DNA of 64,000 nt from Primulina eburnea (Eukaryota; Streptophyta; Magnoliopsida; Lamiales; Gesneriaceae), in NCBI RefSeq assembly GCF_022965805.1, contig NW_027331648.1, positions 310,001-374,000 of the forward strand. The letters are read 5' to 3'. Under the pieces are notes generated by a model. The model was not told where the DNA came from, made no database searches, and saw only the letters and a program-made list of their open reading frames with translations. This document shows positions 1 to 64,000 of the stretch, one piece after another. Numbering within the stretch: position 1 is the stretch's first letter; every line of letters starts with the position of its first letter. The position numbers were made by a program, and so were the translations under genes.

Positions 1-106
1 TTTGTAGATGACATGCAATACTCATGTAATTTTTTTAATCAAATTAGTAGTTGTAACTTCATACTCCTAAATGTCGTCCTAATGAAGAAATGTCCATATG
101 CATTAC

Positions 107-3021
107 CTCTGCGAGGTAATCGTTTCCTGGTGGACTTTGCTCATCAAATTCACGTGTTTCACTAGTGCCTGAATTGATCAACAGGAAGAAAACCACACTA
201 AGTGCTTAATACACAACTAATGAATTTTACACATATTCCTGAAGAAATCACTGACATGCATGGGAAAAACAAAATGAAATTTTGTGTAAGTTATCTAAAA
301 TTCAAGTTTCGCCCCTGGATTACGTTGAATTTTCCAACCCACTCCAAAATAAGTAGGAGCACGTAATTCCGTTGCTTTACAACAATAGCATCATTTCTTG
401 ATTGCATGTAACTTCAATAGGAAAAAATGACTCCTACAAAGTGCCTGCTAAGAATGCAGCAAATATTAATGTTGGCTCACACACCATAGAATCCAACGGC
501 AGTTGAACTGATCAAAACCTTGGGACGTAATTCATCAGGTGAATTGTTTATTAATTCTACGACCTGTATAATTCAAGTATTCCAAATATTAGCACGTAGA
601 AGAAGATTGATAACTTCAACACAATATAGATAGGAACTTCTCGAAGGAACTTGAAAAGGGGTGTATGAGGGAAACCTTTGAAGTGACTTTAACCCTGCTG
701 TTCTTGATATCTTTCTTGATCTGGAAAAATTGCATTTCAAGATTGTTTCACAAATAAGCGTACAGGGCTTATCTAAAAGCATAAAACTCTCTGAAATTTA
801 AAGATATAATTACATGAAAAGATAAAATAAATCTAAATAAATTTTGCAATGTACCTCAGGAGACCATCTCTGGCTTATAGGCGTCCCAGCCAAATTTACG
901 ACTGCTGTTGAACCTTGAATGTAGTTTTTCCACTCCGGCTCCTCTGCTATTTCAATTCTTGGAAAATCCTTGACTGCAGCATATAAAGAAACTTTTAACA
1001 GAAGAGAGAGAGAATTTTGAGTTTGTATCAGCAAGAAGATAAAGAACTCAGAATAGTAAAGGAAATGGAAGTAAGAAAGGAAAGAAATAAATATTTTCAA
1101 CTCTTATATCAATAACTGAAGAAAGTATTATTGATTGAAGCAACAAGTACATAAAAGCGTCGTGAACAAGAGGAAGATTGAAGAACAGATGTTCTTCGAG
1201 TTGGGTGAGATAATTGATTCTCTGTTTTGAGAAGACTCAATTTTACTGGGTTGCAGACCCAGATATTAAAATTTGTTCTTTAGCTCATTATACAGAACGA
1301 ACAATGGAAGAGAGATTTAAGCACTTTTTTATATTCTCTTCTCTCATCCCCCCCCCCCCCCGAGAGAGCTTTTGGAAAACACAAAGAACATATATTATGT
1401 CCGAGCATTCCAACCAACTTCCGATCTTCAAGTCACATTAAAGAGTCGTCGTCTGAATATGGAGAGATAAGAAAAGTTCATTAAACTACTTGTGAATTAC
1501 CTTCTTACCCGGGAAAATCGTCAGCGCCTTTGGCCTAGATCTTGTCAAGACCCGCACACGATGATTATCTAATAAAGAGATAAGACAGAAATCAACGAGT
1601 GTGATGCGCTATGTGTGCGAAAGAAATGCAATCATCAACCATAACAAATTAATTTAGAGTAAGAAAAAATTTCAAGGTATCACACACAGATAAGATAAGT
1701 TTTTAAACATATATTTAGTTATCAGTTCAATTTCCAATTTCTTGCGGATATAGTATAAGCATTTGCTGAGTTTAATGTTGTTTGCCAGCTCAGAGATCAT
1801 GGCGTAAATGGATATGGAGTGAGTATACCTGACTGCAATCTTTGCACCAATCTTTTACCTATAAACCCTGTGGCTCCGGTTATTGAAACAACCATCTCAT
1901 TTTCCTGTCACAAAGGGGAAAAACAGCACGTAAAATCTGCCCAGATAATGGAAAGGGATGGACCTTATACGCATAAGTTAAGGCCTGGAAGGTACAACAC
2001 TTGATTGCCCAAATGTCGACGCATGACTTTTGATACAATTACTCATCAGATAACTTCCTAGAAGACTCCTTTTCATAAAAATGGTAACAGTTTTTGCATG
2101 ATAGATCTAGGGGGAAGAACTGGATCAGGAAATCAAAAAATGAAACTAAGAATGACAACAAAAGTTCTCCAATTTGAGATGCTAATAGCGAGTTACATCT
2201 TTCGCACATGTTTTAACAATGTGCAAAGAGACTATAACGCCAAACTTCAATGTAGAACATATGAAAACATTTGTGGTAACAAGGGAAGTCAAACACCGAA
2301 ATCTCGGCCTTGGATTTGATAGGATGAGCTGGAAGGAATTTGGAGAACACACATAGAAGCAAGAGTTAACTAACAAAAACTATTCACATTTGCAAATATA
2401 CCATCTAGAAAAAATTCTTCGTTTGATTTCAAACATTAACTGTTATAATCTAATTTCCAGCTCAGTAGAGATACTACCATTATGTCCAGCCGTCGGTGGC
2501 CAGAAGTCCGGCGGTGCAAAGCAAGATGTCCGGAAGCTTGGAGAAGTAGAGCCGATACAAAATAATTCTAGGGCTAAGTAGTGTGCAAAATGGGCCTAAA
2601 GATTGAGAAAAATGGGCCTAAAGATTGGGTAATCGGAAAGACGGACACATTTCACACCCAAAAAAAAAAAATTCTGAACGTCCAGAGAATCCACAATCGG
2701 CTCAACTAAACTTCTGGGTTCGTGCAACAGGAAAATGCGCAATTGAATTCCAAGGACATTACCTTCTGAGACTCCCCAGAATCATTCCCACTGCTGGCAC
2801 CTAAAATTCTCACCTTCTTAAACCTGAACATCTACAAAACCAAAAGGAATAAATAAGAATACCAAGGCACAGTCAAGAACTCAAAACTGAATGATTCACA
2901 CAAAGACCAAACTTTTCTATACACTAGAAATTAATTAACATACCGAAAATGTTCGAGGGAAGTTGAGAGTGGGAGACATGGAGTTTGCCCATGAAATGGC
3001 TTTGGACCCGCTAAGCTCCAT
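107..3021 (-). CDS. GC1: GC1/SULA, chloroplast SDR39U1-type epimerase family protein (5' part; 3' part beyond the left edge)
   Basis: I read eight exons with GT..AG borders: 2944-3021, 2763-2831, 1829-1904, 1509-1568, 855-973, 676-720, 485-563 and 107-168. All phases join, giving about 196 residues before the window ends. The start at 3021 is the first ATG of a short exon followed by a basic stretch, which fits a plastid transit peptide. Exon 3 carries the Rossmann nucleotide-binding motif TGATGFIG near residues 58-65. Later exons read RVRVLTRS, EWKNYIQGSTAVVNLAGTPI and VLISSTAVGFYG, which match plant GIANT CHLOROPLAST 1. From knowledge of the family, GC1 acts on the plastid inner envelope and influences plastid division. 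The remaining catalytic and C-terminal exons are missing from the window. No lesion is visible, so this is probably a working gene. Confidence 0.9.
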
Positions 3022-3458
3022 TGAGAAAGCTCGACACACACTTTGATATAATCACAAGAGAATGAGAGGAGCTCGCGGTATGAAAATGGATCCCTTTGTA
3101 TCCATTAATCGAAGGAAATATGTGTGATGTATATAGCGCAAACACACACATCATCCGTATTTTCTTTTTCCATCAATATTTACTTTTTGGATCTTCATTT
3201 TATTTTTAATCATAACCCATTTTTAGTAGGCAACAGGTCGTGATACAAGCCATAACTGAGATCAATGGGAAAAAAAGAGAAGAGAATTAAGTATTTTTAT
3301 ATATATAAAAAATTAAATTAAAAGTCATTAAATTTTGAAATCGAAAAGAGGAAAATAGGACAAAAAAAAGAACCGTAAAATATTGAATTGAATGATTCAA
3401 ATGTATTTTTTGAATTATAAAAAAATTTCAATAGCATACTATAGAACCTTTAATTGAC
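3022..3458. promoter_or_regulatory. Shared upstream region of GC1 and the S31 copy (left half)
   Basis: This AT-rich spacer separates the GC1 start (minus) from the S31 start (plus), so both promoters should lie between 3022 and 3822. I see no clear TATA box or conserved element. The only structured part of the spacer is the MITE at 3459-3642. Confidence 0.4.
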
Positions 3459-3642
3459 AAGTAGGTCTCTTGTGAGACGGTCTCACGAATCTTTATATGT
3501 GAGACTGGTCAATCCTACTGATATTTCACAATAAAAAATAATACTCTTAACATAAAAAGTAATATTTTTTCATGGATGACCAAAATAAGATATCTTTCTC
3601 ACAGAATACGACTCCTAAGACCGTCTCACACAAGTTTTTAGC
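3459..3642 (-). mobile_element. MITE copy 1 (GTGAGACGGTCTCAC family)
   Basis: A reverse-oriented copy of a 182-184 bp element also found at 7316, 7607 and 56863. Both ends carry versions of the palindrome GTGAGACGGTCTCAC, and the interior has the family's ATTACTTTTTATG-type core. The flanks TTAATTGAC and ATAATTGAT look like a worn 9-bp target duplication. It lies between two head-to-head genes. Confidence 0.75.
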
Positions 3643-3822
3643 ATAATTGATAGTACATATATCACATATACTAATGAAAGTAAACTTATAACATGCATCA
3701 ATGTTATTAAAACGAGATCTCAAATTTGAGACACAATTACAACAAAATTCTCTCGTCTGAAAAATGTGGAAAGCTAAGTAAAACTTAATGAAAGCTAATA
3801 AATCAATCCACCTCGCCGCAAA

Positions 3823-4082
3823 ATGAGCGTGATTGGATGGTGCATTCTGGCGGCCAGGCGGACGACGGTGGCCGTGGAACATCGGGCGACATTTTCATCC
3901 CTGGAGACATCGACTACGGGGGTGCTGATCCTTTGCGGGCGTGGAGACCAGAAGACTAAGAAAGGGGAGAGATTTAAAGGATCCTACGGGAACTCGAGAC
4001 CCAAAAAGGAGAAGAAAATGGAAAGGATCAAGGATAAGTCCCCAGGTCCACTCCATGGCATCTTCCATTCAAATTGATCTAA
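3823..4082 (+). pseudogene. Mitochondrial small-subunit ribosomal protein S31 (bTHX) copy with a late frameshift
   Basis: The reading frame opens with MSVIGWCILAARRTTV, like the targeting region of plant mitochondrial S31. It then gives the hallmark bTHX core CGRGDQKTKKGERFKGSYGN and KKEKKMERIKDK. Family members continue with a short acidic link and then RSTPWxLPFKLI. Here that ending is present but in another frame (4044-4082, stop TAA), so the open frame instead ends at 4077 with an unrelated tail. Compared with the expected link, seven bases appear lost beside an AAG at 4036. The protein normally stabilises the 30S-type head in mitochondria. It could be a pseudogene, an allele with an altered C-terminus, or an assembly error. 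The family call is firm and the status is not. Confidence 0.8.
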
Positions 4083-5057
4083 GAATTCAGATATAAACTA
4101 TTTCTTTGTCATTGTGTTTGTAATCCCAATTCCAATGTTGCCTCAGTCTTATCATATCTGGGAAGAAGGAATTTGTTCAGTCCATCTGTACTCTACGTTA
4201 GTTTTAGCTACTGCGATTCTTGAAACAAGCCTTGTTTCTACTGAAATTCATCCCGTTTCACATTTTTTTAATCCGTAAAATATATAGCTAGACGGTTGAC
4301 AAAAGAACATGACAAGACGAAACAAAAAAAATTTACCGTATGTTTCAAATATATTGTACATGCGCGGATAAAGGGCACATGCCCCGACTGCCAGATCATG
4401 CAACGACGACACAATGAGACGGTATCGATATCCATCAAGTTCAGAACTCGACCATTTTCATCAACAAACTGATTTCCAGAATGAACATGCTTGATACATC
4501 AAACAAACTAAAGATTTAAGATCTCTGATCCAAAAGTCCGAAATATAATTAACTCGAAACAAACAGAAACTAGATTGATAACAATCTGCTCCCTTGTAAA
4601 GTGCACCTTGTCAATCTGTTTATTCAGAAAGAAAGATGAGGTGAAATTAACGGAAACACAGTAAAATCAGCTATATGCAATCGCAAGCAAGGCTGAGATA
4701 CCCTGCTAATTCTTGCTACATACCCTTCAATCTGCAAAACAGATTATATTTTCCATTAAATTTATTTTTCTTACAAGATATTTTGGCAAAAGATAAAGTC
4801 AGGAACTAATTCTTCACCAAATAAAGTTTTAACGCATATGTTATTCATTACCCTTGAAAAAGCTGAATTATCTTTTACATTATTATCGTTTTCATTGCAA
4901 AAATTAATAATATGAAACAAATCTTTCTTTATCATTGAGGTGACGACTAGTTTATGATTATATCATTGGCCACCCACAATGATTTTTGTAAGCCCCTCCC
5001 ACATAAGAAACAGCACAACACTAACCTTATATTTATTTCCAAGGATGGGGTTGCACA
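4083..5057. other. Spacer between the convergent S31 copy and NDUFB9
   Basis: It should hold the 3' UTRs of S31 (plus) and NDUFB9 (minus). An open minus-strand stretch near 4340-4500 has no recognisable protein similarity. I see no repeat or further gene. Confidence 0.4.
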
Positions 5058-7152
5058 TCAGTCATTATCTTCCCGACCATAGTCATAAATAATCTCAATC
5101 TGTAAAACGTTATATGTTGACAATCAGATGGAAAGGATTATCCCTTGGAGCCAATAGTGAAACACCAAAATAAAACTACTATTTGTACTTCTAGGTAATG
5201 GTTTCACAGGAAACAAGGCTTCATAATCAAGTTCTTCGAACTTGAAAATTTCAATCAAATAAAGTCTACAAACCATCACCTCCTTATTGCTACAGTAATA
5301 AGAACAAAGGTAGTAAGAATTAACAGTCAAACTGCTGAGGACAGGAACACTCTTAAAAGAAAGGAATTGTACTTAATTCATATTATCTAACCACACAAAT
5401 ATATGGTTGCCAGCAGATAAATAACAGAGAAGATAGAGAAGCATGTGGTTACCCGAAGGCAAAAGAAAACAGACAAGATAGAGAAGCATTCCCAGCAAAC
5501 AAAGAGAAAACCAAGATGGACATAAAAATTTGACCTAATTGTTAAAACTAATGCTTCATACTCAATTTTCAGAAACCATTTTACTCCAGTGCCAAAGAGT
5601 AACAAAAAGACAGAATGCAAACAGTCGTATAAAGGTAAAAGGTACACTTCAACATTTGTAAAGAGAGGCAGTTGGTGAGCTTCTGAGGATCCAATAACGC
5701 AAAAAAAGCAAATAGTTGGTTCTATAGAAAATGGAATACTTAAACAGTTAATTCAACAATGTAAGCATTAAGTTTTCGATCAAGTACCCCAGAAGGTGGT
5801 GTTGGGTTCCGGCAAAATTTGGAGCCACCAGGAGCCCATGGAACTGTCGACATAAGAATGTAGTAAGCCAAAAATATACAAAACAATCCTAATCAGATGG
5901 TACAATTCAAGTAGTAAGTACTTCTCATTTTGAAACCAAAACTACTCAATATCAAGTTTCAGACGAGAACAAACAGAAGAGGAAGAAAAGTTCAAGAGAT
6001 AGAAACACGCTTCAACACATTAAACTTGCAAAATATTAAAAAGGTAAATCTACATCTATTTATGTGAATCCACATATCTGCCTATTGCATTTATTAATGT
6101 ACTTAAAGCAAGATTAAACATGATTGTTTAAGTAAGTGCTCAGTTACTTAAACTATTTATAGCTTCAAAATCTGAACACAGTAGATACAAACACCAAAAC
6201 TCTTATTCTCAATCATTTGAAGAGACACATTCATGTGTACTAAACTAGCAAGTTAGTATAGTTTCCTTAAAGACCTCTCGTTCTCCTCATCATTCTGACT
6301 AGTTTTCTCTCTGAATAATAAATATAACCCAATTCATTATACATCCAATCAAGATGCTAACCTAGAACTTACCAATGTACGGGTCAGGGTGCCGCCATTT
6401 ATCGTGTGCTGCTTCACCAGCAGTAATCATTCTATCAATGAGTTCAATATCTTCCTGACGATCCCCGGGCAGCACAAAAACAAGGAAAGAGAAGTTAAGA
6501 TAATGCAATTAGCATCATCAGTTTTTCAGCATTCTCACCCTAAAGAATCTTTATCAGCAAGATTACTTCACAGCATCATCAATGCAGCGAATCCCAAAAA
6601 AAAATAAAATTAAAAGATGATAAAAAATGCACTTTTTAATAATTAAACATAATGTTCAAACCAAAGTATGCCACATAAATCGCTAATAATCCTATACAAC
6701 AATTCTTTACATTCACCTACCAACCAAAGCTAGCGGAACCAACTATTCTTAGTCAATCAAACGCCTAACCTGTTTGCTGAGTGATTCTACTGTGAAATGT
6801 ATACCAATCATTAATACAATGAAATCGGCACCAAAAACATAAATTCTATCAGAGAAGAGAAACAAACCACTTGTCTGTTAGCTTCAAACTTCTCTCTCAG
6901 GGCATCAGCCTGGAAAGACAACAAAAACAGAGGAAACCGTCTCAATCTTAACGGAATCTGAGTTTTTTTCAACATATTCAAAGAGAATCCAACCAATTCT
7001 ACGAATCAAATGAAAGCTGTTACATCGGGGTAAAAGAGGTGGCGATGGACAGCCCAATTGAGAGTATCCTTGAGTGCTCGCCGGTAGAGGATCCTTACTC
7101 TCTGCTTCTGCGCTGCTCGCCGGGCAAGATACGACGCCGTAGCCACACTCAT
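5058..7152 (-). CDS. NDUFB9: NADH dehydrogenase (ubiquinone) 1 beta subcomplex subunit 9 (complex I B22, LYR family)
   Basis: There are five exons with GT..AG borders and consistent phases: 7024-7152, 6868-6909, 6373-6454, 5788-5843 and 5058-5099. They encode 116 residues, close to the usual plant length of about 117. The start at 7152 begins MSVATASYLARRAAQK. Residues around 19-27 carry the LYR signature (RILYRRALK), followed by LNWAVHRH. Later segments read DKWRHPDPYI and PWAPGGSKFCRNPTPPSG, and the protein ends with YDYGREDND. In the family, the LYR subunit helps dock the acyl carrier protein on the membrane arm of mitochondrial complex I. The 5' side carries an 11-base G run (7183-7193). 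No lesion is seen, so I take this as a working nuclear gene. Confidence 0.95.
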
Positions 7153-7315
7153 TTTTCCTCAAATCTCTCTGATCTCTACGATGGGGGGGGGGGATTCTCG
7201 GTTAATGTTGCGTTTGTTTTCTCTAATACGACGTCGCTTTTATACAATAACCATAGATTTAGATAACTTCCTCATTCAAAAAATAAAAATTATTTTTCAC
7301 TAATACATTTTTTAA

Positions 7316-7498
7316 AGCAAAAACTTGTGTGAGACGATCTCACGGATCCTATTTTGTGAGACATATATCTTATTTGGTTCATCCATGAAAAAATATTACT
7401 TTTTATGCTAATAGTTTTATTTTTTATTGTGAATATCGGTAAGATTGACTCGTCTCACAGATAAAGATTCGTGAGACTGTCCTACAAAAGACCTACTC
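7316..7498 (+). mobile_element. MITE copy 2 (GTGAGACGGTCTCAC family)
   Basis: This 183-bp copy starts AGCAAAAACTTGTGTGAGAC and ends GACCTACTC. It is flanked by perfect 9-bp duplications ATTTTTTAA at 7307-7315 and 7499-7507. A 9-bp duplication fits Mutator-like (MULE) transposition. No coding capacity. Confidence 0.85.
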
Positions 7499-7606
7499 AT
7501 TTTTTAATTTATTATCTTATAATATATGAAAATATAAAATCATCTATATTGCATATCAAGGACAAATGACTCACATAACCACCCAATCCTTGAATATTAA
7601 CTGTTT

Positions 7607-7788
7607 GGCAAAAACTTGTGTGAGACGGTCTTACGGGTCGTATATGTGAGACAGATCTCTTATTTGGGTCACTCATGCAAAAGTATTACTTTTTATGCTA
7701 AAAGTATTACTTTTTATTGTTAATATGAGTAACGTTGACCCGTCTCACATATTATGATCCGTGAGACGATCTCATGTGAGACCTACTC
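7607..7788 (+). mobile_element. MITE copy 3 (GTGAGACGGTCTCAC family)
   Basis: This 182-bp copy starts GGCAAAAACTTGTGTGAGAC and ends GAGACCTACTC. It is flanked by perfect 9-bp duplications TAACTGTTT at 7598-7606 and 7789-7797. It lies 108 bp from copy 2 in the same orientation, upstream of NDUFB9. Confidence 0.88.
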
Positions 7789-8127
7789 TAACTGTTTTTC
7801 AATTAATTATAAATTATTATATCTTAACTTAGTTTTTAAATAAATTAACATTATTAAGTGAATTAATAATTTTATATAGTATCCTCTTTTTTTAGCCAAT
7901 AGATATTTTCTTATTTTTCAAAATAACACTCAATTATTGACTTTTCGTGTTTTTATTTACTAAAATGTCACTAATCTCTATAAAATAATAAAATTAATAA
8001 AACAGATGTATCTATTCCATTTTAATGACTATTTATTAAAAAACACTATATTTTTTGCATTTTTTTTAAATTTTACAATTCAATTTTTTGCGTTGAGAGT
8101 GACAAACTGTACAAGCACGTCATGCGT

Positions 8128-8208
8128 ACACCAAAATACTAGTATTTTTAATATAAACACATCGTTGTGTGCACCAAAATACTAGTATGTTTAATATTAA
8201 CACATCGT
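8128..8208. repeat. Two near-identical 38-bp direct repeats
   Basis: The units at 8128-8165 and 8171-8208 share CACCAAAATACTAGTAT and AACACATCGT, separated by TTGTG-like bases. They differ at only a few positions. This is a simple local duplication. Confidence 0.8.
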
Positions 8209-8284
8209 CTACCAAAAATTGTTCAAAATGGACTAGTACAAGAAAATGAACCACTTGCTAAGATTGGGAATTTTTTTTACAATA

Positions 8285-8305
8285 AATAATAATAATAATA
8301 ATAAT
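8285..8305. repeat. (AAT)7 microsatellite
   Basis: Seven uninterrupted AAT units in an AT-rich spacer. Confidence 0.9.
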
Positions 8306-8464
8306 TTACCATCATTCAAGTGAAAATGACATGATACATAGAAATAAACAAATTTCTCATTCGAATTGGTCGAATCCAGGAAAAAAAACGAATAAAAAGG
8401 ATTAGAAAGAGTTGTGGAACTTTCTTTTGTCTTATTTTTCATATCCTAAAAATATCCATCATCC

Positions 8465-9737
8465 TCAGTAAATTTGATTAATGTAAGAGGCTTGTCGAAT
8501 CAACAAAATCCTTTACTCTTCAGGCATTGTCTTGTAAAGCAACCCTGCTGATGTGATCGAGCTGAAATGGGTGAGCCGGGTAAGAAGCTCCAACGGATCA
8601 GATCAACAATTTATAGTGTTTAGGAATTCTGAGTGAAGATAATGGCTTGGATTTACACCTGCAACAAGAGAATAACTCGTGAATGAGCGCCGGAGGGGTG
8701 TCCGGCGTGGTCACTCCGATGCTAAAGTCAGCAGGTTGAAGATGAACACAAGCAATATTTCATAGAAAATATGTATAATGCTCAAGAGTTCAAAGATTTT
8801 CCGAATCATTTAATGACATTAATACCTGCTATTTATAGTAGAGGAATGGGTAGTTACCTCGATTTTCGTGCCACCTACTAGGTATGGTAAGTCGGTTGCC
8901 CATACTCTAGCTTCTGATGGCTTCTAGGACACTCCAAGCTCAAGTTGCTCTGACAGATCAATCATACTCAAGTGTGGTGCAACTCTCGAGGTTGCCCAAG
9001 TGGTAATGTACCCGAGAACTCATAAGACAGCCTGGGCTCTTGACTGCCTGGGAAGGTGAGAAGCGCCCGGGTGGTTCCGTGATGGGCCGGGCTGTTGGTA
9101 GAGAGCCCGGGCAAAGCCACAATGCTCGGGAAGAGAAGACTTGCCCGGGTCTTTAGGAAACTTAACCTGCACATGGGTCATGATCTCGGCCATCCAAATA
9201 ACAAACCGGGTTAGTGTTGACCCAGATTATAATGGAGGTATCACCTGCCATCTTCCATGTAGATAGCTCCATCGGCATACTCAAGTTCTTCAAGTCGTTG
9301 GGTCACCCATAATGCTGTAGTTCCTTTCGAACTAGCCAGGGAGCTTTTCACTGCCCGAATAAACCCAATCCGGCACAGAGAGACACACACTTATGTTTTG
9401 CAGTAGCATGATCAAATCAAGTCGAATACAAACATCCAAGCAAGGGAGCAAGAAGAAAAGCCAAGTGAAGTCAGTCTTGTTTCTGACCACCACTAAGTGT
9501 TTGAACCGGTCTCTGAAGAAGTCAAATAGTCAATTAAACATATGCACAATATATCCAATTTAAAATCGACCATAAATGTCATACAATAATATCTCTTTAC
9601 ATACTTGCAAATGCCAAATAGTCATACATGCCTACAGCATCCAAAGAGTTGGCCACCCTAGAAACGATCTCTTCATTTGTTAAATTAAATTTTCCTAGGC
9701 CAAATGCCACATCTGCTTCCACGGTGGGCATCACCAC
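8465..9737 (-). pseudogene. ABC transporter I family member 10 (ABCI10/NAP13-like) pseudogene, 3' part
   Basis: Four exon remnants can be read. 9605-9737 reads VVMPTVEADVAFGLGKF. 9477-9522 reads RPVQTLSGGQKQ, the ABC signature. 9245 to about 9367 reads GTTALWVTQRLEELEYADGA. 8465-8544 ends RQASYINQIY plus stop. The lesions are: seven extra bases at the first exon's donor, which shift the frame; loss of the roughly 18 residues between the signature and the Walker B acidic pair; a histidine-to-glutamine change in the switch motif (WVTQRL for WVTHRL); and an in-frame TGA plus one extra base in the last exon. Intact ABCI10 is a chloroplast ATPase subunit. The 5' continuation lies beyond Copia-1, at 18480-18566. 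Confidence 0.85.
8551..9235. mobile_element. Probable LTR retrotransposon fragment inside the last intron of the ABCI10 pseudogene
   Basis: The stretch interrupts the intron between the last two ABCI10 exon remnants. It contains GGTGTCCGGCGTGGTCACTC, a motif of a kind I associate with plant LTRs, and many CCCGGGC-type pieces at 8990-9150. No second LTR, target duplication or coding motif is visible, so the borders and family are uncertain. Confidence 0.4.
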
Positions 9738-10105
9738 CTGAAAATGAAAAAGTCATGTTTCCCACATGTTAAAAGATCTTACTTCCAGTTACTGGTTAAA
9801 CTGGAAACATAATTCAACATAAAGAGTTGAGAAATCTTCAGATGACGAAAGCAAGCCCTCACAGCTTTCTTTACAACACATTGCCACACTTTCTCAAAGA
9901 ATGATGATTACAGGAATAAAGAATGCATCTAAATAAAGCGAATTCATGCACATTGCACACTGAGCAAGGACCTGTCATGCTATTCCACCCCCAATCTATA
10001 CACTAAACATCTTTTGTGAAGTCTATAGCAGCTCTTTGTTAAGAGTTTCCTGGCCATTTGTTCACTATTTTGGAACATGAGCAGAAGGACCAGCTATCAA
10101 CTATA
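9738..10105. other. Intron remnant of the ABCI10 pseudogene, left of Copia-1
   Basis: Unremarkable AT-rich sequence between the VVMPTVEAD exon and the Copia-1 target site. The intron resumes at 17889, after Copia-1 and the hAT-like MITE. Confidence 0.6.
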
Positions 10106-10110
10106 TGTAA

Positions 10111-11004
10111 TGTTATATTATGTATATGCACAAACAGAAAGGTACACGAGAACAGCGAACTATGAGAACAACGAACTATTATTGCGAACAAAAAAATGGC
10201 ACAATGCTTAAAATAACGCAAACCGAGGCCTGTATGTAATACAGTGTCCTTAAAACAGATTCGTCCTCTCCGGTGTGTGCTGCGAGGATGAACGTGGACG
10301 TCTGTTTCTCAGGATACAACGGAAAACCAGTAGTACCGTAGCACAAGGCATCACCACGGCGAACCAAGAAAGTACCTGAACTTTATCACGAGACAGAGTA
10401 AAGACAGAGGAGCAGCAGCCGAGATAGGATAGCAGAAGAAAGCTTCGAAAATCTGAGAGTGCGGGTGAGTGTGTTCGACTATTTGATGGAGTTGAGGCTG
10501 CCTCTATTTATAGGCACTCCGGTTCCACATGACTGAAACTGTTGGTCATTCGAAAGGCCAAAGGCCAGCCCAGCTGAAGCACCAACCGTCACCCAGCTGG
10601 AGCACCAACAGTCCCGCAAGCCATATGAAGAGTCAGGCAGCTGGAAGGTCATTCATAACTGAAATTTTGAAAAATAAAATTAGCAAAAGCCAGGTGAACT
10701 TTGGTGGGAAATTTTGCCTTGATCGGTCCGACATTCGACGCACCCAGGTCGCGCTCGTACGCTTGCACACGAGTTAAGCCTTTTTCCACTGCAAATCGGG
10801 CCCATGATTTGCACCCCCCTGCACCGGCGGGCGCGAGAGAGAGCCTCTTGACCAATCTTACTTACACCTCTACAAAGTGTAGATCAATATAAGCTCACCA
10901 ATGCCTTGTTCTTTTTCCTATGTGGGACAATTCCCACTTACCATCCACTAACTTGTCCAATTTCTCATTCAAATGGACCAAGCCCAATACACATAAGTCC
11001 AACA
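10111..11004 (-). repeat. Copia-1 3' LTR
   Basis: On the plus strand it starts TGTTATATTATG and ends AAGTCCAACA. It matches 16433-17327 with scattered substitutions and small indels, including a short extra CTATGAGAACAACGAA-type piece. Confidence 0.93.
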
Positions 11005-11018
11005 ATCCCCCACATGAA
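11005..11018 (-). promoter_or_regulatory. Copia-1 polypurine tract
   Basis: On the minus strand the bases just before the 3' LTR read CATGTGGGGGAT, a typical plus-strand priming tract. It fixes the element's orientation. Confidence 0.8.
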
Positions 11019-11257
11019 TGGAAATTGAAAGATATTCAACGTTTTTCGTGATAAAGTTCATGATATGAATCTGGCTGGGCACCGTGTGCAAATGATTGGA
11101 AGGAGATTTAGAGAGCATCGTTGTTTCGGACCTTCAAGTTCAATAATGATGAATCAAGCATATCCAAGCAAGTGGTGGAGTTCAACAAAGAATATATTGA
11201 AGGACTCCCGCACAACCAAGCATATGAGTGCAAAATGGCCCGAGAGAACCAGTTTAG

Positions 11258-11545
11258 CAGCACGCGCTAGCGCATGCTGCTGCTTCTGCACATCGCAGAT
11301 GTGCAGAAGCAGCAGCATGCGCTAGCACAGATGAGCAGATGTGCAGAACTGCCCGTGCGGCCGCGCCAGAAGCAGTGCAGTAGCGCGCGCTAGCGCAGGC
11401 GGGCAGAGCGGCGCGCGCGGCAGCGCCAGAAGCGGTGCATGCGCGCGCGCGCGGCTGCGCCAGAAGTGGCGCCCCCGCGCGCCGGGTGCTGCAGAAGTGC
11501 AGTAACTCGCGCGCCATCGTGCGAGAAGTCTCGCCACCGCGTGCC
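11258..11545. repeat. GC-rich imperfect repeats with a perfect 29-bp palindrome
   Basis: Several copies of a unit containing GCGCCAGAAGC and GCGCGCTAGCGC run through the stretch. At its left end, 11266-11294 and 11298-11326 are perfect inverted repeats around a 3-base loop (GCA). The composition contrasts sharply with the AT-rich surroundings. Confidence 0.9.
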
Positions 11546-12479
11546 CTGCTGTGTCAAACTTTCTAGACAACTTTATTTAATGTTTCTACACTACTTTTCT
11601 TGTATTTTATTGTTTATATAATGCATTGTAAGGGGGATGAACGAATAATCATTGATGAATATGAAAATTGCTTGAGTTTATTCTCAAATTTTCAAAGCTT
11701 TTAGCTTTGTTCTTCAAAAGAAGAAAACCAAATCAAACTTATCAAAGATTTTCATCTTTGTGGCGTTTGTCGATTGTTTTTCGCTCGGATTGTCAAAACA
11801 AGATCTTTGAAGGTTCGTTTGAAATTCAATTGTTCTTAGCGTTGATGTTTGTTGCTAAGTGTTAATCGCTTAGAGGTGAATATCACAAATCGTTACTTGT
11901 TTCAAAAGATCGGGACAATAAATCGATCCTTATTTTTTATTGAGTCGAGGGTGCGATTTCGATAATCGTGTTTGCTTCTCATTCGTACTTGGATTCTTAT
12001 CAGTTCAACAGTTGAATCTTGCATAGGATAGGTAGGTATTATCCTTTGAACCTTTCCTTGTGAAAGCATAACAATTCACTGGTTGACAGTAGACATGATG
12101 TCTTTGAACTGTACAGCCGTTTGTGTGAATTAAGATATACTTCACACAAGACTCTTCCTAATATTATTCAGTTCTCATGATTGTGTTCGTTTTGGCCATG
12201 AACACACTCCTGGTTCTGCAAGAGGGTTTAGAATTGAGCCCTGCAATTCCTTTGAAGCGGCCCCACTTCTCTCTCACATAGGTGATTCTATATTGCTTCT
12301 TATCAGAATCATTAAAAGCCGTAAGCTTATCCTCAACATTCACTGTTTCATAATAGGAATGGATTAGGGATAACCCCCACAGTGATTCTCCAAATTAGTG
12401 CGATTAGGTTTTCCCATTGAACCTAGTTTTTGGGATTCCAGTCAGCGTAGGTTGGGGTTTCCTTCACACCAATTTATTC

Positions 12480-14961
12480 TATAGGCTTGAGCCTCATTCC
12501 CCTTGACATTTTCGCAACTAACTCTCTGTTTAACCCTTTGGTTAGCGGATCCGCTATATTATCCTTTGACTTTACATATTCAACAGAGATAACCCCAGTT
12601 GAGAGCAGTTATCTAATGGTATTATGTCTACGACGTATATGCCTAAACTTACCATTATACATATTATTTTGCGCCCTACCAATCACAGATTGGCTATCAC
12701 AATGTATACATATAGCCGGCACATGTTTTTCCCATCCTGGAACATCTTCTAGAAAATGACGCAGCCATTCAGCCTCTTCACCACACTTGTCAAGAGCTAT
12801 GAACTCAGATTACTATTACAGTTTGTTTAGAAGACTTCCACGCAATAGCTGCACCTCCTAAAGTGAATACAAATCCACTTGTAGATTTTGAATCTTTCAT
12901 ATCAGATATCCAATTTGCATCACTGTACCCTTCAATAACAGCAGGATATATGGTATAGTGCAGCCCATGATCACGAGTGTACCTTAAGTATCTTAGCAAT
13001 CTGATAATTGCTTTCCAGTGTTCAACTCCTGGATTACTCGTGAATCTACTCAATTTGCTTACTGCATAGGCTATGTCTGGTCTTGTACAACTCATTAAGT
13101 ACATCAGACTTCCAATGACTCGAGAGTATTTTAATTGAGACATACTCTCCCCTCGATTCTTTGATAGATGTTGACTGGTATCTATCGGGGTTCTAGCCAA
13201 TGCAGAGTCATCGTTATTGAATTTCTCAAGTATTTTGTCAACATAATGTGACTGACTTAGGACTAGCCCTTCTGATGTTCTATGGATTTTAATTCCAAGG
13301 ATTACATCGGCTAAGCCCAAATCTTTCATGTCAAATCTTGAGTTCAATAACTTCTTGGTGGATTTGATCATCTTATCATTACTACCAATGATAAGTATGT
13401 CATCTACGTAAAGACATAAAATGACATATCTAAATTCAGTGTTCTTTATGTATACACATTTGTCACATTCACTGAATTTAAATCCACTTTCTATCATGGC
13501 CTTATCAAATTTTTCGTGTCATTGATTTGGTGCTTGTTTTAAGCCATACAGAGGCTTCACCAGTTTACATACCTTATTTTCTTGCCCAGTCGCAGAAAAT
13601 CCCTCAGGTTGTTCCATGTAAATTTCCTCTTCTAAATCTCCATTTAGAAAAGCTGTCTTTATGTCCATTTGGTGTACTTCAAGATTCCGCAAGGCGGCAA
13701 TCGCAAGTATCACACGAATAGATGTTATTCTCGATACAGGAGAATATGTGTCAAAGTAATCAAGCCCTTCACGTTGATGGTAACCTTTAATTACCAATCT
13801 GGCTTTATACTTATCTATGGTTCCATCTGATTTCATTTTCTTTTTGAAAACCCATTTACAGCCTAGTGGTTTACTTCCCGGAGGAAGATTTACTAATTCT
13901 CACGTATGGTTTTGTAAAATGGATTCCATTTCGGAATGGATAGCCTCTTTCCATAGAGGTCCCTCAGATGAACAAATTGCTTCCTTGAAGCTTTGAGGTT
14001 CACTTTCCATCATGAAAGTGGTGAAATCCGGACCAAAGGATTTCTCAGTCCTAGCTCTCTTACTACGTCTAGGTTCAGTATCTTGTGTTCTTGATCAATT
14101 GTCTCATACAATCTTTTGGATGAACTTGGTTCTTCCTTAGATTTGTATGGAAACATGTGTTCAAAGAACGAAGCATTTCTTGATTCCATTATCGTATTCT
14201 TATGAATATCAGGTATTTGAGATTCATGTACAAGGAAACGATACGCGGTACTGTTTTGAACATATCCAATTAAAATACAATCCACATTTTTTGGTCCTAT
14301 CTTTACTTTCTTTGGAGTGGGTACTGCTACCTTGGCAAGACACCCCCACACTCGCAAGTATTGGTAGGAATGACTTCTACCTTTTCATAACTCATATGGA
14401 CTTTTATCTTGCTTCTTTCGGGGCACCTTATTTAAAAGTAATTTGCTGTTAGAACAGCTTCCCCCCACATGTTTTGTGGTAAACCAGAACTTAATAGCAA
14501 CGCATTCATCATTTCTTTTCATGTGCGATTCTTTCTCTCTGCAATGCCATTTTGCTGAGGAGAATAAGGTGCAGTTCTTTCGTGTTTGATCCCATGTTGA
14601 GCACAAAACTCAGCAAATGGTGATTCATATTCACCTCCACGATCACTTCTTAGCACCTTAATTTTCTTGCTAAGTTGATTTTCAACTTCACTCTTATATT
14701 GGACAAATTTTTCAATAGCTTCATCCTTGCTTTTGAGAGATACACATAACAAAATTTTGTGCTATCGTCAACAAAAGTAATGAAGTATTTATTTCCACCA
14801 CGAGTTTGTACACCTTTTAAATCACATACATCACTGTGAATTATATCAACTGGTTCACTATTTCTTTCAATAGTTCGAAAAGATGATCTCGTTAGTTTTG
14901 CCTCAACACAAGTTTCACATTTGTGTTGTTTATCAATTTGGAATGCAGGAATGCTTTTCAT
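12480..14961 (-). pseudogene. Copia-1 integrase, reverse transcriptase and RNase H (broken)
   Basis: On the minus strand the integrase core (HSDVCDL, FITFVDDSTKF, DRGGEYESPF, PYSPQQNGIAERKNRT) occupies about 14960-14520. Reverse transcriptase follows at about 13840-12950, with YKARLVIKGYHQREGLDY, KTAFLNGDLEEEIYMEQPEG, LYGLKQAP and the catalytic [10 protein letters not shown]. RNase H follows, with ADPLTKGLNREL near 12530. The frame is broken between integrase parts (around 14650-14750 and 14385), between the two reverse transcriptase halves near 13510, and by stops in RNase H near 12800 and 12620. The domain content is firm and the protein is dead. Confidence 0.92.
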
Positions 14962-15012
14962 GTTAATTAATCTACGAATTGTATCATAATTAACGTGTCC
15001 AAGTCTACCATG

Positions 15013-16392
15013 TCATAAACAAGAAGACTCAAGCAAGTAAGCAAAAGTGTTAACTTTATTGATCACGGGTTTAATAGCCATTACATTTAATTTGAACAAA
15101 CCATTACAAACATAACATTTGCCTACAAACATTCCACTCTTTAACAAAACCACCTTATCTGACTCGAAGACAATGCGGAAACCATGCTTGTTAAGAAGCG
15201 ACCCGGACACCAAGTTCTTGCGAATGTCCGGTACATACAACACATTGTTTAGAGTCAGTTCTTTTCCAGATGTCATCTTCAGAATAACTTTCCCTTGACC
15301 CTTGATTTCAGAAGTAGCGGAATTTCCCATGAATAGTTTTTCATCATTCTCAGATTCCTCAAGAGTAGCAAACATCTCCTTGTCCGAGCAAACATGGCGA
15401 GTGGCACCAGTGTCAATCCACCACTCCCTTGGGTTAGAACCCACAAGATTAACCTCTGATATTACGGCACAGAGATTCATACTCGAAACCTCTTGAGATA
15501 TGTTCTCGACTACATTCACCTCGCGATTTCTCCTTGGCTTCTTACACTCAGATGCCTTGTGACCCATGCCATCACAACTGTAGCATTTTCCCGAGAATTT
15601 CTTCTTTGAAACGCCTCCTTTGGGTCCCATGTTCAACCTTTTGTTTGAGGAAGAAAATGTTATCTTTTTCGAGCTTTGACCATGCTCGACAACGTTTGCC
15701 TTAGCGGCAACAGGAGAAAACAATCGCCTTTCTGAACCCTTGTTGTCTTCTTCGATGCGAAGTCGAACAATGAGTTCTTCAACATTCATCTCCTTTCGCT
15801 TGTGCTTCAAGTAGTTTTTGAAATCCTTCCAAGCTGGTGGTAGCTTCTCAACAATAGCAGCCACTTGGAATGATTCACTCAAAGTCATCCCCTCACCGTG
15901 AATCTCGTGAAGAATCACTTGGAGTTCTTGAACTTGGCTGATAACCGGCTTTGAATCCACCATTTTAAAGTCCAGAAACCGACCAACAAGAAACTTCTTG
16001 GCTCCGGCATCCTCGGTTTTGTATTTTCTTTCAAGGGATTCCCACAGCTCTTTAGCCGTTTTCTTTTCGCAAAACACGTTGTAGAGCGAATCTGCCAATC
16101 CGTTTAGTACATAGTTTCGGCACAAGAAATCAGAATGATTCCATGCCTCAACCGCACTAACAGATTCAACATCTCCATCACCCTCGTTGAGTTTAGGAGC
16201 ATCCTCAGTGAGGAATCTAGCCAGGTTCAGCATCGTCAAGTAAAACAGCATCTTCTGCTGCCACCTTTTGAAGTCCACACCAGTAAACTTCTCGGGTTTT
16301 TCACCCACAGCAGCACGCGGGGTACCATGATGGACAACTTGAGGAGGGACAACTTGAACAGTTTCCCTTTGCACGTTAGTTTCAGTAGCCAT
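15013..16392 (-). CDS. Copia-1 gag-protease open frame (459 codons)
   Basis: The frame starts [15 protein letters not shown] at 16392. A gag domain fills roughly residues 30-250. A CCHC zinc knuckle ([16 protein letters not shown]) follows near residue 270, then the aspartic protease motif [13 protein letters not shown] near 325 and the start of the pre-integrase region. The frame ends at 15013-15015, where TGA stands in place of the tryptophan codon of the usual LWHGRLGH motif. The same frame continues past it, so this is a single nonsense mutation. The retained gag could still package RNA in principle, which I cannot judge from sequence. Confidence 0.9.
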
Positions 16393-16432
16393 ATCTGAAA
16401 CAAAGCTCGTTATACGTAATCTGTTTTAATAT

Positions 16433-17327
16433 TGTTATATTATGTATATGCACAAAAAAAAGGTAAACGAGAACAGTGAACTATTATTGCGAACAAAAAA
16501 AATGCACAATGCTTAAAATAACGCAAACCGAGGCCTGTATGTAATACAGTGTCATTAAAACAGATTCGTCCCCTCCGGTGTGTGCTGCGAGGATGAACGT
16601 GGACGTCTGTTTCCCAGGATACAACGGAAAACCAGTAGTACCGTAGCACAAGGCACCACCACGGCGAACCGAGAAAGTACCTGAACTTTATCACGAGACA
16701 GAGTAACGATAGAGGAGTAGCAGCCGGTGGCAGCAGCAGCAGCCGAGATAGGATAGCAGAAGAAAGCTTCGAAAATCTGAGAGTGCGGGTGAGTGTGTTG
16801 GACTATTTGATGGAGTTGAGGCTGCCTCTATTTATAGGCACTCCGGTTCCACATGACTGAAACTGTTGGTCATTCGAAAGGCCAAAGGCCAGCCCAGCTG
16901 AAGCACCAACCATCACCCAGCTGGAGCACCAACAGTCCCGCAAGCCATATGAAGAGTCAGGCAGCTGGAAGGTCATTCATAACTGAAATTTCGAAAAAGA
17001 AAATTAGCAAAAGCCAGGTTAACTTTGGTGGGAAATTTTGCCTTGATCGGTCCGACATTCGACGCACCCAGGTCGCGCTCGTACGCTTGCACACAAGTCA
17101 AGTCTTTTTCCACTGCAAATCGGGCCCATGATTTGCACCCCCTGCGCCGGCGGGCGCGAGACAAAGCCTCTTGACCAATCTTACTTACACCTCTACAAAG
17201 TGTAGATCAATATAAGCTCACCAATGCCTTGTTCTTTTTCCTATGTGGGACAATTCCCACTTACCATCCACTAACTTGTCCAATTTCTCATTCAAATGGA
17301 CCAAGCCCAATACACATAAGTCCAACA
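16433..17327 (-). repeat. Copia-1 5' LTR
   Basis: It pairs with 10111-11004 and ends CAACA at the TGTAA target duplication. Its last two bases were reused in the target site of the MITE at 17334. Only 40 bases separate it from the gag start codon. Confidence 0.93.
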
Positions 17328-17333
17328 TGTAAC

Positions 17334-17880
17334 TAGGGGTGTTCATCGGTCGGTTCGGTTTGGTTTTCGATTTTTTATTTCGGTTTTTTCGGTTTTACAA
17401 ATATATAATCCGATATCCGAACCATTTTTCTTCGGTTCGGTTCGGTTTCTACCGAAATGGTTTGGTCATTTCGGTCGGTTATTTCGGTTTTGATACAATT
17501 ATTTAAATTAATAATATAAATATATTATAAAATATAATATGTTATTTTTTAAATGATTTTTTAGTAAAATATTTAAATATAAAGTACAAATGAATTACAT
17601 AAACAACAATCAACTAAGTATTATTCAAAATAATTCTTCATTCACTAATATCATCTCAATAAATAATATAAAATAAAAATAACATTATTAATTTAATTAA
17701 ATTTCGGTTTTTTCGGTCGGTTCGGTTTTGACATTTATAATCCGAAACCGAACCAAATTAATTTCGGGTTAACACTTATATCCGAATTATAAAATTCGGT
17801 TTTCGGTTCGGTTTAGTGTTCGGTTTTTTCGGTTTGGATTTTCCGTTTTTTCAGTTTTATCCGAAGTTTGAACACCCCTA
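17334..17880. mobile_element. hAT-like MITE, rich in CGGTTCGGTTT repeats
   Basis: The 547-bp element has terminal inverted repeats TAGGGGTGTTCA and TGAACACCCCTA. Perfect 8-bp target duplications CATGTAAC lie at 17326-17333 and 17881-17888, the length expected for hAT. The interior is noncoding and full of TTCGGTT motifs on both sides of an AT-rich centre. Confidence 0.92.
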
Positions 17881-17888
17881 CATGTAAC

Positions 17889-18479
17889 ACCAGCACAACG
17901 TTGATTAAAAATTTGTTAAAGAATCAAGATCTCTTCTAGATAGCTTTAACCGAATTTGTATAAGGCCACATTAGACAACAAACTTCTTTGTCTGTTCTTC
18001 ACACGAAAAAAAGTTTTAACTCTTGTTTGCTAATAGTGCCACTAAACAGAACATTTCATTTCCACCTCGTGTCCAAAACTCGAGGTCACTGAAATTCATC
18101 AACGATTTACATGACAATTAGATTGAATTCATCAGGTCAACTATGAAGCTGTTGTGAGACATCTTGCAGATACCATGGACACCAAAACCTCTTCATTTTG
18201 AGGCATAGCAGCTACATTCCATGATTCAACAGCACATATCAAACAATCCAGTCAGTTTAAGAATTAGATTCTTTAAATTAACAACTTACATGATAATTAG
18301 ATTTCATCAGGTTAACTATGAAAATGAAAAGTAGCAAAAAAGACCAAGATAGCCGAACTCGGAATTTGTATGAAACAGTACAAAATCTAAAATAAACTTG
18401 AACTGAATGGCAATCAATGATTCAGTATTTTAACAAATAAACATGACAAACACTTGTAACAGCTATAAATAAATCAGAC
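17889..18479. other. ABCI10 pseudogene intron, right of Copia-1
   Basis: This is the original continuation of the sequence that ends at 10110. AT-rich, no other signal seen. Confidence 0.6.
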
Positions 18480-18566
18480 TTGATGGTCGAGATTCTGAAA
18501 CACAAAGCTCCTTGACTTGTTCACGAGCAAAATCCTGCCACTTGGATTCAATAATCCACCTAAAAT
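18480..18566 (-). pseudogene. ABCI10-like pseudogene, Q-loop exon
   Basis: The 87-bp exon has clean AG and GT borders and reads LGGLLNPSGRILL and SFVFQNLDHQ on the minus strand. It covers the segment after Walker A up to the Q-loop and would splice in phase to the exon at 9605-9737. Compared with the family pattern FVFQNPDHQ, a proline is replaced by leucine. The Walker A exon that should lie upstream is not found before Copia-2 begins at 18854. Confidence 0.85.
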
Positions 18567-18853
18567 CTGCATAAATTGCAGAAAACAAATATAACACCTA
18601 TTTCTGATCCACAAAAATTACAGGCTCGGAAGTCAAAGAAAGCAGAATAATAAATGGACAAAACAATAACTAAGATGTAAAAAAATAAGGCACCAAGCAT
18701 AATACTAGAGTAAACAATATATCGAGTTCGAATATGAACTATAAGCTATAAAAATTTCATCCCAAAGCTATTAATTTCACTAAAAAATAACATTATCAAA
18801 AACTGCACACAGGAGAACAAAACAATCTAAATTTTTAAAAAAAGGGTGTTGAA
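18567..18853. other. ABCI10 upstream intron remnant before Copia-2
   Basis: AT-rich sequence with no recognisable exon. The transposon at 18854 cuts off whatever lay upstream. Confidence 0.5.
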
Positions 18854-19296
18854 TGTCGGCAAAGTGGGAAGGGGGGGACCAATGACCAGTCAAAGGAAAT
18901 GACAGCAAAACGTGGGATGCGCAAAAATTTCGTGGAAATATGAATACGCGTTTTTAACGCGTATTCACACGGTCAAAGGGTTCTATAAATAGAGCTCCCC
19001 CCCTTCATTCTGAAATCATCCCTTCTTCGAGTTTTCTCTCATCTTATAAGCATTTGAGTGCTTAGTTCTATAATATTTGTGAGGTGTTTTGTTCTCCTGT
19101 ATTAAGAGAGTGTGTGTTCTCTTTGGAAACACAGTGAGTGAGTTGTAGACCACAAAATATTATAGTGGAATTCTTTTCATCTTGTCCGTGATTTTTATCC
19201 TAATAATTTTTAAGGGTTTTCCACGTAAATCTCGGTGTCCAGTTTATTCTTTATTTTCGGATTTTATTATCTCGAATTCCGCACATGGGACCAACA
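18854..19296 (+). repeat. Copia-2 5' LTR
   Basis: It starts TGTCGGCAAAG and ends GGGACCAACA. A TATA-type box TCTATAAATAGAGC lies near 18983, about 130 bp into the LTR. Confidence 0.9.
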
Positions 19297-19298
19297 AG

Positions 19299-19313
19299 TG
19301 GTATCAGAGCCTT
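19299..19313 (+). promoter_or_regulatory. Copia-2 primer binding site (initiator methionine tRNA)
   Basis: TGGTATCAGAGCC lies two bases after the 5' LTR. It is complementary to the 3' end of plant tRNA-iMet, the standard primer for these elements. Confidence 0.92.
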
Positions 19314-19452
19314 GGTTTAAAATTTCTTAAAATTCTGAGTATGCTCTGTGGTTGCAGCCTAGACCGATCTTCCACATCAGAAAAGATTTTTTGAGATTTT
19401 TTATTTAAGGCGAGATTATTTTATCCGGTCTACTAAAATTGTTGTAGACATA

Positions 19453-20717
19453 ATGGCGGGAAGGTACGAGATAGCAAAATTCAATGGAAGCAATTTTATG
19501 CTATGGAAAATAAAGATACAAGCAGCTTTAAGAAAGAAAAATTGCTTGGCGGCTATTGGAGATAGACCGGTGGAGATTACGGATGATAGAAAGTGGAATG
19601 AGATGAATGATAATGCTGTTGCAAATTTACACTTGGCTATAGCTGACGAAGTTTTGTCAAGTATCTCTGAGTTAAAAACAGCCAAAGTTATCTGGGATAC
19701 TCTGACAAAGATGTACGAGGTCAATTCGCTACACAACATGATTTTCCTAAAGAGAAGGCTTTATACTCTTCGGATGGCGGAATCCTCATCGATGACCGAC
19801 CATATCAATACACTAAATACTCTATTTGCCCAACTCACTTCCATGGGGCATAAAATAGGGGAAAATGAACGTGCGGAGCTTCAACTTCAAAGTCTACCAG
19901 ATTCATATGATCAACTTATCATCAACATTACCAACAATATTCTTATGGCTTTCTAAGATTCGACAATGTCTTAACTGCGGTTCTCGGAGAAGAAAGCCAG
20001 CGCAAGAATAAGGAAGACAGGTTGGTAACTTCGAAGCAGGCAGAGGCTTTGCCGATGATAAGAGGAAGATTTATGGATCGTGACTTCAGTGGGAGTCAAA
20101 GGCGAGGTAGATCAAAGTCAAGAAGTAAGAAGAAAAATATTTACTGCTTTAAATGTGACGGTAAAGGGCACTTCAATAAAGAGTGTGCGAGTATTGATAA
20201 AAGTTCTCAAGGAAATGTGGCTAGTACTTCAGGCAGTGGTGAAATATTATTCAGCGAAGCAGCAACTGTTACAGAAGGCAGACACAAATTTTGTGACACA
20301 TGGATAATGGATTCAGGAGCGATGTGGCATATGACGTCTCAGAGAGAATGGTTTGATCATTATGAACCAATCTCAGGAGAATCTGTATTCATGGTAAATG
20401 ATCATGCCTTGGAAATTGCTGGGGTCGGTACTATCAAAATTAAAATGTTTGATGGCACCATTCGCACCATACAGGAGGTACGACATGTGAAAGGACTGAC
20501 GAAAAATATTTTGTCCTTGGGGCAATTGGATGACATCGGGTGCAAAACTCGGATCGAGAACGGGATCATGAAAATTGTGAAGGGCGCACTTGTGGTTATG
20601 AAGGCAGGAAAAGGTTGCTGCAAATCTGTATGTACTTTTGGGAGAAACACACAAGGAGGCAGAACTAGCTGTTGCGTCAAATGGTTCAGGAGAAGAATTA
20701 ACAGTGTTATGGCATAA
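19453..20717 (+). pseudogene. Copia-2 gag and protease (frameshifted)
   Basis: Gag begins MAGRYEIAKFNGSNFMLWKI at 19453 and breaks by frameshift near 19955. The second part holds the zinc knuckle CFKCDGKGHFNKEC near 20145-20185 and the protease motif WIMDSGAMWHMTS near 20300-20340. A second frameshift near 20620-20640 leads into the integrase frame. Confidence 0.9.
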
Positions 20718-23348
20718 AAGGCTCGGGCATATGTCAGAACGGGGTTTGAAAATTCTCTCAGAACGGAAGCTGTTGCCGGGACTTACAAAAGTGTCACTAC
20801 CCTTTTGTGAGCACTGTGTTACCAGTAAACAACACAGATTAAAGTTTGGCACTTCTACTGCCAGGAGCAAAAGCATATTGGAGCTGATTCATTCGGATGT
20901 TTGGCAAGCACCAGTTGTATCCCTAGGAGGAGCGAGATACTTTGTCTCGTTCATTGATGATTTCTCTAGGAGATGTTGGGTGTATCCAATCAAGAAGAAA
21001 TCAGATGTTTTCCAAGTCTTCAAAGATTTTAAAGCGCGGGTTGAACTTGATTCAGAAAAGAAAATCAAGTGTCTGAGTACTGACAATGGAGGAGAATATA
21101 GCAGTGACGAGTTTGATGCATATTGTCAACATGAGGGCATCAAAAGACAATTCACGACGGCTTACACACCTCAACAAAATGGAGTGGCGGAGCGGATGAA
21201 CATGACCTTGTTGGACAGAACAAGAGCTATGTTGAGGACTGCGGGTCTAGAAAAGTCATTTTGGGCGGAAGCAGTCAAAACAACTTGTTATATTATCAAT
21301 CGTTCTCCTTCAGTGGCGATTGATCTGAAGACTCCGATGGAAATGTGGACTGGGAAGCCGACAGATTATTCTCATTTGTACACATTTCGAAGTCCGGTGT
21401 ACGTTCTGTACAATGAGCAAGAAAGATCAAAGTTGGATTCAAAATCCAGAAAATGTATCTTCTTGGGATATGCTGATGGAGTAAAGGGTTTCGCTTGTGG
21501 GATCCTACTGTTCACAAGCTTGTCATCACCAGGGATGTTATCTTCGAGGAAGATAAAGTAAAGGGAGACAAAGGCACACCGAATTCAGAAACTACTATTT
21601 TTCAGGTGGAAAATAAGACGAACGAAGGTCAAGTTTCTTGTGAAGCAGTACCGGAGCACGAAGAACAAGAACATGTTGAGTCTGAAGTTTCCAATGTGAG
21701 GCAGTCAACTCGAGACAGAAGACCACCAGGTTGGCTTTCGGATTATGTCACTGAAAGCAACATTGCATATTGTCAATTATCAGAGGATGGTGAGCCATCG
21801 AGTTTCCACGAGGCTACTCAAAGCTCGAATGTATCTTTGTGGATGATAGCAATGCAAGAAGAGTTGGAGGCATTAGACAGAAATAAAACTTGGGATCTTG
21901 TTACACTACCACGAGGGAGGAAAGCCATTGATAACAGATGAGTCTATAAGATCAAGCGTGATGGCAATAACCAAGTGGAGCGGTATCGTGCTAGATTGGT
22001 GGTAAAAGGGTATGCTCAGAAAGAAGGCATTGACTTCAATGAGATATTTTCTCCTGTGGTTCGGCTTACAACAGTCAGAATAGTGTTGGCAATGTGTGCG
22101 GTGTTTGACCTACATCTAGAACAGCTAGATGTGAAAACGGCATTTCTTCATGGAGATCTTGAAGAAGAAATCTATATGCTCCAGCCAGAAGGTTTTGCGG
22201 AAAAAGGCAAAGAGAACTTGGTTTGCAGGTTGAACAAATCTCTGTACGGTCTCAAACAGGCGCCGAGGTGTTGGTACAAGATATTTGATTCCTATATCAT
22301 GAGCATTGGATACAACAGATTGAGTGCAGACCCTTGTACGTATTTCAAGAGGTTCGGTGATGATTATATCATTTTGCTGTTGTATGTGGACAGCATGTTG
22401 GTAGCAGGCCCCAACAAAGATCAGGTCCAAGGATTGAAGGCACAGTTGGCTAGGGAATTTGATCTGAAGGACTTGAGACCAGCAAACAAGATTCTAGGGA
22501 TGCAAGTTCACCGAGATAGAAGTAACAGAAAGATTTGGCTTTCCCAGAAAAATTATTTAAAGAAAGTCTTGCAACGCTTCAACATGCAAGATAGTAAGCC
22601 AATATCGACCCCTCTTCCTGTTAACTTCAAGTTATCCTCCGAGATGTGTCCTAGCAGTGAAGCAGAGAGGATGGAGATGTCTCGAGTACCATATGCATCA
22701 GCAATGGGAAGTTTGATGTTCGCCATAATCTGTACAAGACCGGACATTGCTCAAGCAGTGGGAGCAGTTAGTCGGTATATGGCGAATCCTGGACGAGAGC
22801 ATTGGAGCACTGTTAAGAGGATCCTTAGATACATTAAGGGTACCTCGTATGCTGCATTATGTTATGGAGGATCGGATTTTACACTCAGGGGCTATGTCGA
22901 TTCAGATTATGCAGGTGATCCTGATAAGAGGAAATCTACTACTGGTTATGTGTTTACACTTGCAGGGGGAGCAGTAAGTTGGGTTTCAAAACTGCAGACA
23001 GTTGTGGCGTTATCTACAACAGAGGCAGAATACATGGCAGCTACTCAACCTTGCAAGGAGGCAATATGGATTAAAAGGTTATTGGAGGAGATCGGACACA
23101 AACAAGAGAATGTTCCTCTGTTTTGTGACAGTCAGAGTGCCTTAAACATCGCAAGGAAACCAGCCTTTCATTCCAGGACGAAACACATTGGAGTACAGTT
23201 TCATTTTGTACGAGAAGTAGAAGAAGAAGGAAGCGTGGATATGCAGAAGATCCATACAAAGGATAACAGAGCTGATTTTCTGACCAAGCCAGTAAACACT
23301 GATAAGTTTGAGTGGTGTAGATCCTCAAGTGGCCTAGCGAAAACGTAA
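20638..23348 (+). pseudogene. Copia-2 integrase, reverse transcriptase and RNase H (broken)
   Basis: The integrase part (20700-21480) has LWHKRLGHMS, FCEHCVTSKQHR, ELIHSDVW, STDNGGEYSSDEF and YTPQQNGVAERM. Reverse transcriptase (21840-22420) has RYRARLVVKGYAQKEG, KTAFLHGDLEEEIYMLQPEG and SLYGLKQAP. Its catalytic box reads LYVDS instead of LYVDD. RNase H runs to 23348 with ALSTTEAEYMAAT, FCDSQSALNIARKP and ADFLTKPVNTDKF. Breaks: a frameshift near 21490, a TGA for tryptophan at 21939-21941, and the lost catalytic aspartate. Confidence 0.92.
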
Positions 23349-23424
23349 GCAGCAGGGAATGGCAAAATTGGAAAGATGTGTGGAGATGTGTTTGATTCTC
23401 AATCAAATCTCCAAGTGGAAGAAA

Positions 23425-23655
23425 TGTCGGCAAAGAGGGAAGGGGGACCAATGACCAGTCAAAGGAAATGGCAGCAAAACGTGGGATGCGCAGAAATTTC
23501 GTGGAAAAATGAATATGCGTTTTTAACGCGTATTCACACGGTCAAGGGGCTCTATAAATAGAGCTCCCCCCTTCATTCTGAAATCATCTCTTCTTCGAGT
23601 TTTCTCCCATTTTATAAGCATTTGAGTGCTTAGTTCTATAATATTTGTGAGGCAT
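23425..23655 (+). repeat. Copia-2 3' LTR, truncated
   Basis: It starts TGTCGGCAAAG right after the tract AAGTGGAAGAAA. It follows the 5' LTR through the TATA-type box and stops at about 23653, at TTGTGAGGC. The remaining half of the LTR is absent. Confidence 0.88.
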
Positions 23656-25715
23656 TTAAAGATGATCTTGACTTAGCTCTTTTGCTATAGGTACTTGAAT
23701 TCTCTACTCTAGATATAAAGCTATGTATCGAAAACTCTCTATTTAAGAAACCGATGGCTTCTTAATAGCTTAGAGGATCGACTTTTGCAATACATGTCAT
23801 AGCTGAGTATATGCATATAAACAACCTATTATTCGAAAAGAGAAAAAACGCTCGTATCAACTTGTTGTAGCCTACCTACATCTTTTGTATTTAGGGAAAG
23901 CTTATTGAACTCGGTTGAAAGTATTTTAAGGTGTTCCCTCAATTTCCTCTGGATTTTTATGATGGCATCGACATTAGCGTTGTCCATCTTTTGTTAAGAG
24001 TTCTGCAAGAATATTTTTATGAGATTTACTAATAAGAATATCAAAAATATAATTTTAACACAAAGCTTGCCATATCAATAATCTAGCCTACTCGAATTTA
24101 GATTCAATTCAATTTTTCAAGAAACATTTTACTTGTTTATTATCAACTTTAATGTTATATTTTTTTCAAGCAAAAATAATGGTCATTTTTCAAAAGTTAT
24201 TTTTACTGCATAAATTTTCTTCGTAGATATGTCGTCTTAATGATTCTACATCTAAGAATAATTAACTGCAATACATGCATGGTTGTTTTCCTTTCGGTGT
24301 GAGCTTTGTAAGAACCATTACCCAACAATGATCACTTACATTTGTATATAATATCATATCATCTTTATCTTGAGGAATAACCATTTTTGGAATATTTTTG
24401 GAAATCTCTTTTAGTTGGTTTAGTCCATTGGTCGGTTATTTTGTCCATATAAATCTTGCAATTTTTTTAGTAATGGACTAAATATTTTCATGTGTTTTGC
24501 TAGGTTCTTAATGAACATTCCAGCAAAATTAACAACTCATATGAAATTTTGAAATCGTTTATTCTCTTTTAGTTCATTTGGAAAATTATGCATCTTTTCC
24601 ACTATATGTTCTTGCAGAACTATTTTTGACTCAGCTATTTTTATTCCAAGGATTTCAATCTTCGTTGTAGAAATGACTGTTTTTTTTCCTGATAGGATTA
24701 GTCTTCTTTTATAAAAAGCTTAGAGAAAATCTCTAAATGTTTAGTATTTTCGTTCATATTTTTCAATATTATTAAAACATCATCAATATAAATAAACATA
24801 AGATTAAATAATATTTAAATATGTCATATTTTTTTCTTTGAAATATCTAGGGTGCATTAGCCAAATTCGTCAGTATTACTTCTTAAATATAGTGACTTTA
24901 TGGTGTGGAGAAAGCTATTAATTTCTTGTTTTCTTCCATCATCCGAATTTGATAGAATTCGGATTTATAGTCAAATTTAGAGAATATTTTGTCGTTGGTT
25001 ATAAAACTGATTAAATATTCTCTACGAGTATAAAATACCCAACTCCAGAATTTTATTAATTTCTTGATAATTAATTACTAATCTGGTTTGTTCCTTTTTA
25101 TTTCACTGTGATTTCTACCAGAAACTTGGCCTGTTATATGCTGAGGTTTAAGTGTTCCTTGATAATAATTTGCATATTATTTTGATCATTTATGATAATC
25201 GGAATAGGCTTACATCTAATGAACTCATATTCCTTCACTTTCTTAATTTTAAGACTGGCTTTGGAGTTGGTTTCTGTCCCGGACACCATACCAAAGAATC
25301 TTTATTGTAATTTTCTTTGGTAATTTTCTTGACATAATCTATGTATACTTTTGCTTCGAACTTTACATCCTTATGATGTAAAGGTATTTTGAGGAATTTT
25401 ATTTCTTCTTCTTGGAGGTTTTGATATGCTTTTAATTGAGTTGTTTTTCCAAACAATCTATGATCCTTTATTTTTGATTCAGAAATTGTCATTCATCACT
25501 ACGCTTGATGGGAAATTGGATGGACTATGTTCTATAAATGCCTCGTTAGTCTTTGGAATATGACTTTATGACTACATAGTATTGTGAACATTAATCTTCT
25601 AATCCCATTTTCTTATGTATAAGATTTAAAATTTCCAAGAAATTATTTCCTAGCAGAATGTCTGCTCTTGTATCATGAAAATAAATCAGTGGTGTTTTCA
25701 TTTGAGACTATGTAC
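23656..25715 (-). pseudogene. Endogenous caulimovirid (plant pararetrovirus) fragment, heavily decayed
   Basis: Minus-strand remnants follow the order protease end, reverse transcriptase, RNase H. The protease-type motif DILLGNNFL lies near 25640-25670. Reverse transcriptase reads KIFSKFDYKSEFYQI near 24950-24995 and IAFSTP further on. A connection segment reads LGIKIAESKI near 24640, and an RNase H box has DDMILYTN near 24340-24365. These are closer to Caulimoviridae patterns than to Gypsy ones. An open stretch lies at 25235-25492. Many in-frame stops and frame changes show it is an old, inactive copy. No movement protein, coat protein or promoter region was recognised. It lies between the cut LTR of Copia-2 and an old Copia RNase H relic. 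Confidence 0.8.
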
Positions 25716-25767
25716 ACTTTCGGACCAAGAATATTGACATTATACAGAATTTCATCTGAGACCATAT
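25716..25767 (+). pseudogene. Old Copia relic, RNase H piece left of Copia-3
   Basis: In one plus frame it reads FRTKNIDIIQNFI followed by a stop, matching the Copia pattern SRTKHIDIRxHFIRD. The reading resumes at 33359 on the other side of Copia-3. The exact left border with the caulimovirid fragment is uncertain. Confidence 0.65.
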
Positions 25768-26098
25768 TGTTGGAGAATTATACTGAAGCGATGCCGATCA
25801 CGATGATAATATAGTACCCAAAATTACGGAATAAAGTAACCAACAAGAACACAAAGATTTACGTGGTTCACCCAAGATAGGCTACGTCCACGGAGCTACT
25901 GCAGATCTTTTATAACAGGAGAAATATTACAACAAGTGTGCTTTGTAATTGCTTTGTTTGTAAATAGCCAATCAACTTTGACATTGGTGACATTGTTGTC
26001 AAATTGAATTCGTATTCTTCTGACATTTTCAATTCTTCTCACGTAAATGTTCACATCTCACCTAATAATGTTGACATCTCACCTAACATTTCTCCCAA
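25768..26098 (-). repeat. Copia-3 3' LTR with internal deletion
   Basis: At 331 bp it is about 160 bp shorter than its partner at 32866-33358. The missing part lies after the shared ATTACAACAAGTG at about 25942. The minus-strand tract TTTGGGAGAAA next to it is the polypurine tract. Confidence 0.9.
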
Positions 26099-29000
26099 AT
26101 AAAGACTTTATTTCAATCATGACTTCATATCATCATTGCAGCAGCTCATATCTCTCCATTTATACTTGTAGTCCAACTGAAGTTGAACACAACTTCAGTT
26201 TGTCAATAGTTACAATCTTTGTGAGCATGTCGGCTGGATTTTTACTTCCTGGAATCTTTTCAAGCATCAAGATTCCATCTTCCAAAACTGATATGATGAA
26301 ATGGTACCTAACCTGTATATGCTTTGTCCTAGCATGATAAACAGGATTTTTTGCTAAATGAATAGTACTCTGACTGTCACAGTGTAATGTGCTATCTTCA
26401 AGCTTCTAACCCAATTCTTCCAGAAAGGATTTCAACCATATCATATCCTTGCTAGCTTCTGTAACTGCAACATATTCAGCCTCAGTAGTCGAAAGCGCAA
26501 CAATCTTTTGCAGCTTAGACACCCAGCTTACAACTGTACCGCCTAATGTGAACACATATCTAGTAGTAATTTTCCTGCCGTCCAGGTCACCACCCATATC
26601 GGCATCGACAAAACGTTGTAAGCCCAATTTTCACCTCCTGGAGCATAAAGAACAACTAGCAATACCTTTCAAATACCTGAGAATCCAATTAACTGCTTCC
26701 CAGTGTTGCTTTCCTGGATTACTCATAAACCTGCTCACAACTCCCACTGCATGTGCCTGTCTGGTATTGTACACACCATTGCATACATAAGGCTTCCGAC
26801 AGCAGAAGCATAAGCAACCTTATTCATATAAGCCTGCTCCTGCTCCGTCGATGTGATTGTGCTTTGGTTAGTTCGAAATGGCTAGCCGAAGGAGTAATCA
26901 CAGATTTAACTTCATCCATATTAAATCTCCTAACCACCTTTTTCACGTACTCTTCTTGAAATAATTTCAAGAATCCATTCACCCGGTCTGTTAAGGTTCT
27001 CATTCCAAGGATTTGCTTTGCATCACCCAAATCCTTCATGGCAAATTTCTTTGATAAATATTTCTTGATTTTATAAATTTCTTCCAGACAGGCTCCAGCT
27101 ATCAGCATATCATCTACATATAGCAGTAGTATGATATAAGAACTGTCAAACATTTTCACATAACAGCAGTGATCAGCTTCACACCTTAGGAAACCATTTT
27201 CACTCATGAATCCATCAAACTTCTTGTACCACTGTCTTGGAGCTTGTTTGAGACCGTACAAGCTCTTCTGAAGTTTTCACACCATTCTCTCTTTTTCCCT
27301 TACTTCAAAGCCTTGTGGCTGCTTCATATAAATTTCTTCATCTAGGTCACCTTGAAGAAACGCAGTCTTTACATCCAATTGCTCCAAATGTAAGTCTTCC
27401 TTCGCCACTAGTCCAAGTACTGTCCTGATAGTGGTTAATTTAACCACCGGAGAGAAAATCTCGGTGTAATCAACTCCTTCCCGTTGTTTGGAAGCCTTTT
27501 ACAACAAGTCATGCCTTGTACCGCTTGCTACCATCATGCTCTTCTTTTAACCGGTACACCCACTTGTTATGTAACGCCTTTTTGCCTTGCGGAAGTTCTG
27601 TCAACTCCCACGTCTGATTGGATGACAGTGAATCAATCTCATCTTCCATGGCCAAATACCGCTTGATTGAATCATCATTTTTCATTGCCTCTTCATAGGT
27701 CTCCGGTTCACCTTTGTCTATCAGCAAAATATAGTGAAGTGCAGTGGAGTATCTCTCTGGTGGTCTAATGGTTCTCAAAGATCTCCTGAGTTCAATCACC
27801 GGAGTTTGTGGGTCATCATTTTGTGCAGTTTCTTCTTCATCTTCCTGGTTACTGGTTTTCGATTCATTCACATGAATATATGTCAATGGCACTTCATCAG
27901 TCTTCTTGACTTTAGGACATTCATCTCCAGCTTCAATGTCTGACTTGTCCTTGTGCAAAAGTTGCTCATTAAATATTACATCCCTACTCCGAATGATCTT
28001 CTGATTTTGGTCATCCCAGAAACGATAACCAAACTCATTATCTTCATAACCAATAAAGAAGCACTTATTTGATTCCGGATCAAATTTTGTTCTGCTTGCT
28101 GAATCAATATGAACATAGAATAGACATCCAAACGCTTTCAAGAAAGAAAGGTTAACTTTTTTGCCGCTCCATACCTCTTCGAGTATCTGCAGTCAAGCGG
28201 TATCGAAGGTCCTCTGTTGATCAGATATGCTGCACTGTTAACAGCATCAGCCCAGAATGATTTTGGCAATCCAGAATGCAATCTCATGCTCCTTGAGCGT
28301 TCATTCAAGGTCCTGTTCATCCTTTCAGCTACACCATTCTGTTGAGGTGTACCAAGAATGGTTTTCTCCATCTTGATCCCGTTCTGTGCACAATATTTCC
28401 TGAACTCATCATCTTCATATTCTCCACCATTGTCAGACCGTAAGCACTTCACCTTCAAATTGGTCACATTTTCCACCATGGCTTTCCACCTTTTAAAGGT
28501 CTCGTAAACATCATATTTATTTTTCAGAAAATAAACCCAAACTTTTCTACTCGAATCGTCAATGAATGTGACATAGTATCTCGAGCCTCTAAGGGATGTC
28601 ACAAGAGATGATCCTCATACATCAGTATGAACCAGCTCCAACTTTGCTGTTTTCGGTTCTCTACCTCTTTTTGAAAAGCTCACCTTATTCTGCTTTCCAA
28701 AGATACAGCTTTCACATAATTGGTGTTCAATAGTCTTTAATTCTGGTAGCTTTCCTTTTGACACCAACATCTTCATTTCCTTCTCACTCATATGTCCAAG
28801 TCTATAATGCCTTAGACTTGAATTGGCTCTAGCATCCACAGCTGCTAATGTGTCTCTGCAACTGGAAGTCATAAACAGTGTTCTAGTTTTCTTTCTTCGA
28901 GCAACAATCATTGCTCCTTTGTTCACTTTCCAGGAACCATCACGGAATGTCACATTGTGGCCTTCATCATCGAGCTGTCCCACTGAGATTAGATTGCGTG

Positions 29001-30090
29001 TCAATTTTGGTACATGTCTGACTTTGTTGATTTTCCAGACAGATCCATTTGACATCTTCATCCGTACATCACCCATACCAACAATTTCCAAGGGTTTTTC
29101 AACCAGGAAAACTTTTTCGTAATCGTCAGCGATGTAATTATCAAATACATCGCGGTCACCAGTAGTATGAAACGAAGCTCCCGAGTCCATAACCCAAGAA
29201 TCAACAGGGCTTTCCATGGATAATAGTAGAGCATCATGTACTTCCTCAGTGACAGCATTGGCATTATTCTTCGTTGATCTGCAATTCTTTTTCAAGTGAC
29301 TAGTTTCACCACAGTTCCAACATTTCAAATTCTTTTCAAAGTTGCTTTTGTCTTTTCAATTTCTTGACTTGGACCTACCGCGCCATCGGTTAGAACTCTT
29401 TTCGCCACTCCTGCCCTTCCTCTGTTCTCAAGATTTAGAGCAGATCTCGATGATGTTTCTTCACCTGAATCCATCCTGCGAACTTCTTCAGCAAGAATTT
29501 GATCTCGGGCATCATTGAATTGTAGCTTTCTTTTTCCAACAGAGTTGCTAACCGCTGCCCGCATTGGTTTCCAATTATTTGGTAAAGACGCCAAAAAGAT
29601 AAGTGAACGAATCTCATCATCAAAATTTATTTCAACCGATGTTAGTTGAGAAACAATCGTGTTGAATTCATTGATTTGTTTAGCCACCGAAGCACCTTCT
29701 CCCATTTTCAAGTTGAATAACTTTTTCATGAGATGCACTTTGTTGTTTGCTGATGGCTTCTCGTACATGTCCGATAAAATGGACATCATCTCTTCTGTGG
29801 TTTGTGCCTCTGCCACGATATGTGTCACATTCTTCGTTAGGGTCAATCGTATCACACCTAACACATGTCGGTCAAGGTGCTTCCAATCATCATCCTCCAT
29901 CTTTTCCGGTTTCTTTCCTGATAGAGGTTGATGCAGCTTCTTACTATACAAATAATCTCTTATCTATAACCATCAGAACGAAAAATATGTTACGTCGAAC
30001 TTGTTGATTCTCGGTCCCGATCCATCATCTCTGGCCGTCACTTCTCTAGCCTTAGCAAAAAATCTAAAAAATCTTTTCTGATGTGGAAGA
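26099..30090 (-). pseudogene. Copia-3 gag-pol (broken)
   Basis: Gag is open at 29325-29951, but its first codons, near 29950-30060, contain stops. The frame changes next to the zinc knuckle CWNCGETSHLKKNC near 29290-29330. The protease motif SWVMDSGASFHTT follows near 29190, then pre-integrase YRLGHMSEKEM. Integrase continues at 28602-28138 with FIDDSSRKVWVYF, SDNGGEYEDDEF and GTPQQNGVAERMNRT. Reverse transcriptase lies at about 27560-26830 with LLLYVDDMLIAG intact. RNase H reaches 26175 with HCDSQSTIHLAKNPVYH and NPADMLTKI. Stops or shifts occur near 28610, 28140, 27500, 27265, 26820 and 26405. Confidence 0.92.
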
Positions 30091-30101
30091 TCATACAAAG
30101 C

Positions 30102-32799
30102 TGTAGAACCCAAAATAAGTATACGTAAAACCCGTGCATTTATTTAATTTGTTAAATTAGTTATTTAAGTTTAAAATGATTTTAGAGATGCATGATTTAT
30201 GAAATTGTATTATTTTAATTATTTATATTTATTTGATGCACGTTAAAATGTTTTCTCGAGTTTATATTTCAGGCGAATATTCGATAGGATCGAGGGAAAG
30301 AGACCGGAGACGATTTTGGCAATTTTAAAATGTGGTATTTTATTTTAAATCAAGAACATGACACTTTTAAATGATATATGAAGTTTTAATATTTTTCAAG
30401 CCTAATTTAAATACTAGGTGATTATAAAATTTTAAAATTTTAAAGTTTATCAATTTTGGATTTTATTTTAATTTGGGGATTTTAGTAAATTTATTTTTGG
30501 ATTAGAATTTTATTAACTTGTTAATTGGTTTAACATTTTAATTGGCATGATTAATTAATTAATTAATTAAACAAATATTTCCTTAATTAAAACACACACC
30601 ACACACATATATACACGTAAAGCACACACACACCATACACATATCTTTATTTTATTATGGAAGAGGAGAAGAGAAGTTTTCTTGAAACTCTCTTTCAGCA
30701 GCCTCCATATCACCACCTCCCTCTCCAAATTTCCTTCAACAATCCTTCGTTGATTTAGCAGCAAAAATCGTGCCTCAAGTCGCCCGGATCATTTCCCGCA
30801 CCATGTCGCTTCGATATTCACCGTATCGTGGGTTTTAAAGATCAAAGGCATGTATATTCTTTCGTTTTATGCATCGATCTTGTCATAATAGATATTTTGA
30901 TGTATGTTATGCGTGAAAGTTTGATTATTATGAGCAAAGTTTGAGCGATTATGCATTGAATCGATTTTTGAAGCATTGTATATCTCAAAAGACGTTTTTG
31001 CTGTCATTTAGGTTTCTGTGTAATTTCGGTTAGTTTTCTGAAAATATTTTCAACATAAAAAAACGTAGATCGTTTTGATACCTTCGATTTGATATAAAAT
31101 TCGTAATATTTGGAAAATAAACGAGTGAGTTATGATTTTTTTCGTGTGACTGCTCAAACCTGCGATCTTATGAAAATGATGTTCATCATGTTTTGAAGAT
31201 TTTGAGTTGTAGGCTTCGTTGGGCACCGCCGGTCTTGTGTTACTGTATTTAGATATGTTGTGAGATGTGTTTAGGTGTTATTTGGTGGTTCGTTTGGGTC
31301 GGGATTGGCTTGGGATATAATAGAAGTCGTATGAAGCAAAACGATGTCGAATTACGGGTTATTGTTGAATTGAAGTTGCTTGTCGATGTTTGGGGACGTT
31401 TGGGATGTTTTTACGGGTTTGAATCAAGGTACTAGCATCCTAGGATGAGTCTTGAGGTGTTGGTTCATGGTCCTTAGGCTTGGGTTGGAAGAATGAATCA
31501 TTAAGTTAGTGAATTTTCGTGAATTTTCATGTCCAGTATGTACCCGGAGCCCTTCCCGAACCTCGACACAGAGTCCGTGTCCTTTTTCCTTCAAAAATAT
31601 AAAACTTTCGTGCCTACCCGGACCCCTACACAGGGTCCGTGTACCCCCTTTAAAAAAAATTTAAATTTTTATTTTATTTTTTTTATGAATATAAAATGTA
31701 GGATTTGTGTTGTGGTTATGAATATAAAATATAGGATTTGGTTTGGGTTTGATGTCATGATTTAGTACGACGATTAAATGAGGTCAAGTCCCAAGAGATT
31801 TAAAACGTCATAAGGAAATTTATCATTTTTGGGTGTGAGTATGACTAATACGTCTAAGTTATGAAAGATAAGTGTTTGAACTCATGTTAGTACGTGCAAC
31901 AGTGGCCCAAGCGAGGTCCAACGAATCCCTCAACACCAAATAAGTATATTCGACGTTCAAAAGAAAATACTTTTAAGTTTTTGATGTATGCTAAATGTCT
32001 TGTGACCAAATTATGAATGGGTTTGGAAGTCGGTGAACGTGGCCGAGGACCTCTCCACCCCGATAAAGCATGAACGTGTGTAGATCAGGATTGGAAACCG
32101 TTAAAACATGAACTGAGACCAATCCACCCGTTAAAGCATGAACGGGGATCTCATGTATGTGGCAATGGATCTTCTCTGTCTGCCTAGTACCATGGTTTAG
32201 CCTGATCAGGCATATTTATGTATGGGTCACTTGCTTTGAAACATGCCTCTACGCAAAATGATGAAGTTTATGTATGTTCATGTATGTACATGTATGCAAG
32301 CATGTTTAAGTAAAATTTCACGTTATAGCACGTCTATGTATGTATGTAAGTTCAAGCTTTTATACACACCTTCAAGTTCAAGTATGTATATTCTATTTTA
32401 AAATTGCAGGTGATTTTATTACGTATTACTTGTTACTTCCAGTTTATACATGTTGAGTTTTTAGACTCACTAGACTTGATCGATGCAGGTGAGGATGAAT
32501 TTGAGGAGACGAGAGGTGAGGACCAATGAGCTGGCTTGGACTGAGCGGGAGGCTAAACCCGAGGACCGCCCATGTTTTTAAGTTTTTATGCAATGCTTCA
32601 ACTACTCTGATTTTTCGTTTTGGTTTACGATGTTTAAACAAGTATTTTTCTCTAGCAAACTTTATATGTGATCTATCTTATTGCAAATACTTTTGGTTGG
32701 ACAGTTTATTTATGATCACAATTTGAAAGTTTATTTTATATTTAAGAAAATTTTTATTTTTCCGCAAATTTCAAGTAGTTCAAAATACGGTATGTTACA
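30102..32799 (+). mobile_element. Solo LTR C, 2.7 kb, inserted in the Copia-3 leader
   Basis: It starts TGTAGAACCC and ends GTATGTTACA. The flanks AAAGC (30097-30101) and AAAGT (32800-32804) form a near-perfect target duplication. Removing it rejoins a leader like that of Copia-2 (CTCTGTGGTTGCA and CTTCCACATCAGAAAAGATT on the minus strand). No gag-pol lies inside. The 3' part shares TTTAGACTCACTAG and ACCCGAGGACCG with solo LTR B at 39639, so the two are related Gypsy-type LTRs. Confidence 0.85.
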
Positions 32800-32851
32800 A
32801 AAGTTGCAACCACAGAGCATACTCAGAATTCTTAAGAATTTTCACAACAAA

Positions 32852-32863
32852 GCTCTGATACCA
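32852..32863 (-). promoter_or_regulatory. Copia-3 primer binding site (initiator methionine tRNA)
   Basis: TGGTATCAGAGC on the minus strand, a few bases after the 5' LTR. The usual CA end of the LTR is changed to AA here. Confidence 0.9.
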
Positions 32864-32865
32864 GT

Positions 32866-33358
32866 TTTTGGGGAATTATACCGAAGCGATGCCGATCACG
32901 ATGATAATATAGTATCCAAAATTGTTGAATAAAGTAACCAACAAGAACACAAAGATATACGTGGTTCACCCAAGATATGCTACGTCCACGGAGCTACTGC
33001 AGATCTTTTATAACAGGAAAAATATTACAACAAGTGTATACAATAATACACTAAATATCTCACACTCCCAAACCGAGTATAACCAAAAAAAAATTTCTCT
33101 AACTCACACAAGAGAACAAAAAAAAACTCTCTTTTTTCTCTCTTATTTACAAAGCTTTGTAATTGCTTTGTTTGTTTTGGGATGATAAACTGAGATGGAT
33201 GGAGCTCTATTTAAGAGCTCCCCGTGCATGAAATTGCCAATCAACTTTGAAATTTGGGACATTGTTGGCAAATTGAATTCGTATTCTTTCGACATTTGCA
33301 ATTCATCTCACGTAAATGTTCACATCTCACCTAACAATGTTGACATCTCACCTAACAC
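32866..33358 (-). repeat. Copia-3 5' LTR
   Basis: The 493-bp LTR ends on the plus strand CACCTAACA at the CATAT duplication. A short T-rich and A-rich stretch with TTTAAGAGCTCC near 33211 may be its TATA region. It is the complete version of 25768-26098. Confidence 0.9.
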
Positions 33359-33480
33359 ATATAATGATTAAAACATCCGACTAGAGTATATTCTGATAGA
33401 GAATCAAGTCGCTGACATATTCACTACGTCATTACTTAATGCTAAGTTTTATTTGTTTATTTATATTCTTCGCAAGTAGG
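33359..33480 (+). pseudogene. Old Copia relic, RNase H C-terminus right of Copia-3
   Basis: The plus frame reads RLEYILIENQVADIFTTSL and ends at a TAG about 33478. This matches the Copia RNase H tail (ENQxADIFTKxL). With the piece at 25716-25767 it shows that Copia-3 split an older element's RNase H. Confidence 0.8.
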
Positions 33481-33968
33481 TTTAAATTAATTCATAAATT
33501 TAGTCAGAACAAAAGTCGAGCTAATAAAACAATATTTCAAGCACAACTCTGACCGCTCTGGTTAGAGTTTATGAAAACTTGACTTCATAACATGTTTTGA
33601 CTTTTCCCTTTTGAAACAAATTAAAAGGTACAATTTAATGTATTTTTATTATTTCAAATTTTGAATTTTTTTTGTTTTCGTATTTATTGATCTAATAGTT
33701 ATTATATAATTTTAAATAGCTTTTTTTACTTGGATATATCAATCGTCAAAATTCAGTTTCCGACTTTTCAAATTTTCAAATTTTAACTGAAATACAGACA
33801 CGTGGAGTGTCATGCCTATCAAATCGGATTGTATATATCTTTATTGTTTAACATATTTTATTAATTGCAATCACTTAAACAACTCTCTGCATTCTATATA
33901 CATTCCTAGTTTCTTGCACTCTAACCACTTTTCATATCAACTCAATCTGCTCACTTCAAAATCATGAA
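33481..33968 (+). promoter_or_regulatory. Promoter-like leader of the extra ORF in the old Copia relic
   Basis: The stretch between the pol end and the extra ORF contains a G-box CACGTG at 33799-33804 and a TATA-like TATATAT at 33832-33838. The ORF's first usable ATG follows about 130 bp later. This layout would suit a separate transcript for the downstream ORF, which is inference only. Confidence 0.35.
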
Positions 33969-35876
33969 ATGACAAGTTACTCCAAAAACACTCTTGTTTT
34001 TCACTTCGAGTCAATTCTTGCCATGAAATAAGTTTCCATGGTCAATATGTTCAGGATACTCGAAGCCACTGAGTTAAAAAAAATTCTTGGGTTTCAGCAC
34101 TAGGGTGGTTTTTTAACCAGTGCCAGATGAACCATTTGAAACACAGATTGAACACGATCGTTGATATGTACCATTCAAGGATCAAACCTCTGTACCAGCC
34201 AAAAGCTGTTTGCAGAGACGTTTAGTCTACTAACAATCGGCCTAAGTGCATTTTCGGGCTTCTAGAAGGCAATTATGCACATTGAAGTATCGAATTCTCT
34301 CTATCTGGTTCACCTATTTCTTTCCCAAACTACCTGAAGAAATACCTCAAAGTGGAGTATATGCTACTTGAAGATATTGTGTGCGAACCACAATTAGCCA
34401 ATGCTGGAGTTTTTGACAAGACAATCACTGAAAATTTTATGGCCATGGCAACCATCACTTCTACTCAATGTAAACTGAACTTAAATACTCTACAATATTT
34501 TAATAGCCATGGTGAGGAAGGAAAATTAATTGGCCAGATTTTTCATCCCTCTGTGATATTTATTAGAACAACAGTCTGAGTGGGGTAAATGTTGTTGAAA
34601 TATAGGAATTTTCCACACAGTCTAGGCTACCATCAATTGATCCCAAGGCCAAGGGAATTTTTATCGATCCGAGAAAGTTGTATAATGTTCAAGCTACAAT
34701 AAATCTGGTGATGCATCATGTCAGTGAGATTGCTAAGGAAAGAATGGGGATTTTTAACACATGGATTGACTACATAATAGTGGTTCACTTTGATGTTATT
34801 GGGAAGAAAATGAGATTGAAAGCTGTTGCATAGATGGAGCAAACAAATTTGACATGGACTGAAAATGATCTTATCCTCAAAGCTCTCCAACTTTAAGACT
34901 TTATTGAAATGGAGTTGAGGGAGAATGTGCTCAGAAAATTCATTAAGGAAAAGAGAGCACATATCAACCTCCACAGCCCAACGGCGAGAGATGGGTCTTC
35001 ATTGATCAACTAGTTAGATATGGATTCCTTTACCAATTTCGATGATTGTTAGAGTCAAGAGGCCAGAGTATGAACTCCAAGAAATTGTTGAAGATATTTT
35101 GACTTAAGATGGACTATATCTGATGAGGAGTCAAGAGTCTAAGATTGCAGAATAATAGACTAGTATTCCTGCTGATAAGCACCAAAATGAATAAATGGAG
35201 ATACCCACTGAAAAAACTCAAGACGGAGCCCCATCAGCTCTGGCCGTTGGGAATTATAATGTGGGAAAAATTCCTGAAATTCAAGCTGCTGGTGAAAGAA
35301 CAACTCAGGTTGGTGGTCGGGTTGACCAATCTGAGTCATTTATTTCCTCATTTGAAAATGTTTTGGATCAACCCACTCAAACCCCCATCACTGTAAGTCA
35401 CAGAAGCACTTTTATCTCCTCCACCAACTGAAGTTCAAACCGGAGATCTCTTGGAGAAGCCATTAATCTCTTTGGATGAAGTGGTCTGCTCTTTGTCCTA
35501 GTTTGAATTTGATCAGTCCAAGATGGATCCTTACTATCATATGCATCAAGATCCAATTTTTGAGAAAGAGGAATTCTATGACGAGGATTAACTCAAAATT
35601 GATCCAATGTCAACCACTCCAATTGGAGCACCTGGCAAGAGATGAGATTATTTTTCCAAAAAAATGGACAACGAGGAGATGGTGATTCACAAAGCTTTTA
35701 TCTCAGAAGGTGAGCAGGTCCATCTGGGACTACAATTTATGGAAAATGTGGTTGAGTTGCTTCCCAACCAGAGTCAAGTTTCTGAAGTTGCGATCCCATC
35801 AATCACTACTCCAACCGCTAAATCTACACCAGAAATTCATGAGGACTTTCTTTTTAAATCCAACCGGTGGAGAAGT
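33969..35876 (+). pseudogene. Extra ORF downstream of pol in the old Copia relic (5' part, decayed)
   Basis: It begins MTSYSKNTLVFHFESILAMK and then a stop. In the next stretch it reads SMVNMFRILEATELKKILGF, and near 34340-34480 VEYMLLEDIVCEP and VFDKTITENFMAMATI. Frames and stops change often. The pattern resembles an unnamed family of plant hypothetical proteins that I recall from Dorcoceras hygrometricum and its relatives. Its place after RNase H is the position of env-like ORFs in SIRE-type Copia elements. I see no signal peptide or clear membrane anchor in the remnants, so no function is proposed. The ORF is cut at 35876 by solo LTR A and resumes at 49277. Confidence 0.6.
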
Positions 35877-36036
35877 TGTAAAGACCTCGTATCGTATTAT
35901 CGTAAATCCTATGTTGATTATCGATAAATCATGAAATTGATATGCTATTAAGTGTATGGTGTATATTGGTACAATGGAGAGAAAATATGTGGTAATAACG
36001 AAAGATTGTATTAGAAATTGATTTGTAGTTGAATGA
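35877..36036 (+). mobile_element. Solo LTR A, first part (interrupted)
   Basis: It starts TGTAAAGACCTCG and parallels the opening of the Tekay-like LTR read on its own strand (TGTAAGGACCGTG, CGTAAATCTTATGTGATTATCG). After 160 bp it is broken by the Gypsy element at 36037. The rest follows at 47419-49276. Confidence 0.85.
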
Positions 36037-37828
36037 TGTGGGGCCCTTAGCTCCTAATCGTTATTACAATGCAATCTGATTAGGGTTAATTAATCATAGC
36101 GGAAAACGAGTTTAAATTTTCTTTACAATGAGCCCAAGTCATTTTATTGTAATACTAAAAATAGTATCTCATCTCACGTCATAATCATGCCCACGCGCAA
36201 TCACAACCAATCACATACAAACATCTCATATCTTTGGGACATGCCCCGGTATATAGATACATATACATATACACTGGGAACAAGACATAAATCTAAAACC
36301 TCAGCCCAAGCTGTGGCTCCCTCCAGAAGTACCCTCTCCGGTCTCCTGATATCCTGGAATACGTGCCATTGTCCACACACAAAGACAACAACAGCCCCCC
36401 CTTGGGGGTGAGCAAAGCTCCGTATGGAACAACCAATCATATATACCACAGATATCTAAACAATGATATATGGTATGCAATGCATGTATGTCGTGGAGGT
36501 ATCAGATCAAATGCTCATCCACTGAGCACATGTCAGAATCAATCGAATCGCTATCAAATCAAATCAATGCTCGAGCTGGCACACCGGCCGATATTGGAAT
36601 ACACGTATGATAGCATCGACGAAGCGCCATCAATCCCACATCTCATATCCAATCATATGGGGCCACAATTGTCTATGCTTTACGGGTCATATAATACCGG
36701 CATAGCGATTGTGTTCACAAACCCCGGAATCCAATCCAATCATATCAAAGTATCCAAGGATCATAGCTCAACGTGCATGTCATGTATCGATGTATGCATA
36801 AAATGATGTGTGTTAACAAAACATTTATTTTATACATCGATATCTCAATCTCAATGTCATGTATGCCACATCAAATCATCAAATAGGCACATAGACACAC
36901 ATTCTCAATCCAATCAATCAAATCAATTCAACATATATCATATAATACAGATACATGTCGTATGTTACCCGGTCGCAACATACCTCAATTCTTTGTTTCC
37001 AGTTGATGTAGTTTGAAGATATCAGTATAATACTTTATCTACATCAATAACATACTCATTCCAATCAATAACATATTCCAAAATCATTAATATGAGTTTC
37101 AAATATCATTTGAAACTTCAATAATTCATATCAAATTCAAATCATATCATAATTCAATTCCGACTTCGAATATGAGTTTCTTGTCGGTTATTCTACTACA
37201 TATCAGAAATTCAACTTCAAATACATGCTATTCCAGCACTTTGATATTTCAAGCTGCTGGAACTAGAAGAAAATTACCTCAGTCTGAAGCTCTCGACGCG
37301 ACGATCACAAATATATAATTTGTTTCGTGTTTAGACAGCGTTTCGAAGTCGATTTAGAAGAAAGAAATCAGAATTTTCTCGACTTTCTCGTAGGTGTGAA
37401 ATGATAAAATGAATAAAACGAACGGCAAAACATTCTTATCTTTCCACCGCTCTCGCGCTCGGGCGGTAGAATTCTCGCGCCCGAGCGCGAGACATTCTGT
37501 CCCCGAGTTGCATTTATGCCGCGCTCGGGCGGTAGAAAGTTACCGCTCGGGCGCGGAACATTCTGCCTGAACCCCTGGCAATTTCAACCCTGGCGCTCGG
37601 GCGTTAATTTCCTACCGCTCGGGCGCCACATGTTCTGTACAAAATATCAATTTTGTACTATATTGGCGTCCGGCCTCTCCACTCGAGCTCTTACAACGTC
37701 AATTCATATTCAATACTCATTTCTCAATTCATTGTCACGATATACATCAAATATGTAATCACATGACAATTTCATTAATTATCGATAATCACATAAGATT
37801 TACGATAACAGGGTACACGGTCCTTACA
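36037..37828 (-). repeat. Tekay-like element 3' LTR
   Basis: The plus strand starts TGTGGGGCCC and ends GTCCTTACA. By hand alignment it differs from the partner LTR by about 29 single bases and no indels. A GC-rich block at 37449-37625 has repeated CGCTCGGGCG units. Confidence 0.94.
37449..37625. repeat. GC-rich CGCTCGGGCG repeat cluster in the LTR
   Basis: Several copies of CGCTCGGGCG in direct and inverted order, for example GCGCTCGGGCG and CGCCCGAGCGC facing each other near 37449-37483. The same cluster recurs in the other LTR (47039-47213) and, worn, in solo LTR A (47771-47870). Confidence 0.85.
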
Positions 37829-37842
37829 TTTCTCCCTCTCTT
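37829..37842 (-). promoter_or_regulatory. Tekay-like element polypurine tract
   Basis: The minus strand reads AAGAGAGGGAGAAA directly before the 3' LTR. Confidence 0.9.
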
Positions 37843-37959
37843 AAAAGATTTCGTCTTCGAAATCTCAAACATCCCTATATACATAACATTGGCAAACATA
37901 CATATGTCACCAGTTATAACACATATCAAAACTAAAATCAGAATAAGGATCAGAATACA

Positions 37960-39638
37960 TCGAATACAATGGAACAGATGGATTAGCATCAAATAAATGA
38001 GGATACAAATCTCGCATCTTGCTCTCCAATTCCCATGTCGATTCTTCTACACCATGCCGTGTCTATTGTACTCGAACTAAAGGGATCGATTTATTTTTCA
38101 ATATCTTTTCCTTTCGATCCATAATGCGAACATGTTGTTCAACATAGGAAAGAAAAGGATCAAGTTCAACCTCATCAGGTGCAAGCACATGTGATGGATC
38201 TGGTTCATATTTCCTCAGCATAGAAACATGAAACACATCGTGAATCGCAGATAGAGCTGGTGGCAATGCCAATCGATACGCAAGATCACCAACTCGATCG
38301 AGAATCTCGTATGGACCAACATAACGAGGAGATAATTTCCCTCGCATGCCAAATCGAATAGTGCCTCTAAAGGGGGATATCTTCAAAAACACTCTGTCGC
38401 CTTTCTGGAATTCCAAGGGTCGTCTTCGTTTATTCGCATAACTTGTTTGACGATCCTGAGCAGCTTTCATCCGCTGCCGAATTAACTGAACCTTATCTTT
38501 CATTTCCTGTATCATTTCAGGTCCAATCAATTGTCTCTCACCAATCTCATCCCAGAATAACGGTGATCTACATCGTCTCCCATATAGAGCTTCAAACGGT
38601 GCCATACCGATACTCGTCTGAAAGCTATTATTATACGAAAATTCAACCAATGGTAAGGCATCTTGCCATCCCATTCTAAAGTCCATCACAATTGCACGCA
38701 ACGTATCTTCCAACGTTTGAATCGTACGCTCAGTTTGGCCATCAATTTGAGGATGATAAGCAGTACTCATAGCCAAACGCGTACTCATCGCTTCCTGAAA
38801 ACTACCCCAGAATTTAGAAGCAAACCTGGGATCACGATCAGATACAATTGAGACTGGCACACCATGCAATCTCACAACATTCTCAATGTATAAACGGGCC
38901 ATTCTCTTATAGGCATAAGTCCGCTCATACGGAATAAAATGCGCAGATTTTGAAAGCCGATCAATAATCACCCAAATAGCATCACAGCCCTTGGGCGAAC
39001 GAGGTAAATGAGTCACAAAATCCATAGCAATATGCTCCCAATTCCACTTCGAGATTTCAAGAATATGGAGCAATCCTCCAGGTTTCATTCTCTCGGCTTT
39101 CACTTGCTGGCAGACCAAGCATTTAGAAATAAACTCAGCAATGTCCTTCTTCATACGTTTCCACCAGAATTGAGGTCTCAATGTCAAATACATTTTTCGG
39201 CCTCCAGGGTGAATACTGTATTTGCTACAATGTGCTTCTCGAAGAAGGGCAGATTTCAAATCAGAGTCGTCAGGAACTACCAGCCGACCATTAAGTCGTA
39301 AAGAACCATCAGAAGAAATCTGAAATCCAGACTGATGTCCAGCAGATACAAGTTCTTTCGACTTTTGGATCTGAGCATCGCTTCGTTGGGCCTTTCGTAT
39401 TTTCGATATCAAATTCGGCTCAATTTGCAATGCTGAGACAGTGACAGAATTCCAATTCGAGTGAAATTCCAACCAGAAGTACATATATCCTCGTGTACTT
39501 TGGCGACATTGACAGAAGCTAGAACAGAATCATGAACTTTACGGCTCAGGGCATCCGCAGTAACATTCACCGATCCAGGGTGATATTGAATCTCACAATC
39601 AAATTCCTTCAGGAGATCCATCCACCTGCGTTGCCTCA
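37960..39638 (-). pseudogene. Tekay-like element: end of RNase H, integrase and chromodomain-like tail
   Basis: From 39638 the frame reads QRRWMDLLKEFDCEIQYHPG and ADALSRKV (end of RNase H). A frameshift near 39430 leads into a long open frame down to 38063. That frame has the integrase zinc finger (CLVCQQVK), the DDE core with MDFVTHLPRS, SDRDPRFASKFW and STAYHPQIDGQTERT, and a Gypsy-type module ending SMLRKYEPDPSHV. After an in-frame TAG at 38060-38062 the sequence still reads HGVEESTWELESKMRDLYPH, a worn chromodomain-like tail. Confidence 0.93.
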
Positions 39639-42600
39639 TGTAATGCTACGAAAATTTAAAGGTCCACGCAAACCACATGCATATAAGTTATTAAATTCTT
39701 TTGTATTTCAATTAATTGTTTTAATTACATGGATTAATTTTGCGGTGCATAATTACATGCTTAAAATATATTTTCTACATGATTGCATTAAAAATGTATT
39801 TTTAAAATGTTATTCGAGTTGCGATCGATGAAGGGAGACCGAGGGCTGAAAAAATAGAAAATATTTTTATTAAATAATTGTTCTTAATTATTTAAAATAA
39901 GGGTGGTTATTTTTCTTATTTTTAAAAATATGGGGTTTTGAGGTGATTTTATACGTCGGAACGTAATTTTTATCGGTGTTGGTTTTTCAACAAAAATACG
40001 GATGTTTTGACAACCCGGCTAATAAATTCACAAACTTATTTTACCAAAACTATTTTTATATTTTAATTAAATCCTAATCAAACACTAATGGGCCTAAACT
40101 TATGCTTAATAGGCCTAAAGCCTTAATTAGTGAATTGATTAATATATAATATGTAATCCCTTACTAAAACCCTTCACTTTGCATCAAAACTCACGGCCAC
40201 CCTCTTTTAAAAATCTAAAACTCTCCCCACCCCATTCTTCAAGACACGAACACACATACACAACAAAGTAGAAGAAATTTTCGGTGGAAGCTTAAGAAAA
40301 AGGTTCAAAGCCAAGGTCTTCTCGTCCATTCTTTGCAAATCGTCAACGGGTTTTTCGTGCGTAAATTACGCAAAGGCACGCCTATTCTTTCTTTAAAAAA
40401 AAAACCATCATCACACCATAGTATTTTAATTATTGAATTTTTGCATGAAAACAAGTCACACAATTCACAATTTCGTAACTATGCTCATGCTTGTGTTTAA
40501 ACCTTTGTTATTGGATTCAAATCATGTTTATATGATGTTTAAGGGGCTGCCATGAACTAGGATATGAATAAGCATGTATTTACACAAGTTTAAAGGCCTA
40601 GAATCACACACAATAGCAACAAAAACACTGCACAAAAACAGAAAAAACAAAACTGGTATGACTTTGCTGTCATGGGAGACGAGGGGCTCGGCTTTGTGAG
40701 TTGGGTTGCTTGGCTTGGTTCCAGGGCTAGCCAGGGCCGTGGGGGAGTCAAGGGTAGGGTCTTAATAATGCTAGGGTTTGAGTTAAGTGGGCTGGGAGGA
40801 GTCCTTGTTGGGAAGGACACCACCCGATCGAGAACCACATCAAGGGGGCTGCGTGAGTTTCAATAGCTGTTGCAGGGGGAAAGGATTGGCCAGGGGCTTT
40901 GGGGCGAACCAGGCTAGGTCCTTACTCCTTAGGGTCCTAGGATGATGGGCATGGGTCGGACCAGGGGCTGGGACAGACGGGTTGGCTGCTGGTCCAAGAA
41001 ACGAGAGGAAAGTGCATGGCAGCAAGCTGGGGCGTGAGGTGCTGTCAAGCTGCAGGGGTTCGCTGCTCGGGTCTGGGGGCTTGGGTTGGTCTGGGCAGGG
41101 TCTGGGCATGGTCCAGGGAGGGTTAGGTGCATGAGAGGTCGAGTGGTTCACAGCTGGTTGAGTCCTAGTCCAATTAGGAGTCCTAATGCAACTAGGAGAC
41201 ACACTTGTACACATGCATGCACTTGGGTCCAGGGGCTTAATCACGGGCCAGGAGCTGGTTCTTAGGCTTGGGGATGGTCAGTAGGGTTCATAGATGGGTT
41301 GTCTAGGGTTTGGCTCAGGGTGGCTCGGGCGTGGCTCGAGAAAATTAGGAGATGGCTCGGTGTGTTCGATAAGGTGTCAAAAACGAAAATAATAAAACAA
41401 AAATTAAATCCAAGGGTCCACGGGGGTGGCTAACAACTTGGAAGGGTAGAATAAATCTTAAAAATGCTATGTTTAAAATTTGGGATCAAAATAACGAGTT
41501 TTGGATTTATTCGGGATTTAATCGTCGCACGAAACGCTAATTAACGAGTTAATTGAAACGCCTAGTTTTAAGCTTTATAAAATTATGAAAAATTATATTT
41601 AAGCTTAAATAATTATTAGAAGTCTAAGTTTTTAGTTTGGGAATTTTATATTAAGGTTTGGTTTAATTCGGGATTAAAACGCATTAATACGTCACATTTA
41701 AAGATTAAATTAAAAGTCATCGATTTATGCCAAATAAAAATATATAAAAATTCATGTAAGGTTAAATAATTATTTGGGACATGTTAGAGTCAATGAAATT
41801 AAGAAAATGTCAAAAACGTGAAATTTTACGTCCAGGGGTAAATCGGTCTTTTTACATCTAAAAATTATTAAACGTCATGGCAGTGCCCGAAATGCTGTTT
41901 TATGTGCTAATATGATTATTTTCAATGGTTATGGATGTTTATGGGGTTTTATATGATTATTTTAAATGTTGATGGAATTTTATATATTTAGGGATTTTTA
42001 TGAAGAAAGATTTATTTCAAATGTTTATGATTTAAAATGTTAAAATGTTATTTTAAATGTTCATGGTTATTTATATGTTAAAATGTTATTTTTAAACGTT
42101 TATGGATTTTATGGTTTAATTATGGACATTTAAAAGCTATGTTGCATGCTTGGTTTAAAAGAAAAACGTTATACGCATGTTTAATTTTTTTTAAAGTGAT
42201 GAGAATATGAAACGTTGAAGGAAGTGAAGTAATTGTGACTAATACGATGATATGTTGGAAATTTCGTGAGGGTTATGGTCCCAGTGGGAGCATGACGATC
42301 GTGTTTCATTGGATACGGATATGTAGATGTATACGATGATATGTTAATACGTAAGGCCAAGGCCCAGTTGACGGGTGAGAGTTTCGCTGGTATCCCCGCC
42401 GCCCAGTACTGTGGTTACATGTAGATGGATCCATCGTCCAACATGTAGACGTAGACGTAGATGAACACGAAAATCACAATTAACGATCTGAATTCAACGA
42501 AAGTAAAAAGGAATGCGTATGTTGATGATAATATGAATATGAATATGTTGATGATGATATGATTAAGTTTACGAAAATGTTATTGTTTAAAGTTTTATGC

Positions 42601-43161
42601 ATCATGAAAATATTTACGAAAATATGTATGTTTATGCATCTTCATGAAAACGATATTTTAAGTACAAGTATTTTTCACTGTTATATGTTAATTGTATTAC
42701 GTATTACTCGTTATAAAGAATATGACGTGTTGAGTCTTTAGACTCACTAGGTGTGATTGATGCAGGTTATATTGATTATGAATATGATAATGGAGGTCTT
42801 GATGGTTGACTTGACTGGACTGAAGGTGCACATAACCCGAGGACCGACGCTAGTTTTCCGCACTAGTTATGATTTATGATTTTAAGTAATGTTAAAAATA
42901 TTTTTACGTCTTTTATTTATGTTATGAGAGATTTTTGAGAGGTTATAGTATGAGCTATACTTTTCAAATAATGTTTTTAGGTTGGTAAAATGTTTGCTGA
43001 TTTTATGCTTTAAAATATTTTCCTTTGGATTTTTAAATGGCAGTTGGATGTTTATTTTTAAAATGAGGTCAAAAATATTTTATGGTTCGGCCGATGCTAA
43101 GTGAGGTTTTAAAAAAAAAAATCTAGTACTTTTTTAAGAAAACGAATAAGCAGACGTTTCA
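39639..43161 (+). mobile_element. Solo LTR B, 3.5 kb, inserted in the Tekay-like RNase H
   Basis: It starts TGTAATGCTACG and ends CAGACGTTTCA. Perfect target duplications CCTCA lie at 39634-39638 and 43162-43166. Removing it restores the RNase H reading LNMRQRRWM on the minus strand. It has no gag-pol. A GC-rich stretch at 40670-41340 holds chance open frames. Its 3' part resembles solo LTR C. Confidence 0.93.
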
Positions 43162-44470
43162 CCTCATATTCAAATCAGATTGAGAAAAGAGATACTTCAG
43201 GCTCTTATGGTCCGAATAGATAACAAACTTTTCTCCGTACAAATAATGACGCCAAATCTTCAAAGCGAACACAATGGCGGCCAATTCGAGATCATGAACA
43301 GGATAACGTGTTTCATGAGATTTCAATTGACGAGACGCATAAGCAACCACTTTGCCATGTTGCATCAAAACACAGCCCAAACCTTTACCCGACGCATCTG
43401 TACATACCACAAATCCTCCGGTACCTGAGGGAATAGTAAGCACAGGTGCAGTGGTCAATCTCGTCTTCAATTCAAGAAAACTAGCTTCACATTCATCTGA
43501 CCAAATGAATCGATGATTCTTCTGTGTCAGTTGAGTAATAGGTTTAGCTATCTTCGAAAATCCTTCAATAAAACGACGATAATATCCCGCTAAACCCATG
43601 AAGCTACGGATCTCAGGAACATTCGTAGGTCTTGGCCAATTCAATACAGCTTCGACCTTCGCAGGATCAACAGATATGCCATGTCTTGAAATGACGTGGC
43701 CCAGAAATACCACTTTGTCCATCCAGAACTCGCATTTGGACAATTTGGCATACAAATGACTAGTACGAAGAGTTTGAAGTACCAGTCTCAGATGTTAAGC
43801 ATGCTCCTTCTTCGATTTCAAATATACAAGAATATCATCAACACAAACAATAACGAATCGGTCTAGATAATCTCTGAAGACACGATTCATTAAGTCCATA
43901 AAAATAGCAGGAGCATTCGTGAGACCAAAAGGCATAACCAAGAATTCATAGTGGCCATACCTCGTACGAAAAGCAGTTTTGGGCACATCTTCGTCTCGAA
44001 CTCGTACTTTATGATATCCAGAACGAAGATCAATCTTCGAGTAAACAGAAGTACCCTGAAGCTGATCAAATAAATCATCAATACGCGAAAGTGGGTACTT
44101 GTTCTTCACAGTAGCCCGATTCAGTTGCCTATAGTCAATACACATTCGCATCGTACCATCTTTCTTTCGAACAAATAAAACTGGAGCTCCCCAGGTGATA
44201 CACTCGGTCGAATATATCCCTTATCGAGAAGATCCTGTAATTGTTCTTTCAATTCTTTCAATTCCAATGGTGCCATGCGATAGGGAGCTTTAGATATAGG
44301 TGCAGTCCCCGTCACAAGATCAATACTAAACTCAACTTCTCGATGAGGGGGAAAATCAGGAATCTCATCGGGAAATACATCCGGGAATTCTTTCGCAACT
44401 GGAATCTCAGATAAAGAAGACTCCTTCTTCGAAATATCAATAGCGTAGATAAGATAGCCCTCATCTCCGC
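43162..44470 (-). pseudogene. Tekay-like element reverse transcriptase and RNase H (broken)
   Basis: The N-terminal part reads EFPDVFPDEIPDFPPHREVE and KAPYRMAPLELKELKEQ (44400-44240). After a frameshift near 44190, reverse transcriptase reads [34 protein letters not shown] and the catalytic VCVDDILVY (44150-43820). A stop near 43795 precedes [20 protein letters not shown] and [10 protein letters not shown]. RNase H reads [17 protein letters not shown] and [13 protein letters not shown]. It is interrupted at 43161 by solo LTR B. Confidence 0.93.
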
Positions 44471-45409
44471 TAGTCAACAAATCGAGACATTTCCAAAGAG
44501 GATACTAATTGAATTTTGGCTTGGGAACCCTTGCCATAAAAATTCCACTTGGGTCCATCAATCGGTCGAAATCGAACCACTCCATGACAACAATCAACAG
44601 TAGCTCGATTTGTCGTCAAGATATCCATGTCAACAATACAATCAAAGTCGTGTATAGGAAGGACAATCAAATTCAGAAATACCACATTATCCTCATAGAT
44701 CAGTACACAATTATGCACAACTTTCTCAGACAAAATAATCTTTCCTGCTTCTGAGTCGCAGGGAAGGTTGCTGAGCTGACACTTAAGGTGGAGGAGTATA
44801 TTGTGGACCTCCTCGCCTTAATCCAGCTTCGGCTGCCTTAGCTCGTTCAACTGCCTCTGCATAGCTGGTAGGCAATCCAGAAACAACATATGTATACAAA
44901 GCAGGATCTAATCCATTCACAAACCTGTCATATTTTGCCTTCGCATTCCCAGCTACGCGAGGTGCGTACTTCAACAACGTAGAAAACTTTGAAGCATACT
45001 CTGCAACAGTCATCGTTCCCTGCTGCAGACTATTGAATTCATTCTCTTGGGCAGTATAATAAGAAGGAGGGGAATACTGCTCCAAAAACTGGGCCTTGAA
45101 GACATCCCATGTGACTTCAGTCCCGGCCTCTTTCAATCCAATCTCAGCGGCTTCCCACCAAGATTTAGCTCGGTCCTTCAACTGATAGAGAGCAAGTTTC
45201 AGTCTCCGAGCCTTGGAATATTCAACAATATTAAACAAATGCTCGATATCCTTCAGCCAAGCCTCAGCTCTTTCATCACTCTCAGTGCCAAAGAACTTCG
45301 GTGGTTTTAGATCCTGGAATCGAGCCATCACAACATCCATGGACAACCCTTCAAATTGCCCAACAATCCTCTCAGTACTGCTACTCGCAGTTTCATTTGT
45401 GTGATCCAT
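44470..45409 (-). pseudogene. Tekay-like element gag and protease remnant with deleted junction
   Basis: Gag is open from 45409 (MDHTNETASSSTERIVGQFE) for 208 codons and holds the retrotransposon gag domain (AEAWLKDIEHLF, WDVFKAQFLEQY, NGLDPALYTY). It stops at 44783. The following frame, 44733-44470, holds only the end of the protease region (FDCIVDMDILTTNRATVDC). The CCHC zinc knuckle and the catalytic DTG/DSG of the protease are missing, so a deletion of a few hundred bases is likely here. Confidence 0.88.
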
Positions 45410-45604
45410 CTACAAATCAAAAGAAGAATATCACAATTCAATATCAATTTCATAATCTCATCACCTCATATCATCAATCTCATCAAATACTTACTCAAAT
45501 CAAATCACATAAGAGCAAGTAATACAAATAAGTCAAACACATACGCACAATTCATTTGTGCCTATTCAAGTGTACACAAGACTCAATCGAGCATTCCCAC
45601 CTAT

Positions 45605-45616
45605 GCTCTGATACCA
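45605..45616 (-). promoter_or_regulatory. Tekay-like element primer binding site (initiator methionine tRNA)
   Basis: TGGTATCAGAGC on the minus strand, five bases after the 5' LTR end. Confidence 0.92.
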
Positions 45617-45621
45617 TCTTG

Positions 45622-47413
45622 TGTGGGGCCCTTAGCTCCTAATCGTTATTACAATGCAATCTGATTAGGGTTAATTAATCACAGCGGAAAACGAGTTTAA
45701 ATTTTCTTTACAATGAGCCCAAGTCATTTTATTTTAATACTAAAAATAGTATCTCATCTCACGTCATAATCATGCCCACACGCAATCACAACCAATCACA
45801 TACAAACATCTCATATCCTCGGGACATGCCCCGGTATATAGATACATATACATATACACTGGGAACAAGACATAAATCTAAAACCTCAGCCCAAGTTGTG
45901 GCTCCCTCCAGAAGTACCCTCTCCGGTCTCCTGATATCCTAGAATACCTGCCATTGTCCACACACAAAGACAACAACAGCCCCCCCTTGGGGGTGAGCAA
46001 AGCTCCGTATGGAACAACCAATCATATATACCACAGATATCTAAACAATGATATATGGTATGCAACGCATGTATGTCGTGGAGGTATCAGGTCAAATGCC
46101 CATCCACTGAGCACATGTCAGAATCAATCGAATCGCTATCAAATCAAATCAATGCTCGAGCTGGCACACCGGCCGATATTGGAATACACGTATGATAACA
46201 TCGACGAAGCGCCATCAATCCCACATCTCATATCCAATCATATGGGGCCACAATTGTCTATGCTTTACGGGTCATATAATACCGGCATAGCGATTGTGTT
46301 CACAAACCCCGGAATCCAATCCAATCATATCAAGGTATCCAAGGATCATAGCTCAACGTGCATGTCATGTATCGATGTATGCATAAAATGATGTGTGTTA
46401 ACAAAACATTTATTTTATACATCGATATCTCAATCTCAATGTCATGTATGCCACATCAAATCATCAAATAGGCACATAGACACACATTCTCAATCCAATC
46501 AATCAAATCAATTCAACGTATATCATATAATACAGATACCTATCGTATGTTACCCGGTCGCAACATACCTCAATTCTTTGTTTCCAGTTGATGTAGTTTG
46601 AAGATATCAGTATAATACTTTATCTACATCAATAACATACTCATTCCAATCAATAACATATTCCAAAATCATTAATATGAGTTTCAAATATCATTTGAAA
46701 CTTCAATAATTCATATCAAATTCAAATCATATCATAATTCAATTCCGACTTCGAATATGAGTTTCTTGTCGGTTATTCTACTACATATCAGAAATTCAAC
46801 TTCAAATACATGCTATTCCAGCACTTTGATATTTCAAGCTGCTGGAACTAGAAGAAAATTACCTCAGTCTGAAGCTCTCGACGCGACGATCACAAATATA
46901 TAATTTGTTTCGTGTTTAGACAGCGTTTCGAAGTCGGTTTAGAAGAAAGAAATCAGAATTCTCTCGACTTTCTCGTAGGTGTAAAATGATAAAATGAATA
47001 AAACGAATGGCAAAACATTCTTATCTTTCCACCGCTCTCGCGCTCGGGCGGTAGAATTCTCGCGCCCGAGCGCAAGACATTCTGTCCCCGAGTTGCATTT
47101 ATGCCGCGCTCGGGCAGTAGAAAGTTACCGCTCGGGCGCGGAACATTCTGCCCGAACCCCTGGCAATTTCAACCCTGGCGCTCGGGCGGTAATTTCCTAC
47201 CGCTCGGGCGCCACATGTTCTGTACAAAATATCAATTTTGTACTAAATTGGCGTCCGGCCTCTCCACTTGAGCTCTTACAACGTCAATTCATATTCAATA
47301 CTCATTTCTCAATTCATTGTCACGATATACATCAAATACGTAATCACATGACAATTTCATTAATTATCGATAATCACATAAGATTTACGAGAACACGGTA
47401 CACGGTCCTTACA
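45622..47413 (-). repeat. Tekay-like element 5' LTR
   Basis: Exactly as long as its partner (1,792 bp). The plus strand starts TGTGGGGCCC and ends GTCCTTACA at the AATGA duplication. Confidence 0.94.
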
Positions 47414-49276
47414 AATGATGTGCTGAACCGCAATAGAAAAGTGATACATTTTATGGTTTTCAACATAATTATTAGAGTATTAGTCCAAATGAACTGAAAC
47501 CAATTTCATTGGGAATCTAATACATAGTACTAAAACTTTCATGTTTTGGGTTTTGTCCAAATCTATTTAGAAATAGGGGCAAAATCATCCCGAAGTGTAA
47601 CGTGTGAATTGCACTTTTTGCACTGATACATTTTGAGAGAATGAGCTTAACTCTCGCGTACGATATCCAAATTGAGTGAGGTTGGTGGCAAATGAAAATC
47701 AAGATATAGATCTACAACTTGCATGTTGACCACTTTTGTTCATATGGAACCTAGAATGTTGGACAGAACACCTCGCGCTCGAGTTGGGACATTTTACCAC
47801 CCGAGCGCGGAAAAATTCGCATTGGGGGACAGAACGTCTCGCTCTAGAGCACGAGATGTTACTGCCTGAGCATGAAACCGACATTGGTTAGGTGATAAGA
47901 ACAATGTTATTGTACAATATTTATTTATTTTTCTTACCGCAACTTCGAGAGAAGACGAGAGAAACTGGATTTCTATCGTACGAAATCACCTCGACACGCT
48001 ATTTGAACTTGAAACAAATTATATATTCGGAATCATCGCGTCGAGATGGTTCTTTTGAGATAAGTTGCTTCTAGTTTCAACACCTCTATTTATTGAAATG
48101 CTGGAATATCATGTTTTTGAAGTCAAGATTCATATATGTGGTAGAATAACCGACAAGAAACTAAGTTTTGAAGTCGGAATTGAATTATGTTATGATTTCG
48201 ATTTGATATGAATTTCCAAAGTTTCAAAAGATATTTGAAACTTATATTGTTGAATTTGAATGAAATTATTGATTGAAATGAATGTGTTATTGATGTAGAT
48301 AGAGTTTCTATACTGAAATCTTCAAGCTACATCGACTGGAAACGAAGAATTGATGTATGTTGCAATCGAGTAACATATGACATGTATCTGTATCATATGA
48401 TATATGTTTGATTGATTTGATTGAGAATATGTGTCTATATGCCTTATTCGTTGAGTTGATGTGGTATAGACATTATGATTGGATTATCGATGTATAAAAT
48501 AAATATTTTTTCAACTCACATTATTTGCTACATACATCGATACATGACATGCACGTTGAGCTATGGTCATTGGATACCCTGATATGATTGGATTTGATTC
48601 TGAGATTTGTGAACATGTTGCTATGTTTGGCATTATGTGGCCCTTAAATCATAGTCATTTGTGGCCCCGATGATTGATTGAGATTTGGAATTTGATAGCG
48701 CTTTGTCGATGCTGTCATACGGGTATCCCTGATTGAGGCCGGTGTGCCAGCTCAAGCATTGATTTGATAGTGATCCGATTGATTCCAATATATGCTCAAT
48801 GGATGGGCATTTGACTTGATGTCTCCACGACTTACTTGCATTGCATATCATATATCATTTTGTAGATATATGTTGTATATATAATGGTTGTTCCTTACGG
48901 AGCTTTGATCACCCCCAAGGGGGTGTTGTTGTTGTCTTTGTGTGTGGACAATGACATATACATCAGGTTATCAGGAGACCGGAGATGGTACTTTTGGAGG
49001 GTCTCACGATTGATTTGATGTTTAATGGTCTATTTCAACATATATGTATATGTATCTATATACCGGGTCATGTTCTGAGGATATGAATTGTTTGTATGTA
49101 GTTGGTTTTGATTATGTGTGGGAATATTTTATGATGTGAGATAAAATACTATTTTAAATATTCAAATAATATATTTTGGGCTCATTGTAAAGAAAATCTA
49201 AACACTTTTTCCGCTGTAATTAATTAACCCTAATCAAATTACATTGTAATAACAATTAAGAGTTAAGGACCCCACA
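47414..49276 (+). mobile_element. Solo LTR A, second part
   Basis: This continues 35877-36036; the first five bases are the duplicated AATGA. It reads in the opposite direction to the Tekay-like LTRs and ends TAAGGACCCCACA. Its outer flanks GAAGT (35872-35876) and GAAAT (49277-49281) form a near-perfect target duplication. It is clearly more diverged than the two Tekay-like LTRs are from each other. Confidence 0.87.
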
Positions 49277-49889
49277 GAAATGATCGTTCTCTGCTTTCAC
49301 TACCTCATCCAACCCTCTTGATTTGTTAAAGCATGGACCTTCAACATCACAAAGCATTCAACTCTCAAAACATTAAGAACAAGAGATTGAAGATCCATTT
49401 TCAAAACAAGTGCTGGATAAGTTGCATACTATCTCTCAGTCCATCAGCTCTGTGGAAATCAAGCACTTTGCTCACATAGTGGCATTAAAAAATTTCAAAG
49501 ACCAAATTCTTAAGGAATTGAATTCCATTGGGATGCAATGCCTCACACATCCTGTTGTTCATGTCAAAATGAAGCGTTAAAAAGTCAATATGAATTGTGA
49601 ACTATCCGGACAGATGATCTAACTAAAGAATCATATGGATCAGTGGATGGATCACATTCAAACAACCCTTGGTAGCCAGCTTCGGGAAATACTTGAATAT
49701 ATGCAGCGTGGTGATGTCAAAAAGGTGGAAGGCGTGAATTACAAAAATCTTGAAGAGAGGAAAATACGGACTGAGAGAGAAAAATATGAAGAATCTAAAC
49801 AAACCGATGAAAAAGAAGGAAAGAAGAAAAATCTATAAGAATAAAAGAGGTGGAAGCAGTGGCGGCTCAACTTCAATTTTCTATAGATA
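49277..49889 (+). pseudogene. Extra ORF of the old Copia relic (3' part)
   Basis: After solo LTR A, a charged, helix-prone region resumes. It includes MDQWMDHIQTTLGSQLREIL at 49635, then YMQRGDVKKVEG and a lysine- and glutamate-rich tail ending 49838. In another frame the next bases read KRGGSSGGSTSIFYR and a stop. A charged tail with a glycine-serine end is what I remember for the same hypothetical protein family. Several stops precede 49635. No function is assigned. Confidence 0.55.
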
Positions 49890-51285
49890 GGTTTATTCAA
49901 TTTGTTTATAGGTGTAATAAGACTTATCTTTTTTTGCAATATTATATGTTCATTGTTATCTCAATGAAGAACATTCTTTGGTTTCAAGTCTTATTTTACC
50001 TATTTTGTAATCGATGCAACTAGTTTAACAGCTTAGTTTTGTCATTACGAAAAATAAAAAAAATTGTTAAGAAATATTATACACTAAGTTTTGGTAATGA
50101 AAAATAACAGCATCGAGTTGTTGAAGAGTCCAACTGCCAAGTATTTTCATTTATTTACCATACTTTATCCATTAGATCAACTCAAACTGCTCAACATTAT
50201 ATCAGAAATTCAAGCTGCAGAGATCATGTGTCTTATAAACGAACGAAATCTTCAATAAAGTGCACAAGTCGCACTACGACAGAATAAATAATAGCAAATC
50301 AAGGTGGATACTACCACTTTAGTTGTTGAACAACTATCAATTAAAGTAATCAAAGCACAATATCCTACTAACTCTCAATTGACAGAATATTTATCAAAGT
50401 CAAAGATCAATCAACTTTTCAGAATCTAAAAGAACTAAAGCGACAAAAAGCAAAGGGTAATAAATGGCATTTAACGAATAGTACGATGATTAATAGCGAC
50501 AAAGTCATTCTCTTGAAATTTATTACAGATGATCATGAAAATCATTTCCGACCGTTGGTACTTTTCGATTACGATATGCAGATTCAGATATGAAGAAAAT
50601 AATCGGTAATAAACAGAACTACACACATGTAATTATGCAATATTCAAGATCTCCGGCACTTTATTCAATCAAATATTAAGCTGGTCAACTTAGCACATGC
50701 TTATCAGACTACGTCGGGTCTTCTAAAGATCATTTTGTGATACTTTACTAACTCAAGCTATCAAAGCTACCGTTGGTGTTTCTATTGGTTTTTGGTAAAT
50801 CGAGGTTCTTGAACAGCCATAATTTGTTGCGTGATCACTAAAAGTTTCAATTTATTAAATTACTCCTAGTCGCAGTGGGTTGTTAAAAAGTGTTTTAAAA
50901 CTAAATTTTTTTAGTAGATTCCTTCCTAAGGGAAAGAAGAGACGACACATGAGTATTCATTTATGAACATCCATAAATTATGTTTTCTTTATCTTATGCA
51001 CTTTCTATTACTTGCTTGCATATCTAGTTGTTCTTTTGTTAGCTAATGTTTATATTAAATATATATTTTATCACTAATCTAGTCGGATAATTTTTGAACT
51101 TGTTTATTTTTGTGGTTCAGCGAAGTCTAGCTATTCAAAAAAGTGCCTAAACAACCTAAAAACGTTAAAGCAAGCTTAGTTTTAGCAAATATTTCAATCC
51201 ATCTTCTTTTAAACTATGTGATGATTCAAACAGTTTAGATTAATTTATGTAAAGAAATGCGTGCCATCAAATTAAATATGTGGAA
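49890..51285 (+). other. 3' noncoding/LTR-like remainder of the old Copia relic
   Basis: AT-rich sequence downstream of the extra ORF. GTTTTGGTAATGA near 50088 and CACATGCTTATCAG near 50694 look like pieces of a SIRE-type LTR. The second recurs near 62945. No clean LTR borders or partner LTR can be defined. Confidence 0.4.
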
Positions 51286-51712
51286 TGTCGGCAAGAGTTT
51301 TCAAAGAAGGTGGGGCCAGTCAAGAAAGGCAGCAGGCAACTAAACATGGGTTGGCAATTTCGTGGAAATATGAATATGCGTATTCACACGGTCAAGAGGC
51401 TCTATAAACAGAGCTCCTCCTTTCATTCTGAAATCATCCCTTCTTCGATTTTTCTCTCGTTTTATAAGCATTTGAGTGCTTAGTTCTATGATATTTGTGA
51501 GGCGTTTTGTTCTCCTGTATTAAGAGTGTGTGTTCTCTTTGGAAACACAGTGAGTGAGTTGTACACCACAAAATATTATAGTGGAATTATTTTAATCTTG
51601 CCCGTGGTTTTTACCCTAATAATTTTTAGAGGTTTTCCACGTAAATCTCGGTGTCCATTTTATTCTTTATTTTCGGGTTTTATTATATCAAATTCTGCAC
51701 GTGAGACCAACA
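51286..51712 (+). repeat. Copia-4 5' LTR
   Basis: It starts TGTCGGCAAGAG and ends GAGACCAACA. It is closely related to the Copia-2 LTR but has a different segment just after the first 15 bases. Confidence 0.9.
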
Positions 51713-51714
51713 AG

Positions 51715-51729
51715 TGGTATCAGAGCCTT
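51715..51729 (+). promoter_or_regulatory. Copia-4 primer binding site (initiator methionine tRNA)
   Basis: TGGTATCAGAGCC two bases after the LTR. Confidence 0.92.
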
Positions 51730-51866
51730 GGTTTAAAATTTTTTAAAATTCTGAGTATGCTCTGTGGTTGCAGCCTAGACTGAATTTCCACATCAGAAAA
51801 GATTTTTTGAAATTTTTTATTAAGGCATGATTATTTTGTACATTCTACTAAATTGTTGTAGACATA

Positions 51867-53110
51867 ATTGCGGGAAGGTACGATATAGAAAAGTTCAATG
51901 AAAGCAATTTTATGCTGTGGAAAATAAAGATACAAGCAGTTTTAAGAAAGGAGAATTGCTTGGCGGCTATTGGAGATAGACCGGTGGAAATTACGGACGA
52001 TGGAAAGTGGAATGAGATGAATGATAATGTTGTTGCCAATTTACACTTGGCTATAGCAGACGAAGTATTGTCAAGTATCTCTGAGATAAAAACAGCAAAA
52101 GTTATCTGGGATATTCTGACAAAGATGTACGAGGTCAAGTCGCTACAAAACATGATTTTGCTAAAGAGAAAGATTTATACTCTTCGGATGGCAGAATCCT
52201 CATCGATGACCGATCATATCGACACACTAAATACTTTATTTGCCCAACTCACTTCTATGGGGCATAAAATATGGGAAAATGAACGTGCAGAGCTTCTACT
52301 TCAAATTCTACCAGATTCATATGATCAACTTATCATCAACATAACCAACAATATTCTCATGGACTTTCTAAGATTCGACGATGTCTTAACTGCGGTTCTC
52401 AGAGAAGAAAGCCGGCGCAAGAATAAGGAAGATAGGTTGGTAACCTCGAAACAGGCAGAGGCTCTACCGATGATAAGAGGAAGATTCATGGACCGTGACT
52501 CCAGTGGGAGTCAAAGACGGGGTAGATCAAAGTCGAGAAGTAAGAAGAAAAATGTTTACTGCTTTAAATGTGGCGGTAAAGGGCACTTCAAGAAATAGTG
52601 TACGATATCGAGAAAAGTTCTCAAGGAATTGTGGCTAGTACTTCAGGCGGTGGTGAAATATTATTCAGCGAAGCAGCAACTTTTGCATAAGGCATGCACA
52701 AATTTTGTGACACATGAATTATGGATTCAGAAGCAACGTGGCACATGACATCTCGGAGAGAATGGTTTGAACATTATGAACCAATCTCTGATCATGCCTT
52801 GGAAATCGCTGGGGTCGGTACTATCAAAATTAAATGTTTGATGGCACCATTCGCACCATACAAGAGGTACGACATGTGAATGGACTGACGAAGAATCTTT
52901 TGTCCTTGGGGTAATTGGATGACATCGGGTGCAAAACCCATATAGAGAATGAAATCATGAAAATTGTGAAGGGTGCGTTTGTGGTTATGAAGGCGGAAAA
53001 ATTTGCTGCAAATCTGTATGTACTTTTGGAGAAACACACAAAGAGGCAGAACTAGCTGTTGCATCAATTGGTTCAGGAGAAGAATTAACAGTATTATGGC
53101 ATAGAAAGCT
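51867..53110 (+). pseudogene. Copia-4 gag and protease (broken)
   Basis: At the position of the Copia-2 gag start the codon is ATT (51867-51869) instead of ATG, followed by AGRYDIEKFNESNFMLW. Gag stays open to 52598, where a TAG falls inside the zinc knuckle region (CFKCGGKGHFKK, stop). Protease remnants follow with further stops near 52690 and 52720 and the motif MDSEATWHMT, in which the glycine is lost. Confidence 0.9.
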
Positions 53111-53117
53111 CGGGCAT

Positions 53118-55640
53118 ATGTCAGAACGAGCGTTGAAAATTCTCTCAGAACGAAAGCTGCTGACGGGACTTACAAAAGTGTCACTACCTTTTTGTGAGCA
53201 TTGTGTTACCAGTAAACAACACAGATTAAAGTTTGGCACTTCTACTGCCAGAAGAAAAAGTATATTGGAGCTGATTCATTCGGATGTTTCGCAAGCACCA
53301 GTTGTATCCCTAGGAGGAGCGAGATACTTTGTCTCGTTCATTGATGATTTCTCTAGAAGATGTTGGGCATATCCAATCAAGAAGAAATCAGATGTTTTCC
53401 AAGTCTTCAAAGATTTCAAAGCGCAGGTTGAACTTGATTCTGAAAATAAAATCAAGTGTTTTAGGACTGACAATGGAGGATAATATACCAGTGACGACTT
53501 TGATGCATATTGTCAACATGAAGGCATCAAAAGATAGTTCACGACGGCTTACACACCTCAACAGAATGGAGTGGCAGAGCGGATTAACAGGACCTTGTTG
53601 GACAGAACAAGAGCTATGTTGAGGACTGCGGGTCTAGACAAGTCATTTTGGGCGGAGGCAGTCAAAACCTCTTGTTATATTATCAATTGTTCTCCTTCAG
53701 TGGCGATTGATCTGAAGAGCCCGATGGAGATGTGGACCGGGAAGCCGACATATTATTATCATTTGCATACATTTGGAAGTCCGGTGTACGTTCTGTACAA
53801 TGAGACATAAAGATCAAAGTTGGATTCGAAATCAAGAAAATGTATCTTCTTAGGTTATGCTGATGGAGTAAAGAGGTTTCGCTTGTGGGATCCTACTGTT
53901 GACAAGCTTGTCATCAGCAGGGATGTTATAAAATAAAGGGAGACAAAGGCACACTGAATTCAGAAACTACTGTATTTCAGGTGGAAAATAAGACAGACGA
54001 AGGTCAAATTTCTTGTGATGCAGTACCAGAGCACAAAGAACAAGAACATGTTGAGTCTGAGGTTTTCAATGTGAGGAAGTCAACTCGAGACAGAAGACCA
54101 CCAGGTTTGCTTTCAGATTATGTCACTGAATGGTGAGCCATCGAGTTTCCACAAGGCTACTCAAAGTTCGGATGTATCATTATGAATGATAGCAATGCAA
54201 GAAGAGTTAGAGGCATTAGACAGAAATAAAACTTGGGATCTTGTTACACTACCACGAGGGAGGAAAGCCATTGGAAACAGATGGGTCTATAAGATCAAGC
54301 GTGATGGTAATAACCAAGTGGAGCGATATCGTGCTAGATTGGTGGTAAAAGGGTATGCTCAGAAAGAAGGCATTGACTTCAATGAGATATTTTCTCATGT
54401 GGTTCGACTTACAACAGTCAGAGTAGTGTTGGCATTGTGTGCGGTGTTTTACCTACATCTAGAACAGCTAGATGTAAAAACGACGTTTCTTCATGGAGAT
54501 CTTGAAGAAGAAATCTATATGCTCCAGCCAGAAGGTTTTGCAGAAAAAGGCAAAGATAACTTGGTTTGCAGGTTGAACAAATCTCTGTACGGTCTCAAAT
54601 AGGTGCCGATGTATTGGTATAAGAGATTTGATTCTTATATCATGAGCCTTGGATACAACAGAATGAGTGCAGACCCTTGTACGTATTTCAAGAGGTCTGG
54701 TGATGATTATATTATTTTGCTGTTGTATGTGGACGACATGTTGGTAGCAGGCCCCAACAAATATCAGGTCCAAGGATTGAAGACACAGTTGGCTAGGGAA
54801 TTTGATATGAAGGACTTGGGACCAGCAAACAAGATTCTAGGGATGGAAGTTCATCGAGACAGAAGTACAAAAAGATTTTGCTTTCCCAGAAAAATTATTT
54901 GAGGAAAATCTTGCAACGCTTCAACATGCAAGATAGTAAGCCAATTTCGACCCCTCTTCTTGTTAGCTTCAAGTTATCCTCCGAGATGTGTCCTAGCAGT
55001 GAAGCAGATAGGATGGATATGTCTCGAGTACCATATGCATTAGCAGTGGGAAGTTAGATGTTCGTCATGATCTGTACAAGACCGGACATTGCTCAACCAG
55101 TGGGAGCAGTTAGTCGGTGTATGACGAATCCTGGACGAGATCATTGGAACACTGTTAAGAGAATCCTTTGATACATTAAGGGTACCTCTAATGTTGTATT
55201 ATGTTATGGAGGATCGAATTTTACGCTCAGGGGTTATGTCGATTCAGATTATGCAGGTGATCCTGATAAGAGAAAATCTACTACTGGTTATGTGTTTACA
55301 CTTGCAGGTGGAGCAGTAAGCTGGGTTTCAAAACTGCAGATAGTTGTGGCGTTATCTACAACAGAGGGAGAATACATGGCAGCTACTCAAGCTTGCAAGG
55401 AGGCAATATGGATTAAAAGGTTATTGGAGGAGATCGGGCACAAACAAGATAATGTTCCTTTGTTTTGTGACAGTCAGAGTGTCTTGCACATTGCAAGGAA
55501 TCCAGCCTTTCATTCTAGGACGAAACACATTGGAGTTCAATTTCCCTTTGTACGGGAAGTAGTAGAAGAAAGAAGCGTGGATATGCAGAAGATCCATACA
55601 AAAAAAAAAAAAACACAGCTGATTTTCTGACCAAGCCAGT
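53118..55640 (+). pseudogene. Copia-4 integrase, reverse transcriptase and RNase H (broken)
   Basis: Integrase (53118-53810) has FCEHCVTSKQHR, FIDDFSRRCWAY and RTDNGG, then a stop at 53481. A second stop lies at 53535-53537, and the frame resumes with MAERINRTLLDRTRAM. Reverse transcriptase (54186-54902) keeps LLLYVDDMLVAGP, but a TAG replaces the glutamine of LYGLKQAP at 54600. RNase H (55292-55640) has FCDSQSVLHIARNPAFH and ends in a run of A (55602-55613) that shifts the frame. Confidence 0.9.
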
Positions 55641-55771
55641 GAACACTTATAAGTTTGAGTGGTGTAGATCCTCAAGTGGTCTAGCGGAAACGTAAACAGC
55701 GGGGAATGGCAAGATTAAAAGGATGTGTGAAGATGTGTTTGATTCTCAATCAAATCTCCAAATGGGAGAAA

Positions 55772-56186
55772 TGTCGGAAAGAGTTTTCAAAGAAGGTGGG
55801 GCCAGTCAAGAAAGGCAGCAGGCAGCAAAATATGGATTGGCAATTTCGTGGAAATATGACGGTCCAGAGGCTCTATAAATAGAGCTCCCCCCTTTCATTC
55901 TGAAATCATCCCTTCTTCGAGTTTTCTCTCGTCTTATAAGCATTTGAGTGATTAGTTCTATAATATTTATGAGGTGTTTTGTTCTCTTATATTAAGAGAG
56001 TGTGTTTTCTCTTTGAAAACACAGTGAGTGAGTTGTATACCACAAAAAATTATAATGAAATTATTTTCATCTTGTCCGTGGGTTTTACCCTAATAATTTT
56101 TAGGGGTTTTCCACGTAAATCTCGGTTTCTATTTTATTCTATATTTTCGGGTTTTATTATCTCAAATTCTGCACGTGAGACCAACA
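55772..56186 (+). repeat. Copia-4 3' LTR
   Basis: It follows the tract AATGGGAGAAA, starts TGTCGGAAAGAG and ends GAGACCAACA. Confidence 0.9.
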
Positions 56187-56265
56187 TGAAAGAGATGAAA
56201 AGATTATTTCGATTTTTTTTATACAGTAGGGATGTGAGATTTCTCTAACTAAACAGTATTAGAAA

Positions 56266-56315
56266 TAGAACTCTTAACACATGCAAGACCTAGAACTCTT
56301 AACACATGCAAGACC
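56266..56315. repeat. 25-bp tandem duplication
   Basis: Two identical adjacent units beginning TAGAACTCTTAACACATGCA (56266-56290 and 56291-56315). A short replication-slippage type duplication. Confidence 0.9.
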
Positions 56316-56793
56316 TCTTTGATCTTAGATCGTCACTCTTACCAGTAAACAATCTGTTCATTATTTTATTTAATTTGAAAATATTTGGGGCCCTAATTTT
56401 GTTTGATCAAACAGATTGTGGAAAGATTGCAAGTACAGATTAGATAGACAGAGTCAACCCACAAATATAACTTAAAACATTTCAAAAAATAAAATAATCA
56501 TATTATAAATGTGACACAGACAAATATAATTTAAAACATTTCAAAAATAAAAAAATCAAAATATAGGATGACAATTTCATTGGTATTTACAGCTATACAG
56601 ACCAAATAAACTTAGAAAGTTATTGTTACCAAATGAATCACATGATTTATTATTTTAGTACCGGAGAAAATATTTTAATAATTCGAGGATCCTTTCTGGT
56701 GAGCTAGGTTTAATCATCGATTTTTAAAAAAGATACAATATTTGACATCTCATTATTTTGCGCCATATTAATGTGATGTGTGTGTGTGTGTGC

Positions 56794-56796
<3 letters not shown>

Positions 56797-56850
<54 letters not shown>
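56797..56850. repeat. (TA)n microsatellite, 54 bp, next to a (TG)n run
   Basis: Uninterrupted TA repeat. It is preceded by a (TG)n-like run at about 56773-56792 and followed four bases later by the target duplication of MITE copy 4. Confidence 0.95.
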
Positions 56851-56855
<5 letters not shown>

Positions 56856-56862
56856 TAGCGGA

Positions 56863-57045
56863 GGCAAAGACTTGTGTGAGACGGTCTCACAAGTCATATT
56901 TTATGAGACGGATCTCTTATTTGGGTCATATATGAAAAAATATTACTTTTTATGCTAAGAGTATTACTTTTTATTGTGAATATCGGTAGGATTGACATGT
57001 CTCACAGATAAAGATTCGTGAGACATTCTCACAAAAGACCTACTC
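56863..57045 (+). mobile_element. MITE copy 4 (GTGAGACGGTCTCAC family)
   Basis: This 183-bp copy starts GGCAAAGACTTGTGTGAGAC and ends GACCTACTC. The flanks CTTAGCGGA (56854-56862) and TTTAGCGGA (57046-57054) form a 9-bp target duplication with one mismatch. Confidence 0.87.
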
Positions 57046-58521
57046 TTTAGCGGATTATGACACATGCATGATGCGAGGACAGTATTTCATAGAAAACTAA
57101 ATAATAAAGTAGTGTTTTATCTTGAAATGAAATTTATTATTTTTAAAAAATTGAAATGGTATGAGGGAAAATAAAATGTAAAAAAAATAAAGCACGTGTA
57201 TTTCGGAATTTATAAATGGTAGTAACAATATAACACCAATATTTTAAAATATATAACAATTAAATGGGTTACGTTTTATTCGCTCTCATAGCATAGACAA
57301 TTATTATTACCAAAAATCTCATTATCAACAATTGCACTACTTTGTAATCCATAATATTTAAATATGTGGCCTCAAAGCTTACATAAATTGAAGGTTCAAA
57401 CTCTAGTCATTTTATCAACAACTATAGTTGGTTGTAGTAATATATATTCAATATTTTAAATCATACAACAATTAAAATGTTATGTGTCAATCGTTCTTAT
57501 AGTTGGAGCAATTATTAATAAAATATTTGGAAATTTTAAAAAAAGTTCAGGAGGGTGAATTTTTTATTTTGGCCCTATCAGTATCACTAATCAAAAACTT
57601 GCACGTAAATCATCCGAGGAAGTGGCATGAAAGTTTTCTAATCGAGCGGATTTACATGTTTGGCAGTGGTTTATGTCGTTTACAGGAATCAAGCATGAGC
57701 GCATAACTTGCGACCAACGAGGAAGCCCAAGATGGAAGCTCGCGGTTGTGCGTACTGCCTATGACGCACAATGGCTATGCGCCCAAAAAAAAAAGGACAG
57801 CATTGGGCACGCGGAAGCCTGCACACGGGCATGTGCACGGGAGGTGCAAAAGGCAAGAAAAAGATCAGAATCAGCACAGGTACGCACACCCACGCACGAC
57901 GTAGACCTGTTCGGGCTTTTTGTGGGCTCTTGGAACATGGATTGCAGATATAAAAATTGAAACAATAGCCATGAAGAGGGGAACCGCTGAACACAAAAGA
58001 ATACAGAGAACGAGAACGAAGAGCGAAGATGAAAAACGCATATACGGGGATGGAAGCGCAATTTCTGATTCGATTTTTCTATCCTTATTATTTCTTAAGT
58101 GAGTGATGTCGAAAAACATGAATTTTTTTATCATTTTTATTTCATGAACAGATTTATTTAATCTAGAGGACGACGTAGCTTGGTCGAATCTATATTTATG
58201 AATTGTTGATTTGCATATGCGAATTTTGTCTTGCTTTATTTTATCTTTTCCAGATTTTATTGTTTTCAATTACTTGATAAATAATTGGAATGTTATATTT
58301 ATTTGAGATTAATCACTTGGGAGAAAGGATATCGAGTGGGACCACAGGAGAATATATTGTTAGTGTTTATAGAGTTCGGAATGCATATAATTCTACCGAA
58401 CCCGTTAAAAGAATTAATATGTTGTTGAAATTAATTTTTGTTTATTTTTTATAAGGATATTGAATTAGAAATTAAAAAATTAATTAATATGTTTCATCTA
58501 GGAAAGAGGGTATGAATATTT
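57046..58521. other. AT-rich spacer with a possible Gypsy integrase scrap
   Basis: Near 57590-57640 the plus strand reads KNLHVNHPRKWHESF, like the NPRKWHEVLSE stretch of Gypsy integrases. That match is short and may be chance. A GC-richer stretch at 57700-57950 has open frames on both strands without recognisable similarity. The rest is featureless. Confidence 0.3.
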
Positions 58522-60593
58522 TGAAAGCGGACCGGTTACGGTAGCCGGAAGCGCAACGGAAGTCAAAAATTTTAAATTCAAGCAAGAATTTTCGGCCACC
58601 ATGTATATTGTGCAATATTTACATTTTAACAAACCATACATAGGATGTAAGAAGATATTACCTATCAACCTCTTGAGGTTGATGTATGGCACCAACTTTG
58701 TTGTAAACAACAAAGCTCTTCAAGGTTGAAGATCTACAAGCCTCCAACTCCCTTTCCTTCAAAATAAGGCCCACCACTAGCAAGGTAAACCCCCTCAAAA
58801 ATTGCACTAGAAAAGTTTGAGGATTTATCAAAGAGAAGGGTTTATTCTCCAACAAAAATGAAGAACAAAAGAGAGAAAAATTTGAGAGAAAGATCTTCAA
58901 GGTTTCGACCAAGTAGAGAGGGTAGAATGAGAGAGTGAAGTCTAGTCTTGGGTGTGTCAAAAGTTGAGAGACAAAGTTGCATGCCTTTTGAATTTTTTAA
59001 TAAAAAATAATCCACACATCTTCACCTCCCAAGCATGCAAACCCTAGCATGTCATGTATATAACATGGTTTTTAACACATTAAAAAACCATTGACTAAAT
59101 TTTAATTATCTCAAACATATTTGAGATTAATTAAATACTACTTGAATTTATTCAAGTCCCACTAGTTAAATAATTATTTTAATTGAGCTCTACAAGACTC
59201 AATTTATTTAATTAATTCAACACTTGAATTATTTTTAATTATTTGGACTCTACTAGGTCCACTAGTGTTTAATTAATTCAACACTTTAATTAATTTAATT
59301 TAGTCCACAATAATGTTTATGAAAATCACAATTTTCAACTACATTATTTACTTGGCCAGATTTTAATCTTAGGAACACTTCCATAAATTAAAATTTATAT
59401 TTCTCTCTTAGAAGTCATACTTCTATTTTTCTTTACGCTTATAAACACATTCATAAGCCGTTCAACACATTGAACTATTTTACTTCTCATCGGGATTTAC
59501 AAGGCTAGTACTTGTGTGGCCCTCAATGGTTCATTGATACAACTAGCCGTGGGTTCACATCTCCATGTGATTCGGACTAAACATGTCCTTAATCGAGCAT
59601 ACCCCAATTGCTCCATTCTTACTTATCAACTCCTTGATAGTAAGAACGTCAGAACTCAAGTCTGATAGTACCCAACCCATCACGTTAAACGCCTAGCAGC
59701 ATCGCTTACGTGATTCCCTAGGTATCACATGATAGTGCCTGCAAGAACCATTCAATTATGGTTAGCGTACAGTACGGTCCCTTCAACTCATATATCCCGA
59801 CCGATTCGACAACTATTGGTTTATCGAGAGTTGTCAATGAATCGATACTATGTGTCATGTTGTGGTTGCATCGATGGTGTAATATATGAAACCCCTTTCA
59901 TAATTACCACCATACTCTGATCAGAGATTTCAACCCACACATACATGAAAAACACATAGGATATCCATACCCGTAGGTAAGCGGTGAATCCCCGGCTACA
60001 ATTCATCGACTCCTATATGTTTCGCCGTAACACCCAACCTTGCCACCTGATGACCCATAAGATTCGGTAAACAAGTCAAAGTGAAACGCTAGCACATAGA
60101 GTCTCAATGTTGTCCCGGGTCACAAGGACTAATGGTGTACAACCAAAAACTAGGACCTTTCCACTCGATAAGTGAGAACCACTTGGAAAGTCCTTCATAG
60201 AGGGTTGTTCAGTGCACTCTACAAGGAGCACCTATCTGCATGCTCGGACATCACAATGTCCCCTACTAATGAAACATGGTACTCACATCGCAGATACTAG
60301 TCTCTAACTCGAGCGGCCTTTATCCTTTTTAGTGGCGGCTGAATCGACTAGGAACCGTTTAGAATATACAGTATTACAAATATGAGTTTCATGATACTCA
60401 TCATATGAGCATCTCATATTCTTTCTACTGTATCTATATTCAAGGACTTTATCTATGCAACTCGCATGGGTATAAAGATAAAGATGCGCCAAATTAATAA
60501 ATTCAAATATTATTAAAATAAAGATCGTTTTTACACAGAGTTTCATTGTGAACACTCGGCCAACATATGGCTCGACGTGCACCTACTCTAACA
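58522..60593 (-). mobile_element. Noncoding LTR-like element, 2.07 kb (solo LTR or LARD-type)
   Basis: Perfect 5-bp duplications TATTT lie at 58517-58521 and 60594-60598. The minus strand starts TGTTAGAGTAGGTGCACG and ends CGGTCCGCTTTCA, giving the TG..CA ends of an LTR. No gag-pol motif lies inside. The interior contains phrases such as CACTTGGAAAGTCCTTCATA that I recall as a conserved noncoding repeat in plant genomes. No second copy is in the window, so a solo LTR and a noncoding retroelement cannot be told apart. Confidence 0.8.
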
Positions 60594-60753
60594 TATTTGA
60601 GAATTATTGCGTAGTAAACAAGTTGAAATTATGAATAGAGATGTCAATGATAATTTAATATAGTGAAAACCAAGTGAAATTGCACTTCTAGATTTTTGTT
60701 CTCAGTGATTTTAAATCTTTTGTGTGCCTTAATTCATTTTAGTTTATAATTAT

Positions 60754-62718
60754 TGTGGAGCCCCAGGTCCGACATCTAATTCTAATAATTATAAATGAGA
60801 GAAATTTATTTAAATTTTTCTAAAATAAAACGGGCAATATCTCCCCAAAAATAAGAACATCCAAAAATATAAAAATCTTTTCAAATCAAAAGCCAAATGA
60901 ACAAAGACAGCTATAACAAAACAAACGATTGACTAAAACATATAATATGTGGGTCACAGACCGACATAAATATAGACAAAATAATTTACAAGTCCCAGAT
61001 GTTTAAAATATAAGTTTTTACATATCAAAATAAACTAGTGAGCCAAAGTAATTCAAACATCATCAAATAGATCCTAAAACCCAAGAATCTCACTCTAACT
61101 CGTATCTCTTCGCCTTAAGCTGGACTTGAGCATCCCACACCTCGCCTCGCCTCACCTACCATCAAGCGCATGAAACAAGAGGTAACCGACATGTCGGTGA
61201 GTATAAACCTAGTATGATACAATTAATAACATATGAGAATTAAAATGACAACTAGTACTTCATAAGAATTTTATAAAGATGTAATATAACGCAATGCATG
61301 ATCAGAAGTTGCGCCTATCAATAAATCTCAAGATCAAGTGAATCACCTAGTCATAGGGTACCCAAGGGAAGAGAATTCCCCAACAACATCCACCAACGCA
61401 TCCGCTAGGGGTGGGGTGTTGTGTTCTACAATCCCAGGACTATGGTACGCCTATAGAGAGTGTTCAGACCATAGCAGGGACCTCTGCATACACTATGCCA
61501 ACTCAACAATAGACTCATATGTCCAACAAATCAAGGCGACCTCCGCCATATCAAATCTAAATGGAAAAGTGGCTTAAGATGCAATGCAATGATGCAAATC
61601 AATATCATCAACTCGGTATCATAATAAGCTCATCTCAAGACAACAATCATCAAAAAAATCACAAGTAATTCATCGAGCCATAAAATTTACAATTTAAAAT
61701 AAAAATGATAATTCACCTCATATGTTACCGACTGGAATATACCTTTCAAATATTATCAAAAAGAGATCGAAATGTGTAGTTGAGAAGTCTTGAACCTCTG
61801 AAGTGTACTATAAGTCAAGAACTTTGATCGTTTATTAAAACGACTGTACAAATTCATAATTAATTCAATACTGCTTCAAATCAAGACCCGCAAATTGGAT
61901 ATGGAAGAGAACTCAAAGCCCAACAATTATTATTAACAAAGTTTTGTCGAATAAAGTAATTTACCTAGTAGTTAATAATCTAAAACATACAACATAATTC
62001 CCACGAATTATGCATCAATACATTTCTGGCACATTTTAGTATTTTGAACATAGTTTCCTCAATATCTAATGGAATCAAGCCAAGTTGGTATCATTTCAAA
62101 GATAAGACAATATCCTATAATTTTATTTGAACATCAAATCCAGAATCCCAACCAATAAATCCCAAAATTCGAATAAACAAAAGGCATGTACACAAATCTG
62201 CACTAACTCGGAATTCTAGACTAGTTTTAGTAAAATCATATATCTCTTTCATTTCTTCCTGGAATTGAGTAATCCATGAACCAAATCGAAGCTAACTTGA
62301 TGATCTATAAGTTTGATGAAGACCCTAACACCAAAATCCAACTACAACCATCTCATATACAGACTTGAATAAAAGTGAGAAATAATTATATCATCTTGAA
62401 GCCTATTGTGAGATTATCACAAATCTACCTTCATTTCTTATTTTTCTTGAGCAAATCACCCATAAAATGAGGAAGAAAATCGAAAATGGAGGAGAGAAAG
62501 GGATGAGGTGAAGAAGAAGGAGAAGAAATGATTAGGTGAAGTGGAGATGGGTTACTTATTTAAATTTTCGCGTTTGTAGCGCCGCAGCGCCACTTTTCGG
62601 CGCCTCGGCGCCAAAAATCACTTGCCATTAACACATAGGCGCTACATTCTAGCACCGCAGTGCTTCAATATTAAATCATGAATACTAATTTTTTGAAAAA
62701 GAAATATCGGGCATTACA
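60754..62718 (-). mobile_element. Solo LTR D, 1.97 kb, Gypsy type
   Basis: The plus strand starts TGTGGAGCCCCAGG and ends CGGGCATTACA. The flanks ATTAT (60749-60753) and ATTAC (62719-62723) form a one-mismatch target duplication. The start resembles that of the Tekay-like LTR (TGTGGGGCCC), so it is probably a related chromovirus LTR in the same orientation. A GC-rich GCGCC cluster lies at 62570-62660. No coding region is present. Confidence 0.82.
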
Positions 62719-63119
62719 ATTACCAATCAACACTCAAATAAATTTTCTAAATAAAGTATGACGATTCTAATTGTGGTAATTAATATATTATTAAATTTTA
62801 CTCCCTATGGGAACAATATTTGTGCTTAACCGAGTATTAAAACTTGAAACCGTACACTTGTGGTTAGCAAAATAATGCAACAGTATTTCAATATGAAGAT
62901 CTCAAGAACTCTCTTATTCGATCAAATATCGAGTTTTTCAACTTACCACATGCTTATCAGCGACGGTTTTCAAAAATAAATAAATATTTAAATTTAGCTT
63001 TGTTCGTTGTTATGAACTACCTACATATGGAAACAACAAGAACGACAAGACACTTTGAAATCTATCTTTCATGATCGAGAATTAAAAAATATTATCATCT
63101 ATTTGTACAAATATCGGCC
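62719..63119. other. Mixed retroelement scraps
   Basis: TTTACTCCCTATGGGAACAA at 62798 resembles the leader of some Gypsy elements. CACATGCTTATCAG near 62948 matches the old Copia relic at 50694. No intact unit can be defined. Confidence 0.35.
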
Positions 63120-63697
63120 ATTACAATTACCAATCGATCAAATATGACATTCCAATTATTTTTACAAAACCGTCGCTAGTTTTGTATCGGCGACGGTTTT
63201 CAAAAACCTGTCGCTATTTTAAATCGACAACGGAATTTTCTAAAACTGTCGCCGATTTAAAGTTAGTGACGGTTTATAATTTGTCGCTAAGTTAAACTTT
63301 GTGACGGTTTTAGTAAACCCGTCGCTAATAGCGACGGTGTTTTGTTTAAATTGTCGCTATTTTTAACAACGGCTCTCTAAAACCGTTGTAATTTTTCCGG
63401 AAAAACACGCTAATCCACAACAGTTCACGAAAACCGTTGTCGTTTCTCCGAAAAAACACGCTAATAGACAACGGTTCACGAAAACCGATGTCATTTCCCA
63501 AAAAAACGCTAATCCACAACGCTTCACGAAAACCGTTGTCGTTTCCCAAAAAAATGCTAATCCACAACGGTACACGAAAAACGTTGTCGTTTCTCCGAAA
63601 AAACACGTTAATCCACAACAGTTCACTAAAACCGTTTTCTTTTGTCCTCAAAAACATGCTTATAAACAACAGTTTTATAAACCGTTGTCTTTGACCT

Positions 63698-63746
63698 CAA
63701 AAACACGCTAAAAGACATCGGTTTTTTGTCTTTTAGCGTGTTTTTG
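63698..63746. repeat. Perfect 19-bp inverted repeat in the CACTA end
   Basis: Arms at 63698-63716 and 63728-63746 (left arm CAAAAACACGCTAAAAGAC) surround an 11-base loop. It marks the turning point where the subterminal repeats change orientation. Confidence 0.92.
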
Positions 63747-63859
63747 AAGGCCAACGACAACGGTTTTTACAACGATTTTCACTAAAACCGTTGTTAAAAA
63801 GAAAAAGACAACGGTTTTTTAAAAAAACCCGTTATCTTTTGAGTGTGGTTGAATGCATA

Positions 63860-63872
63860 TTTTGTTGTAGTG
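63860..63872. repeat. CACTA terminal inverted repeat (right end)
   Basis: TTTTGTTGTAGTG in plus orientation. The following three bases ATG would be the target duplication, but the matching left end is not visible. Confidence 0.7.
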
Positions 63873-64000
63873 ATGCAATATTGCATTATTTAAAATTTTA
63901 AATTCAAATAAGACATCCCAAGGGACAAAAATTATACATTGAATGCTTTCGAAAATATTATATCATACATTAACTATTTCAAATCATGAAAATATCGAAT

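What the first reader, a model, noticed from the sequence alone, without database searches (positions are those of the whole stretch)
33481..49889. An extra ORF with its own promoter-like leader downstream of a Copia pol gene
After the RNase H stop there is a leader with a G-box and TATA-like box, then a long ORF (about 2.5 kb once the nested insertions are removed) ending in a charged, glycine- and serine-rich tail. Its pieces resemble an unnamed family that I recall as abundant hypothetical proteins in Dorcoceras. The position is that of env-like genes in SIRE elements, yet I see no envelope-like features. This is the best candidate in the window for an undescribed element-borne function.
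Basis: partly seen in the sequence, partly recalled or inferred. Interest (0 to 1): 0.75.

Follow-up and report, generated by a model that had tools for sequence, protein, structure and literature searches.

The report
Decayed extra gene of a Copia retrotransposon
The window holds a broken copy of an extra, non-envelope-looking gene that sits behind the polymerase gene of a common plant Copia retrotransposon and seems to have had its own promoter; the kind of gene is known, its job is not.

Summary
A Copia RNase H end (33372-33476) is followed by a leader and about 2.5 kb of coding-like DNA (33969-35876 and 49282-49889), interrupted by a solo LTR that itself contains a Gypsy element. It is not an open ORF: no + strand piece exceeds 97 codons. 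Period-3 signal (z 8.2 and 5.8) shows its coding past. The window's own genome settled the main point: in 20 of 25 fetched relatives, Copia RT-RNase H lies just upstream on the same strand. In two younger elements a homologous ORF lies between pol and the 3' LTR. Pol and ORF thus belong to one element. The first domain is probably a divergent Transposase_32 (PF20167; 6 of 11 copies, best E 4.6e-7, all below Pfam's cut-off). No membrane segment was seen. It evolved under constraint (median dN/dS 0.14). Before window-type ORFs a G-box-like motif recurs in 17 of 22 leaders, 13 of them with a TATA-like box at a fixed spacing. This is a SIRE-like 3' extra ORF, a known kind, with a concrete internal-promoter candidate. 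Transcription and function are untested.

The parts
25712..25767 (+). Remnant of Copia RNase H left of the minus-strand Copia insertion
   Evidence: tblastn of the relative's RT-RNase H protein, residues 374-391, 61%, E 2.4e-5; the same DNA is alike in L015, L037 and L042 just before their leaders
25768..33357 (-). Minus-strand Copia inserted in the RNase H stretch (interrupts the feature, does not belong to it)
   Evidence: LTRs 93.8% alike over 320 aligned bases, flanked by CATAT on both sides
33363..33479 (+). End of Copia RNase H with its stop codon
33480..33968 (+). Leader between pol and the extra ORF, stops in all frames
   Evidence: No period-3 signal; alike at 66-76% in other loci
33799..33804 (+). 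G-box CACGTG, about 165-170 bp before the ORF
33832..33838 (+). TATA-like box TATATAT
33969..35876 (+). Decayed extra ORF, first part (N-terminal and middle regions)
   Evidence: Period-3 z 8.2; protein similarity to L011-L018, L021, L022
35877..36036 (+). Left part of a solo LTR inserted in the ORF (last 5 bases are the Gypsy target site)
   Evidence: Target sites GAAGT/GAAAT; one duplicate locus without Gypsy
36037..47413 (-). Gypsy element nested in the solo LTR (not part of the feature)
   Evidence: LTRs 1763 of 1792 identical, target site AATGA on both sides
47414..49276 (+). Second copy of the AATGA target site (47414-47418) and right part of the solo LTR (47419-49276)
49282..49889 (+). 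Decayed extra ORF, last part with charged C-terminal region
   Evidence: Period-3 z 5.8 for 49280-49889; protein similarity to L011, L012, L017, L021, L022
50021..51232 (+). Probable 3' LTR of the same element
   Evidence: 69% alike to L011 over its length; pieces recur before gag in L020 and after the ORF in L021

Best explanation
The stretch is a dead copy of a SIRE-like Copia retrotransposon that carries an extra sense ORF between pol and the 3' LTR. Shown here: the ORF belongs to the element, and in younger relatives its sequence was under purifying selection. Probable from sequence: a divergent Transposase_32 N-terminal domain, then a basic KRKL-containing stretch, a middle part and a C-terminal coiled-coil-like region, without a membrane segment; so an intracellular, possibly nuclear, oligomeric protein rather than an envelope. 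Inferred: it was made from its own mRNA started at an internal promoter (G-box about 165 bp and, in window-type copies, a TATA-like box about 135 bp before the ORF), because a leader of 0.5-1.3 kb with stops in all frames rules out simple read-through from pol. Most likely role (inferred, weakest step): a nuclear accessory factor of the element, for example in bringing its cDNA to chromatin or in countering silencing.
For: RT-RNase H on the same strand just upstream of leader or ORF in 20 of 25 window-type loci (background 4 of 39 tiles) and within 4.3 kb in 9 of 12 A-type copies. Two elements with LTR pairs (94.3% and 96.8%) and 5-bp target-site copies enclose gag, integrase, RT-RNase H and ORF in order. 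Period-3 signal. dN/dS 0.138 (0.078-0.214) for the N-part of E1 and E2, beside 0.083-0.138 for RT, RNase H and integrase; median 0.139 over 51 defined of 55 pairs. Transposase_32 in 6 of 11 N-parts, best E 4.6e-7. G-box: 11 of 12 A-type rows at 155-174 bp before the ORF match; 17 of 22 window-type rows, 13 with TATA-like box, against 0 of 104 control tiles with both. Hydropathy at most 1.55 over 19 residues, 0-1 cysteines in 7 pieces.
Against: No transcript evidence. TATA-like box in only 2 of 12 A-type copies. Transposase_32 stays below Pfam's cut-off (30.3 of 45 bits at best) and 5 of 11 N-parts do not match. Three A-type copies show no pol within 4.3 kb. The nuclear signal is a motif read by eye; the coiled coil rests on a crude heptad count without control. 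The copies compared share descent, and all nine A-type copies taken were picked among those without internal stops. A branch-point-like CTAAC before the ORF keeps splicing possible.
Confidence: 0.6

Rival explanations
1. The ORF is an envelope-like gene in the retroviral sense, as proposed for SIRE1: a membrane protein for transfer between cells.
For: Same position as the ENV-like gene of Sireviruses; such genes are described as sharing coiled-coil and transmembrane domains (PMC3414828, passages); a coiled-coil-like region is present.
Against: No 19-residue stretch above hydropathy 1.55 and 0-1 cysteines in the 7 A-type pieces, at most 1.39 in the window pieces; no dedicated transmembrane or signal-peptide predictor was available, and the missing or frameshifted parts were not examined.
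Confidence: 0.1
2. The ORF is made from a spliced RNA started in the LTR, as predicted for some Gypsy elements, and the G-box serves something else, for example as an enhancer for the LTR.
For: Splice acceptor sites were predicted for BAGY2 and Athila (PMC2829016, section 20). A TAAC (CTAAC in 6 of 8 rows) is conserved shortly before the ORF. A-type copies mostly lack a TATA-like box.
Against: G-box and TATA-like box keep a spacing of 34-39 bp in 13 window-type rows, as expected of a core promoter; no splice-site analysis was run.
Confidence: 0.25
3. Pol end and ORF come from different insertions that happen to be neighbours.
For: In the window only about 55 codons of pol remain, broken by a Copia insertion and next to a caulimovirid-like fragment.
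Against: The same RNase H, leader and ORF order recurs in 20 of 25 loci and inside two LTR pairs.
Confidence: 0.02
4. The ORF is a captured host gene or passenger without function for the element.
For: Function unknown; many copies are broken.
Against: Low dN/dS among diverged copies and at least thousands of first-look candidates for it in the genome (6700, only 121 scored) suggest that it was kept while the element multiplied.
Confidence: 0.1

Closest known systems
SIRE-lineage (Sirevirus) 3' sense extra ORF, eORF-3'F or ENV-like gene (PMC6317226, PMC2829016, PMC3414828; passages)
   Same: Sense ORF between Copia pol and 3' LTR; element of 11.2-11.5 kb with LTRs of about 1 kb; coiled-coil-like part; A-ending PPT variant next to the 3' LTR in E2, as in ToRTL1 and Tnd-1; palindromic motif upstream of the ORF.
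   Different: No transmembrane segment seen; upstream palindrome is a G-box instead of the CGG-CCG repeats; the exact octamer AGGGGGAG is absent in E1 and E2; lineage not tested against named references.
SIRE1 of soybean, ORF expressed by stop-codon suppression (as reported in PMC2829016, section 20; original paper not read)
   Same: Same position in a Copia element.
   Different: In SIRE1 pol and ORF are separated by a stop codon only; here 0.49 kb (window) to about 1.25 kb (E1) of multiply stopped leader lies between.
Transposase_32 (PF20167), and the sunflower Athila (Gypsy) 3' ORF with partial similarity to it and an RGGKRKL nuclear signal (PMC11728184, passages)
   Same: N-terminal domain matches nearly the whole profile in 6 of 11 copies; KRKL motif behind it in E1, E2 and L046.
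   Different: All matches are below Pfam's cut-off; host element is Copia, not Gypsy; the Pfam name reflects annotation, no transposase activity is implied.

Membership tests
SIRE lineage / Sirevirus | Sense extra ORF between pol and 3' LTR | tested here: met
   E1 and E2, LTR to LTR. Known for 74% of SIRE elements, so typical but not required.
SIRE lineage / Sirevirus | Octamer AGGGGGAG 10 bp before the 3' LTR and in several linker copies | tested here: inconclusive
   AGGGGGAG absent in E1 and E2. E2 has AGGGGGAA-AT-TG exactly there, the A variant of ToRTL1 and Tnd-1; E1's is altered. Further linker copies: 2 in E2, 1 in E1.
SIRE lineage / Sirevirus | Placement of RT in a tree with named SIRE elements | not testable with these tools
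   No named plant retroelement references were held.
SIRE lineage / Sirevirus | Copia order gag, integrase, RT-RNase H | tested here: met
   Pfam gag_pre-integrs, rve, RVT_2 (5.1e-56) in E1 in that order. This defines Copia, not SIRE.
ENV-like protein of Sireviruses | Transmembrane domain | tested here: not met
   No 19-residue window above 1.55 in 7 A-type pieces or above 1.39 in the window pieces; hydropathy only.
ENV-like protein of Sireviruses | Coiled coil | tested here: inconclusive
   Heptad contrast 0.64 (E1) and 0.70 (E2) in the C-terminal pieces, highest of 7 pieces; crude measure without control.
Transposase_32 (PF20167) | Pfam gathering score of 45 bits | tested here: not met
   Best 30.3 bits (L050).
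Transposase_32 (PF20167) | Significant match over the domain's length | tested here: met
   6 of 11 N-parts, E 4.6e-7 to 0.0019, profile positions about 9-166 of 177; 5 of 11 without match.
SIRE1-type expression | ORF fused to pol by one suppressed stop codon | tested here: not met
   Many stops in all frames of the leader in E1 and E2 and in the window.
Internal promoter | Capped 5' ends in the leader | not testable with these tools
   No transcript data held.

The most novel reading that the evidence does not exclude
A highly amplified Copia lineage carries a second transcription unit: an internal ACGT/G-box promoter between pol and the 3' LTR that makes a separate mRNA for a nuclear, non-envelope, Transposase_32-type coiled-coil protein. 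It would be the internal promoter that was hypothesised for Sirevirus ENV-like genes and not conclusively identified, and it would put this protein under control of its own, apart from the LTR.
Probability: 0.4. Interest if true: 0.72.

Novelty: new variant of a known kind. Interest (0 to 1): 0.5.

Why it matters
PMC6317226 (passages) raises the question whether SIRE extra ORFs have any function, because their proteins fall into 19 groups with little or no similarity. PMC2829016 (section 20) reports that an internal promoter for the ENV-like gene was hypothesised but could not be identified conclusively. Here one such ORF family shows purifying selection and sits behind a positionally conserved G-box, with a TATA-like box in the window type. 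Both questions become directly testable in a genome where the first look gave 6700 candidates for the ORF, of which the 121 scored all matched.

Tried and rejected
Three protein-database searches with pieces of the window ORF found nothing (116, 24 and 37 candidates, none within the E-value limit). I ran no positive control for plant proteins in that database, so this says little. Viral contigs: none for two pieces. Pfam on the window pieces: none beyond chance; PurS at E 0.0054 shows what chance can give.

Single-sequence AlphaFold2 of two window pieces: mean pLDDT 40 for the 97-aa piece; 80 for the 75-aa piece, one long helix. Uninformative for function; no fold search was run.

PDB search with E1's N-part: a 25-residue resemblance to TAL-repeat chains (E 1.4e-6 at best), rejected as chance because no stretch passed on its own.

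An apparent second copy at 425-532 of the window (E 0.012) was not supported by the neighbouring frames.

An 18-bp match between leader and downstream DNA (33936-33953, 50176-50193) was equalled by 2% of shuffles; comparing 10 leaders with 6 LTRs gave four scattered hits at E 0.009-0.03. Not used.

Exchange of the ORF between pol lineages: between E1 and E2 the share of synonymous differences is higher in ORF N-part and gag (0.68, 0.67) than in RT (0.42; ORF against RT Fisher p 1.7e-7), but third-position composition differs, and the RNase H data do not reject the ORF tree (AU p 0.29, while the ORF data reject the RNase H tree; 7 copies). Left as a lead.

A Boea retroelement paper (PMC4031123, passages) concerns other nested elements.

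Full report
What is in the window. The last codons of a Copia RNase H end at a stop at 33477-33479. A relative's RT-RNase H protein from the same genome matches 33375-33470 (56%, E 2.7e-4) and, on the other side of an inserted minus-strand Copia (25768-33357, target site CATAT), 25712-25765 (61%, E 2.4e-5). So about 55 codons of pol remain. Further left lies a minus-strand fragment with weak caulimovirid-type hits (RT_RNaseH_2 E 2.1e-6, Peptidase_A3 E 0.0028). After the stop comes a leader of 0.49 kb, then a coding-like stretch from an ATG at 33969 to 35876, continued at 49282-49889. The gap is a solo LTR (35877-36036 and 47419-49276, target sites GAAGT/GAAAT) split by a Gypsy element (36037-47413, target site AATGA, LTRs 98.4% identical). 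A duplicate of this locus on another contig (L009, L010; pieces 92-98% identical) has the solo LTR without the Gypsy and a single AATGA there, plus about 0.4 kb extra elsewhere in it, which confirms the nesting.

Is the ORF real? Not as an open frame: no + strand piece exceeds 97 aa, and 23% of 300 shuffles reach that. But period-3 composition is strong in both parts (z 8.2 and 5.8), as in the RT stretch of the Gypsy element (7.6), and absent in the leader (-1.2) and in 49890-51283 (-0.02). It is a decayed coding sequence. It also lacks about 370-410 bp that L012 and L013 have between the N-terminal and middle parts.

Do pol and ORF belong together? The window lies in an 812-Mb genome. The stretch 33481-34480 has 45 matches there. 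I fetched 25 places related to leader or ORF (L009, L011, L012, L013, L015, L017, L018, L020 and L029-L045); other matches were not fetched. RT-RNase H on the same strand lies just upstream of leader or ORF in 20 of 25 (L009 with its tail only; L044 without a detectable leader). L043 and L045 have only an integrase piece; L030, L031 and L036 show none. For comparison, 4 of 39 1.6-kb tiles of the window hold such a hit on the + strand. Two younger elements on contig C2 are decisive: E1 (38421255-38432754, LTRs 94.3% identical, target site GTTAG) and E2 (minus strand, 10247655-10258886, LTRs 96.8%, target site TCACT). Each has gag, integrase, RT-RNase H and a homologous ORF in order between its LTRs. 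Their ORF (called A-type here) and the window's (B-type) are related: E1's N-part matches the window at E 1.1e-4 and L012 at 5e-11. Of 12 A-type places (E1, E2, E3 in L028, L046/L047, L048-L055), 9 have RT-RNase H upstream; L046/L047, L049 and L052 show none within about 4.3 kb, though they keep the leader. The stretch 50021-51232 is probably the window element's 3' LTR, since pieces of it recur before gag in L020 and after the ORF in L021.

How common, how intact? A search with E1's N-part gave 6700 first-look candidates; only 121 were scored, and all matched at E below 1e-123, 62-100% identical (E1 itself included), with open frames up to 853 aa. One that I read is open for 738 codons and then continues out of frame (L046). 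So long open copies exist; I verified no complete one.

Was the protein useful? Between E1 and E2 the N-part (327 codons) has dN/dS 0.138 (bootstrap 0.078-0.214), beside RT 0.083, RNase H 0.092 and integrase 0.138. The C-part gives 0.237 (0.124-0.429), and the middle part is saturated at silent sites. Over 11 copies (nine taken, all listed there without an internal stop, plus E1 and E2) 51 of 55 pairs give a defined value, median 0.139, range 0.096-0.525; the 6 closest pairs have a median of 0.38, as expected if copies decay after insertion. Distant pairs are near saturation at silent sites, so exact values are rough.

What is it? 6 of 11 N-parts match Pfam Transposase_32 over nearly the whole profile (E 4.6e-7 to 0.0019) but below the curated cut-off; the other 5 do not. 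Behind it comes a basic stretch (KRKLIV in E1 and L046, KRKLIL in E2), a middle part and, at the C-terminus, the strongest heptad pattern of the seven pieces measured. Hydropathy over 19 residues stays at or below 1.55, with 0-1 cysteines in each of the seven pieces (window pieces at most 1.39). A sunflower Athila (Gypsy) 3' ORF has partial Transposase_32 similarity and an RGGKRKL nuclear signal (PMC11728184, passages). This fits an intracellular, perhaps nuclear protein better than an envelope. The nuclear role is inference.

Promoter. In the window CACGTG lies at 33799 and TATATAT at 33832. Across 23 aligned window-type rows (the window and its duplicate included) the hexamer is CACGTG in 5, CACATG or CATGTG (one CpG transition) in 6, and further changed in 12. 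In 22 rows (L009 and L017 left out) a G-box-like motif with up to 4 mismatches in 14 was found in 17, though in L039 the match taken lies elsewhere in the leader. 13 of the 17 have a TATA-like box starting 34-39 bp after the motif's first base. Of 104 control tiles of the window 12 have the motif and none has both. In A-type copies GACACGTGTCC with up to 2 mismatches lies 155-174 bp before the ORF match in 11 of 12, with CACGTG exact in 5. The best-conserved 11 columns of the last 230 bp are a second ACGT box (CACACGTACAC, 0.98), followed by the G-box region (0.93), against a mean of 0.70. A TATA-like box follows in only 2 of 12 A-type copies. These copies share descent, so conservation relative to the flanks and the fixed spacing, not raw counts, carry the argument. 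Read-through from pol, as reported for SIRE1, is not possible across a leader with stops in all frames.

Known and new. Sense ORFs 3' of pol occur in 74% of SIRE elements and fall into 19 groups with little or no similarity, function unknown (PMC6317226, passages). An internal promoter for the Sirevirus ENV-like gene was hypothesised in 2002; PMC2829016 found palindromic repeats upstream of ENV but could not identify a promoter conclusively (passages and section 20). The word G-box does not occur in that paper. My library searches for Sirevirus with internal promoter and G-box and for PF20167 listed no paper that, from title, abstract or the passages I saw, describes this combination; the library is open-access only. 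Hence: a new variant of a known kind. The name Dorcoceras for related proteins is recalled, not tested; that the lineage is SIRE rests on structure, on the A-variant PPT of E2 and on recalled RT motifs, not on a tree.

Noticed in passing
23832-25707 (minus strand): Fragment with weak caulimovirid-type hits (RT_RNaseH_2 E 2.1e-6, RVT_1 E 0.006 and 0.036, Peptidase_A3 E 0.0028), inside the old Copia RNase H stretch: possibly an endogenous pararetrovirus remnant.
   Followed up: partly
L009, L010 (C14:4948000-4967999): Near-identical duplicate of this locus that lacks the Gypsy: an earlier segmental copy or the other haplotype.
   Followed up: partly
L011, L012, L026 (C11:31.28-31.31 Mb): Tandem-like copies of RT-RNase H, leader, ORF and downstream part, about 6 kb apart and 93-95% alike.
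   Followed up: no
A-type leaders, 433-461 bp before the ORF match: AGGGGGAA, the octamer that also stands next to E2's 3' LTR, occurs there in 10 of 12 copies (not L050, E3): a conserved internal polypurine tract.
   Followed up: partly
C2:38419167-38434900 (L018, L019, L022): The young element E1 appears to sit inside an older window-type copy of the same kind of ORF.
   Followed up: partly
E1 and E2: Synonymous divergence is higher in gag and the extra ORF than in integrase and RT; possible exchange of pol between elements, not proven.
   Followed up: partly
18852-23657 and 51284-56186: Two related Copia elements about 90% alike; the first has a 3' LTR cut short at 23657.
   Followed up: no
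50638-50707 and 62889-62960: 79% similarity over about 72 bp (E 1.6e-10); the second copy's context was not examined.
   Followed up: no
63365-63711: Tandem array of about 51-bp units.
   Followed up: no
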